Part shown: positions 1 through 64,000 of the stretch, piece by piece
Numbering within the stretch: the first letter of the stretch is position 1
Layout: each line of letters begins with the position of its first letter
NCBI GenBank assembly: GCA_033182465.1
Contig: CP137319.1
Location: 62,001-126,000 of the forward strand
DNA length: 64,000 nt
DNA from: Sanghuangporus weigelae
Taxonomy: Eukaryota; Basidiomycota; Agaricomycetes; Hymenochaetales; Hymenochaetaceae
Direction of reading: 5' to 3'
Made by a program: the position numbers and the translations under genes
Notes under the pieces: model-generated
Told to the model about the DNA's origin: nothing
Databases searched by the model: none
What the model saw: the letters and a program-made list of their open reading frames with translations, nothing else

Positions 1-1704
1 CATAATGCGCCGCGGAGACCTTCTCATCAAAACGGAACTCCAGTGCACCCAGTGTGATTATTTCTTCCTGGAACCACTTTGGCAGCTCGGAACTGCGCAA
101 GAGGTTGATATACTTGAAGCAGGTCTGAACTACTTCACGGTAATTCTCTAATGATGCAATCCAGTAAGTGTGACGTATGGAAAATGTGTGCAGTAACTTA
201 CTCAGTCCATCCTTCGTCAGTTCTAGGTCCAGGTTGAAAGAAGATGCCCCACGACCAAACTCCTCTGCAGAGGTCTCCAAAGCAGTGGCCCAGCCTTTGT
301 TCTTCAAATAAGCATGCAGAGAACCAGGGCCTTCATGCCCGATCAAATGAGCCAAGAATTGAGCAGGCTTGACTCTCCAGAGAGGATCTTGATCAGGAAT
401 AGGGAATATGATCGCAACATTGTTAACATCTGCAATCGTCTTGATGTAAACAACAGACTGATGATAGATAATCAGAGTTATGAAATAGAGTATACCACGC
501 ATGAAACTGTTTGGACTTACGCTGAGTTCGTTTTTTCCATATGGACGATCTCGTACACGAGGCAAAGGATCCTGACCTCGATTCATGATTGGCGAGAAAA
601 AAGTCGCCACCATACGTGTGAGCTCATGGAGAGATTCTAAACACTAGGCTCAGTAACAAATAGAACGGTAAGCGTTAGACCGACCTTTCCCGACAATAGC
701 TAGGCTCATACGTCCTGCACAGTACTCTTTGTTCCACCACTCGATGACTCGTCGTCTTATTTCCAAGCCTGTGGCTTTTTCGTCTCCGTTCCCGGTTCTC
801 GTTGATTGGGAATTCTTTGAACCTTTGCTACGACCACCGCCAGAGGAACGATCTCTTGCAGATCCTTGCCTTGAAGCTTTCCCAGACCGCGCACCCTTCA
901 TGAGAGTTTTCTTGTTCCCGATGCCAGACCTCCGTAGTGGATGTCCAGGTCGAGCAAGAGTATTTACAACGTGTCCTACTCTCCAATCATCATCTTGTAG
1001 ATACGAGGAGTTCTCAGAGTCGATCGCATTGAGCTCGCGCGTCACACATGATTCAGAAAACAGAGGCGAATAGAAGAACGCAGAGAAGCGCTCTAGAGCA
1101 CCTTGTAAAGCATTCGAAGCGACCGAGAAGAAGAATGTCGTATCGCAAGCACTGGTGAACGCATTACTCTCCCCGTTGTTCCTGGTAAGATACTAATACG
1201 GGCCGGTGTCAGCAGATAGTTCGTATATGAGATGAATGGAAAACACACCTCATCGTATTCGTTCTCTTTGGGAAATTGCTTCGTGCCCTGTTGTGTCATG
1301 GATGCATTAACATTTGTCCATGATAGAAGCCCGTTAACAGGACTCACCATGAATAACAAATGTTCACAGAAGTGGGCAAGCCCAGGCATATCCTCCTACA
1401 TAATCAATGAGGTCGCGGGTTCCTACGAAACATACTCATTACTCACCGGATCGTTAAAATCCCCCACTGCGACGTCAATGCAGGCAGCAGCCTTATCTGT
1501 CTTCGCGTCGTGCACCAGTACTGCTTGCAGTCCATTTTCAAGTCGTATAACACGGTATTCACGTTCATCAGCTAGACTCTTCTGGACCCCTGTGGTATAA
1601 ACGTAGTGCGCTGGCTGATCGCCTTGAGCAGGCAAGAATTTCCATTTGCTTTCGTCATCCTTGATGTCCGTTACTGCACTGACGGGCAAACCAAAGCCTT
1701 GCAT
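1..1704 (-). CDS. STE23: STE23/insulin-degrading-enzyme type M16 metallopeptidase, N-terminal part (runs off left edge)
   Basis: Zinc peptidase that degrades small peptides; yeast Ste23 is also one of the proteases for a-factor maturation. The protein starts at 1704 with MQGFGLPVSAV, and REYRVIRLENGLQAVLVHD follows in the same exon. The inverted zinc motif HFCEH lies in the exon starting near 1400, and the third ligand region is NAIDSENSS near 1020. Exons seen: about 1704-1450, 1400-1350, 1290-1245, 1190-690, then pieces down to the edge (HAYLKNKGWATALETS near 260-310). The splice DP|EDMPGLAHFCEH agrees with the family. Between GIGNKKTL and EIRRRVIEWW there is a basic, Ser/Gly-rich insert of about 40 residues that budding-yeast Ste23 lacks. 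The C-terminal half lies outside the window. An upstream non-coding or short coding exon cannot be excluded, because the first ATG is close to the conserved block. Confidence 0.93.
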
Positions 1705-2380
1705 GTATGTCAATTGAGGTGTGTGGGGGTACTAGGTATTGAGGAATAAATTTCAAACTGTCGAGAAGCAAAAGAGTACGCAGATGCCGTTTCACGAATC
1801 ACGAAGATGGGATATAAAGCAACCAGATTCTAAAAGGCAGAGGACTACCACCGCCATCACGCGAGCAAAGCTCATCAGTAGAAAGTCTGGTTCTGGAAGG
1901 TGCAAAACAATTTGGAGAGCAAAGTAACCGAGCTTTGCATATCTCAATCATGGAACCCCTCGAGAATGTCCGCTGCCTGGTAGCAAATATTCGCCTCAAT
2001 CATGCATGATTTTATATAACAAGGTTGAAAATTATGATTCTACTAAAGAAAAACCGTTATCTCTCGTAGTGAAAATGATAGAAAGAACGACTCACCAGTA
2101 TCGTTATTCGACGTCATCACAAAGTAACCATCGAGCAATATAGCACCGATCAAGGTATCCAAAGACACGAAGTGACTCTTGTTGTATTTCATTTACTAAG
2201 ATGTGATAGACCAAATGAGAGTGGAATGCCATTGCGACCATAGAAATGTCAGACAAAGCAGGTGAAGAGAATTTCAACCATCGCCATACTCGACATTGGA
2301 ATGCCCTCTTGCATTATTGAGGAACGCGACAGAATTGCATCGACAGCGCAGTTGTATGCTATTGAACGGGTCACGATGTT
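1705..2380. other. Spacer between DHODH 3' end and STE23 5' end
   Basis: About 680 bases holding the STE23 promoter and leader and the DHODH 3' UTR. The short open frames here have no recognisable domain and no paralogue in the window. I see no repeat or RNA gene. Confidence 0.5.
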
Positions 2381-4045
2381 TTATGATGATGGAGGCGCAC
2401 TTTCCGCAATTGCCTCCTTCACTTCTTCGCCTAACTTTTGGCCTAGCTTCTCTAATTGTTGCTTGATCGCAAGGGCCTCCTCCACAAGGATCGACAATCC
2501 AAGATCCTGCGCTTCAATTGTGCCTACTGTCCCAGCTGGCTTCGACTCAATCCGCTTCTCACTCAATTCCTTGACAGATCGTTCAACAACCGCCTTCCAT
2601 GTCGTTCCCTCCTTCTCAAGTGCTTCCTTGAGTTCATCCTTGATCCTCCTGCAAGCACCAGGGCCATCATATCCGAAAGCTGTGTAAAGCTGGACAAAGC
2701 TAGCTCCCGCCCGCGCGTATTCAAGCGCGTCTTCTCCGGAAGAGATACCTCCACAACCAATTATAGGTATTGACGCAGGAAGATGAGCTCGTAGCGTTCT
2801 AAGTGCTTTGAGTGTGAGAGATTTCAGAGGAGGTCCTGAAAGACCACCCATTTCCTCTTTCCGCGCTGAAATGCAGCGCAGAGCATTAATTGGGTTTAAA
2901 CGGAAAATGAGAGAAACGACACTTACGGTCAGGAGACAGGGATGCCGGTCGTTGAACAGTCGTATTGCTCACAATGACACCATCAACACCAGGAGTGGCC
3001 TTCACTGCTTCTGCAATATCAACTAGTTGGTTATCGTCCAGATCTGGGGCGATCTTCACCACTACTCTCGGACGGCGTCCGACCGCTCCTGACTTCTGAA
3101 CTTGAAGGTTGCGTTCCGAAGATATGACTCCTAGTAATTCCTCGAGCAATCCGCGCGTCTGCATGCCACGCAAGCCAGGAGTATTGGGACTCGAGATGTT
3201 CACGACAAGAACGTCTGCGAACGGGGCAAAGAGACGTACACCGTGGAGAAAGTCTTCTGGACTATCCGGAGGCGAGGCCTTGTTCTTTCCTAAGTTGATC
3301 GCAAGGAGAGCATTTGGTCGAAGTGATGCATGCTGATGTTCAGGAGCGGCGAAAATGGACGGTAGGCGGGTGCGTAGTCGCGAGAGAACAGAGACGGCAC
3401 CTTCAGAAGGAAAACCATATCGGTTGATCATGGCGCTGTCTTCTGGAAGATGAAAAACGCGTGGCTTTGGGTTTCCAGATTGCGGCTTTGGCGTTATACT
3501 CCCGATCTCGACCCAAGAGAAACCGAGGTCGAAGAGGCCTAGTCAACGTGAATTTGAGCGTCCAAGAACAAACCAGAGGACGAACCATCAATTGCCTCGC
3601 CATTCTTGTCGAAACCTGCGGCAAGTCCTATCGGATTTGACAATGTCTCTCCCCATAGCTACGCATTATAGTTTTAAAGAGCAGAATAAAAGAAGAGGAA
3701 CCGCACACGTACCTCCGCTCGTAATCGCTCGTCGTCGACACCCTTATCCTTGGGACCCAGGCCGCTCCTCAAAGCTTTCACCGCGACCTTATGGGATGTT
3801 TCTGGATCAAGCGTGTATCTCAACACAGGCGTAACGACGTATCTGTGGATAGCAGAACGAGCGTCGAAGAAGTAGAACGCGAAGAGTGTCCCTGAGACGA
3901 GGACGGCTGTTGTTGCGACTGCACGTCTCGCTCGGAAGGTTACCGAGGAGGCAAGTCCATCACCTGCTGTTGAGAACGGCCGTCGACATCGATAGATTTG
4001 AGGTAAACGATGTGCTTGACGCACGGATGAGAGACGAGAAAGCAT
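2381..4045 (-). CDS. DHODH: Dihydroorotate dehydrogenase (quinone), mitochondrial, class 2
   Basis: Fourth step of de novo pyrimidine synthesis: oxidises dihydroorotate to orotate with FMN and passes electrons to ubiquinone at the inner mitochondrial membrane. The start is [16 protein letters not shown], a basic, acid-free presequence. A membrane segment ([16 protein letters not shown]) follows, then the FMN barrel. Visible blocks: [29 protein letters not shown], the substrate loop with catalytic serine [52 protein letters not shown] and FVQLYTAF. The acidic, Ala/Glu-rich tail ([17 protein letters not shown]) is longer than usual. There are three introns (near 3700, 3540 and 2850-2930). The targeting sequence and membrane helix mark it as class 2, as in most fungi other than Saccharomyces. 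It is complete and ordinary. Confidence 0.96.
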
Positions 4046-5119
4046 TAAATTTATGTCCGAGCATTACAAAATTTCTCTTACCAGAATGCAGAGTGTAGTC
4101 GTGGGATCTTATTACATAACTGTTCAGTATTCAAGGTTTGCCTGTAAGGGACCTGCATAGTTCCTCGGCCCTCCTAAGTAGTAAGTCCTATACACTCACC
4201 TTATTGTTTATATGCGACTTTTGAGATACCAGATGAGGCTATGGCAATTGCGAAGATCAGCCGATTTCTGGTCGTCGATGACTCTTAGGCGATAGGTTGC
4301 CTTTCAGCTGCTACGACAGTCCGACTCGGAACCGAGTGTCTTGTTACCAACGATGAACGCAAGCACTAAAAACTCTTCTTCCGTCATTTCTCCCAATGGT
4401 GCTCTGCGTTACTGCTCTGTAATAGTTTCATTCTCTTACAGCTTACTGAGGCGATCTGAATCCTGCTTTATTCAAGTTGCATCTTTGAGATTCACGGAAC
4501 TGAAAATCTTAGATGCGTCCTGATACCTTCATTGCGTTAGGATTATTGACTTGATACGCGTTCGTTTAGGCGATGCTAGTATATTTATCGAGTGAAAGAT
4601 GTTCATGCCTAATTTTTGTTTGACTTATCTCCTTCAGAAACAACATATTCAAACGTTGGGGCTCCCACGATATGTTGGTCGACTTATTCTACGCATTTCT
4701 GACCCGCACTCTAATTTTCCTTTGTTCAAGCTATGGCCATCGTGCACTCATGTAGAGTGCCTCACGTTATCCTCTTAATTTTCTATAGCAGCAATCGATC
4801 ACAGACGACGTACCTCCTGTACCCGTGAGATGAGATTATAAGCGTGCACACTGCGCCTCATATGTCGTGTGCAGTACAATCCTTTGTGTTCTTTTCGTCT
4901 CTGTGATCGGGAGCAACCACGCCGCAGACTTACAAAGTGAAAGGAATCACGCGTGCGACAAAGCCAGAATTAGAACATAGATTCTCTTGCCGATAACATA
5001 CATGATCTGTCGAAACTCATATCCGTACATAATCAGTACCTTGAACATAGGACAAAAAAGCAGCATGCTTTGTTGGCGTTGTTATACACACAGAACGGAC
5101 GAATATCATCTCACTTCAT
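4046..5119. other. Intergenic region upstream of DHODH
   Basis: About 1.07 kb holding the DHODH promoter and the F-box gene 3' flank. Only short open frames (for example 60 codons at 4341) without recognisable content. I see no repeat or RNA gene. Confidence 0.5.
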
Positions 5120-6850
5120 TCACACCCTCCTGACTTGAAGGACCCTCAAAAACCCTGGCGTGCCGACGGCAAGTGCCCCACTCGTCGGTTCAACATTAAT
5201 AACAGTCGGGTCCGCTTCGACATTCTCGGGGATGATATCCGGAAAGACTGGGAGTACATTCGTCGGTTGCGGTGTGCTGGAGAACAGGGTGTAGCAATTG
5301 AACTTGTCCGTCAGTGAGAACATCGTCCCGGCATTGGATATGCTCTGCGAGTTCCACGGGAGCTTGGATGCGGGTGCTCGACTTTGTTGGACAAGCCTCA
5401 ACCGCCACTCTCCGTTATTGACTTCCCTCAATGCCGAACTGTCACTTCTAGAATCAGTTGGCATGCGCGAAAGCTGCGCACGATATGACAACAGGCTCTT
5501 CTTTGTCTTGTTCGTGAGGTTATCGTAGGCGACGACGTAGATCTCCGTCAGGGTATTCATCCCTTCTGCTAAATCTCGTTGCCACGCAGGCGTGAAAGCG
5601 TGCAGAGCAAGGATATACGGTTCCTCCTCGTCATCGCCCGGTGGATCCACCAGTCGAATTCTCAGCGCATGTTTACGGTGCGTCGACGCGTCAATATCAG
5701 TCTCCAGTCGCGGAACAGGATCCGGGTTTGATTGGCTGCAGTGTGTAAATGTTATGTCCTTCCCTTGCACTGACTGGTAGCCGTCTGTCCAGTCCTCTGC
5801 AAAAGTGTCAATGGGAATCGAGATCAGTGTAAGAGCGCCGAGATGTAAGACGACGACGAGGTGTTGATCCGAGATAAGAGCAGCTCGGGCATTAGTTCGG
5901 CGTCCCTATGTACCCTTGGTCAGAATCACGAATTAACATATTCCACACTTTGACACACCTCATTATTAGTGAAGTTAAGCAAAAGAATTGCCCCTGTCCT
6001 CCAGTTCCAGAGAGTGACTTGGACACTGTGGGGCATATGGATCATGACCAAGTCTTTACGAATCATCAATCGGAAGAGAAACACCATAGGCAGACTATAC
6101 TGCCCGACAAGCTGTTCTTCCCATGTCTTAAACTCAAATCTGTAAACCTGGGCAAAGCTACAAAGGTCGACAGCTGATCAAAAGTCGTGCTTAAAAAACA
6201 CTACATCCAAGGCTTACCATCCAGTCTCAACATTCAGAAACAGAACTGCTATCATCATGACATCTCCATCATCGACAATCTCAAAGTCGAAAGCGATACA
6301 GTCCGCTTCTCTGGATGGTGTTGCGGTCCACATACGTGCACGCGGAAATAAGGACCAAAGTTCGAGTCGACCATGATTCTCCAGTAAGGCATGCCGACAT
6401 CCGGGAAGAAGGCGTGGATCAATCCGCTCGAATCCCTCAGTTTCACGACCCTCGCCTACGAGTGTCATAGGGTCGATAGATAAGGAGAGCTCCTGTTGGA
6501 ATCGTAGGGCACCAGGAGTCCTCCAGGCTCGGAAATTACGGACAGCAGTGATCGCTTTCCTATATAGCTCCGCAATTGACATACTATCGGGAAGTGAGTG
6601 CAAGCTGACATCGGGAGCACGAGTAACGTCTAGATCTTGTAGAAGAGAGAGCCAGATTGGTCGAAGGAAACAAATCTCCCGCAAGCGCTTGCACGTCTAA
6701 TAAGTACTACCTTTAGTTATTGAAATATACAACAACTGAAACGGCACGCACCATACTAAGTCTGACTACATCTTCGACGTCACAAGCACAAATGATTTCG
6801 ATGAGAACATCTTCAGGCAAGCTCAGGAACTTGCATAGGTCTATTAGCAT
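5120..6850 (-). CDS. F-box protein
   Basis: Probable substrate adaptor of an SCF ubiquitin ligase. The start is MLIDLCKF at 6850, and the F-box follows directly (LSLPEDVLIEIICACDVEDV). An intron at about 6691-6747 interrupts the box; splicing it gives VRLSMTCKRLREICFLRPIW, the usual ending of the domain. A helical stretch (SIAELYRKAITAVRNFRAW) comes next, then a beta-rich region without clear repeats (LPGCRHALLENHGRLELWSL; HALRIRLVDPP; MFSLTDKFNCYTLF). This layout, an N-terminal F-box and a divergent beta-rich body, is common in the large agaricomycete F-box families. The substrate is not predictable. Splicing between about 6210 and 5770 is approximate. The last exon ends at 5120 with RVLQVRRV. 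Confidence 0.8.
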
Positions 6851-8295
6851 AAACGAGCGGCGTAGTAAACGAGCGTGATGTTTCGGAAGAGAACACAAAA
6901 GTAAGTTTTAAGATGGTAAATGGGACGTATGAACGGTCGAATGCGGAAAGAGATGGAGTAGATATAGGAAGATTCATTGGGCATGCCACCAGAAGCTGAC
7001 GTACACCTTTGCAGAGCTTCCAAACGAAGAGACAGCAAACTGAGCAAACTGCGGTATAAACCGAGCATCAAAGGCATCTGGCCAAACACCACCGGAGGAG
7101 TTTGCAGTTCCGATAGATAATATATGGGCATTTGGAAAAGTTTTCGAATGAAACATCGCAAGGTTCCTCCGCGTCGCCCGCTCAGTTCTTTCGCTAACCT
7201 CGTCGGATAGATTTGAAATACTGTCGCGAAGAGAGTGCGTGTGCGGCTTATCTATGCGGAGGAGTCATACGCAATTGTGCAAGCAAGCTTATTGTGAAAG
7301 CGACATCCTTTTGAACAGAGACCATCGGCGTCGATATCACCAGCTGACTGAACTTGAACTTGAAGTTTTTAAACCTTGATGGTATGATACGTGACTGACC
7401 CGAGGATGGTAGTGACGATATCACGTGGATTTCGTCACGTCGTGCAGCTTGAGCTATTCTTGTACACCTCTCTCCCACCTTATTGTCTTGAAGAACTTCA
7501 CGGTGACTCCGATTCTCGTCGCGCTCTGATCTTTGGGAGACAATAAGGATGCGTTATATATCCGCTGACCTCGACGCGTCTTCCTTCCCTTTGTTCCCAC
7601 TTCGCTTCGTCCCTCTTCACACTTCGTCCCTCTTCGCATTTCTTCACTCGTCACCCTGCGCTGGTCGCTTTTCCGATATTTCCCCTCTTTTTTGTATTTA
7701 ACCGGGGATATTTCTGCGCAATCGACGTTAATCCGCACCGACGAGCTAGTCTACCAGAAATCGCCAAAGCTTGGGCCTACCTTTAATTCTTAATGGCAAC
7801 GAACGAGCATTGTGCGTACTCTTAATTTTGGTTCCGTCTCTGCGCTAACTTGGCAGCGTCGATCGAACTTTTCTTAGTCCTGCTGGTTAATCTCGCTAAC
7901 GTCGTCAACACACTGAATAGAGTTATTTTTACCGTTGATAAGGTTATCCAAGACGGTAAGCATGCCTTGTCTTCCGGGAAGACATACGAATGACATCGAT
8001 ACCTGAATTCAGTGAAGAAGGCACGCATCAACGCAAAATTGAACTGTGGGTCGAGGACAGTGCCTTTTGTCACGAAAGCTCTCAGAAAGCTGGTACGATT
8101 ATGTTTTGAAATGAGATCCGAATGTTGATATGAAGCTGTTTTCGCTCAGGACCACAATGATCACATCAGGTTACTAGACGTTGACGGAAAAGCAGGATTT
8201 CGATTCACGCCACGCGGGACCACTCAGTGAGTTCTTTGCTTGTTCAATAGATTACGCTCGTTACCATTAGTTTTATCGGTAGAATTAAACGAGCC
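6851..8295. other. Divergent intergenic region (F-box gene / 8.3 kb gene)
   Basis: About 1.4 kb between two divergently transcribed genes. A pyrimidine-rich stretch with CTTCGTCCCTCTTC-type repeats lies at about 7560-7640. Several minus-strand open frames of 60-105 codons occur (near 6974, 7248, 7454, 7822), but none has a recognisable motif or an obvious splice partner. I do not call a gene. Confidence 0.4.
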
Positions 8296-9404
8296 ATGCA
8301 AGACTGTCCTCAAAGGAAACGTTGCTCTCCTCGGTCGGCTAAGTCATTGCGTGCTCGAGATGTATTACGCATCGGAACCTTTCTAAAGAAAAGGCTGATC
8401 AGGGATTCCGATGATGTGGGTCCTAATTTGGAGCGAAATGTTCGAACTTGTATAAAATATTGCCCTTGTCTCTGCAGATCTTAGATGAAATGAGGGAAAA
8501 TTACGTTGTAAGCATCCGCGGGAAAGGCACGACAACTGAAGAAACGGCGTCCGAGCAAAACGATGTTGCGGTCCGCGTGAATAGCAATCAGCAAGCTCAT
8601 AATAGTCTGAAGTAAGCATCTCCTTGTTTATTTTCAAGGGAGACTCTAACCCCAACAATTTGAAGTACATTGCCATCTTCTAGCAGTCGACTCGACCTAT
8701 GTCATCCCTCTCCATCACTACTATTCGCCGAGCCCCAAGAAGCAAACTTCCTCAGGTTCTACCCCTCATTCCAGGATATTGCTTCAGAATCCGAAACAGA
8801 CCGTCCACATTTTTCAACATCCGAGTCTGAGCAAGAGCGACGTTCAATGGAGATACTTGATGGGCGAGATGGTTCTCGTTCTCCGACGAGTATTGTCGAT
8901 TTCCCATGTTCACCATTCGTAATCTGTTGCGCTTCGCCTCAATCATTCGCGGATACAAATACTCCTCGATGTGGAGTAAAGGAAGAGGAAGATGCCAGCT
9001 TTTTCATCGGCCTCTTTCAGAAGCAGGGCAAGCATCATGCGCCCGATGGAGCTCTTCGCAAGTACAGCTTCGAGTCTGACAAGACTCTTGTCGATTCGTC
9101 TGCCCCCTGTGACTATCTTCCCTGCGCCAGTTCGGCTCGCCGGAAGCGGGTCAAAAAGTCGCGGGACGATAAAGGTCAAATTCGTTCCTCGAGCCTAGAA
9201 TCTCATCTCGGCAGCAGTCCGGAATCGTTTGCTCTTTCTGAACTAATGTTCCAAAGGCAATCTACGCGACAGGAAACGCTTCTTCGTCGAAGGAAAAAGG
9301 GTGCGGTCACTGGCCGGCATCGTCCCTATGAGGATATCGGGGCAGCTCCATGTCCCAAACTTCAGAAGCATTCGAAGCGTTTGTTATTGCCGCGTAGACA
9401 ATGA
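8296..9404 (+). CDS. Unrecognised basic, Ser/Arg-rich protein (about 324 aa, three exons)
   Basis: I do not recognise this family. The model is ATG 8296 to 8415, intron 8416-8477 (GTGGGT...CTGCAG), exon 8478-8611, intron 8612-8683 (GTAAGC...TTCTAG), exon 8684-9404. Both junctions keep the frame and read through as RDSDD|ILDEMREN and NSL|NSRLDL. The C-terminal exon is open for 240 codons. The protein is low in hydrophobic stretches, has an acidic Ser/Glu patch (SESETDRPHFSTSESEQER) and two basic clusters (RRKRVKKSRDD; LLRRRKKG) that could be nuclear localisation signals. A nuclear role is inference only. Both splice sites are standard, and the long open last exon supports a real gene. Confidence 0.55.
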
Positions 9405-10425
9405 ACAGTAAAAAACCTGTGGCGATAACTTTGGCGTGCCTTCTACCACCGTCCCCAACCAGAACGATCTATGCTCGTTTGCGATCTATGTCATATGCTA
9501 TGCTATTTACGAAACATATTTTAGTCTTACACCAGGCCGGTGTCGTTCCTTCGTCAATCTGTTCATTAATTTGTCTTCCGTAGTATATGTATTTGCATAA
9601 TTTTTCGTAAGCGTATGGCCCAAAGACAGAATTGTCGATGCCGAATCGCCGATAGTGGGCCACCTCGAATGTCCGTACCGCTTTCGTGGAGAGCTTTGAC
9701 AGACATATGTCATGCCATCCCTTTGCAATCGTGCTAGAAATGCGATAATGATGACAAGTTCGCTATAATGGAGTCCACCAGGACCTTGATGTTGCTCTAT
9801 ACCTTTCAGGAACCTCCGGGATTCATGTTGATGTTCTGATTTGCTTTCCTTGAAATCTCTGTGTCGGATCTGTCTTGGCTATAAACTCCGATGTGTGGAT
9901 GTACGGTGGTCTGCATATGCGCTCTACGCCGCGGCGCAGGTTGGATGCGTCTACGACGCACGGAAACACCTTCGGGTCAGGGCTGCAAATCCACCTCCAG
10001 TATGAGATTCCGGCTGCTTTCTGGTTGTAAGTCCAGCACTTCACCAACGGTGTCCCGCTACAATTTTTTCGGACAATCTCACTTGGAAAAGCTTGATATT
10101 GAGTATACTGTAAAGATGATCAGAATCCCTTGAGAATGCATCAGATGGTTCAGATGTAAAACGAATACATGAGCGGCTCATGTGGGTATGAGAGATCGAA
10201 ATGGAGTAACGGGACCATCACGGATGATGCCGAGATCTGTGATATGTGATCGCCGAGATCGACGCTCTTGTCGTCATCCGAGGTGAATAAGAATCCGAAG
10301 CTGTGGAAGGCTGCGCGCGCGTCTCTTCATCTTCACATCCTTTCTCCAGTCACATTAGCAAGAAGCTTTTTGTCTCCTCTTCACCTCTCATTCTTCTAAG
10401 CTCGGTCGCAAATCGTCCTGAAGAC
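9405..10425. other. Intergenic region upstream of the lipase gene
   Basis: About 1 kb with no recognisable gene. Minus-strand frames at 9469-9728 and 9823-10047 have no domain or conserved splice pattern. The segment 10303-10425 is open in frame with the lipase but sits before a better start (MSGRNVHLL), so it is treated as leader. Confidence 0.4.
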
Positions 10426-12157
10426 ATGTCTGGGCGCAACGTGCACCTTCTGGTGCTAGTTCATGGGATGTGGGGGAATCCCGGCCATCTCACGGAGATG
10501 GAACGTATCATCAAAGAAACGAAGGGCGCTAGATCTGCTGCTGATGAGAGTGATGGAGTTGAACTGGAAGTTCTGGTCGCGCACTCGAACAGAGACGAAT
10601 CAACGTACGATGGAATTGACTGGGGAGGTGAAAGGGTTGCAGATGAGGTATGAGTCTAAGCACCATTCCTTCGGGCAAGTGTAACACATCTCTTCAGGTT
10701 ATCTCAAGAATCAGAGAAATTGAGATTAATGGCTCAAAAGTCGTCCGTTTCTCCATCACTGGCTACAGCTTGGGCGGACTTCTTTCTCGATATGTCATTG
10801 GGTACCGACCTTCTCATCTTCGTTGATGTAACTCATCGTAATTATTTCTGCATGTAGCATTCTGTATCAACGCCGGCTTTTCTCAAGCATTACCCCAGTC
10901 AACTTCACTACATTCGCTACGCCACACATCGGTCTTCTTCGCACGTCGTCCATCTGGTCGTCCATTCTCGCTACGCTAGGTCCGAAGTTACTCAGCAGAA
11001 CGGGTGAACAGTTCTATGTAGTTGACAAATGGGGTGCTAGCGGAAGACCACTTCTTGAAGTAATGGCTGATCCTAGTGAGTGCTTTCTGCTTTATGGATG
11101 GTGAATATTGTGGTTGACATATTTCAGAGGAGATATTCTACCAGGCTTTAGCAGCATTCCAACATGTTCGCATCTACGGGAATGCGTATGTATAAAATCT
11201 ATTTCTTTCTTGGAAACTTTCTGATCCAGGAAAATAGAGTCAATGATTTAACTGTGCCTTATGCTACTGCGCTCATCGAGTATGAGGACCCTTTCGTCGA
11301 CCGTCATACAACCGGCGTTAACGTGTACGTTTCGGTTTCATGATGTAGCTGGGTGACTAACTTATACTTCTTGCCATCTTGCTAGTGAGTTTGATCCGAA
11401 ATATGACTCGATCATGCTTTCGTACAGCATCCCGGATGAGCCTCCTGTCAAAGAATCGCCAGCGCCATTGTCCTCCGCTTGGTTCAAGAATGCTAACCCT
11501 ACTCGGTATCTTCCACCATTCCTTCAATCCTTAAGGTTTCCTCTAAATGCTGTTAGTGCTCAGCATATAAAGTGTTATGATACAGGGATGCTGATTGTTT
11601 GCTAGATTGCAGTTGTGTTACTACCCGTGCTCTTCCCAACATTCATCGCGCTCCTACTTGTCCGACTCTCTCTCCACGCACGTTCTTCGCGAGCACGTAT
11701 CAAACTTCTCGAAGTGGACGAGACGCTTCGTGAAAATGCTCTCGTAAACGCCTTTTCTCGTCTAGAACGGGAACTCGAAGAGGCCGTTGTAGACGCCATA
11801 GAAGATGATCAAGGCTCGAATATGACCGCAACAGGACCACCGAGGGACGAAAAGCCAGACCTCACCAATGGCAAGCTTTTGTCTTCCTGTTGGGATACTT
11901 CGGCCAAGGAAGACGTCGCTGGAAAGGCTGATGGAGAATCGCCAAAATCCGGAACTGGCCAACCGTTGTTGACGCCAGTGCAACGTCAAATGGTTCGATC
12001 CCTCAACGTCTTACCTACAATGACGAAGCACCGAGCTTACATCGATCCATTACGCAACTCGCACGCGACAATCGTCGCTCGTGACGTGAAGGGCTTCCCG
12101 TTCCACAAACGAGGATGGGGTGTGCTTCAGCACTGGGCGGATGCATTCGTGTTGTAA
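10426..12157 (+). CDS. DUF676 serine esterase/lipase (LPL1/ROG1-like)
   Basis: Predicted alpha/beta-hydrolase acting on phospholipids or acylglycerols; the family includes yeast Lpl1 (lipid droplets) and Rog1. The N-terminus HLLVLVHGMWGNPGHL gives the first strand and oxyanion HG. The nucleophile elbow is GYSLGG in the second exon (SITGYSLGGLLSRYVIG), followed by FATPHIGL, a common block of the family. A later NDLTVPYATALIEYEDP block supplies the usual acid region. Near residue 310 a hydrophobic stretch (LLPVLFPTFIALLLVRLSL) could anchor the enzyme in a membrane or lipid droplet. The C-terminal exon adds a charged helix (SRLERELEEAVVDAIEDD) and the conserved end VARDVKGFPFHKRGWGVLQHW, a plausible source of the catalytic histidine. 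Six exons with short introns. MSGRNV is chosen because the homologous part starts there; an in-frame extension exists upstream. Confidence 0.88.
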
Positions 12158-13359
12158 TCTACTTTTTTATTGATTCCCTAGAAGCCTTGTTGTATTACGA
12201 ACTCTCATTTTCTCGGAAATAGATGCTCTCCTTTATTCAGGGCAGTTGATCAGGATAACCTTGCTCTAAATTGTATATGGCTCGACGTCCACCTGGCTCA
12301 ACTATCGGTCATACATATACCCATAGAATGGCAATATTCCAAATAACTTTGGTATTCATCTCTTTAATATACCTTCGGCGTGTTCATCCTACAAGGTGAT
12401 TGTGCAGTCATGCTGGTAGTATCATTACACTGGTTTTTGATATAATGTGCAAACATAACGACCGAACAATATTAACGTAACATTTGTGCTTGTGAAGAGG
12501 AGCGTAATACAATTGAGTGAACGTAGACTCAAGTAAATATTCAAAGCATGATTGACGATATCCTTGCAACGTATGTAATGGCAGTCTCCTTTTCTCGAGA
12601 GGAAGGATTGAGTAAATAACATTAATATTAATATTAATGTATGCACATTCACCCGACTCCGTGCATGTGAGGCACCTCCCATGTCCTATCCTTGCGCGTC
12701 ATAAAGTACGCCATCCTCTCGTCATCCGGAAGCAAAGCGAATAAAGCACCGGTTCGATGCCGCTCACGGCAATGGATATCTACAGATGTGCCGAGATCGG
12801 ATGACTCGCCGTGAAGTAATTATAGAATAGAGAGATAGCGAGTGGCTGCCAATAGGAAGTATCATCGACGATGCCAGAGGACTGCGTCGATCACTGGTGG
12901 CGGTGCACAATCCCTTCTTCGGAAATTCCCGCTCTCGACTCTCCATCCTCGGTCATCCATTTTTCTCTTTTCTTTCAGTCTCGACATTACACTTTGCTCA
13001 ACCCATTGCAGTCAGCTGTCTCTAGTCGGGTAATCTCAAGTAAAATGACTGCGAATATGTGCCAAACGGGCTCTAGAATGCTTAGGTTCTCTCCTCAGTG
13101 GCAGCGAAAGCTGGCGTTTGGATTCCAGCTGAATTCTACAAACATGGGCATACTTTTGTTCTCTTGATCCGATTGGATGCCACTCTGCTCAGCTACGGGA
13201 GCTTGAAAGTCGTCATCGTTTACGTCACCCAGGAAATGGTATAAAACCCACCCAGGTTCTCCCCGCATCTCCATCGCGACTTGAACTCGAACCTTCATCT
13301 CGACTTTGATCTAGCAACTTGAACGCTCCTCTGCCTTGCACTCTTGCTTGCTTGTAACG
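12158..13359. other. Intergenic region upstream of the 13.4 kb gene
   Basis: About 1.2 kb with no recognisable gene. It holds an AT-rich palindromic tract of repeated ATTAAT near 12620-12640, and a TATA box at its right end, listed separately. Confidence 0.45.
13240..13246 (+). promoter_or_regulatory. TATA box of the 13.4 kb gene
   Basis: TATAAAA, 114 bases before the ATG at 13360, in a suitable position for a transcription start about 80 bases upstream of the ATG. Confidence 0.6.
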
Positions 13360-15875
13360 ATGTTCTACATCGTTGCTGCCTTCACTCTTGTTTTAAAGCT
13401 TCTTATGCTGGCTCAGCCCTCGGGCGATGCTAGCCCCGACTTCTACGACTTCGGTTATGATGTCGACTATTTCTTCCAGGGAGGCCCAATCGACCTTTAT
13501 TGTCCCCTCCGAGGCTCTTTTGCCACCCCGGTATTCGCTTGTCCTGCTCCCCCCGCTCCCGTTATCGTTGTTCCCCCTCCGGCTACCAAAACGTACCAGT
13601 ACTTCATCGGCTTCGCGGATGAGACTCTGGAGTTTCCACCATCCAGGCCCGCCCCTGTTCCCACCCGGTCTTCGTCACTTCAGTCCTCTGTCAACGTTGA
13701 TGTTGGCGCCGATCACATCCCCGCGCCGACTTCTACACGCAAGTACATACCCGCCGACACCCCCTTGCCACTGGAGTCATCTAATATAAGTTGGGTCCTC
13801 ATCTCTGGCCTGGTCGTCAGCTCTCTTGGTATTGCCTTCGGCTTGATCATATCCGGTGCATTGTGCTCGGTGGCACTTCAGTCGGTTAAGGATGACACGG
13901 AATGTTCCTCTTGGTCTATGATGACTTGGGCACTTCTTTTGTGCATTCCGGTCTCCCTCCATTTTGTCCGTGTATCGGTCTTATCTACGCACCTCAAAGA
14001 AATGCTTGACTCTCGCATCTTTGGCATGGTACTTTTGGCTGTTGCTCTGGCATCACTTAAGGTACATCGAATCCTCGCTGTTGACGAACCTCATCTTACA
14101 TTGAATAAATATAGTTGTGGCACTCTTATTTTGATGCCATCCGCCAGCAGGGACCATCTCATATGTATACTGGTTCAGCAACTGTTACTCTCGCAGTTGG
14201 TATGCTCACCAATTCAATCGCAATTGTAAGTCGTCGTTCAAATACCTTTTCGTATTCATAGCTGACCAACCTTTTTGTTCTTAAGGATCTGAAATCTAGC
14301 ATTGAAGAAATGGATGCAAGCAAAGAATTCATTGAAAGGAGTTGCGCGATCAAGTCCATTACCGGTGACGAAGCGGCTACTTCAACGGCGGTCATGTATA
14401 TCTCGGCCAATGAGATTGCCAGCAATTCTACAGTCGATGCCAAGGTAAAGACAACTTCTTGATCGCGAGTTCATATTGTTCAAGACTAATCATTTTCCAA
14501 CACTTGTTCTTAGACGAGTGGCGGTGCAGAAGTCCGTGCTGCAAACAATGACGTCGAAGTATCAGTGAAATCGGCCACTGACCTTCATTCTGCTTATACT
14601 CTACTCCCTAAGGACGGTGGCAAACCTGCAACCTCACTCCCGTTTTCGTTCAAGCATGATGATACACATGGCACTACGGTGAGTCCATCACATCTAACAC
14701 ATTCTGACCAACGCTGACCTTTTTCGTCCCTTCCCAAATATCAGATTCCCGCAGAAGATAGATGTTCCATAATCGTGAACTGCATCATGAGCATTTCAAC
14801 AAGCAATGGCTTTATTGACCCTGCCTCTGTTCCGTTGCCTGAGCCCCTCGAGAATGAGCTCGAGATAAACCCTTTGGATGTCCCTCTTCCCGAGCATAAA
14901 TCCGGCTGTGAGGCTCCTGCCATCGACCTTGAGGTCGTTGAGGCGTCACCAACGAGTGAATATGGCTTGGCTGAAGTCGGTGACGTATGTTCTGGTTTGA
15001 CGGCTTTCCAAAGAAGTATCCTGACTTTGCCTTCGGTTCAGGTCAAGACGCCCAAAGATATGATAGGGACAAGCGAGCCTTTTGGTTTGGATGATGAAGA
15101 AATAGCAAGCGCGGCTCCAAGCCTGTCTGTTACCGAATTTGTTGAGGTTCCTGTCTTGCCTCCTCTCCCAGTCGCTGGTCACGAAAAGGAGAAGCAGATG
15201 TGTAAGTCGGTTTCACAACCCTCCGCAAGGACAAGGGGGAAAGGGGCGCCGAAGATATCGGTGGGATACACGCGCAACTTCCTTCTGAACTTTCCTGTCC
15301 GAGGTGACGATGAAGGAAAAGCACGTCGCACTAAGGTGAGTCCATCACATCTAAGTCGTTCTGACCGACACTGACGTTTTTCGCCACTTCTCATCATGAT
15401 ATGTCAGTTGTCCAAAGAAGGTAGATGTGCCACTACTTCAAATCATGAGGGCATTGAGATATCGCCATCATCTTCATGTAGTTCGACCTCTGGGGGTGAT
15501 GTAAGTTTCTATTTGATGGATTTCAAAAGAAGTATTCTGACTTTGTCGTCGAAGATACTCTTGGATAGGATTGAAACAAGTATGCCTTCCCCCTCGGACG
15601 GAGAAGAAGGTGCTGGTGCAATTCTGGCTCTGGCTCCGTCTGCAACCCAACTCGTTGATGTTCCAGTCTCACGCCCTCACCCGGTCGCTGGTCATGAAAA
15701 GGAGAAGGACAAGTCAATCTCACCCCCAAACACAAGGACAAGGGTGAAAGGGACGCCGAGGATTTCGGTAGGACTCACGCGCAATTTCCTCCTGAACCTT
15801 CCTGCCCGAAGCGGTGATGAAGGACAGGGAAAAGGAACTTCTTTTGGTACACGAGGGTTAGGTAAGTTTCTCTGA
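13360..15875 (+). CDS. Unrecognised multi-pass membrane protein with a duplicated 3' exon (about 720 aa, six exons)
   Basis: I do not recognise this protein. Model: 13360-14061, 14148-14225, 14286-14444, 14514-14678, 14745-15335, 15408-15875. Every intron is phase 0 and has GT-AG ends, which supports the model. The start MFYIVAAFTLVLKLLMLAQ is a signal peptide or first membrane helix. A Pro/Tyr-rich region follows, then three hydrophobic segments at about residues 146-172 (WVLISGLVVSSLGIAFGLI), 186-208 (WALLLCIPVSLHFVRVSVL) and 218-233. Exon 2 adds another (SATVTLAVGMLTNSIAI). Exons 5 and 6 are homologous: both contain RSILTL, PVAGHEKEK, ISVG.TRNFLLN and P.R..DEG. The end may differ: a donor at 15860 (TTAG|GTAAGT) could splice into the edge of the following minisatellite and add about 15 residues. 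Confidence 0.6.
14679..15875 (+). repeat. Tandem duplication of an intron-exon unit
   Basis: The introns before exons 5 and 6 start with the same 18 bases (GTGAGTCCATCACATCTA) and share a TTCTGACC...CTGAC core. The exons that follow encode matching blocks at their 3' ends. One unit runs about 14679-15335, the other 15336-15875. Because intron and exon are both copied, this is a genomic duplication, not convergent protein repeats. Exon 6 lacks most of the first third of exon 5. Confidence 0.8.
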
Positions 15876-16050
15876 ATTGTTCATGCATAACGCAATGATA
15901 CTGACCTGGGTTAAGAGCGACACGGACGTTGTTCGCCCTTACCGTCGCGTGGTTCCCTTTAGGGAGAACCATCCTTCTCGCGATTTCTATTGCGGGTACC
16001 CAGGAAGCGTAGGCCGCACGTCTGTGGCCACCAAGTACGCCTACCCGACA

Positions 16051-17160
16051 ACCAGGACCTGGCCTGGGCGGTACATCGCCGTTTTGTCACCCCCGGCCGC
16101 GCTTTGCACCATATTGCGGTCTCCAGGATGAATACCCGACAGTTAAAACTTGGCCTAGGCGGCACATCGCCGTCTCGTCACCCTTCACCGCATTTCCCCC
16201 ATCATGGCGGTCCCCCAGGACGCGTAGGTTGCATGTTTGCAACTGTCGATACGCACACCCGACTACCAGGACCTGGCCTGGGCGGCACATCGCCGTTTCG
16301 TCATCCCCACCGCACATCGTTTCACGTTGCGGTCCACCAGGAAGCGTAGGTTGCACGCTTGTGACTTAATACGCTCACTCGACAACCAGGACCTGGCCTG
16401 GGCGGCACATCGCCGTTTCGTCACCCGGCCGCACATCGCTCCACATCGCGGTCTACCAGGACGCGTAGGTTGCACGTTTGTAACCGCCGATACGCGCACC
16501 CGACTACCAGGACCTGGCCTGGGCGGCACATCGCCGTTTCGTCATCCCCACCGCACATCGTTTCGCGTTGCGGTCCACCAGGAAGCGTAGGTTGCACGCT
16601 TGTGACTTAATACGCTCACTCGACAACCAGGACCTGGCCTGGGCGGCACATCGCCGTTTCGTCATCCCTGACCGCACATCGCGGTCCACCAGGACGCATA
16701 GGTCGTACGAATACGACTATTGAATACGCGCACCCGACAAACAGGACCTGGCCTGGGCGGCACATCGCCGTTTCGTCACCCGGCCGCACATCGCTCCACA
16801 TCGCGGTCTACCAGGACGCGTAGGTTGCACGTTTGTAACCGCCGATACGCGCACCCGACTACCAGGACCTGGCCTGGGCGGCACATCGCCGTTTCGTCAT
16901 CCCCACCGCACATCGTTTCGCGTTGCGGTCCACCAGGAAGCGTAGGTTGCACGCTTGTGACTTAATACGCTCACTCGACAACCAGGACCTGGCCTGGGCG
17001 GCACATCGCCGTTTCGTCATCCCTGACCGCACATCGCGGTCCACCAGGACGCATAGGTCGTACGAATACGACTATTGAATACGCGCACCCGACAAACAGG
17101 ACCTGGCCTGGGCGGCACATCGCCGTTTTGTCATCCCTGACCGCACATCGCGGTCCACAT
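16051..17160. repeat. Minisatellite, ten units of about 90-124 bp with a 355 bp higher-order period
   Basis: Each unit starts with a version of ACCAGGACCTGGCCTGGGCG, then ACATCGCCG. Units begin at 16051, 16141, 16265, 16385, 16506, 16626, 16740, 16861, 16981 and 17095. By the sequence after TTTCGTCA, units 3-10 fall into types in the order B A B C A B C C'. The block 16385-16739 (A-B-C) is repeated almost base for base at 16740-17094, giving a 355 bp higher-order repeat. Units 1 and 2 are diverged, and the last is cut off at the edge. The unit start contains an imperfect palindrome (CCAGGACCTGG). Long open frames cross the array on both strands because of its composition; I do not call them genes. 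Confidence 0.93.
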
Positions 17161-17417
17161 GATCTATTTATGATTGTTATGGACCTCCGTTATTCACGCC
17201 TATAGTAATTTTTTATGCGAATCAGTCTTTCGCGATGGACTGTTTATTTGATGACTGTGCAGACCTGCAGCCCACTAGACTTCAGCTTTCCCTTTCATCA
17301 TACATTGATCTCTATCGCTTCAAAAGAAAAACATTCTTCAACGATATATGTAAATAATAGTAATACAACGTGTTAGTATATGCTATCCAATGGAGAAATT
17401 GCATCTTTCTGCATATT

Positions 17418-20400
17418 CTATGTTTGATGTTCAAATACCCAAAGAAAGTCGGAAAAAGCAAGCATATAACCGTCGTCGTCATCCTCATCACCTGCGTTCA
17501 TGACAATGTCCCCGACTTCATTGGTAGCTAATTTGACGTGGCTACTGTGATATCTCCTGTCAACGACACCATCGTCAGGATAATATCTTGCTGAAACTCA
17601 CTTGTCATTGATTTGACCCCTGATATGCGCGTCAGCCACAAGCTGCATCGCAATGCGCTGGACCTCATTCGCAACAGAACGAACACCATAATTGACATCG
17701 TACGACTCAGCCAGTTTGTGCACGACTGCAGCGGCAAGAAACGTAGCTCGGTCAGAGACGAGACACGATGATCTGTGAAGACATGGCATACCTTCGTCAG
17801 TCCAGGTCAGACTGATCTTATGTTTTTCTTTTGCCCGCTTGCTCCACATCTCCAGTTCGCGCTGGACAGTGACCTCGACCTCCTCCTGGCTGAGTGGCAA
17901 GAACACGACGATCTGGTTGATACGTCCGACGAACTCGTCCCGCCTTAGGTGATACTTGAGCTGTGGGCGGATTGAACGTATGAAACTTTGGATCAAGTGT
18001 AGGTAGGACTCAGGTCGCTCTTCCTTTTCCGACTGAGTTACGCCCTGGCGAAGCATCGACGCTGCGTTCTTGATCTCTTCCCCTGCGATATTTGACGTCA
18101 TGATGAAAATGGCGTCTTTGCAGGAGATCGTCCCATCCTTTGCATGAGTGAGTTAGATAGATCAGTAGACAAGACAACCGGAGCAGTACCTTTGAGTCCG
18201 TGACTCGACCGTCGTCGAAGACTTGGAGGAACGTGTTAAGAACGTCCGGATGAGCCTTTTCAATCTCATCCAACAAGACGACAGCCTTTGGGTTCTTCTT
18301 TAAAGGCTGCGTCAATGCACCGCCGTCTCCGTAGCCCTGGAAGTTGTCGGTATTCAAGGCGACGTTCTTTGCTGGATAAATTACTCACCACGTAACTCTT
18401 TGGTGCACCTAGACAGGAGAGTCGAAATAATTAACACACGTACTAACCCGGAGTGCGCTGGACTCTCACCAATGAGGTTCATAACGGTATGACGTTCCTG
18501 AAACTCGCTCATGTCGATCCTAACGAATCCATGTTCTTTCTCCAACTTGGCGATGCTCTGTCCCTTGTCCGTTGCCAATCCGTCCTTGCCGTGGAGGTAG
18601 AGAGCCAACTGTTTGGCTAATTCGGTCTTCCCGACACCCGAGCTACCGAGGAAGAGCATTGTAAGCGGTCGATCGGGATCTACCCAACCACCTTCGCGTA
18701 GTCGGATAGCATTCGCAATTAGGCGTATCGGGCCGCGTTGACCTACGAGCTTCTCTCCGATCTTGACCTCAAGTTCCAGCAAAGACTCTACGGTCACAAG
18801 TATTAGTCGAAGTAAGTAGAAGAATGAATGAGTGCTTACTCATCGACACCTTTGAGAGCGCTGTATCTTTTCCCCTTCTACTCGTATCGTCTTCACCATC
18901 CGAGCTTGCACTATAATCACTCTCGTTGTCTTCACTTTCATCCTCTTCGTCTTTCTTCTGCTTTCCCTCTTCAATCTTCCCGTTTCTTTCCTCCGCTTCC
19001 TTCTTCTCTTCTTCCGCTTCCTTCCTTTTCCTGCTTTCTGCGTCCCGAAGTTGCGCAAAAGCTTCTTTTATCTCATCACAGGTATTTCCGACGTTACGAA
19101 TAAGTTCTTCAGGCCTTCTCCCTCTTAGATCTCTAATCGTCCAATCTGCGCCAGCTTCAAGGAGTATCTTCGCAATATCCATGTCCTGCATGAGGCATGC
19201 ATAATGAAGGGGTGTCGCATTTTTCACATTAATGTGTGGAATCGTCAATGGAGCGAAAGAAATATGTGATGCGTCTGAATTATAGTCCGCACGCCTGTCG
19301 CATTTGTTCACCACAGACTTGTCCATTGAAACGAGTAGTTTAACGAAACGACGGTGTCGGCGGATCACAGCCAAGTGAAGAAGCGTAAAGTCATAATAGG
19401 TCATACACGAAACAAGGTACGGGTTCTTTTTGATAGAGCTGTTTAGGTTACAGAGTTAGAGCACGGCAAGGACGCTGGGCTCAGAAAAGCTTACTTTTCA
19501 AATTTCTCATACTTATTTTTTCGCACCAATCTCGCTAAGTCATCTGGTTTGGTGTACACTAAGCTCCAGTGAGTGTCATTCACAACTTCACAACATCCTA
19601 AGTAATTATAGAACACATACCCTTGAAGAGTTCCTCGTTTTCCTTCCTTTTGAGGTACAAATCGCGGAAGACAGTGGCCGCCTCCAAGTCTTGCCGAAGG
19701 TTCAAGTACTCAGTCGGATCGCGTTGCTTGCCGTCCTTTGCCTTCATCAGAGCGCCACGCTCCACAAGCATACGGATAATATCGGAGTTACCGACCATGC
19801 ATGCGTAGTGCAAGGGTGTTGCTCCGTTCGTGTCGTCTACGCGTGTTCCAAGTCCAGACTCACGGTCCACGGCCGTTAACGTTGATTGATAAACGGCATT
19901 GACGTCGGCTTTTGGGCATGCGAGTACTAGCTTCACAATTTCGACGTCACCCGACAGGACAGCGGCGTGTAATGGAAACCAGCCTCCCTCATGTCGTTTA
20001 CCCACGAGGCGCGGCGCGGCTTCCAGCATGCTGGGACGTGAAAGGGAGTATACAGAATTAGACGCCCATAAGAAGAAATAGTCAAACAAAACTCACCGAG
20101 AGACTGCCTTTGCGTCACGCTGCACAATTGCTCTACACAAGATCCGGACCGCACTCATCAAGCTTGACGAACCGACTGCTCGTTCAGAGACACCGAAAGT
20201 TGATTCACTGTCCTCACTATCTGACGATGGCGATACGGGTGAGCCATTCCTCTCCGCTTCATGACGATCGGCACAGTCCGAGTGGAGAGCCTGGAACCGT
20301 ACGTGTACGTCTTCGAGAGACACGGCTCCTCGTGCGACAGCCAGCAAGAGGTAAAGCAGTTCCTTCAAAACGGCAAATAGCAAGACTGCTTGCCTCACAG

Positions 20401-20458
20401 CCTCTGGACTGGCTTCGAGTTGACGTCTTACGATGGAAGACATAAAGCTGGACTCCAT
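17418..20458 (-). CDS. ANK-AAA+ disaggregase-like protein, array copy 1 (CLPB/SKD3 architecture), apparently intact
   Basis: Predicted ATP-driven protein unfoldase of about 840 residues. The start is MESSFMSS at 20458, 40 bases after a TATA box. Order: a hydrophobic helical segment ([21 protein letters not shown], residues about 23-42), an acidic Ser-rich stretch, ankyrin repeats 1-2 ([34 protein letters not shown]), a spacer, ankyrin repeats 3-4 ([36 protein letters not shown]), a Lys/Glu linker, then one AAA+ module. That module has Walker [22 protein letters not shown], pore loop PKSYVGYGDGG, Walker [14 protein letters not shown], sensor 1 [22 protein letters not shown] and sensor 2 YGVRS. 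The blocks [11 protein letters not shown] and RDEFxGRINxIVxFLP match human CLPB more closely than Hsp104/Hsp78. The 20-nt exon 18389-18408 encodes the pore-loop start. The tail NEVGDIVM...FSDFLWVF is shared by the array. About ten exons, all open. Localisation is unknown; the N-terminus is not a typical presequence. Confidence 0.85.
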
Positions 20459-20497
20459 GGCATATAGTTCGACGAAGGATGCAAGGAGCCTGCCTCC

Positions 20498-20504
20498 TTT
20501 TATA
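20498..20504 (-). promoter_or_regulatory. TATA box, array copy 1
   Basis: TATAAAA on the minus strand, ending 40 bases before the ATG at 20458, so the leader can only be about 10-15 nt. CGTTTTCGGA, just upstream, is shared with copy 2. Confidence 0.7.
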
Positions 20505-21376
20505 TGATCCAGCATCCGAAAACGAGGACGAAGGTAATAAGAAGCGTGGGTCATCCTTACTCTCGACCGCACTTCTAGCCTTCTCGCATTCATTCAAAGA
20601 TCGCTTCTGTGCAGTATAGATATGTCTCAGATCTCTCCGTCTTTATCTCTATTAAGTGGCACCTTTTTTGTAGTCTCGAGTCAGCACTGGACTCGATGAC
20701 TCGATGAAAAGCCCACCTTCATGTTTCGAGGCCAATGAAAGCGGTCTGGTGTTCCCAAGGTTGACTCGTGTCGGACCTGACCAGAACGTCATACGACCAC
20801 CCTATATCCCGGAGCAACGAAGAAAAGCATGAGCACAATGGACACGGTTGAGGAAATGGGAAAATGACTTGCATCGCTTAATCCCGGTGTGGCCGTACCA
20901 GCGCCTATTTGCTTTATCGATCGATAACACCGCCGTCTATCAATTCCGAAGGCGGAAATTCTCCGAGATATCGATCATGGCCGATTCCAGAACATGGAAA
21001 ACGTGTGTATTTAGCCTATCAGTGACCGTAAAGAGGGTTGGCTCGACCAGGGACGAAGGAGCCCAATAAATATCCGAAAGTGACGACTGATAATGATTTA
21101 ACTAATGACATGAAGTACGAGGAAATTCATTTGGAGGATAATATCAAGCAACTTTGTAAAAGACGGCGACGGCTAGTGTTGTGTGTGTTGGTTGAAAATG
21201 AGAGGCGTTCTGGTTCGGGCAATGATAGATGATCAATAGATCTACTATTATGGAAATACAAATGATCAGCACTTCCAACGTAAGACACTCCGATTACTAA
21301 AACACAGAATTTCATTGTACTATTTAGAATCCAAGTTTGCATTTACTAGTGGATGCGACAAAATAGCTCTGCTAAG
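20505..21376. other. Spacer between array copies 1 and 2
   Basis: Upstream region of copy 1. The part near 20670-20705 (AGTCAGCACTGGACTCGATG) resembles the upstream region of copy 3 near 28195-28230, so promoters were copied with the genes. No gene seen. Confidence 0.5.
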
Positions 21377-24246
21377 CTATGCGAAGCACCAAAGGAAATC
21401 AGAGAAGTAACCGTATCCATCCTCAGGAACCTTTGAACATGCTTTCATAACAACATCGCCAACCTCGTTAGTCCCCAGCTCGGCCTGCCAACTACGATGC
21501 ATCGGGTCAGTCCATATTTTCCGTGATATTTAATGTATTCCGTAAAGACTCACTCGTCTAAGAGTTGTCCCCTAATGTGCGCGTCAGCAAAGAGTTGCAT
21601 CGCTATTCGCTGCACCTCATTCGTGACAGAGCGTACACCATAATTCACATCATAAAACGATGCCAGTTTACGCACAACTAGAGAGAAGAAATGAGGGATG
21701 CGATCACTAGAAGCAGATAACGACAGTTGAGTACCTTCATCGGTCCATGTTAGCTTGATCTTATGCTTCTCTTCAGCCCGTCTGCACCACATAGCCAGCT
21801 CGCGTTGAACAGCAGTCTCAATCTCTTCTTGGCTCAAAGGCAAGAAGACGACGATTTGGTCAATGCGTCCAATGAACTCGTCACGTTTCGGGTTGACGGA
21901 GCATCGGCGCAGCATTCTTGATTTCTTCACCTGCAACGTTCGATGTCATGATGAAAATAGCATCTTTGCAGCAAATCACTCCGTCCTGTAAACGAGTTTC
22001 GTCCAGTTTGTAGATCGGACGAAGGAAAAATGACGTACCTCTGAGTCCGTAATACGGCCATCGTCGAAAACCTGGAAGAATGTGTTCAAGACATCGGGAT
22101 GCGCCTTTTCTATCTCATCCAGTAGGACGACAGCTTTGGGATTCTTCTTCAATGGCCGAGTCAATGCACCTCCATCTCCATATCCCTGGAATAATACTAC
22201 ATCAGACACTGGTATGCTTTGCTGTGGAATAGACTTACCATGTAACTCTTTGGTGCGCCATAGAGAGATGGCAACTACGTCAGAGTACATCTCAGTCAAA
22301 AAAGGCATTGTGCCTCACCAATGAGATTAAATACGGGATGAGGTTCCTGAAACTCGCTCATGTCAATCCTTACGAATCTGTGATTCTTCTCCAGTTTAGT
22401 GATGCTTTGGTCCTTGTCTGTCGTCATTCCATCCTTTCCATGGAGGTACAGGGCGAGCTATTTCACCAACTCTGTTTTCCCGACGCCCGAGCTGCCCAGG
22501 AAAAGCATCGTAAGAGGTCTCTCTGGATCGACCCAACCGCTTTCCCGGAGCCGTATTGCTTGCGCTAAAGATCGAATAGGATCGCGTTGGCCAACGAGTT
22601 TTTCGCCAATCTGTTTTTCGAGCGAGTAGGGCTTCTGCAAGGACAAATTGATTGACACGAGCAAGCAAGGTAAATAGTGCTGAGAGTACTCATAGATACT
22701 TTTGACGGTGAATCATCGTCAGCATCTACATTCATATCGGGCTATTTAGTATCGGTTCTGCCAGAAGGATTTGAGTCTGCACGATCTCAGCTTACCATCA
22801 TTGGATTGCCTTAGCTTCTCTCTTGCTCCCGTCTCCTCTCTTCTTCGGCATGTCTAAGGCGCACGAAGGTACTCTTCATCTCATAACAAGCATCCTCAGG
22901 TCCATGAATCATATCCTCCGGAATTCTTCCTTCATTGTCCTCGATGTTCAAATCCGCGCCAGCTTCAAGCAGCATCTGCGCAATGTCCATGTCTTGCACG
23001 AGACATGCGTAATGAAGAGGTGTAGCTTTCCTCACGTGTCTGTGTGGAATTGTGAGAGGAGAAAAAGAAGACGAACCTGAACTGTATTGCTCATACATGC
23101 CATTCTTTTTTACTCCCTTACAACGACTTCGAACGTCGCACTTGTTCATTAGCGTCTTGTCTGTTGAGACGAGCAACTCGACGAAGAGACGACGCATACG
23201 GATACCAGCCAGGTGGAGGAGTGTGAAGTAGTCATCGGTCATTCTCGAGGCAAGATCCGGATACCTTTCTATAGTACTAATTCGTCCAAAAATGAGAGTT
23301 CTGTATAGGAACGGATCGAATTGAAAAGGCACTCACCGTCTAAACGTCTCATACTTGTCTTTACGTATCAGTTGGGCCAGATCTTCAATGTTGTTCTACC
23401 CTACCCGACAATCAGCGTCTTCATCCTTCTGGCCATAGCTGTCGAAATATACAAACGTACTTTTGAAGAATTTGTCGTGTTCCTTCCATTTAGAATACAT
23501 GCTGCGATAGCATCTGATTGCTCCTGAGTGTCAAATTAGTCAGTTGGTTCTCGTTGCTCAGCATCCTTGGCCTTGAAAAGGGCACCATGGTCCACAAGCA
23601 GACGGTTTATGTCGACATTAGCAATCATGCAAGACAGATGCAGAGGAGTTGCCCCATTGATGCCATCCAGGAGAGTTCCAAGTTCGTACTCACGATCCAA
23701 GGCCGAGATAACTTTCCGGTTCTCAAGAGTTTGACGAGATCGACATCACCGGACAAGACAGCAGCATGTAAAAGAAACCAGCCTCCTCTTGTCGCTTGCT
23801 CGCAAGTCGCGAATTAGCTTCCAACATGCTTCAACATAGAAGGATGAACTAATAAAAGCGATAAGCGCCCCGCCAAGTGGACAAACTTAGCCGTGCATTC
23901 ACGAAGACGCAGCCTTGAAGCCACGTTGCACAATCGCCCTACATAGTTTTCGGACTGCACTGATGAGCCTCAGATTTTCAGCACGGCCCGTGCGGTCGCA
24001 CGTCGATTCACTGTTACGACTCTCCGATTTGAACAATTCAGGCGAGTTGCTACGTGCTGCGTCGGAAGAGGAAGTGTAGTTGGCTTTCAGAGCCTCGAAC
24101 CGAGCGTGTACATCCTCGAGCGCGACGTTCTCTCTCAGGACAGGCAGACAGAGGCTGAACAACTCCTTGAAAATAGCAAGGAGAAGAAACGCTTGCTTCA
24201 ACACGTCGGGATTGATCTGAAGTCGCCTTGTTACGATGGAAGTCAT
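21377..24246 (-). pseudogene. ANK-AAA+ array copy 2, decayed
   Basis: Same exon order as copy 1, starting MTSIVTRRLQINPDVLKQ at 24246 and ending ...FSDFLWCFA at 21377. Several independent lesions mark it as a pseudogene. A TAG at 22458-22460 follows Walker A ([12 protein letters not shown], then stop where other copies have QLA). About 100 bp between MLR and KRDEF near 21900 is missing, with loss of frame. The acceptor of the pore-loop microexon reads ATG instead of AG near 22259. The first ankyrin pair (about 23520-23820) is broken into different frames, and its middle is shortened. The second ankyrin pair ([20 protein letters not shown]) and the lid region are still clear. Its TATA box is retained. 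Confidence 0.85.
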
Positions 24247-24296
24247 AGAACTAGAGTCCTTAGCAGTTTGGGATGAGGACGAAGAGGAACCAGATG

Positions 24297-24304
24297 TTTA
24301 TATA
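24297..24304 (-). promoter_or_regulatory. TATA box, array copy 2
   Basis: TATATAAA on the minus strand, 51 bases before the ATG at 24246, with CGTTTTCGGA upstream as in copy 1. Confidence 0.6.
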
Positions 24305-25023
24305 CCATCACCTGTCCGAAAACGTGGACACACAGCCACGATACCAAAAGGTGAGAGTAGTACAACTCATGGATCATGTTGGTGCAGTTGACGGTCTGAA
24401 TCATTAGATTCTATCGATTCCCATTGATATTAGCCCTCTTTGGCGTGTCCATGCAAATACCCTAGATACTTCCATATGAACTTGGTGATTGTTTCGAAGA
24501 GCCAAAGACAGATCTACAGATGCAAGCTATGGGTTCAACACGAGTGAGGAATCAATCAAAGATGGCCTGCACTGGTTCAATTGACTTGCTTTGGTTGAGA
24601 TGCTGTACACCTACTATTTGCACTGCACCATGCCTCCTCGTTGCGACCTATCGGGCACAACGGGTTGAAGCTGAATCCTGTAAACGATAGTTTACGGATT
24701 TGAAATGTCGATATGGGCGTCTATTCAGCTCAGAGTTTGAAAAAAGAACGAACTCACGTACCCCACGAGGCAGGAAATAAGTACGAACTCCAGTGCGCAG
24801 GTGCTCCATGTATAAGTCGTGTATAGCGAAGGGTCAAAGAAGCAAGTGAACAAGCTTTGATTAGTATGTACCACTGTATCGATAGATTATGATCACCGCG
24901 GGGAATGCTTACATAACCACAATCATGGCTACTGTGTCTATTTATGCACTAACTAAAGCAAAGCTGCTTACTATCTAAAGTACTTTTTGTATAGTATACA
25001 TCGTGGAACGCCTCGAAGAACAT
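24305..25023. other. Spacer between array copies 2 and 3
   Basis: About 0.7 kb, AT-rich toward 24900-25000. No gene or repeat recognised. Confidence 0.45.
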
Positions 25024-27961
25024 CTACTCGAAACAATCCTCAGAATCGGGGCGTGCGTTCATAACGATATCACCGACTTCATTTACAGTCAACTCGGCTC
25101 TCCAACTAAGGATAGTTCCATCAACAGGACTTTATATGGTACGCTGTCGTGCATGGACTCACTAGTCAGAAATACGGCCCCTGATATATGCATCAGAAAC
25201 GAGCTGAACCACGATGCGCTGCACCTCATTTACAACAGAACGTACTCCATAATTGACATCGTACGATTCTGCTAACTTTTCCACGACTAAATTAGATTCT
25301 CATCAGCTACGAAGAACATGGCCAGAAAACGATAAGCGTACCCTCGCCTGTCCAAGTCAAATTGATTTTGTGTTTTTCTTCGGATCGCTTTCGCCATGTC
25401 TCCAATTCGCGATGAATAGCGAGCTTGATTTCCTCCTGGCTCAGAGGTAAGAACACGACGATCTGATTGATACGCCCGACGAACTCGTCCCGTTCCAGAT
25501 GTTGTATTAGCTCTGGTCTGATTGACCGCGTGAAGTTCTGAATAATGTGTATGTAGGACCCAAGTCGCCCTTCTTCCTCCGATCGAGCTATCTCTTGGCG
25601 AAGAGTCGGTGCCGCTTTCTTAATCGTTTCCGCAGCGATATTCGATGTCATGATGAAGATGGCGTCTTTGCAAAATATCGTTCCATCCTGCACATGAATG
25701 ACACGTTGAATGAGACACAAAATAAGACGGCATTGTGCAGTACCTTTGAATCTGTGATGCGACCATCGTCGAAGACTTGTAGGAAAGTGACAAGTGCGTC
25801 GGGATGAGCCTTCTCGATCTCATCTAACAGGACGACGGCCTTCGGATTCTTCTTCAAGGGCTGCGTCAACGCACCACCATCCTCGTATCCCTGTATATAA
25901 CAGGCGAAATCGTCTATCGTGGCGGAAACTCACTATGTAGCTCTTCGGTGCGCCTTTCAATTATGACAACAGAGTCAATACGAGTTTCATTTGTCTGAGC
26001 AGTCGTCTCACCTATAAGATTCAGGACAGTATGCTCCTCTTGGAATTCGCTCATGTCAATCCTCACAAACCCATGAGCCTTCTCCAGATCAGCGATGCTC
26101 TGACCCTTGTTTGTCGTCTTTCCGTCTTTGCCATGAAGGTATTGGGCCAGCTGTTTCGCAAGCTCTGTCTTCCCGACTCCAGAGCTTCCAAGGAAGAGCA
26201 TCGTCAGGGGTCTATCCGGATCTACCCAACCGCTTTCACGAAGTCGAATAGCATTCGCTACTAAATGGATAGGCCCAAGTTGGCCTACGAGTTTAGCTCC
26301 AGTCTCATCTTCGAGTGAAAGTAGGGAGTCTGAAAATGCCGAGTATAGGTCAATTAGTGGACTAGTGCAAGAAAAACAGCCGACATCGCACCCATGTGCA
26401 CCTTTGAGGGAAGGTAATCCATACCCGCATGACCATCTCCCTCAAAAAACTCGCACTGTGAAATTGAGTCTCCGAAGCTCTCAGCTTCCATATAACTATT
26501 CCTTCCACCTTCCATCCTATCCTCTTCCGCTTCACACCTTTCGTTGTCCAAAAGGCGGATGAATGCACTCTTAACCTCATTGCAAGATTCGTCAACAGCG
26601 CGGATAAGCTCCTCAGGAGTCCTTCCTTTGAAATCTTTAATGTTCCAATCCGCGCCAGCCTCGAGTAGCATTTCAGCAATACCCATATCCTGCACTAGGC
26701 ATGCGTAATGTAGAGGAGTCGCATTTTTCACATACGTATGTGGGATCGTTGGTGGCGCAAAAGAAATATGTAGGGATTCCGAGGTATAGTCCGCCCGCCT
26801 GTCGCATTCATTCACTAGAGATTGGTCCATCGAGACGAGCAACTCGACAAAACGACGATGCTGACGAATGACGGCCGGATGAAGGAGCGTAAATTTCCCT
26901 TGGACCATTTTTGAAGTAAGATCCGGGTTCTTTCTAATAGAGCTACATGAATTTACAATGTCAGGGAATGGTCAAGGATTGCGTTTGTCTCAAGATACTC
27001 ACTCCTCGAACACTTCAAATTTATCCTATATTATTGTAACAGCTGCGCCAACTCGTCGACATTATTATATCCTAATCTCAAATACTTGTCACAAACACTT
27101 TCAAAGAGAGCTGAATCATTACGCATACCTTTGAAGAGCTCTTCACGCCTTGTCCATTTGAGGTACAGATCACGGAATACAAACGGCTGCCTCCAGGTCA
27201 TGCAGAATGCTGAAGTACTCGACCGGAACGCGCTTTTTATCGTCTTCGTGTTCAAAGAAAGCTCCATGTTCAACAAGCAGACGGATAATTTCAGCATTGC
27301 CTACCATGCACGCAAAATGCAAAGCCGTTACCCCGCTAGTATCTTCAACGTGAGTCCCGAGCTCGCATTCGATGTCTACCGATGCTCCTGTTGATTTGTA
27401 AACAGAAGTGATGTCGACATCCGGACATGCAAGGATGAGTTTGACAATCTCGATGTCACCAGACAGGACAGCGGCGTATATTGCGAACCAGCCTCCTTCA
27501 TGCCTTTTACCCACGAGGAACGGTGCGGCTTCTAGTATGCTAAGGTGAAAAAATGCAATTAAGTATCAATATAAAGAAATAATCAAAAGGACGGTTCACC
27601 GAGAGACTGCCTCCACATCGCGCTGGACGATTGCTCTGCAGAGGATCCGGACGGAACCCATCAACTTCGAAGACCCGACAATGGGATCAGAGCCATCGGA
27701 GGTAGGAAGATTGCCTTCGGTGTCTGGCGAGGGTGAGATGGGCGGGTCACATCTGTCTTTTTCGGGAGCCTTGGCGTAGTCCGAATGGATAGCTTGAATC
27801 CGAACATGAGCGTCTTCAAGAGAGAGGCTTCCTCGTGCGACGGAAAGCAGGAGGTAAAACAATTCTTTCAAGATCAAAAGAAGGAAGAACAATTGCTTCA
27901 CTGCCTCTGAACAAGGTTCGAACTACCGCTTCAGGACTGAAGATGTACGCTCGGAGTCCAT
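25024..27961 (-). pseudogene. ANK-AAA+ array copy 3, decayed
   Basis: The start MDSERTSSVLKR at 27961 is followed by an in-frame TAG at 27923-27925 where copy 1 has CAA. A one-base insertion near 27180 breaks the frame after HDLEAAV in the first ankyrin pair, and the exon reading DELAQLLQ meets a stop near 27035. The AAA+ half is well kept: Walker [10 protein letters not shown], Walker [14 protein letters not shown], sensor 1 [20 protein letters not shown] and YGVRSVVNEV are all readable. The end ([19 protein letters not shown], stop 25024) is shorter than in other copies and lacks the FSDFLW block. The better state of the AAA+ half could mean recent inactivation or expression of a shortened product; neither is shown by the sequence. 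Confidence 0.8.
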
Positions 27962-27998
27962 GATCAAGTTAGCAGAGTCTTCCTACAGGATGCAGGCC

Positions 27999-28005
27999 AT
28001 TTATA
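27999..28005 (-). promoter_or_regulatory. TATA box, array copy 3
   Basis: TATAAAT on the minus strand, 38 bases before the ATG at 27961. Confidence 0.6.
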
Positions 28006-28959
28006 GCTTTCCAAATCTCTTCTTGGAGGGGACTACGGTACCGCTGGAAAACTTATAGACCTTCTCTCGCATGTTCCATCGGACTTCTCACATTCCTTCA
28101 AGTATCATTGATGGCGGCTCCTGATACGCATGAGTTCTAGACTGCAAGACCTCCTATGAGAACCTGCAGGGGAGTCTTTTTTGCAGATCCTTGGAGTCAG
28201 TACTGGTCATACTGACTCAGTCGAAAAACTTACCGCAGTCACACCGTGTCTTTTGATTCGATTGAGGCGCTCCGAAACTACGAAAAGTTGACCCAGAAGA
28301 CCCGAAGGAGCGTCAATGAGAGGGATTTGCGGCAGGAAGAACGCATGAGCTCGGATGACTCTGCTGAAGAAGCGATGAACATACCCATATGATGTAATGC
28401 CAGACTTCTTTTGCCCTCCACCGCCTATTGGCTTTATTGATTGGGCCAATTGCTTAATCCATCGGGTTGATGCGACCTCAAGCATAGGTGAGAGAGCGAA
28501 GTAAAGCACGGTAAAGCATGGTACTCTGCATTAGAAGATCAAGGGGTCATGGATATCCGAGGGATATGTATCTTCAGTATAGAGATGCCGACAAATCGAC
28601 TAGCAAAATAACGCCGCGGGAGGAAGAAAGTCACCATTTTATGAGAACCATTGTATGATGAGTTTGTTCGAAAGGGAAAAATTGTAATTCACCGTCGGCT
28701 GAATCGGCTCGGACAGACATGAAGACGCCAGCGATGGACGTCCAAATTGGAAAGTGATCGACTGATTCGAGTCAAATTTCGTCTTTGTTCAAATTTCATG
28801 AACTGATTTCCCTTCGATGAAAACTTAAATATCCAGGATATATCTCAAGTAAGACTTTCACCCCTGATGCGTACAATACAATGATACTGCAGCTTGACTT
28901 TCCAAATCCGCCATAAAGAAATACTGTACATTCCAGATACAGTGGAGCGTACTAGTTTC
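28006..28959. other. Spacer between array copies 3 and 4
   Basis: Upstream region of copy 3, with the block near 28195-28230 shared with copy 1. No gene recognised; the 100-codon frame at 28207-28509 has no motif. Confidence 0.45.
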
Positions 28960-31900
28960 TTAATCTTCAAAACTCCAAAGAAAATCTGAGAAGATATCGA
29001 CGCCATCTTCAGGCCTCGCGCAGCCCTTCATTATAATGTCACCAACTTCATTTATCGCCAATTCGGCTTGCCAGCTGTAGAAGTCAATGTTAATACTACT
29101 CATGTCGGAACGTCCTTCACGGACTCACTTATCGGAAATTTGGCCTCTAATATGCGCGTCGGCAACGAGCTGCAGCGCAATCCGTTGCACCTCATTGGCA
29201 GCAGATCGAACACCATAATTGACGTCATAAGACGCGGCTAACTTGCGGACAACTACAACGACACAAACGTATACGTTCCGTGAGTAACCCAAAACCCAGA
29301 GCAAGACAGAAAGCATACCTTCGTCCGTCCAGGTCAGATGGATCTTGTGCTTTTCTTCTGCACGCTTGCACCACATGGCTAGCTCACGCTGTACAGCAAC
29401 TTCAATCTCTTCCTGGTTCAGAGGCAAGAATACGACGATCTGGTTGATGCGGCCGATAAACTCATCCCGTTTGAGATGACATTTAATCTGCGGACGGATG
29501 GAACGAGTGAAGTCCTGGATATGGTGCACATAGGATTCGGGCCGTCCTTCTTTCTCCGACAATTCCACCAGCTGACGAAGCCTCGGAGCAGCGTTCTTGA
29601 TCTCCTCTCCTGCGATGTTCGACGTCATGATGAAAATGGCATCCTTACAGGAGATCATTCCATCCTATTTGGACAGTAAGCTCAATAGACCTGTCGATAA
29701 AGCACAGTATTATACCTTTGAGTCAGTAATACGTCCGTCGTCAAAGACCTGCAAGAACGTGTTGAGCACATCCGGATGAGCCTTTTCAATCTCATCCAGT
29801 AGGACCACGGCCTTCGGATTTTTCTTCAGGGGCTGAGTCAATGCTCCACCATCGTAATACCCCTACAAAGCGTCAATTTACGCAGTGAAGTACTTATAAT
29901 GAACGAACGTACCACGTAGCTCTTCGGAGCGCCTGTAAAAGGCAGAGTCTCGATTAGTACTTAGTTCACTCTGCAAGTGTATTTTCCCTTACCGATAAGA
30001 TTAAAGACGGTATGACGTTCCTGAAACTCACTCATGTCAATCCTCACGAACCCATGATCTTTCTCAAGCTTGGCGAGGTCCTGTCCCTTGTCTGTCGACA
30101 TTCCGTCTTTGCCATGCAGATATAGGGCCAGCTGCTTCGCAAGTTCTGTCTTTCCGACGCCAGAGCTGCCGAGGAAGAGCATTGCAAGAGGTCGATCGGG
30201 GTCTACCCAGCCACCTTCGCGCAGTCGGATAGCGTTCGCTATCAAACGGATTGGGCCACGTTGGCCTACGAGTTTATCGCCAATTCTATCTTCGAGTAAG
30301 AGCAAGGACTCTGTAAGGAGGACAGGTACGTAAGGCGTCAGAGTAAAATGTTTAGCTAAGTGCATACCCATGGAAACTTTGGTAGGCACTTCCTTGTTCA
30401 CATCTATAAGTACCAGGACATGAGAATCATCCAATACCAGAAATTTCAAGGGCGGACACACCAGCTGCTTCAGAACTATTGTCACTTTCGTCATCCCTTC
30501 GTTTACCCCCCTCATCTTTCTTCGCTTTCTCTCCATTCTCCTTCCTCTTCTCCTCTTCAGCATCTCGAAGGCGTACAAATATGCTCTTTACCTCATCATC
30601 CGTTTCATCAATGCGTTGAATCAGGTCTTCAGCTAACCTCCCTTGGCTGTCCTTGATGTCCCAGTCTGCGCCTGACTCAAGCAGCATTTTTGCGATGTCC
30701 ATGTTCTTCACGAGACATGCATAGTGAAGAGGCGTAGCACGCGTCACATGCTTGTGAGGAATTGTTACCGGAGCGAAGGACGAAAGAGACGATTCCGAGC
30801 TGCTATAGTAACACCTGTCACGTTTGTTAACCATCGATTTATCCATCGAGATGAGCAACTCGACAAAACGGGAACGCTGGCGAACGACAGCCAAATGAAG
30901 AAGAGTGAAATCGCGGTACGTCATTCTTGTCGCAAGATGGGGATTCTTTTTTAGTGACCTGATACAACGCACCATTAGAAGTGAACAGTCTTATGCAACT
31001 GCGGCAACACTTACTTCTCAAACACTTCATACTTGTCCTTCTTTATCAATTTTGCCAAACTATCAACGTCATTGTATACTAAGGGCCGATAGTTGAGTCC
31101 GTCTTTCTGATCCATGGCGATCAAGCGTTGTGCACGTACCTTTAAAGAATTCCTCGCGTTCCTTCCACTTGACGTACAGATCCTTGAAAGCAGCGATAGT
31201 TTCGGAATGCCGGTCGAAATCAAAGTACTCGATTGGCCTTCTCTGTTTGCTATCATTCGCCTTCATTGAAGAGCCATGTTCCACGAGCAGGCGGATAATA
31301 TCTATGTCACCGGTCATGCAGGCAAAATGCAAGGGGGTAGCTCCGTCTGTGTTGTCGACGCTCGATCCGAACTCACGTTCCCGGTCCACAGAAGCCGACG
31401 TTGAGTTGTACGCGGCATTGACATCCACCTTGGGGAACGCAAGCAAGGATCTAACGACCTCGAGATCGCCGGTCAGGGCGGCAGCATGTATTGGGTACCA
31501 GCCTCCTTCGTGCCGCTGCGCCACTAGACGCGGTTCAACTTCAAGTATGCTGAGATGTGGGGTAATAGTTAGCGCTGGAATAGTAGACTTTATGAGTATG
31601 TGTCCCCTTACCGGGTTACAACCTTGATGTCACGCTGTACGATTGCCTTACATAGCTTTCGGACAGCGCTCACGAAGCCTTGGGCCGTGGACCGATCCCC
31701 GATGTCGCAAGTCGACTCGCCTTCACGAGAATCCGACGATGATGAGAGAGGTGAGTCACTTCTTACACCGTCCGAAAATAAACGGCCGTCCGCTTTCAAA
31801 ACCTCCAGCCGTGCTCGAACATCTTCAAGAGACACGTTCTCCCTCAAGAGGGGAAGTAAGAGGTAGAGCAGCTCTTGAAGGATGGAAAGGAGCATGAAGG

Positions 31901-31970
31901 CCTGCTTTATTGGTTCAGAAAATATCCCGAGCCGTTGCTTTTCGATGGAGGATATGGAATCGCACGACAT
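28960..31970 (-). CDS. ANK-AAA+ disaggregase-like protein, array copy 4, apparently intact
   Basis: Second readable member of the array, starting [17 protein letters not shown] at 31970 and ending ...[10 protein letters not shown] at 28960. Ankyrin pairs: [21 protein letters not shown] / [20 protein letters not shown] and [19 protein letters not shown] / [20 protein letters not shown]. The AAA+ module has [54 protein letters not shown] and YGVRS. The pore region reads SYVGYYDGG, where copies 1, 2 and 5 have GYGDGG. The charged linker is open only if an additional 58-nt intron at 30404-30461 (GTGTGT...TTATAG) is removed, which joins SSEAA to [12 protein letters not shown] in frame. The frame then agrees with copy 1 across the next intron. 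All other junctions match copy 1, including the pore-loop microexon with acceptor ACAG. Confidence 0.82.
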
Positions 31971-32006
31971 GATAGAGTTGTTACAATGGGGATAGAACCT
32001 GGACTT

Positions 32007-32012
32007 CTTATA
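32007..32012 (-). promoter_or_regulatory. TATA box, array copy 4
   Basis: TATAAG on the minus strand, 37 bases before the ATG at 31970, with CACGTG about 20-25 bases further upstream. Confidence 0.55.
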
Positions 32013-33650
32013 GCGTCCTTGAGAGGTTTCCACGTGTCCGTAGTCTTTGGTGGCTGAAAATATTTCCTTTCGTCTGGGCCAACTTACTACATTATCCAGG
32101 CATAGCATTGGGCCAATGGCCACGCTTTCTCGATGACCTATACCTTATCTCTGAACAAACAGCACCGCCTGAAGAGAGGGGGGGCATTGTATAAGCATAG
32201 CACTGCTCATCGGAGTCGACAGAACTTACATGAACTGACCAGAAATCATCAAACCGCAACTTCTAGTCGGACCAAGATCAGAGCACGCCTGTGCACAAGA
32301 CCTGGAAAATAGGCTGTGCCATGGCCCCATTGGGATATATCAGAACACAAAAGATGGCCGTCCTTACAATTACTGCAATGGAAGCAACGGGGGACTGGCC
32401 TTTGCCACCTAGTCAGGATTCGGCTGTAAATAGGCCAGTGTCTATCGATCGCTCCGCACCGCCCCAAGTTGCAAGACCAGTTCTTGGTGGTCAAAATGAG
32501 TGGCCTGACTGAGACTAAACTCTGTCCTCGGTGATTCGCGGAGTCACGGACATGTATATATATGAGCGTTTATCGTCGATTCAGCGTACGTACGGAAACA
32601 GTACTAGAACTGGTGGAGAACTGGTTCGGCGTATTGTTGTCAGCTCGCATATTGTACATTCAGAATAAATACGCGAAACTGCACTGATGATGCCAAAGGA
32701 GGAGGTGCGAGAGGTAGGAACCACTGGCAGGGCAGGAGAACGTTCAAGGTCAAAAACACGATCGCAAGGGATCGACGGCGTGGTGAATACAGGATCGTCG
32801 TACCATATATGGGTGAGCATCTGATCGCTCTGTGAGTCTGTCTAGAAACCGTATGTGAAAAAGGCAGTCACTGCGGCACGTCCTTTACTCTTGCTACGGA
32901 TTTCGCCCTTATCAAATTCTCAAGCTCTCGACACGATCTTCCGTTCCTATAGTATCAAACCGCAAGTAAGTAAAATTCCAGCTCATGCAGTGGGTCTAAT
33001 TCAGAAAGGTAGGTGTAACAAGATATTCTCGTACTGATGCTAATCAGATATGACCTAGAGATGCATGCACACGGCAGTTGAGTCTGTTACGCTGATGAGA
33101 CGGTGTCGTGGGGACTTGAGGTGGAAGATCACAAAACTTACAATATATATATATATATATATTTTATTAACAAACGTTCGCGAGAACTCTACAGACCGCA
33201 CATTGGTCAAACCTTAATCCGGACTGGGGTTGTTTCGTAGCTGTCCGAGCGTCTACTTGAAATTCGTCTACTGATGACAGCGTTCACACACTGCGCCCTA
33301 TAATGGTGAACTTGCTGCATCCTCAAGGCAGACAACACATCCATTTCAGTCTAAGCGCGGGATCGTCCCTGGCGTCCGAGTCAGTGTTCCTTTCTGCCTA
33401 CATCTGATGGATACAAAGATGTATAAACAACTTCTTCGGATCCTCCATTGTCTCCTTAGAAATCACAGATTGATTCGAGTTATAAGGATCCACCCTCTTC
33501 CTCTTGGCCGTCACTTTCAGTGTTTTATGCTCGCCCTAAACACCACTCCAAGGAGTACGCAAAAGTTTATCACAATCAACACCGTAAAGTTTTGTGCAAT
33601 GAGTACGTACATACAACGCAGAATAAGCCCCTAAACTATGTCCTTACTTC
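32013..33650. other. Spacer between array copies 4 and 5
   Basis: About 1.6 kb, the longest gap in the array. It contains an (AT)10 microsatellite at 33143-33162. Small open frames only; I recognise no gene. Confidence 0.5.
33143..33162. repeat. (AT)10 microsatellite
   Basis: Ten uninterrupted AT dinucleotides in the spacer between array copies 4 and 5. Confidence 0.9.
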
Positions 33651-36600
33651 TTATTCAGCGAAGGTCCAAATAAAGTCTGAGAATGCTTCTAGATATTCCT
33701 CCTCACCATTGTCCTCAGGCTTAGCGCTTGCGTTCATCATTATATCGCCGACTTCATTTAGCGTCAACTCGGCCTGCCAGCTAAGTACATCTATGTCAGT
33801 GAATTAGTGCATGGCCAGGTCTCAGCAGGAACTCACTTCTCCGAAATTATGCCCCTAATGTGCGCGTCTGCGATTCGCTGCACTTCATTGGCAACCGAGC
33901 GCACTCCGTAGTTCACGTCGTATGATGCCGCCAGCTTTCGGACAACTAGACGAACAGCAAGATGCTTTCTCAGAAATGCCATCTTTAAAAGGAAGAATTA
34001 GTTACGTACCTTCGTCGGTCCAGGTTAGCTTGATTTTATGTTTCTCTTCCGCTCGCTTACACCACATAGCCAACTCGCGCTGGACAGCGACCTCAATTTC
34101 GTCCTTGTTCAAAGGCAAGAATACGACGATCTGGTTGATGCGTCCAATGAACTCATCCCGCTTCAGGTGCTGTTTAAGCTGCGGACGAATCGAGCGTGTG
34201 AACTCTTGTATTAGATGAACATAGGATTCGAGACGTCCTTCTTCCTCATACTGCATTACCGACTGCCGAAGCCTAGGTGCTGCTCTCTTAATCTCCTCCC
34301 CAGCGATATTTGACGTCATGATGAAGATAGCATCCTTGCAGTAAATCGTTCCATCCTGTTCAAAGATGAAGTATAGGTCAGCTCATTAGATCCGTCGATG
34401 GAGAGGAAGGTAATATAGATGCCTTTGAATCCGTGATACGTCCATCATCAAAGAGTCGCAAGAACGTAGTGAGCACGTCTGGATGGGCCTTCTCAATCTC
34501 ATCCAACAGAACAACGGCTCTAGAATTCGCTTGTAACGGCTGCGTCAATGCTCCACCATCCCCGTATCCCTGGGATCATTACATTATGGCTTGGAATTAT
34601 TCTCATAGGATAGACGTACCGCATAACTCTTCGGAGCGCGTACATGTCCAATCAGAGACCTTTCCATATATCAGCAGAATCGAGACATACCAATGAGATT
34701 CTGCACGGTATGCCGCTCTTGATACTCACTCATGTCGAGCCTCACGAAACAGGAATCCTTCTCCAGATTGGTGACACTTTGGCCCTTGTCCGTTGCAAGT
34801 CCATCTTTTCCATGAAGGAAAAGGGCCAGCTGTTTCGCCAACTCTGTCTTCCCAACTCCCGAACTACCGAGGAAGAGCATCGTGAGCGGTCGATCAGGAT
34901 CTACCCATCCACCTTCGCGCAATCGGATGGCATTCGCTATTAAGTGGATTGGCCCGTGTTGACCAACGAGTTTCTCACCGATCTTGTCTTCCAGTCCAAG
35001 CAAAGTGTCTATGAGGACGGAAGTTGACTTGGAATCAATAGTTGAACAAAAAGAGTGTCTAAGTGCGTACCCGTGGATACTTTCGCGGAAGGAATGTTAC
35101 TTTTATCCTTATCCTCATCTCCATCCTCGTCTGAATCGGATTCATCGTCTGAGAACAAGACGCTAGAGGTCGCGTCATTTGGCTCCCTCTCCTTATTATC
35201 TTCCTTTGGACGTTCTTCAACCGACGTCTTCCTTCTCTCTTCCTCCTCTCTTCCTCCACTTTCAGGAGGCGTGCAAACGTGCTTTTCATTTCATCGGCAC
35301 CCTCTCCCGCTTCGCGAATCAGCTCTTCAGGTCTCCTGCCTTGACTGTCTTTAACGGTCCAATCAGCACCAGCTTCCAGAAGCATTTTCGCAATATCCAT
35401 ATCCTTGACAAGGCACGCGTAATGAAGAGGAGTCGCTTTCCTCACATGGTGGTATGGGACTGTCGGAGGTACGAAAAGGATATCCGTTCCCTCAGACGAC
35501 ATGGCATCCATGCAACAGTGGTTTCTCGGGTTGTGCAACAAGTCAGACTCCGATCTGCGCTTGTCGCATCTGTTCACCAAGGTCTTGTTCGTCGAGATCA
35601 GCAATTCGACAAAGCGACGTCGTTGAAGGAGGACGGCCATATGAAGGAGGGTGACATGGGTGCATGCTTTCTTTGAAGCAAGTTTATGATTCCTTTTGAT
35701 GGTGCTATTTCAATTGACCATGTCAGAACCTGACGAAGAAATAACCTCTGGGTACCATACTCACCGCTCAAAAAGTTCATATCTGTCCTTCCACATCAAT
35801 TTAACGAGCTCAAGAAAACCGGTGTAATCTATCAAATAAAATGATTGCGATTCGTTCGTGCGCCATCAGAGAACCGAGCAGACCTGGTTGCCTACCTCTA
35901 AAGAATTCATCCTTTCTCTTCCATTCATTATAGAGGCGTTTGAAAGTCGCAATAGCCTCCGCATTCTCCTCGAACTTGAAGTAAACGATTGGCTTGCGAC
36001 CTTTTTGGTCCTTTATCTTAAAACCAGCACCATTTTCAGCAAGCAGGCAGATGATTTCGACGTTTCCAGTCATAGCAGCAAAATGCAGAGGGCTTGCCCC
36101 GTTTAAGCTATCAACGTTGGATCCAAGTTCACGTTCCCGTTCCCGTCCATCATAAAAAGGGTTGTACTCGAATAGGACGTTGACGTCCACTCTAGGACAC
36201 GCGAGTACATCCTTGACGAGTTTGCTATCCCCAGTCAGGACAGCGGCATGTAAGGGGTGCCAACCTCCTTCATGTTCTTTACCAGCGAGGGACGGCCTAT
36301 TTTCCAGGATGCTGTGTATCAAGAAATTGCGACATTGATAAGCGCCCGTTCATGAATAGTTACCTGATAACCTTACCTGGATACCTTTTCAACATCACGA
36401 TGTACTATTGCCCTACAAAGCAACTGTACAGGATTGAGCACGCTCGAGGACTCGTCGGCGGCCTCGGAAGTACGGCTTGAAGCCGTGGACTCGTTATCTT
36501 GAGAGTCGGGCAGTGAGATCGCCGGAACCTCGCTGCATTCTTCATCTTGGGCAGAGGACCCATCCGTAGGCAGAGCCAAGACTTTTGAATGCACGTCTTG

Positions 36601-36726
36601 GATTGATGTTGTTCCTCGTAAGAGAGAGAGCAAGGTGCGAAATAATTCCTGCGCAGTAGCCAAGAGCAAGAAAACCCGCTTGACGACCTCCGGGATAGAC
36701 TCGAGTTGTTTTTCGGTAGTAGACAT
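33651..36726 (-). pseudogene. ANK-AAA+ array copy 5, probably inactivated recently
   Basis: Starts MSTTEKQLESIPEVVK at 36726 and ends ...FSDFIWTFAE at 33651; all domains are present and mostly readable. Three features argue against a working copy. In the charged linker (about 35230-35300, a purine-rich tract) the ankyrin frame runs to a stop, while the acidic linker and the AAA+ part lie in another frame with no convincing intron between. The acceptor of the pore-loop microexon has lost its AG (TAC before GCGCTCC, near 34640). The donor after [10 protein letters not shown] has changed from GT to GC near 34420. Walker A (GSSGVGKTE), Walker B ([13 protein letters not shown]), IFIMTSN and [14 protein letters not shown] are intact. 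A GC-AG intron and a real N-terminal ankyrin-only product remain possible, so the call is less certain than for copies 2 and 3. Confidence 0.65.
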
Positions 36727-36780
36727 TATGTTGCGCAGCTAAGAAAGTTGTGATGCGGAGGATGGCGAGAAAGCGATTCC

Positions 36781-36787
36781 TTTATAA
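36781..36787 (-). promoter_or_regulatory. TATA box, array copy 5
   Basis: TTATAAA on the minus strand, 55 bases before the ATG at 36726, with TTCGGGCGATG just upstream. Confidence 0.55.
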
Positions 36788-37769
36788 CATCGCCCGAATT
36801 TGAATAAAGGACATGCTCACGACTCCGGATACGCAATAGCTGTGTCGGCTCGCCACTAAAGTAGCTGTGTAACAGATTTCGATACATGTGAGCTGATAAT
36901 AGAACTCCGGAGGTCAAAGGAGCTCTATCCGAATGATGCATCTACACCGAGGGCCAAAACACTCTTCTTCTGGAGGCGCCGTGATCGGGAATAGCATATT
37001 GCTGGTTTGATAGGTCAAATTCTGCAACCTTAAAAGCCTAGATAGGGACTTACATTCTTCGAGGATTATGATGCAATCGAGGATAAATGAACAATTCGAA
37101 ATATAAGAGCAAACATGCTGAATCTCTGCTGATCGCATTAAACCTTGCCAATTTATTGGCCAAGTCTTCCGAAAGTCTGTGCTAAATTCAGTCCAGTGCG
37201 TTAGAGTTCATGAACTGGAAGCACAGACATGGGCGTGACGCTCTAGCATATTAAGCAATAAAGATGCAGAAAGGAGCAACCTTCCGACTCCAACGGTACG
37301 GAGCGAGATCCGATAAAGATTGTGGGCCCATGCGTGGTCAACACTGTGGTGTTAGCGCGGACTCGAGGCATCCAAGCATCGCTTGACCCAGGTGCAATCA
37401 TTCGTGGCTGCTCCGGCGTCTGAATAGTCTCTATACTAGACCACATGCGACGGTGCGGCCAATAAACATCTCACTGTGGTCAAGAAGAGACCATGAATGA
37501 TTAAAACCGTCAAGATCAGTTGTTGTAAAGCCGACTTTAGAAAGCAGAAGTCCTTCGAGAGACTGCTTTGAGATAGGACTGATATTTCGATGGCTTCAAG
37601 CCGACTTCCCGTGATTAAAGTTCCAGATGACGAACATGGCGCGAAATTGGAATCATCAAACAAACAAAGCCGTCACTACAACGATCGATCGTGACACTAC
37701 GTGGGAAATGAAAGTCACGTCCTGTTCTGACGTCCGCAGTGATTAAATTCTACATTATTTGGCTGCACG
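36788..37769. other. Divergent spacer, array copy 5 / COPE
   Basis: About 1 kb shared by the promoters of array copy 5 (minus) and COPE (plus). No gene recognised. Homology with the decayed COPE copy begins close to 37750. Confidence 0.5.
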
Positions 37770-38896
37770 ATGGACTCGTCAGATTTATACCACGTAAAAC
37801 AGCAATTCACTCTTGGTACGGTCATTTCATCTCAGTAATTACTTGGAAATGTAATATTTATTCCGCAGGCGCGTACAAGTCTCTCGCGAGCCTCACCCTC
37901 CCAGACGTCTCCTCTCCGGACTACGTGTCATTAACGTTCTACAAAGCCCGCTCTCTCATAGCTCTCGGTCGTGCATCCAACGTTCTACAACTCATCTCGC
38001 CAAACTCCGACTCTCTTTCTCTCAAAGCAGTTCGTGCTTTGGCAAAGTACGTACAAGAGGAAGAAGGAGATGGGGATAGAGATGCTCCCTTGGAAGAACT
38101 GAGAGATTTGTGCGTGGAAGTTGAGGGAGATGAAGTGGATGTGAAGGAGAGGTGGAACGTACGCGTTGTTGCTGCAACTGCTTTTGCTCGTGCGGGAGAG
38201 ATCGAGGAGGCGCTTGAAACGTTGGGTGTAGGTACTAACAACGAGTCTCTCGAAGCGTGGGTGGCCACTCATTTTCAGCTACCGCTTGGACAGAACTAAC
38301 TCTGCCCGCTAGTATCTCACTAGTCGTCCAAATCTACCTCTCCATTTCCCGACCCGACCTGGCAAAGAAAGAACACAGCCGCGCACTCAGCTGGGCAGAA
38401 GACGATCTCCTCCTCCAATCCATCGAAGCCTTCCTCGGTCTCTCCACAGGAACAGACGCTTATGCAGACTGCACCGCCTTCTACACAGAGCAACTCGGCA
38501 ACCCTTCACTCGCTTCGTCGCATTTGCTCACGTCGCGTGGAGTGAGCAGGCTGATGAAGGGCGAGGTGGGAAGTGCGCGTTCAGATTTGGAAGAGGTGCT
38601 GAGGAATAGTGAGAACGAAGAGAAGGAAGAAGGAGAGGAGGAAGCACTTTGTGCTGCTGTTGTTGCTGCTGGACTTGACGGGGCGAAGAAAGGCGAAGCG
38701 GAAGAGTTATTCAGGTAGGAGCTCATTTTCTCTTGTTCCGAATGAATATTGCTTTCTGATGTATTTCTCTAGTCGACTTCAGAAAAAGTATCCATCCAAC
38801 CCTCTCGTCCGAGATGTTCAAGAAAAGAGCGTCTTATTCGACGAACTTGTGCCCAAGTTTGAGGTGCCTCCATTAGCCATAGCTTCACGAGCATAA
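37770..38896 (+). CDS. COPE: Coatomer subunit epsilon (COPI coat)
   Basis: Alpha-solenoid subunit of the COPI coat that stabilises alpha-COP in Golgi-to-ER transport (yeast Sec28). Exon 1 is MDSSDLYHVKQQFTL at 37770-37815, intron 37816-37868, then YKSLASLTLPDVSSPDYVS, the conserved start of the TPR-like domain. The second intron, 38257-38312, joins NNESLEA to ISLVVQIYLSISRPDLA, a family hallmark. The third, 38715-38772, joins EELF to SRLQKKYPSNPLVRDV. The end KFEVPPLAIASRA is typical. About 290 residues, the usual length. All introns are GT-AG and in frame. A decayed second copy lies at 44720-46260. Confidence 0.94.
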
Positions 38897-39248
38897 ACTA
38901 CTTCGTTTTTCCCTGTAGATCGTCTTTTCTCGATTAAATATTCATGGGCTTGCATGTTCACTCTTCCAGGACAAATTGTAATTGGTGGTAATATTTGATC
39001 GGACGACTAGCACTGAAAAGGTGAAAAAAAATGTATAAATTATGTTTATGTGAAAGTTATTTTCCCAAGGCACACAACCGGACTTGGGCACGATCCTCCA
39101 CATGCATAAGAATATTAAGATAGTACAAAACGTCCGTATAAAGCAACGGACGTGTTCAACGCGCTTTTTTACCACCTTTCGTGTCTACGGAAGTGACTCG
39201 ACGTTGACCTAGTCCTTGAGAAGGCATAAGAGGTAAAAGCTTGGATAA

Positions 39249-40894
39249 ATGACGCGTATGGTCGACTCTGATTCAGGCAAGGTATATCGAGCAGCAGGTC
39301 CGTATCCTACACGCTCTTTTATTTCCAACATCTCAACAATAAGAGCTACGACATAGGCCTCCACGAAAGTTATCACATCGCGCGTCAGAATGCCGGACTC
39401 GACAGCTGTGTCGTCGTCGCGGCGCGTTTTATCCGCGTAGACCCTACTTCCACATCTCCTACTAGCGGGAATGAAAAGCTAAGCAAGGAAGAAGTCTACC
39501 AAGCAGTTGTGCACGCTCTTAAGACACATGCTGCTCTTTCTGCTCGTGCCGTCAGGCAGAGTGAGGGGAAGAAAAAAAGTGCGAAGGTGGAGAAGGAAGT
39601 GTATGTCTTTGAGAGGATGGAACACGTCAACCTCGAGAAGGCGGTTCGTTTTCTGAACGAAACTGACGGGAGCAATCCTGGTGAAGATGTTGTAGGACTG
39701 ATCCAGCGTGAATTCACCCAATCAATGGCATCGGTCGCCTCTGTCTCCGAAGCCAGCTCATATGGGGACAAAGACAAAGTATGCGACGAGGACAAACCTC
39801 TCTGGCGACTGACCGTGACAGCACAGAATCTACTTATATTTGCATGGCATCACTGCCTAGGCGACGGACAATCCGGTCTCGCATTCTTCCGTTCTATCCT
39901 CGAAGGGCTCAACAACAACGATCCACCCTCTACTCTCCCAGTCGAGTTCAACCCAAAAGTTGTCAAAATTCCAACAGACTTGAAGCTCACGCCTCGTCTC
40001 GAAGACCTAACGGATTTATCCGTATCATTGCGCACGCTCATCGTCGCCCTCACAGGTCTCTTCATCCCTCCTTCATGGACCTCCGCACGCAGGATATGGA
40101 CAGGTAACCAGGTTCCATCGATTATCCCACCCTATCTCACGCGTGCAAGACTTCTGTCCATCCCTTCCGATCGTGTATCGCGCATTCTCGCTGCAGCGCG
40201 CAGGCACCAAACCACCCTCACTGCGGTTCTCTATTTCCTTGCCGTGGGTGTACTCTCGGACCTGATCGCTCAGAAGAACAGTAACGGAGAGTGGAAGGAA
40301 CTATCAATAGGCGTGCCTGTATCACTCCGCCCACTCGCTGAGATCCCACCTACATTAATGAGCGAAATGGTATCAACTCATCGCTCCACTCCTCTTCTTG
40401 CACCTCCTTCCCCGAGCTCCGGCGGACACCCAGACAGCCTGTTCCTCTGGTCTCGCGCATCGTCTTTCTCCAGAACTCTGCACGCATCGATACCGAAATC
40501 TCGAGAACTGATCGGAACGATAAAGTACCTAAACGGGAAGTACGAGCCCTTCTTCAAAGGAAAGCTGGGAAAGAAACGGGAACTGTGTTTGGAGATTTCG
40601 AACCTTGGTGCTTTCAAGCTCGCGGCCAGTCCTCATTCTCAGAGTTCCTCGACTTCCGAGCCGAGAAAGTGGATGATAACAGAGACCTTTTTCGCGCAGG
40701 ACGACGGGACGATCGGGGCAGCGCTGAAGATGAACGTCGTTGGCTCACCGACTGGAACTGTTTACGTTGTCGTGACGTGGGGCAAAGATGCCGTGGACGA
40801 TGCATTCGCTGAGGCTTTCGTAAAGCAATTAACGGACGCAGTGGACGGGCTGGACACCGAGTTGCAAAGCGAGAGTGGAGAGAAGTCGGGGTAG
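39249..40894 (+). CDS. Alcohol O-acetyltransferase-like enzyme (AATase, HxxxDG fold), about 527 aa
   Basis: Predicted acyl-CoA-dependent acyltransferase of the ATF1/AATase family (related to condensation and chloramphenicol acetyltransferase folds), which esterifies alcohols or related acceptors. The catalytic motif HHCLGDG lies in FAWHHCLGDGQSGLAF near residue 175. The early block GLHESYHIARQNAGLDS fits the family's N-terminal substrate-channel region, and the later SIGVPVSLRPL supports the second half. Start choice: ATG 39249 gives MTRMVDSDSGK, intron 39282-39343 (GTATAT...AATAAG, branch CTCAAC), then SYDIGLHESY in frame; without this intron no ATG precedes the conserved N-terminus. The second exon is open for 516 codons. 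The gene follows COPE on the same strand by about 350 bases. Two decayed copies lie downstream. The acceptor alcohol is not predictable. Confidence 0.82.
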
Positions 40895-40999
40895 AACAGA
40901 TCAAGGATCAAAGGAGAAATTCCCTTGCGTCTCATACGCCTGATCATCTGAGAACCTGATAGGTAGCGGAAAATCTCAACCATCACACTGGCGAGAAAG

Positions 41000-41396
41000 A
41001 ACTTCAACTTTCGACTTTGGCAGGCTCGATTGATCAGAAAGTTTCGCACGTACATGCTCGATGGATGCGAGTACCTGTACACGATGTAACATTCGTAGGA
41101 TAAACACCAGTCTCGAGAGTAAATATTCCTCCGGAAGCTCGATGATTCGAATAACGATACCTGTGTCCTGGAGTCGGTCACGAGCCTCTTCCATTGTTTC
41201 GCCCTTGATGACCATGAGCTCGATTACAGAAAAGGGCGGAGGTCCAAACAGAGTCATAGACGTCCTCATAGTGGCTAGCGAAGCGCGACCGAAGATCCTG
41301 AAAATGCGTGTGGACAACATCTAGGGCGTTGTCGGTCTTGTCCGAGAAGAAGAAGGCACATTGTATAATAAGACTTATAACAAAACTTATGTTCAT
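41000..41396 (-). pseudogene. Decayed N-terminal part of the membrane-protein family (parent at 50.1-51.8 kb)
   Basis: MNISFVISLIIQCAFFF at 41396 aligns with MNIGIFAPVLTFILHYAFMF of the gene starting at 51832. DNALDVVHTHFQDLRS aligns with DGALAVFNDFQSHY, and IRIIELPEEYL in another frame with PRVIDIPDEL. The upstream flanks also match: CATGCCAGTATAAAACCGG here, CATGCCAATATAAATCCGG there. The frame is lost after about 60 codons. No known function. Confidence 0.65.
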
Positions 41397-42049
41397 GTTT
41401 GCGCGCAGCGCAAAGTGGAGGTAGCGAGCGAAGAAAGGAGGAGGCTGTGGCAGGAGCCCGTCCGGTTTTATACTGGCATGGGTCGGCCGCTGACAGTAGC
41501 TCAAATGTTTTGAATGCCAGCCCAGTAGGCTGGCATTCAGAATATGACAATATTTATGCTATTGAGCTACCCTCGGACTCGGGCCACTGTCCACTACGTG
41601 CAGCGCATTCTTAAGGCCAATCTACGTGCATCCACAGTATACAAAGAGTTGGCGATAGTGCGACTGCTGTGAAGTGCATCAACTTGGAGGCTTGGAGCGG
41701 AAGCAAAAGCTGATTTGAGAATTGAATTCAAGGACGTAAACGGCGATCAATTTCTTATCGCCGATCACTTCTTCCTACTTCCCAAAACTGATCTACTTAC
41801 GCGACTCGGAGAGAGGCATTACAGTCGGTCTGATTGGATTATTATTACATTTGGCCCTATTGGATTTCGAGGCGCACCGTACTGTACACGGAGATTTTGT
41901 TGCATGCTCAAAACAGGCAACTAGGCCTGTTCTTGAGTAGATAATAGATATGTGCATTTGGATTTCTTTTTGGATTTTTTTCGTTATTTTTGGTAACACT
42001 ATATAGAGGAGGTAACCAGAATCTTGTATTACAAGTTACACTAGACATC
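41397..42049. other. Flank between the two fragments of the membrane-protein family
   Basis: Upstream flank of the 41.0-41.4 kb fragment (TATA-like AGTATAAAA near 41465) followed by sequence I cannot assign. No gene recognised. Confidence 0.35.
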
Positions 42050-42720
42050 ACAACTTCCTCTGTATTACCATTACGGTTGCGCCCGTACAGGCACGTACAA
42101 TAACCTGGGTCTTGCCGTGCAACCCCTCGCATTCCCGCCTGGAGGATCCCTCTAGGTGTGAATCTTCGCAGATCTAGGGAACGGAAGGGAAAACCGGCAC
42201 TCCAGGTCACGTCCTAGGAAATACAGCAATAACCGTGACACGGTACGGACCGTGATGAAGACATAAAGGCAAGAAATTGGCCTCGTCATGACGACAAAAT
42301 TATACAACGGTGGTACTCTTCGTTCTCTGCGAAAACTCAAGTATGTTGCTACCCTATTCTCTTCCATGCTAACAAAAAAAAAAAAAACACTCATGTCGGT
42401 CATGGGCAGGATTACAATCTCCATGATTCCAACGCCTGCCGAGATAGTTGCGATGACCACAGTTCCTTCCAGCTCCACGCCAATATAAGATTCGAGTTGT
42501 TTGCTTCTCTAATTGTCCCCCGAGGTGGCAAATTGTGCCGAGCACTCTTTCACCTCGGCCATCCATCTACCGCACGAAGTCAACGTTTGCGAACTATTCG
42601 AGGAAAAGGTTCGGAAACAATTCATCTTCTTTACGAACCCCCTGTCCGAGAGCGTAAAAGGAATCGGTGAATCATTCCTTGACTGAAAGCACGTTATCAA
42701 GAGAACTCTCCAGAAATTTG
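42050..42720 (+). pseudogene. Inverted fragment of the membrane-protein family
   Basis: Plus-strand sequence matches the minus strand of the gene at 50.1-51.8 kb in order: GGAAGGGAAAACCGG near 42181, AGGAAATACAGCAA, CTTCGTTCTCTGCG, the intron end CATGTCGGTC...GGCAG, then GATTACAATC and TCGAGTTGTTTG. It continues into the region matching 49.8-50.0 kb. It is thus a body fragment in the opposite orientation to the N-terminal fragment at 41.0-41.4 kb. A run of 14 A at 42374-42387 interrupts the intron equivalent. Confidence 0.7.
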
Positions 42721-42869
42721 CAGTCGTACCTTAGTCACATATCCTGTGGACCAGACGAAGGTGGATCAGTCATACTGTCAGTGAGAGCGCTATACGAGGG
42801 AATGCAATTTATTGCATCCCAGAGATAGTAACCAATGGCGTGATTGCAGGGACAACTCACCGTGCCGTG

Positions 42870-44218
42870 ACATTGACCTACGCAAACAAGGTAGTTCGAA
42901 CGCAAGCCAAAAACTATCCTTCCGTTCATACATTGTACTGCAAATATGAAAGCGGGATCGGAACTACCGTCCGAATATCAAAGCAAGAAAGAATGAGACC
43001 GACCTGCAGAATCAAAAGAGTTGCCCAAGGTGTAGTTCCATGTCCTTATCAAGGTACTGGTAGTACCCCGTATAACGGAATCCTCATCACCATCATCGTA
43101 TCGGCAATCGCATTTCACAGTCAGTTCATGACTTCCGCTTACCGAAGAAGACATACCGTTTGAGTTTACCGGACGCACCAGGCGCGCGAAGGAGATTGGG
43201 CAGCGAGTGAACAGTTTTGAGGACGGAACTCATGACCTGGTGTACATATACACATCAGTAGCTGGTTTACCCCGAGAACTTACGGGAATCGCGCTTCCGA
43301 CCGTCAATCTCATCCATGTGACGACGACGTGAAATGACTGGTCAAGAATAGAATCTATCCTCGACCGGTCATTTCACATTGTCGGCACATAGAGTCGAAG
43401 CTGCTCCGCGATCTCTGGATTCGAGTTCCATTCCGAGAGTATATCGAAGACTAGGCCTAGACCGGGAAGCATGTGCCCCGGCAGCCTGCAGGGGATGGAT
43501 TTGTTGTACGCTTCGGGCATATGCAGCACCTGCCTTACCCATGTCCGGAAGATTCACATTGTTGTAAGAGCCGTCTGCTAACCGCAAGGATGAAGGTGGA
43601 TGCATGAGGTCGTTGTATACTATGAAGTCCACCCATTACCGAATAAGTGATCAAAAGTAGAAATAGAGATTGATCAGCCTAAAAAGGTAAAGTTACGTTC
43701 GAACTTTAAGTGAACTTACACGATGAAACAACAACATTCTGCAGCTTTGTCTCAAGCTGGATGTCAGGTGGTGTGTTCGCCATCAACAGGAGGGAATTCT
43801 CGAGCTACACGATGCACAAAAAGTCAGGCATATTGACAACTTAGAGCCGGATGAGATGCGGTACCAGCATCTTGCGGTCATCGAGGTTATTGAGATTTCC
43901 GACAGAATCGAGAACACTGGATAGCATTTGAGGGTCCAAGGCGATAGAAGATCTTTCTTCGTCTACGCATGCACACAGTGTTACAAAAGGGATCTCAATA
44001 TCAGGTGACGAGCTCACGAGTCCCTTGGCCTTGGGAGTCTTCAATACATCTGAATGCGACCCGTTTCCGTTGGAAGCCGCGTCTGACGGTTTAGAGTCGC
44101 CAGACTTGTTCTTGGATAGAGGCATGAGCCGGCAGACGCAGTCACATAACACGAGGACAGTGTAGACGTACGTATATTGCGATGCACGACGCGTAAATCG
44201 ACGTTGCAGAGAGCTCAT
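42870..44218 (-). pseudogene. Ppo fatty-acid oxygenase pseudogene with large internal deletion
   Basis: Joins a copy of the 5' end of the intact Ppo gene (MSSLQRRFTRRAS at 44218, SKNKSGDSK, ALDPQMLSSVLDSVGNLNNL, DGSYNNVNLPDMGKAG near 43550) to a copy of its 3' end (about 42870-43260, covering the MSSVLKTV and YQYL regions). The whole heme-peroxidase core and most of the P450-like part, over 3 kb of the intact gene, are missing. A short block near 43270-43340 (CTTACGGGAATCGCGCT) instead matches the 49.68 kb region of the membrane-protein locus. No oxygenase activity is possible from this copy. Confidence 0.85.
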
Positions 44219-44700
44219 GGTGGTAGGGGGGAAAGAAGACCAGAGGGGTCGACATTCATCTGGCATGAAACAGGTCACTCTTTATACCGCACGCTGAGAG
44301 CTGCTCGGGTATTTGCAGACAAGCCGGAGCTCAATGCATGTGTCAAATATTGATCATGCGACAGTTCCAGATATCATACTGCATGGCAGAAGAAGATCAT
44401 CCTTCGGTCAAGTTGTCGGTTCAGATTCCAGTCCCAGAAATCAGACTTTCGCGCAACGTGAACTGACTCCACCAGAATCCTATTGGATACTTCCAAGCTG
44501 ACTATTGATTTACTGGTATAGGTGCATGTATGGAGATCCGCGGAAAACAGTGTGCAAGAAGCTGGAGAAGACCTCGAGGCGTCATGGAATCACGAAAGGA
44601 GCCACAATTTAGTGAAATCGTGACATCCGTAATTCCAATGTAGGGTGTACATGCCTTTTGTAGTAGGCACCAGGATTAATCTTCAGAATCAAGCAGTCAT
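44219..44700. repeat. Duplicated 5' flank of the Ppo gene
   Basis: About 44330-44640 matches 57710-58040 upstream of the intact Ppo gene (for example GTGTCAAATATTGA, CGGTTCAGATTCCAGTC, TATTGGATACTTCCAAGC). The duplication therefore covered the promoter as well as the gene. Confidence 0.8.
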
Positions 44701-45429
44701 TATAATCATTAATTTCTGAAGTATTTGGCTGCGCAATATTGATACTCGTCAGACTAGCACTTATACCACATAAAACAACAATATTTCGCACCCGGTACCT
44801 TATGTTCTATTTCAGTGATGCGATAAATGTTTGATGTTTTACTCCGCAAGCGTGTACAAGTCCCTTGCGAACCTGACAAGACTCGCCCTCTCACAGCTCT
44901 GATCTCGGTCACTTATCCGACGTTCTGCAACTTATCTTGCCGAACTCCAACTCTCTTTCTTTCAAAGTTGTTCATACTTTGGCAAAGTACGTACAAGAAG
45001 TGGAGGAGGATAAAGATGCACCCTTGGAAGAGTTCAGAGACCTGAGTGGAAATCGAAAGTGATGACAGGTTGATGTGAAAAGAGGTGGAACGTACGCGTT
45101 GTTGCTGAAACCGCTTTTGCACGCGCCGTGAGGGACCTGAGGGTGGGATTGAAGAGACTTTTGAGATATTGGGATGTGAGCAGTAACGAGTCGCTCAAAT
45201 CAAGAGCCTCAGGTTTTCTCCCTTTCACCTAATTCTACCCACCAGCATCACATCGGTCTTCAAATCTACATCTACATCTCCCGGCCTGACCTCGCAAGAC
45301 AAGAACACATACGTGCCCTCAGCCAGGCAGAAAGACGACATCCTCAATCCGTACAAGCCTTACTCGGGCTCTCCACAGGCACAGATGCCTACACAGACTG
45401 CACAGCCTTCTACACAAAACAGCTCGGTT

Positions 45430-45825
45430 GCTGCTGCATAATGTAGGAGGGAAAACTCAAATGAGTACCACAAGTTGTCAACTATTGCAGTACTAGTATG
45501 TTGTCGAGTCGTCAACGACTCGACTCACCGACAGGAAAATAAAAAATGATGGATGTGAATGACCATGATCTTAGTCATTATTTTGCTTACATATTTCGTT
45601 CACATTGACAAGGTTTTTGCCGGTCTCAAAGTTAACCACACGCCGGGCAAAAACTCATTTCCGAACCGTGAAAATGTTACCCAGAATGGAAAAAGAGCCA
45701 ATCGGATGAGAGCTCACCCGTTCCGATCAAAATTTCTAAGGGCACGGAATGAGTTTTTGCCCGGTGTGCCACTAAATTGAGACACTCGTCCACTGCACAT
45801 GAGTAAACTAAGTAGTTCTTACCAC
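45430..45825. mobile_element. Foreign insert in the decayed COPE copy
   Basis: Sequence with no counterpart in the intact COPE gene. It separates ACAGCTCGG (about 45421) from CAACTCGGCAATCC (about 45828), which are contiguous in the intact gene; the repeated CAxCTCGG may be a target-site duplication. It contains a palindrome (GTCGAGTCGTCAACGACTCG near 45495-45520) and the smaller inverted-repeat element listed next. I see no coding content. Confidence 0.55.
45623..45783. mobile_element. MITE-like element with terminal inverted repeats
   Basis: The left end GTCTCAAAGTTAACC...CCGGGCAAAAACTCATTTCCG is mirrored on the right, whose reverse complement reads GTCTCAATTTAGTGG...CCGGGCAAAAACTCATTCCG. 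The inverted repeats are about 40 bp with an 18-base identical core around GGGCAAAAACTCATT, and the whole element is 161 bp. No transposase. Size and structure fit a non-autonomous DNA transposon; the superfamily cannot be told. Confidence 0.75.
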
Positions 45826-46499
45826 ACCAACTCGGCAATCCTTCGGCCCAGAAATAGGATCGGATCCATGTTCCTTCGGAAGCGAACGTTGGGTCTCCTC
45901 GCAGGCGGCAGCGTCGCATTTACTGCGCGAGGTGAGAGGTTGAGGAAGAGTGAAGTGGGGAGCGCGCGTTCGGATTTTGCTGAAGAACAGTCAGAGCGAA
46001 GAGAAGGAAAGGGCTAAGAAGAAGTGCTTTGTGCCGCTATTGTTACTGCTGGTCTTGATGGAGCGAAGAAGGGCGAGGAGGATGAATTGTTCAAGTAGGA
46101 GATTTATCCCTCTTTCTTATAAATATTTCTTTCTGATGAGTTTCCTCAGTCGAATTCAAAAGAGATATCCCTACAGCCCACTCATCTGAGATATACAGGA
46201 AAAGATCGCGTTACTTGACGAACTCATTAGTCATAGGTAGACGAGCGTAAACTATTTCACTTTTCTTTCAAAATTAAATATTCTCGGACTTGCATGATTT
46301 CTTTTCCTGGCCGTCTTTCCTTACATGTAATTGGGTGGCTGACGCAAAAATTCATTTTCTCGATGCACACAGTATCCGACCTTGGGCGCGATCCTCCAAC
46401 ATTATAAAGCGTCCACATCGATTACTCGATGCGTTGGACGCGTTTTTACATCTTTTTGTGACCAAGGATGTAGCGAGACGTCCATCCAAGGCCTCGGAG

Positions 46500-47854
46500 G
46501 TGCAAGCTTGGATAAATAGCGGCCGACTCTGATTCCAGCAAGGTATATCGGGTAGCAGGCGAGTATATGCTGCACCTTAATCTCCCTCATTTACTTCTAG
46601 CACCTCACCAACAAGTTCTGCGACGTAGGTCTGCAAGAAAGCTACCATATCACATGCCAGAATATTGGATTCGATACCTGCGTCGTCGTCGCAGCGCGTT
46701 TTTCCCGCGTAAACCATCTTTCCACATCTCCCAGTGAGAATGAAGAGCTCAACAAGAAAGAAGTCTACCAAGCGGTTATAAACGCTCCTGAAACGCACGC
46801 TGCGTTCTCTGCTCGTGCCATCTGGCAGGGTGAACAGGGCAATGGGATGAAAAAGATCACGAAGGCGGACAAGGAGGTGTATGTCTTTGAGAGGAGGGAA
46901 CACGCCGATCTTGAGGAGGCCGTCCACTTCATTGACGAGACTGATGGAAGCAATCCTGCTGAAGATATCGGTGCACTGATCAACACGAGTTATCTCAAGC
47001 GATGGCATCACTCATTTCTATATCCGAAGCCATTTCGAACGAGGACGAAGTAGGCGGCGAGGACAAACTACTCTCGTGATTGCCCGTGACTGCACAGAAT
47101 CTGCTTATATTTGCATGGCATCACTGCCGAGGCGACGGACAATCCGGCATCGCATTATTCCGTTCCGTCCTCGAAGGACTCAATGACGACCCGCCCTCCT
47201 TCCCTCTCCCATCCGAGCTCGACCCAAAAGTTGACAAGTTTCCAACAGATCGGAAGCTTATACCTCGTCCTGAGGAACTAATGGATTCATGCGTATCATT
47301 GCGCACGCTCCTCGTCGCCCTCGCAGGTCTCGTCATTCCTTCCTCATGCATATCCACAAGCAAGACACGGACATGTAACCAGGTTCTCACAACCGTCCCA
47401 CCCCATCTGACACATGCAGAGCTGCTATCAGTCCCTTCCGATCGTGTGTATCTAGTTCTCGCCCCAGTGCGCAAGCACCAAATCACTCTCCTAGCGGTTC
47501 TCAATTTGCCTGCTGGTTGATGTGTGATTGCTCAAAAGAACAGTGACGGAAAGTGGACGAAACTATCAATAGCCGGAAAGAAGCGCGGACTGGCTCTGAA
47601 GAATTCGAATCTGGGTGCTTCCAAGCTTGCAGCCAAGCCCCACACTCAGAGTTCTTCGACTTCCGAGTCGAACAAGTGGACGGTAAGAGATGAACATCGT
47701 TAGGTCACCGACTGGAGTTGTTAACGTCAAAGTGACATGGGGAAAAGATATTGTGGACGATGCATTCGCTGAGGCTTTCGTAAAGCAACTAACCGATGCG
47801 GTGGACCGGCTGGACAGAGAGTCGCAAAGCGAGAGTGGAGAGAGGACAGTGTAG
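46500..47854 (+). pseudogene. Decayed acetyltransferase copy (second)
   Basis: Co-linear with the intact gene at 39249-40894. The start codon context is changed (GGATAAATAG where the intact gene has GGATAAATGA). Readable pieces include LQESYHITCQNIGFDTCVVV, VYVFERREHADLEEAVHF and FAWHHCRGDGQSGIALF, but they lie in several frames with in-frame stops. A segment of more than 200 bp after QKNSDGKWTKLSIA (position about 47575) is missing. The end near 47854 and the following 200 bases again match the region after the intact gene. Confidence 0.88.
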
Positions 47855-48760
47855 AACAAATCAAAGATCAAAGGAGGAGTTCCCTTGCAGAGCATACGTC
47901 TGTTCATATGAGAACCCGATAGGTAGCGGAAAATCTTAATTATCATACTGGCTAGAAGAAACTTCAACAATTCATTTTGGCAAGCTCGATTGATCAGAAA
48001 GTTTCACATGTACATGCTCAATCGATGCGAATACCTGTACGGGATGTAACATTCGTAGGATAAACATCAGTCTCGAGAGTAAATTGTTTTGTAAATATTG
48101 CAATTTAAATATAATACAAATGTAGTCGGCACCCTTTACAGTACTACTATTACTATTAACTAGCGTATATCTATTGTCTTTATATCATGTAGTATCTATA
48201 TATCCTAAAAAAACATTGATGTATATATGACGGAAAGATTGGAAGGGACGAAGTCTTTGGATGCAGTATGGTATAATAATAAAATGAGCAGTAGATAATA
48301 GAAGCGGAGCGGAATGAAATGTGTAGAAGACATCGGAGCTGTGATGGAAGATAGAGTTGTAGGGAGTTCGACAGGCGACTTCTAGTTTGTAAGAGATTAT
48401 CAGAAGGAAGCATGGTATCATAAGAAATAAGGAGAGCTTAGATGAAATGCTGGATAGTGTCCAAAGGACGGTGGATTTCGTTCAGCAAGAAATGTGCGCG
48501 TGGAGATGAAGGAATGGAGGAGAGAGGAAAGAGATGACCAAGGAAAATGAAGATAAATATGCAATAAATAGAATGTCTGGAATCGATGTCCCAAGGACAG
48601 CGCGGTCCCATTGATAGAGACCGTATTTACAGAGCGAGACCCGGAGGGGAGAGGGGGGAGGCAGAGACCGGGGAACTCCGAAACAATTGCCAATTGCAAG
48701 AATCGGGATCTAGACGAACTTGAAGCGAGGCCTTCCATCTATTAATCCACGTTCAGCTCC
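47855..48760. other. Spacer, end of the COPE-acetyltransferase duplication and AT-rich tail
   Basis: Up to about 48075 this matches 40895-41105, then becomes AT-rich (48080-48300) and unrelated. Minus-strand frames of 77-106 codons at 48180-48740 have no motif. No gene is called. Confidence 0.5.
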
Positions 48761-50112
48761 ACTGATCGCATTCGAGTACTCAACTGACTCACCGCGCATG
48801 AAGTGAGAGGATTGATAGAGTCCAGTATCGGATTTAAGCCACTTTTTCTCGATCCTCTTCACTGTCTTCGTCATCTTCATGTCTGCATGGTGCCATCAAT
48901 ATTTTGCAATAGATTAGAGTGATTCGGACTACTCACCTCGACACAGCGTGTCATGATAGTGACTGCGAATTGGAGTGCTATGGAACCACTCCATGGGTGC
49001 TCGTTCGTCTGCCAACACCCAAATCATGAGTCCTCAATGCGCGAGCCCGAACTTCCGACACAACTCACAGCAGAATGGATCACCGCCTGGACACCTGCAC
49101 GAAAGTTCCGGTTCCGGTTCGCGTGACTTTACGGGGCTCGATCTAGAATGCGTCTTAGAAGTCCTAAACACTCCATGAGCGGGCTCTCGGGCTGGACCCA
49201 TGCCTGTCAATGCGAACCCTTCAGTTTCATTGTGATGCGCTTATGCTTTTCAAATACGTACTGTAGACGGTCGGGGCTTCATAGTGACAATCCCGGCGAG
49301 CAAGCTCTATATGCCGACGTTCATCTATTGGAACTAGAGACAGTAAATTCCATAGTATACATTCATTGCACAGACAACTTACGGGAGACGCGCTGTGTGT
49401 CTTCAATCTTATCTGTGCGTCTATTGTGTGAAGTTCTCGGACGCAAAGTCTTACGGAGGTCAGGCTCTTCCTGCATACGTTCATCTATCGGCGACAGCAA
49501 TCAAAACTCTGGCAGCATGCATCATTGTCGAGACAACTTACGGGAAACGCGCTGCAGCTTGTCCGTCCGACCATTGCGAGAAGTCCTCGGACGCGAACGG
49601 TCTCGGGAGAAAGGCTCAACTTGTAGACGTTCATCTATCGGTGCCATGGATTTAAAAGTCTGTAGCGTTAATTCGACTTGCCCAAACAACTGACTGGAAT
49701 CGCGCTGCCGACCGTCATTCTCATCGATGTGCTGACGACGGGAAGTTGCTGAGCGGGAATGGATGTCTGTGGCAAGGACCGTCAGTCCCAAATGCCTTGA
49801 ATACTTGCTATTCTGTTAACATACCATGGACTGCATCTCGGTCGTCCTCGTCTCCTCTTCGTTTCTTCGTCACCTGGAGACGAGGAACCAATACACTCTC
49901 TTTACGAGGCTCCTGGCCGAGCATAGAGGGGAATGCAGAATAGTTCTTCGACTGCAAGCACTTGAGTTTCGTTGCTGTCATTTGTGCTATCAAAAGAACT
50001 TACAACGAGCGGACTCTCCAGAAGATAAACCCTCTCAGGGGTCCGGAGCAGGCTGGGCCTTGAAAGGACTACGATAACAGAGACGGTCAATCTACTGTGA
50101 GATCGATTTGCA
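48761..50112 (-). other. Probable 3' exons of the membrane-protein gene, including repeated exons
   Basis: Several minus-strand pieces could be spliced to the gene that starts at 51832: KNYSAFPSMLGQEPRKESVL near 49960 after an acceptor TTGCAG, followed by a donor GTATGT near 49825, then SATSRRQHIDENDGRQRDS near 49730, and the repeated IDER exons below. I could not build one continuous frame, so this is left as a possible extension or decayed tail. Confidence 0.35.
49270..49700 (-). repeat. Three tandem units of about 150-160 bp (repeated exons)
   Basis: The mark GTTCATCTA occurs at 49319, 49479 and 49629. CAACTTACGGGA followed by ACGCGCTG occurs near 49378 and 49536, with a diverged third form near 49686. 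On the minus strand each unit reads as an exon starting IDER (IDERLQVE, IDERMQEE, IDERRHIE), two of them ending QRVSR before a GTAAGTTGTC donor. This suggests tandem exon duplication with intron included, like the 15 kb gene. Confidence 0.7.
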
Positions 50113-51832
50113 CTAGTCAGAGAACTCACTGCGAAAGCCGGGGGCATCGTCGCGACTTGCCCGACGGGTAGAGTCTGTGTGCGAATCCAGGATACCACGA
50201 TCGGACTGGACCGTATCTTGCGCGTCTGTCCCCCACCTACTTTCCCTGGGCTGTATCTCATTGGATTTCTTAGGAATGGTGTAGAACACATCCCTCTGAA
50301 TGCGAAGGGGCCGGGGGGTTTCGTTTTGCCACGAGGAGTCGGGTCCTACTCTTGTTGAAGAATGTACAGCGAACGGGCTCTCCAGAAGCTGCTCAGATTC
50401 TTCCGGCGCATCGTCCTCCACTTTTGCGCCGATGATCTTCGAAATTTCTGCATTCTCCGCAAGTATATCTCCATCTCTGACGCACGTCCCGTGGGAATGA
50501 GAAACAGTCGTCTTGGCAGGAGTTTCTATGCTTTCGGACCCGTCCTGTATGTAGAACAACTGAAAGGAGATTAGTTACTACGTGATATGGATCGCAAATG
50601 ACATCGCAGATTACATTTATCCCAAATCGTACCCGGGGTGGCTTTGGTGTATCGATGCAGCGCCGTGGAACTAGGCCGCTGCCAGTTGCCTTCGGAGAAA
50701 GACTAGTCCCATTGCCGTCAAGCTCCCTGGCCGATCCTGCGGCACTCATGTAACTGGGTGGAACTGATGGGTCACCAAAACCTTCATCGAAGACCGTTTT
50801 TGATCTCCAGTCTTCTTGACCGCGCGAAGAAAGGACGAGCTATGAGTGGTCAGTGTCACCTTGGAATCCTCGATAAGAGAAGGTCAGACATACATTCGGC
50901 GAGAAGTGTTCCGTCTGGTAGGCCTTGTTGCCGACATCATGTATTGCCACCTGCGGGGCATCAACAATTATTGTACAGTTAGAAGAACAAACAACTCGAG
51001 CCTCACATTGTGACGTTGAGAAGGAGCCGCATACATCGCGACCACGTCGGGAGAGATGGAAGCATGCTGATTGTAGTCCTGTCCAGGACCGACATGAGTT
51101 TGTTTTTGTCGGTACGAAGAGAATAGGACTGCAGCATACCTGAAGTTTTGTAGAGAGCGAAGGGCCCCACTGTCGCATAAAAGCGACAAATTGACGGGTA
51201 AATTCATCACTGTCTACTTCCAAGTCCGCCTGCGTATCGCTGCCGTTGCTGTATTTCCTACGACGCGATCTAGATTTCCGGTTTTCCCTTCCATTTGCAG
51301 TGGTCCGTGAAGATTCGCGCCGAGAGGGATCATTGAGAAATCCATACAGATATGCGAGTGGCTGTACAAGTACAATGGAGAGACAGATGTACACATGCAG
51401 GTAGGAACGTTCCTGAGATGTAGAGACTGCCTCAGCCTTGGGTGGGGGAGCAACGACTAATGACGCCTCGGATTCAGCAACAGCGAGTTCCGGAGGGTAG
51501 AAGGTTTGAGAAAAATCCACTTGAAGTAGACTTCTCTCCAATTTGCCACTCTCCGAGAGTTTATTCTCCCACGACGCTTGGTGTTCGTATAGGTTCCTTA
51601 GTTCATCTGGAATGTCAATTACACGAGGGGGCGGACTTCCGAATATGATGGGCGCGAGCTCCTGGCCGCGATCGATAAGACGGTGAATAGTGAAGGTGGC
51701 ATCCTCGCAGAGGACGACGTAATGAGACTGGAAATCATTGAAAACGGCAAGGGCGCCGTCATCTCCGCCCGAGAACATGAATGCATAGTGGAGAATGAAT
51801 GTAAGAACCGGAGCAAAAATACCGATGTTCAT
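50113..51832 (-). CDS. Unrecognised membrane protein (five exons, possible further 3' exons)
   Basis: I do not recognise this protein. ATG 51832, in MNIGIFAPVLTFILHYAFMF, lies about 85 bases after a TATA-like box (CCAATATAAATCC near 51910). Exon 1, 51832-51140, has 231 codons with a signal peptide or first membrane helix and a second helix (VYICLSIVLVQPLAYLYGFL) near residue 145. A basic stretch (RENRKSRSRRRKYSNGSD) follows it. Exon 2, 51078-51007, reads DYNQHASISPDVVAMY...HN; exon 3 VAIHDVGNKAYQTEHFSPN; exon 4 starts LVLSSRGQEDW; exon 5 starts LFYIQDGSESIET and ends at 50113. All introns are phase 0 with GT-AG ends. The exon 1/intron 1 boundary is confirmed by the inverted copy at 42.3 kb, where the intron diverges at the same place. 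Cytosolic C-terminal domain of unknown function. Confidence 0.6.
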
Positions 51833-52200
51833 ATTTGCGCACGAGCGCAAAGTACTGATGGAGTGTCAAGAGATGAGAAGAAGACTGGGTGAGGGCCGGA
51901 TTTATATTGGCATGAGTTGGAGGCGGCTGACAGTAGCTCAATAAGGGTAGTCATTATCTGAATAACTACGCAGAGATCTGCCAGTACAGTACAGCGCATT
52001 CTTGAGGATGCTTTACGTGCAGCCACAGTCTACAAAGAGTCAACCAGGAGAAACAGGCCAACGGTGCAAGCAGAGTTCGTGCAGTATCAACTCGGAGCGA
52101 AGCAAAAACTCAAGGTGAAGTTTCAGCACTGCCACTGATGAGTCTTAACGTCGATCACTTCTTCGTGGAATTGATCTGCGGGGATCTGCAGCGAGGGTCC
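51833..52200. other. Upstream region of the membrane-protein gene
   Basis: Matches the flank of the fragment at 41.4-41.7 kb (TATA-like box, ATGAGTTGGAGGCGGCTGACAG here; ATGGGTCGGCCGCTGACAG there). No gene. Confidence 0.5.
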
Positions 52201-52229
52201 AAATAAGAGCAAATCAGATTAGTTTGAAC

Positions 52230-52770
52230 TCAGTCTCATACCACACAGACTGAGGAAAGGTCACGTAAGCAAGGAATAAGTCTATCAAGTGGTTGCATAC
52301 GCTCTTAAGACGCATGGTGCTCTTTCTGCTCTCACCGTCAGACAGAGCGAGCGGGATGAAGGGAAGAAAAAAGTACGAAGGCGGAGAAGGAAGTGTATAA
52401 GTGTTTGAGAGGACGGAATATATCAACCTCGAGAAGACTATCCATTTCCTTGACGAAGCAGATGGAAGCATTCCTGGAGAAAATGTCGCAACACTGATCC
52501 GGCGCGAATTCACCCAGCCAAGGGCATCGGTCACCTCTGTCGCCGAAGCCAGATCAGACGAGGACAAGGACAGAGTAGGTGATGAGTACAAACTCCTCTG
52601 GCGACTGATCGTGACAGCACCGAATCTACTTATATTTGCATGGCATCACTGCCTAGACGACGGACAATCCGGACTCGCATTCTTGCGCTGTGTCCTGGAA
52701 GGGCTCAACAACCCCGATATCCCAATCTTCATTGCTCACCTATGTGCAGTCGAAATGCCCGACGACGGTC
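52230..52770 (+). pseudogene. Acetyltransferase fragment (third copy)
   Basis: Matches the intact acetyltransferase from about residue 75 to just after the catalytic motif: FERTEYINLEKTIHFLDEAD, IRREFTQPRASVTSV, FAWHHCLDDGQSGLAFLRC and LEGLNN. N-terminal and C-terminal parts are absent, and the frame changes near 52390. The sequence then passes into the 3' flank of the Ppo gene. Confidence 0.85.
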
Positions 52771-52938
52771 TAGCAGTGAGTCACCTCCTTTACCTCAAGA
52801 TGACGGCTTGCGACAGGTTGTACAGCATAAGACCCTGCCCCTGTGAAGCAAGCAAAGTCCCAGACCATTTGCAATACTGCCTGGTGACTCCGTGCGTGAT
52901 GCCTTTTAACAAGTGTATTACAAGAAGAGTACTTTCGA

Positions 52939-55900
52939 TCAGAACAACACAAAATATAGGAATTCCGGCAAGAATCGCAATCCGACCATACTACGCGGAC
53001 GACATTTAATTACTCGAACGAGGTCATTTGACCGCGAACAAGAGATTATCCCTCCGTTCATACGTCGTACTTCAAGAATGAATGCGATATCAGATATACT
53101 GTCCGAATATCCAAAGCAAGAAAGAGTTGGACCGACCTGCAGGATCAAAGAAGTAGCCCAAGGTGTCGGGTCCATGTTCTTATCAAGGTACTGGTAGTAC
53201 TCTGTCCCGTTCACGTTGTAGCGGAATCTTCATTATCATCATCGTATCGGCGATCGCATCTTACAGTCAGCTCATGACTTCTGCTTACTGATGAAGACAT
53301 ACCGTTTGAGTGTACCGGACACACCAGGCGCGCGACGGAGATTGGGTAAGGAGTAAACGGTTTTGAGGACGGAACTCATCACCTAGAGTTTATATGTGTA
53401 TCAATTACCGATTAAGGAGGTTATTGGAATGATAATCACGAACCGAATGAGCGAAATCATTTCCGAATGACCTGCAGAACGAACACATCCAGCGTCAGAA
53501 AATAATCAGACGAAGCTGAGGTGAGGAGTGTACCTGCTAATACCATCTCCACTCAGATACAACTCGGCGGGACGAGTGATATCGACTTCATTAGGGTTCG
53601 GGAAGACATCAGGCTATGATCAAAGCAACGCGACATGAATAAACAAAAATAAATGGCATTTAGAAAGACTCACGTTCAAATTCGCCTTGGCAATGCCTAA
53701 GAACAACCGTTCATTAGTCTTCACGGAGAGCTTTCCCAATTGCTTGTCGTTCAATGCTTCTCCTATCATCTGTTGTCAGAAAAGAGTATTGAGATGATAG
53801 ACTACGACAATTCACGCACTGTAAACACCGGCGAACGGAGGATCGAGTCCTGTATTTGAGAAGTCAAATCTGAGCAAATGAATTCGGGATAAATGAGTGT
53901 GCATACTCATGGCTTCGCGCGCAAACCCTGTCAGATCTCCCTGAGCCTTGATAGCTTTATCCAACTGCTCGCGACGAGGTCCGTCAAGATACAGGTCAAT
54001 CATATTGATCATCGCTATTTTTTAAAAGAATTTTAGTCAGTGGGTTAACTTTTCTGAGCAGAGGAACTAAGAATAAATCACAACTGACCTTGGGAAAGCT
54101 CCACCGTAGCGACAATCGCAACTGATAAAATCGCATTCGCCAACTCGTCAAGAGGTTTACCAGTCGCAACCATATGCTCCAAGAACTCGTGGCTCGTCTT
54201 CTTCGGGCTGGAGAACATCGAGCCTAGCAAACCGACAAATGAGAGCTGGTGTTATGTCAGTACCAACGCCAACGCTGACAATGGAGATAATCTCATACCC
54301 GACTCCCACCAACGGAGCGCAAGTTTGTCTTGATGACGCTATGAATTTCTTCCATATATTTGCGAGCTAGATCCGCTGTGTTAAGTTCTTTCTCCGGCTC
54401 CGTCTCGAGGAAAATGTAACTGTAACCGTCTCAGATTGAGGATTAAGCAAAGAGAAAGAAGTCCGCTCACTCATATAGCAGTCCGAGCATGTCGGATAGC
54501 TCATGATCTGTCCATTCTCCGTCAGGGTTCTGGGCAGTCTTTAGCGATATACCCGCCTGATCCGTACAACGTCAATCTATCTTGGATTCACCAAGAAAAG
54601 TAATAGGAGATAGTCTTACAATTTCCGAAGCCACCCAGTGAATAGGAATCATCTTCAACACCGCAGAGATATCGATATTCTTCGTTTTCTTCCCAGCGAG
54701 GAAATACGAGTTCCGCGCAATAACGCGCCCAGCGGCCTCCTGGAAGCGGTCCACGACGTGTTGTAAAGATCCACGCTGGTGGATGAGAATCTCCAGAACA
54801 TTCCCCTGGTCGATCAGACCTTCTTCGTTCTGGTCGTATGTGATGAAGAAACTTGATGACCGTCATTAAGATCGATCCAAGAGACGCGTCGAAGAAATGG
54901 TTATGGCTTACCCAGGACCCTTCACCATTGCACCCACACGATCCGCATAAGGGGGCCGGAATCCCTGATGGTCCTTCAACATACTCGCAACGGCAGCATA
55001 CTCACCGACAACATGCGTCACAGGCGCTTGTCCAGGGCGCGTCCAGTTATATCTTTCATGCACGCCCATCTTCTTCGTGTATAACGACATCGCATCGGGA
55101 GTCATCAGCGGGAACCAAGTGTACGCCGAGTCACTCGTGTATTGATCTGGTAAAGTGCGCAGGAACAACCGGCCGAGCATAGAACCGTACCCGGGGTTCG
55201 TCGTGTCCCGCGCACAGTCCCGCAGACCCCATGCCGTGTAGTTATATGGCGTCATGTCGGTCGTGTAGAAGCGGTCTCCGCGCGTCAAGCAAATGGCATC
55301 AGCAAGAATTGCACGACTGATGGTGTAGCCTGGACAAAGACCGGCTCCATCAACGACGGGCTTAGCCTCCTCTCCCTGAAGGCCAACTGAAAAAAACATC
55401 AATCTTCAGAGTTACTGAGTATATCGGTAATCATACCGTAGAGTTCCAAGTTATTGATGTCGCCATAATAGAGTTTCGAAGCTGCCTCCGCGATCTCAGG
55501 ATTCGAGTTCCATTCCAAGAAGCTCGAGTAAGCTGGAATGGAAGTCAGTAAAACTTTACACTCTCGAACAAAATTCCAAGCGCACGCCTCAGGCCCAGGA
55601 ACTATGAAATTCAGTCAGAAATGAGTTGAGATGAATGGAAAGAGCAGGGACCGCACCTTTCTGAAATCATTCAATGAACATACACCCCATCGTCTAGACT
55701 GTTCAATACCCATAATCTCATTGAGACGCATACAAGCCGGTGTTCCGCGAGCCTTGAAAGCCGATGCAGGATGGGTCGTAGCATCCATCAGGACACGAGC
55801 AAGGTCGGCATTAGAAAAAGTCCCGTCTTCTTGACGTTTCAGACTGGAGAAGCGAATTTATTAATATCTGAAGCAGAAATTTTCGCAAGGAATATACGGA

Positions 55901-57601
55901 CTCTCCGAAAGTCCAATGTTCGCAATCGGGCTCCAGCTTCTGTGCTTGTGCCGCGGCGACCTTGAAATCATCCGGAGTCAGTTCCTCGGGCTTCTTGTCA
56001 CCGAAGAACTTTTGGAACGATTTCGCAATCCACTGCTCGTCCTCTTCGCTTGTCGTCGCGTGCCAGCGGTACAAGCAGTTGAACTCGACGCTCACAGCGT
56101 TTCCCTGTCCGCGCTCGACGAACGTATGATCTGACCTGCGGATCTCTTCGAAGGGGTTGAGAGTCCAGCTGATGCCCATGCGCACGAAGCCGAGGATGGC
56201 CGAGAAGTAGTCCGAGAAGACTACATTTGCAAACCATCCGCAGTTGATGAGCCGCGCTGTTTGGAAGATCTCTTCGTCTTGCTGCTTCAGTTTCTCGTCG
56301 CGCTTTGGGTCGTCGGTTCTGAGTGTGTCCGGATCAACCCATGTTCCTCTCTCGTTAATGTCCAGCAACTTCCCCGCGACAAACTTAAGGATTGATGGAT
56401 ACATTAGAAGATTGACGATGAGTGTAGCGAGTTGCTTACGTTGTGGTTTCTGCTAAACAGCACTAGCAGAACACAGACGGCTGGAGGAAGCAGCAGCAGT
56501 CTATCCTCGGCAAAAGAATCGGGATGTAGTAAGCCTCTTCCATTCTTTACCCGAACCTTGTCCTGTTGCCCCTGGTTCACCCCGTAAAGAGGTGAAAGAT
56601 CGACATACGACGAAGTCTCATTGATGGCCCAATTAGTGTGAGAAGTACGGAAGCAGGTGTGGATAACCAAGGCCGCGAACGAGAACATCAGGGAAGATAA
56701 ACCTGCCGGGTGTTTTACGAACTATTCATAGTCCATCAGTAAAGGATATCGGAAATTAACAGTACATGTAAGGGATTTAATACGGACTTTCTCACGTTTC
56801 AAAAGTGTATCGAAGACCAGTCCTGGATCGGGCAGCATATGCCCAGGCAAGGGATGGACTTGTTGTACGCTTCGGGCATATGCAGTACCTGCCTTACCCA
56901 TATCGGGAAGGTTCACATTGTTGTAAGAGCCGTCTGCTGACCGCCACTGATACGTATTCGACACAAAGGTCGAAGGCGGATGTGTTAGATCGTTATATAC
57001 TGTGGAGTCCGTCAATTCCGAAGAATATGTCAGAAATAGACAGAGAGGTGGATCAGCCTAAAAAGTAAAGTTATGCTCGATCTTAGAGTGAACTTACACA
57101 ATGAGACGACAGCATTCTGAAGCTTCGTTGCCAGCTGGGTGTCAGGTGGTGTGTTAGCCATCAACATGAGGACGTGCTCAAGCTACAAAAAGAGTCAGCC
57201 ATAATGGCAATGTAGAGTCGGACGGAATGAGGTACCAGCATCTTGCGGTCATCGAGGTTATTGAGATTCCCTATAGCATCGAGAACACCGGATAGCATTT
57301 GAGGATCCAAGGCGATAGGGAGGTCTTTCTTCACCTAAGCAGCATACGGCGTTAAGAGGGAGCCTCAGCATCAAGTGACGAGCTCACGAGTTCCTTCATA
57401 TCCTTGAGAGTCTTCAATATACCTGAATGCGAGTCTTCAGACCCGTTTCCGTTGGAAGCCGCATCCGATGCTTTAGAGTCGCCAGACTTGTTCTTGGATT
57501 AAGACATGAGCCCGCAGACACAGTCACATAGCACGAGGACAGTGAGGACTTACAGATATCGTGGATGCGCGACGCGTAAATCGACGTTGCAAAGAGCTCA
57601 T
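52939..57601 (-). CDS. Psi-factor producing oxygenase (Ppo/linoleate dioxygenase with P450-like domain)
   Basis: Oxylipin-forming enzyme: an N-terminal heme-peroxidase-type dioxygenase oxidises linoleate or oleate, and a C-terminal P450-like domain rearranges the hydroperoxide. ATG 57601 gives MSSLQRRFTRRASTIS. Blocks in order: ALDPQMLSGVLDAIGNLNNL, YNDLTHPPSTFVSNTYQWRS, DGSYNNVNLPDMGKAG, FAALVIHTCFRTSHTNWAIN, DLSPLYGVNQ, WFANVVFSDYFSAILG, and EFNCLYRWH, which carries the catalytic Tyr and proximal His (YRWH). GLCPGYTISRAILADAICLTR and MLGRLFLRTLP follow, then the P450-like part: FQEAAGRVIARNSYFL, ATGKPLDELANAILSVAIVA, FPNPNEVDITRPAELYLSG, SLPNLRRAPG, YYQYLDKNMDPTPWATS. More than twelve introns; several junctions and the exact stop are approximate. 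The heme-thiolate position reads SFG rather than CxG (see findings). Estimated 1,050-1,100 residues, the usual size. Confidence 0.85.
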
Positions 57602-58478
57602 GACGGTACAGGGAAAATAAGGCTAGGTGGGTCGACAACTAACTAGCATGAAACAGGTCGCTCTTTATATTAACTGCTGAGGGTTATTCGGGTCTTCGCG
57701 AACAAGCCAGCGCTCAATGTAAGTGTCAAATATTGAACATGCGAAAGTCCCAGTTTTCAATCCGCATGGCAGAAGAGAATCATCCTCCGTCCAAGTTGCC
57801 GGTTCAGATTCCAGTCGTAGCAATCGGGACTTCGCGCACAGAACTGACTCCACCAGGAACTTATTGGATACTTCCAAGCAGACTACGATTTGCTCGTTTA
57901 AAGCGCGTGAGTGGAGATTTGCGGCGAAAGATGTACAAGAAGCTGGAGGGGTCATGGAAGCAGGGAAGATGTCACAACTTGATGAAATCGTGACATATGC
58001 TATTCCAAATATAGGGTACACTTTCTCTTTTAGGCGTCAAGTTTGGATTAACTCCGGGTCGAGGTGGCACATCAGCATCGCTAATGAACGCCGCCCATCC
58101 AGGATACACGTTTTCTGAAATGACGAATTGAAGATCGCTCTATTCATTCTGCGCTGCTATTCGCCTTATCATTTCATTCGTCTACATGCGGTTACTTGAC
58201 AAGATGTTAGATGTTTTTTTTCACAGCCTCTTGAATCTCTTCCCGGCCCGGCCCTTCGAAGCGGTCTAGTCAAATATGTTTTGAATATCGATTTAATAAA
58301 AATTAAGCCGCTTGCACGTGATGCAGCAGATACACGTGATCGTGGCGTCGCGTGTTTGCAGTTCTTCTTCGGCGTTTCGCGACGAACCACGATTTCCACA
58401 AGCGCCCTGGACTGCTCGTTATCCTCGTCTGCCGTATGCTGAACACTTCTAGAAATTGCTCTCAATAATTCTCTTGAT
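57602..58478. other. Divergent intergenic region, Ppo / PIF1
   Basis: Contains the Ppo 5' flank (57710-58040 duplicated at 44330-44640) and the PIF1 leader. No gene recognised. Confidence 0.5.
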
Positions 58479-60798
58479 ATGCCTAGTACAACGATTTCGC
58501 CGAGCTCGAGCACACTTCAGTCAGGTCTCAAGACAATGAAGCGCAACTGGTCAAACAACGACCCCGCTAGCACCGTTCCAAGTCCGGAAACGAGAGCTCA
58601 AGTTTCTTCGCGCCTGAGCTCGTGTTCTTCATCTTCAGCCCCGCTTTCTGATGCAGAGAAGAAGGCGAGACGACTGGCTGCCATTCAAGCCGCACTCGAC
58701 GAAGTAGGCTTCAAGTCACAGCCCCTCAAAGATTCGTCTATCGCAAACACCAAACGACCGTCCAACGGGCACGAATCTGAGAGCGCGTCAAAGAAAAAAC
58801 GCATTCTACCGGATAGCTTTCTGTATGGCGAAACATCGGCAAAGCCTTCATCCCGTGGATCTCGTACAACGACTCCATCTATGACGGTCATGAACGAGCG
58901 ACGACAAGATCGATCAGAACGCAAGGCGACGGACAAGCCAGCTAAGATCTTCCTGAGCAAGGAGCAGATGCGTATATTGGAGCTCGTTGATAAGGGGCAC
59001 AATGTATTCTATACTGGCAGCGCTGGTAAATACTCGTCCACTCTTATAGATATCGCGCTCGTTAACTTCTCGACTTTATAGGTACAGGGAAGTCTGTGTT
59101 GCTCCGCGAGATCATCAAGACTTTACGAAAGAAGTACGTGACCGTGCCGGACGCAGTCGCTATAACTGCAAGCACAGGTGCGCACACCTTTACTCGTCAT
59201 CTGAAGCTTTGACAGCTAATTATATGCGCAGGTATTGCTGCTTGTAATATCGGCGGGGTGACAATCCACTCTTTTGCCGGTATTGGCCTTGGAATCGAGT
59301 CCGCAGAAGAGCTGGTGAAGAAGATCAGGAAGAACAAGAAGGCAATGGCTCGTTGGCTGAGGACCAAAGTCCTGATTGTAGATGAAGGTGGGCTTTCCAT
59401 TCACTAGTGGACGTGCTAATCTAACTCTGCCCGTAGTCTCAATGGTTGATGGTGACCTCTTCGACAAGCTTTCGCGGATTGGCGCGATGATCAGAAAACG
59501 ATCGAAGCCCTTCGGAGAAATCCAGGTATGCTGTTTCACCCCCGGCTCCTGAGTCGGAGCAATGCTCATGATATTACAGGTAATCGTCACCGGTGACTTC
59601 TTCCAGTTGCCACCTGTCATGAAGGGCAGTGACTCGAAGTTTGCCTTCGAGGCGCAGACGTGGAATGAAACGATCAGCGAGCATACATACAACTTGACGA
59701 AGGTTTTCCGTCAGAAAGACGAAGGTAATCAACACATAGCCATGCACCAACTCACTGCTAACGTTCACTATAGACTTTGTCGATATGCTGAATGAGATGC
59801 GCTTCGGGAGATTGACGTCGAGGTCTATCTCAAAGTTCAAATCGCTCTCACGAGAGATCCGTTATGAAGACAACATGGCCGCAACTGAACTGTATGCGCG
59901 TTGTCTTCTCCTTTCAGTCCTCCACTAACCTCGTCGTTCCAGCTTCCCGAGACGCGAAGACGTAGACCGCTCGAACGGCGGACGGATGAACCGCCTGACG
60001 ACAGAAGAGCACAAGTACGTCGCAGTCGACGGGGGCACGATCACCGACCCGAAACAGCGCGAGAAGATGCTGGCCAATTTCATGGCACCAACCGTCCTCA
60101 CGCTGAAGGTCGACGCGCAGGTCATGCTCATCAAGAACGTCGACGAGACGCTCGTGAACGGGAGCATCGGGCGCATCATAAAGTTCATGGACCCCTCCCA
60201 GGCGAGGGACGAGGGTGTGTCTGGGCTCGGGGACGAGAAGGGCAGCAGCGAGAAACAGCCGAAGAAGCCGAAGAGCGGACAGCTGTGGCCCGTCGTCGAG
60301 TTTCGGATCCCCGGTGGATACTTCAAAGAGGTCATGATCGTCCCTGAGAGCTTCAAAGTCGAGCTGCCCAACGGTGAAGTCCAAGCTAGCAGGACGCAGG
60401 TTGGTGGTTCTTTCTGATTATCTTTATGTGCAGTTGACGGATGAGCGAACAGCTCCCACTCATTCTCTCCTGGGCGATGTCGATCCACAAATCGCAAGGC
60501 CAGACGCTCGAGCGCGTCAAGGTCGATCTAGGTAAAGTTTTCGAGAAGGGTACGTGTTCACACTGATCCTGTTCGTCGTGTTACTAAACTCATTTATACC
60601 TCCAGGGCAAGCCTATGTCGCACTATCCCGAGCTACGTCTCTCGACGGACTACAGGTCCTGAACTTCGACGTTAAGAAGGTCTGTTCTTATCTTTCTACG
60701 GAGCATGTTCTCATATTCACATTTCATTCTCCTCGCAGGTCATGGCCCATCCAAAAGTGATAGAGTGGAGCAAGTCATTACAGACTATTCCAAACTAG
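58479..60798 (+). CDS. PIF1: PIF1-family 5'-3' DNA helicase
   Basis: Superfamily 1B helicase for G-quadruplex unwinding, telomerase removal and mitochondrial DNA maintenance. [16 protein letters not shown] at 58479 begins a Ser-rich, unstructured N-terminal region of about 160 residues with a basic cluster ([11 protein letters not shown]). Helicase motifs: Q-like start [14 protein letters not shown], Walker [14 protein letters not shown] across the first intron (59026-59081), Ia AITASTG, Walker [16 protein letters not shown], motif [25 protein letters not shown], motif [14 protein letters not shown] and motif [17 protein letters not shown]. The end [13 protein letters not shown] stops at 60798. 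Nine or ten exons with short introns. A Lys/Ser-rich insert ([14 protein letters not shown]) lies in domain 2. One complete copy; expected length. Confidence 0.95.
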
Positions 60799-61697
60799 TG
60801 GTAGACGAGTCATCCATTGCACGTTTACCCTTCTGCTTTCAGACAGACTGCAACATACATTTATTGGGACCCAAGCATTAACATGCAAATAAGACCTAGG
60901 GTGCAGTACGACCAGAGACTGCTGCATGCGTGCATTGTCATATACAGTATTCATAATTTTATGGTACTTTCATTCGCTGCTGGGAGGCGCACTTCCTGGT
61001 CCGGACGTTTCCTGACAGATATTAGCAGGAGACTGAATCGTGATAGCTCTTGATCCAATCGATGAGACGGTAATGGCGGACTCGCGAAGAAAGAGTTGAC
61101 ACTCTCAGTCTGAAATACCCTTACGAGAACCTGAATAGCCAGTCGAGGTGGGGCGATCAATTTGAGGGAGCAGCTTACATGTTATATTGTAAATATAAGC
61201 TGTGTGCTTACAAGCATACAAACACGTTCGACTCGGGGGAGGAATATTAATATCCTTGACTTGAATGGATTAATATTCTGATTCTGATAGATAGACGAGG
61301 CGAGTCGGCGACGTCGTCGCAGTGATCGCATCTGGAGAGCCCTGATGGCAGACATGGCCAGAAAATGAAGCTGCGCGAGCAAATGATGAAGAAGAAAGTA
61401 AGAAGATTATAATAATTAATACCATGCTGTGAACACCAAGTGTAAGGGATCGTGGATGGTCGCGCAGGTGGCAACCGGAAGCAGTAATATTATTCTCAAA
61501 GCGACCAACTGGGCTCTTTGCACGCTGAGCATTACCCGCAGTGAACAAGGCATTTGGCCGCAAGGAGGACAGACAATAACAAGTCCAGTTAATTTGCGAA
61601 AAAAAATAAAATGATGTGACAAGGTTTGATTGCCAAAACGGGAGAAGAGAGTCCGAGAATGGCAAGGGATGTGATGAGTGAATAGATACACCACACC
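60799..61697. other. Intergenic region, PIF1 / STE20
   Basis: About 0.9 kb holding the PIF1 3' flank and STE20 promoter. No gene or repeat recognised. Confidence 0.5.

Positions 61698-64000
<2,303 letters not shown>

Follow-up and report, generated by a model that had tools for sequence, protein, structure and literature searches.

The window analysed here, a 64-kb stretch of fungal DNA, carries five homologous genes, all on the minus strand, running from the ATG of copy 5 at position 36726 down to the end of the copy 1 stop codon at 17418; both bounds are exact. The tandem array described in the initial annotation is real, as attested by an alignment of all five copies, by the exact coordinates, and by repeat families that recur five times at a spacing of ~3.6-4.7 kb. 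According to the same alignment, every copy comprises ankyrin repeats, a charged linker and one AAA+ module of the ClpB-D2 type (Table 1). The gene model of copy 4 was built manually from splice sites and served as the template for the other copies in a splice-aware protein-to-DNA alignment, which for copy 1 ran through without a frame break or stop. Like copy 4, copy 1 has ten introns, nine of them at the same aligned codon and in the same phase; the fourth lies at codon 449 in copy 1 and 444 in copy 4, again in the same phase, within the poorly alignable linker. The modelled introns range from 43 to 77 nt over the whole array and from 50 to 66 nt in the two intact copies, and since introns are common to the copies, the array is attributed to tandem duplication of DNA and not to retroposition. 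Neither Rfam families nor tRNA genes were found in scans of the window.

Table 1. Coordinates of the array and its principal features within the 64-kb window.
Feature	Position	Strand	Description
Copy 1, intact	17418..20458	-	11 modelled exons, 818 aa; ATG 20458, stop ends 17418; exon-joined translation
Copy 2, decayed	21383..24246	-	6 frame breaks, 2 in-frame stops, ~31 AAA+ codons lost
Copy 3, decayed	25024..27961	-	codon 13 a stop, frame shifted near 27181, exon 3 garbled, tail cut short by an early stop
Copy 4, intact	28960..31970	-	11 exons, 811 aa; splice sites set by hand and recovered by the aligner
Copy 5, decayed	33651..36726	-	acceptor of intron 6 lost, donor of intron 8 GC in place of GT, 5 AAA+ codons lost
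Copy 4 N-terminal hydrophobic 19-mer (aa 24-42)	31845..31901	-	Kyte-Doolittle mean 2.02
Copy 4 ankyrin module A (aa ~104-256)	31140..31661	-	hhalign, Foldseek
Copy 4 ankyrin module B (aa ~257-420)	30532..31078	-	hhalign to module A; fold comparison weaker
Copy 4 AAA+ module (aa 456-774, exons 6-10)	29129..30310	-	49% identical to human CLPB; motifs
Copy 1 AAA+ module (exons 6-10)	17602..18787	-	87% identical to copy 4 module
Copy 4 TATA-like box	32007..32012	-	42 nt upstream of ATG; found by eye
Walker A-helix insert	copy 1, 18730-18600 region; copy 4, ~30120-30050	-	matching places in other copies

Only copies 1 and 4 are intact, and the picture of five working paralogues is not supported, as copies 2, 3 and 5 all carry lesions. 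One of the in-frame stops of copy 2 falls seven residues past Walker A. The AAA+ exons of copy 3 are still open despite its lesions. In intron 6 of copy 5, none of the three candidate AG dinucleotides preserves the frame, and retention of the intron yields a stop. Single lesions could be sequencing errors, an explanation that is unlikely for copy 2 because its lesions are numerous. The decayed copies have accumulated more unique replacements in the AAA+ module than the intact ones in all five comparisons (35 versus 9, 31 versus 13, 29 versus 11, 31 versus 7 and 32 versus 12; binomial p 0.0001-0.01), comparisons in which a third copy is the assumed outgroup and which share rows, so that they are not independent. 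Between copies 1 and 4 there is no such difference (18 versus 12, p 0.36). For the ankyrin part, these comparisons gave 40 versus 28, 27 versus 26, 38 versus 36, 46 versus 35 and 61 versus 29, with little difference except for copy 5. The array is losing genes at present, copies 2, 3 and 5 having lost the capacity to encode a full protein only lately.

The duplications themselves are old, since silent sites are near or at saturation (overall pS between copies 0.66-0.77). A local amplification had been proposed earlier; its local, tandem nature holds, but the event is ancient and the array is now shrinking. Conservation is much stronger in the AAA+ module than in the ankyrin part: a comparison of copies 1 and 4 gives a dN of 0.08 in the AAA+ module, 0.25 and 0.28 in the ankyrin modules and 0.51 in the N-terminus. 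Omega, where estimable, is 0.03-0.08 for the AAA+ module and 0.10-0.24 for the ankyrin modules, values that indicate purifying selection on both and, within that range, give no sign of diversifying selection on the ankyrin modules. Client-specific recognition by the ankyrin repeats, which change faster than the AAA+ module, is possible.

The AAA+ module is of the CLPB kind. Pfam families detected in copy 4 are AAA_2 (4.7e-45), Ank (9.2e-27) and ClpB_D2-small (1.5e-7), and a phmmer search of PDB sequences placed CLPB first (294 bits, E 2.1e-86), ahead of the best bacterial ClpB (180 bits), ClpC (173 bits) and the best Hsp104 (149 bits). Identity to human CLPB over the module is 49%, as against 43% for the best bacterial locus (among the best 80 of 563 confirmed); 2245 plasmid records match, all at <60% identity, the best among the matches listed reaching 41.6%. 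A tree of 32 rows (3 fungal, 2 animal CLPB, 2 Hsp104, 21 of the best 80 bacterial loci and 4 of the 28 viral loci) united the fungal and animal CLPB rows in one branch, apart from Hsp104 and bacterial ClpB/ClpC, with a support of 100/100 that the long stem of this branch (2.23) could inflate, in a tree of long branches and a sampling without Hsp78, choanoflagellate or other fungal sequences. All 108 bacterial and viral ORFs, as read and with some cut by contig ends, lack the motifs RDEFxGRIN and CKDAI. The affinity with CLPB proposed from the motifs in the initial annotation is thus borne out by search scores, by a tree that sets the fungal modules with CLPB and not with Hsp104, and by the distribution of the motifs.

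Each copy has a single Walker A motif. In copy 4 this reads GSSGVGKT, and the pore-loop segment is [33 protein letters not shown]. Walker A and B, the sensors and the pore-loop Tyr are present, and the catalytic and pore motifs are kept in all five models when these are read through the lesions. No second AAA+ module was found, with one AAA_2 stretch in copy 4 by Pfam and one Walker A. The fungal copies have an insert of ~15 aa after the Walker A helix that is absent from human CLPB and from the CLPB of 8zr0. Among the bacterial relatives (best 80 of 563 confirmed), most contain a pair of Walker A motifs. Such a pair, in a CLPA/B/C-like layout, is also found in 23 of the 28 viral ORFs, an approximate count as some ORFs are cut, and these 23 were counted as ordinary Clp proteins. 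The viral locus L028 (59% over 74 aa), a fragment of a standard Clp protein where a phage contig ends, was left out of the comparison.

The ankyrin part departs from the first description. Each copy had been described as ankyrin repeats split 2+2 as in human CLPB, followed by a charged linker and one AAA+ module; the order of ankyrins, linker and single AAA+ module stands, but the ankyrin repeats number about eight, not four. Alignment resolves them into two tandem four-repeat modules, A and B, with weak outer repeats, and the 'repeats 1-2' and 'repeats 3-4' named earlier seem to correspond to the strong repeats of modules A and B, respectively. Module A aligns with the whole human CLPB ankyrin domain in its order of repeat, repeat, interruption, repeat, repeat (hhalign E 3e-13, 134 columns), and module B repeats the layout of module A (E 7.1e-19, 137 columns) and itself aligns with the human domain (E 1.2e-9, 101 columns). 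Since ankyrin profiles are generally alike, these E-values overstate kinship to SKD3, and the common position of the interruption is the better clue. In human SKD3 isoform 1, the available text of one study describes the interruption as a hairpin-helix on the concave face and a proposed substrate site (PMC10090083).

AlphaFold2 models of two contiguous exons reached mean pLDDT values of 72.0 and 76.9, the five models of module A spanning 39-72. The predicted modules A and B have a similar order of elements and a long helix at the end of both; the interruption is modelled as a helix in module A and is poorly defined in module B. Among the 50 Foldseek matches listed of 1118 for module A, the SKD3 ankyrin domain (8deh) had the highest TMq (0.71, the next being 0.66) and ranked 21st by E-value. 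For module B, SKD3 entries came 10th and 27th (TMq 0.52 and 0.54), behind TRPV5/6 (up to 0.59). At the level of residues the interruption bears a weak likeness to CLPB: shuffle tests gave p<0.05 in 3 of 10 cases for module A and in 0 of 10 for module B, and the spacer motif REREF, compared with REDDF, is suggestive in copies 4 and 1 only and was not taken as proof. Alignment and predicted fold together support an SKD3-type ankyrin domain in module A, with less support from the fold for module B.

A hydrophobic 19-mer precedes the ankyrin part in all five copies (Kyte-Doolittle mean 1.58-2.33) and is followed by a Ser/acidic stretch. All five also have a TATA-like box, read by eye, 42-60 nt upstream of the proposed ATG. 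A presequence is marked by an excess of basic over acidic residues. The first 30 aa of copies 1 and 4, counted from the ATG that the promoter spacing favours, hold three basic and three acidic residues, a charge balance unlike that of a mitochondrial presequence. A role in the intermembrane space, though possible, is not supported by the N-terminus as read from that ATG. Translation of copy 1 or 4 from a more distant start that adds a presequence is less likely, judged from the TATA spacing, yet still possible, as in both intact copies the open frame continues, with more ATGs, upstream of the favoured start. No convincing heat-shock elements were found upstream of the copies; copy 4 has one site with one mismatch, copy 2 has none, and the others have two mismatches.

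The products resemble animal CLPB/SKD3 in having a hydrophobic stretch ahead of an N-terminal ankyrin domain that is interrupted between repeats 2 and 3, then a linker and one AAA+ module in which the motifs [11 protein letters not shown] and RDEFxGRIN, the pore-loop Tyr and about half of all residues are common to both. They differ from it in the second ankyrin module, the insert after the Walker A helix, the multi-copy array, the Ser/acidic stretch and the apparent lack of a presequence from the favoured ATG. Hsp104 and bacterial ClpB belong with them to the HCLR-type AAA+ disaggregase family, and it is to the second AAA+ module of those proteins that the fungal module is homologous. Unlike the array genes, Hsp104, Hsp78 and ClpB combine two AAA+ modules with a middle domain and lack ankyrins, and Hsp104 and bacterial ClpB scored lower and stood apart in the tree (Hsp78 not sampled). 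A fungal parallel may be the Sordariales orthogroup OG0007227, which a survey of NLRs in that order mentions in passing and sets aside in the available text; it is described as having ankyrins N-terminal of an AAA domain and ClpB_D2-small, with UBA_4 and Clr5 also reported, so that by description, the one basis of comparison, homology is a guess (PMC12258605).

As a whole, the data are best explained, with a probability we consider better than even, by members of the CLPB/SKD3 (ANKCLP) lineage that have a doubled ankyrin part, lie in a tandem array and encode a stand-alone disaggregase likely situated outside the intermembrane space. Their ancestor would be one ANK-AAA+ fusion common to fungi and animals; the ankyrin domain would then have been duplicated within the protein, and the gene duplicated in tandem long ago. 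The products of copies 1 and 4 may form rings that act as ATP-driven threading unfoldases or disaggregases of the SKD3 kind, with the pore-loop Tyr gripping the substrate. SKD3 is a stand-alone disaggregase whose activity requires ATP, the pore-loop Tyr and the ankyrin domain, according to the accessible parts of three reports (PMC7343390, PMC10090083, PMC9934407). Like SKD3, the fungal proteins would work with a single AAA+ module, and given that no middle domain for the docking of Hsp70 was recognised in them, such docking is not expected, as reported for SKD3. Substrates or partner proteins could dock on the two ankyrin modules, which may also govern how rings assemble with one another, and the doubling would serve to widen or stack the docking of substrate. 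The probable site of action would be the cytosol, or a membrane reached through the N-terminal hydrophobic helix.

The most serious alternative, which we nevertheless regard as unlikely, is horizontal transfer of CLPB from an animal or other holozoan into the fungus, followed by duplication of the ankyrin domain and of the gene. The published record is patchy in a way that would suit it: in the accessible text of Erives and Fassler the ANK-AAA+ fusion is placed in stem holozoans and ANKCLP is reported only in holozoans, with five fungi sampled (PMC4339202), and our tree, with two animal rows, cannot place the fungal sequences inside or outside the animals. Any such transfer must be old, given the ten introns, the saturated divergence between copies and the ~50% difference from human CLPB in the AAA+ module, and OG0007227, if homologous, suggests a wider presence in fungi (PMC12258605, in the text available). 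Quite improbable is a part in recognition or immunity, in which the genes would form an NLR-like array whose variable ankyrins detect non-self and whose AAA+ module serves as a switch. The tandem copies, the faster change of the ankyrin part and N-terminus and the three dying copies would fit such a role. Against it stand an AAA+ module of the CLPB type with the translocase pore-loop Tyr kept, the ankyrin omega of 0.10-0.24 where estimated, and the Pfam result for copy 4, which contained no NACHT or NB-ARC family at E 0.001. Fungal NLRs have a NACHT or NB-ARC domain and then C-terminal repeats, an order opposite to that seen here, and the placement of ankyrins N-terminal of the ATPase is the reason given in the accessible part of the Sordariales survey for excluding such an orthogroup from the NLRs (PMC12258605). 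Least probable of all is a separate joining of a fungal ankyrin protein to a ClpB-type AAA+ module with convergent likeness to CLPB, for although ankyrin repeats are common, the doubled layout is unlike CLPB, the spacer residues are mostly not CLPB-like and the folds of module B rank other proteins first, the AAA+ module itself groups with CLPB and has motifs in common with it that the bacterial and viral ORFs lack, and module A follows the SKD3 ankyrin domain collinearly, sharing the place of its interruption and giving it the top TM-score among the 50 matches listed.

One fusion common to fungi and animals is much likelier than independent fusion, and the choice between the two, which the initial annotation had declared itself unable to make, now leans to shared ancestry on the strength of the AAA+ tree and the collinear module A. 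Such a fusion conflicts with the published stem-holozoan origin and with the statement, in the available text of one paper, that SKD3 is absent from microbes (PMC10090083); Cupo and Shorter, in the portion accessible, have the fusion first appear in choanoflagellates (PMC7343390), and the accessible part of an HSP100 phylogeny mentions neither ankyrin nor Skd3 (PMC12283024). No paper on a fungal SKD3/CLPB was among the matches listed in a search of PMC titles and the beginnings of abstracts, and annotators may well hold such sequences in protein databases. Whether SKD3 predates the split of animals and fungi, persisted in some fungi as a non-mitochondrial protein with doubled ankyrins and took up its human job in the intermembrane space as a later specialisation is, to our mind, evenly poised. 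The fungal member would be a natural comparison for asking which parts of SKD3 are ancestral, namely the single ankyrin module, mitochondrial import and the hydrophobic stretch.

The surroundings of the array contain repeats and duplications of their own. GC-rich tandem repeats lie just downstream of copy 1 at 16000-17160 (TRF 16151-17160, periods 122, 241 and 355; reaching back to ~16000 by self-blastn), and a tandemly repeated open stretch on the plus strand (14979-15317 and 15495-15824, 69% DNA identity) adjoins this satellite. On the other side, the array is adjoined by a local family of alcohol acetyltransferase genes (PF07247) at 39272-40891, 46583-47848 and 52265-52724, with one open member and two partial, probably decayed ones that are 59-78% identical per piece; the alcohol acetyltransferase family is mainly fungal. 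Other neighbours encode a PBD-kinase, dihydroorotate dehydrogenase, coatomer epsilon and an M16 peptidase. These neighbours and the shortness of the introns point to a fungal source, whereas comparing the dihydroorotate dehydrogenase carried no lineage signal. Two further diverged duplications pair 43438-44646 with 56804-58017 (77% DNA identity) and 37941-38498 with 44876-45427 (72%), the latter including part of a coatomer-epsilon-like gene.
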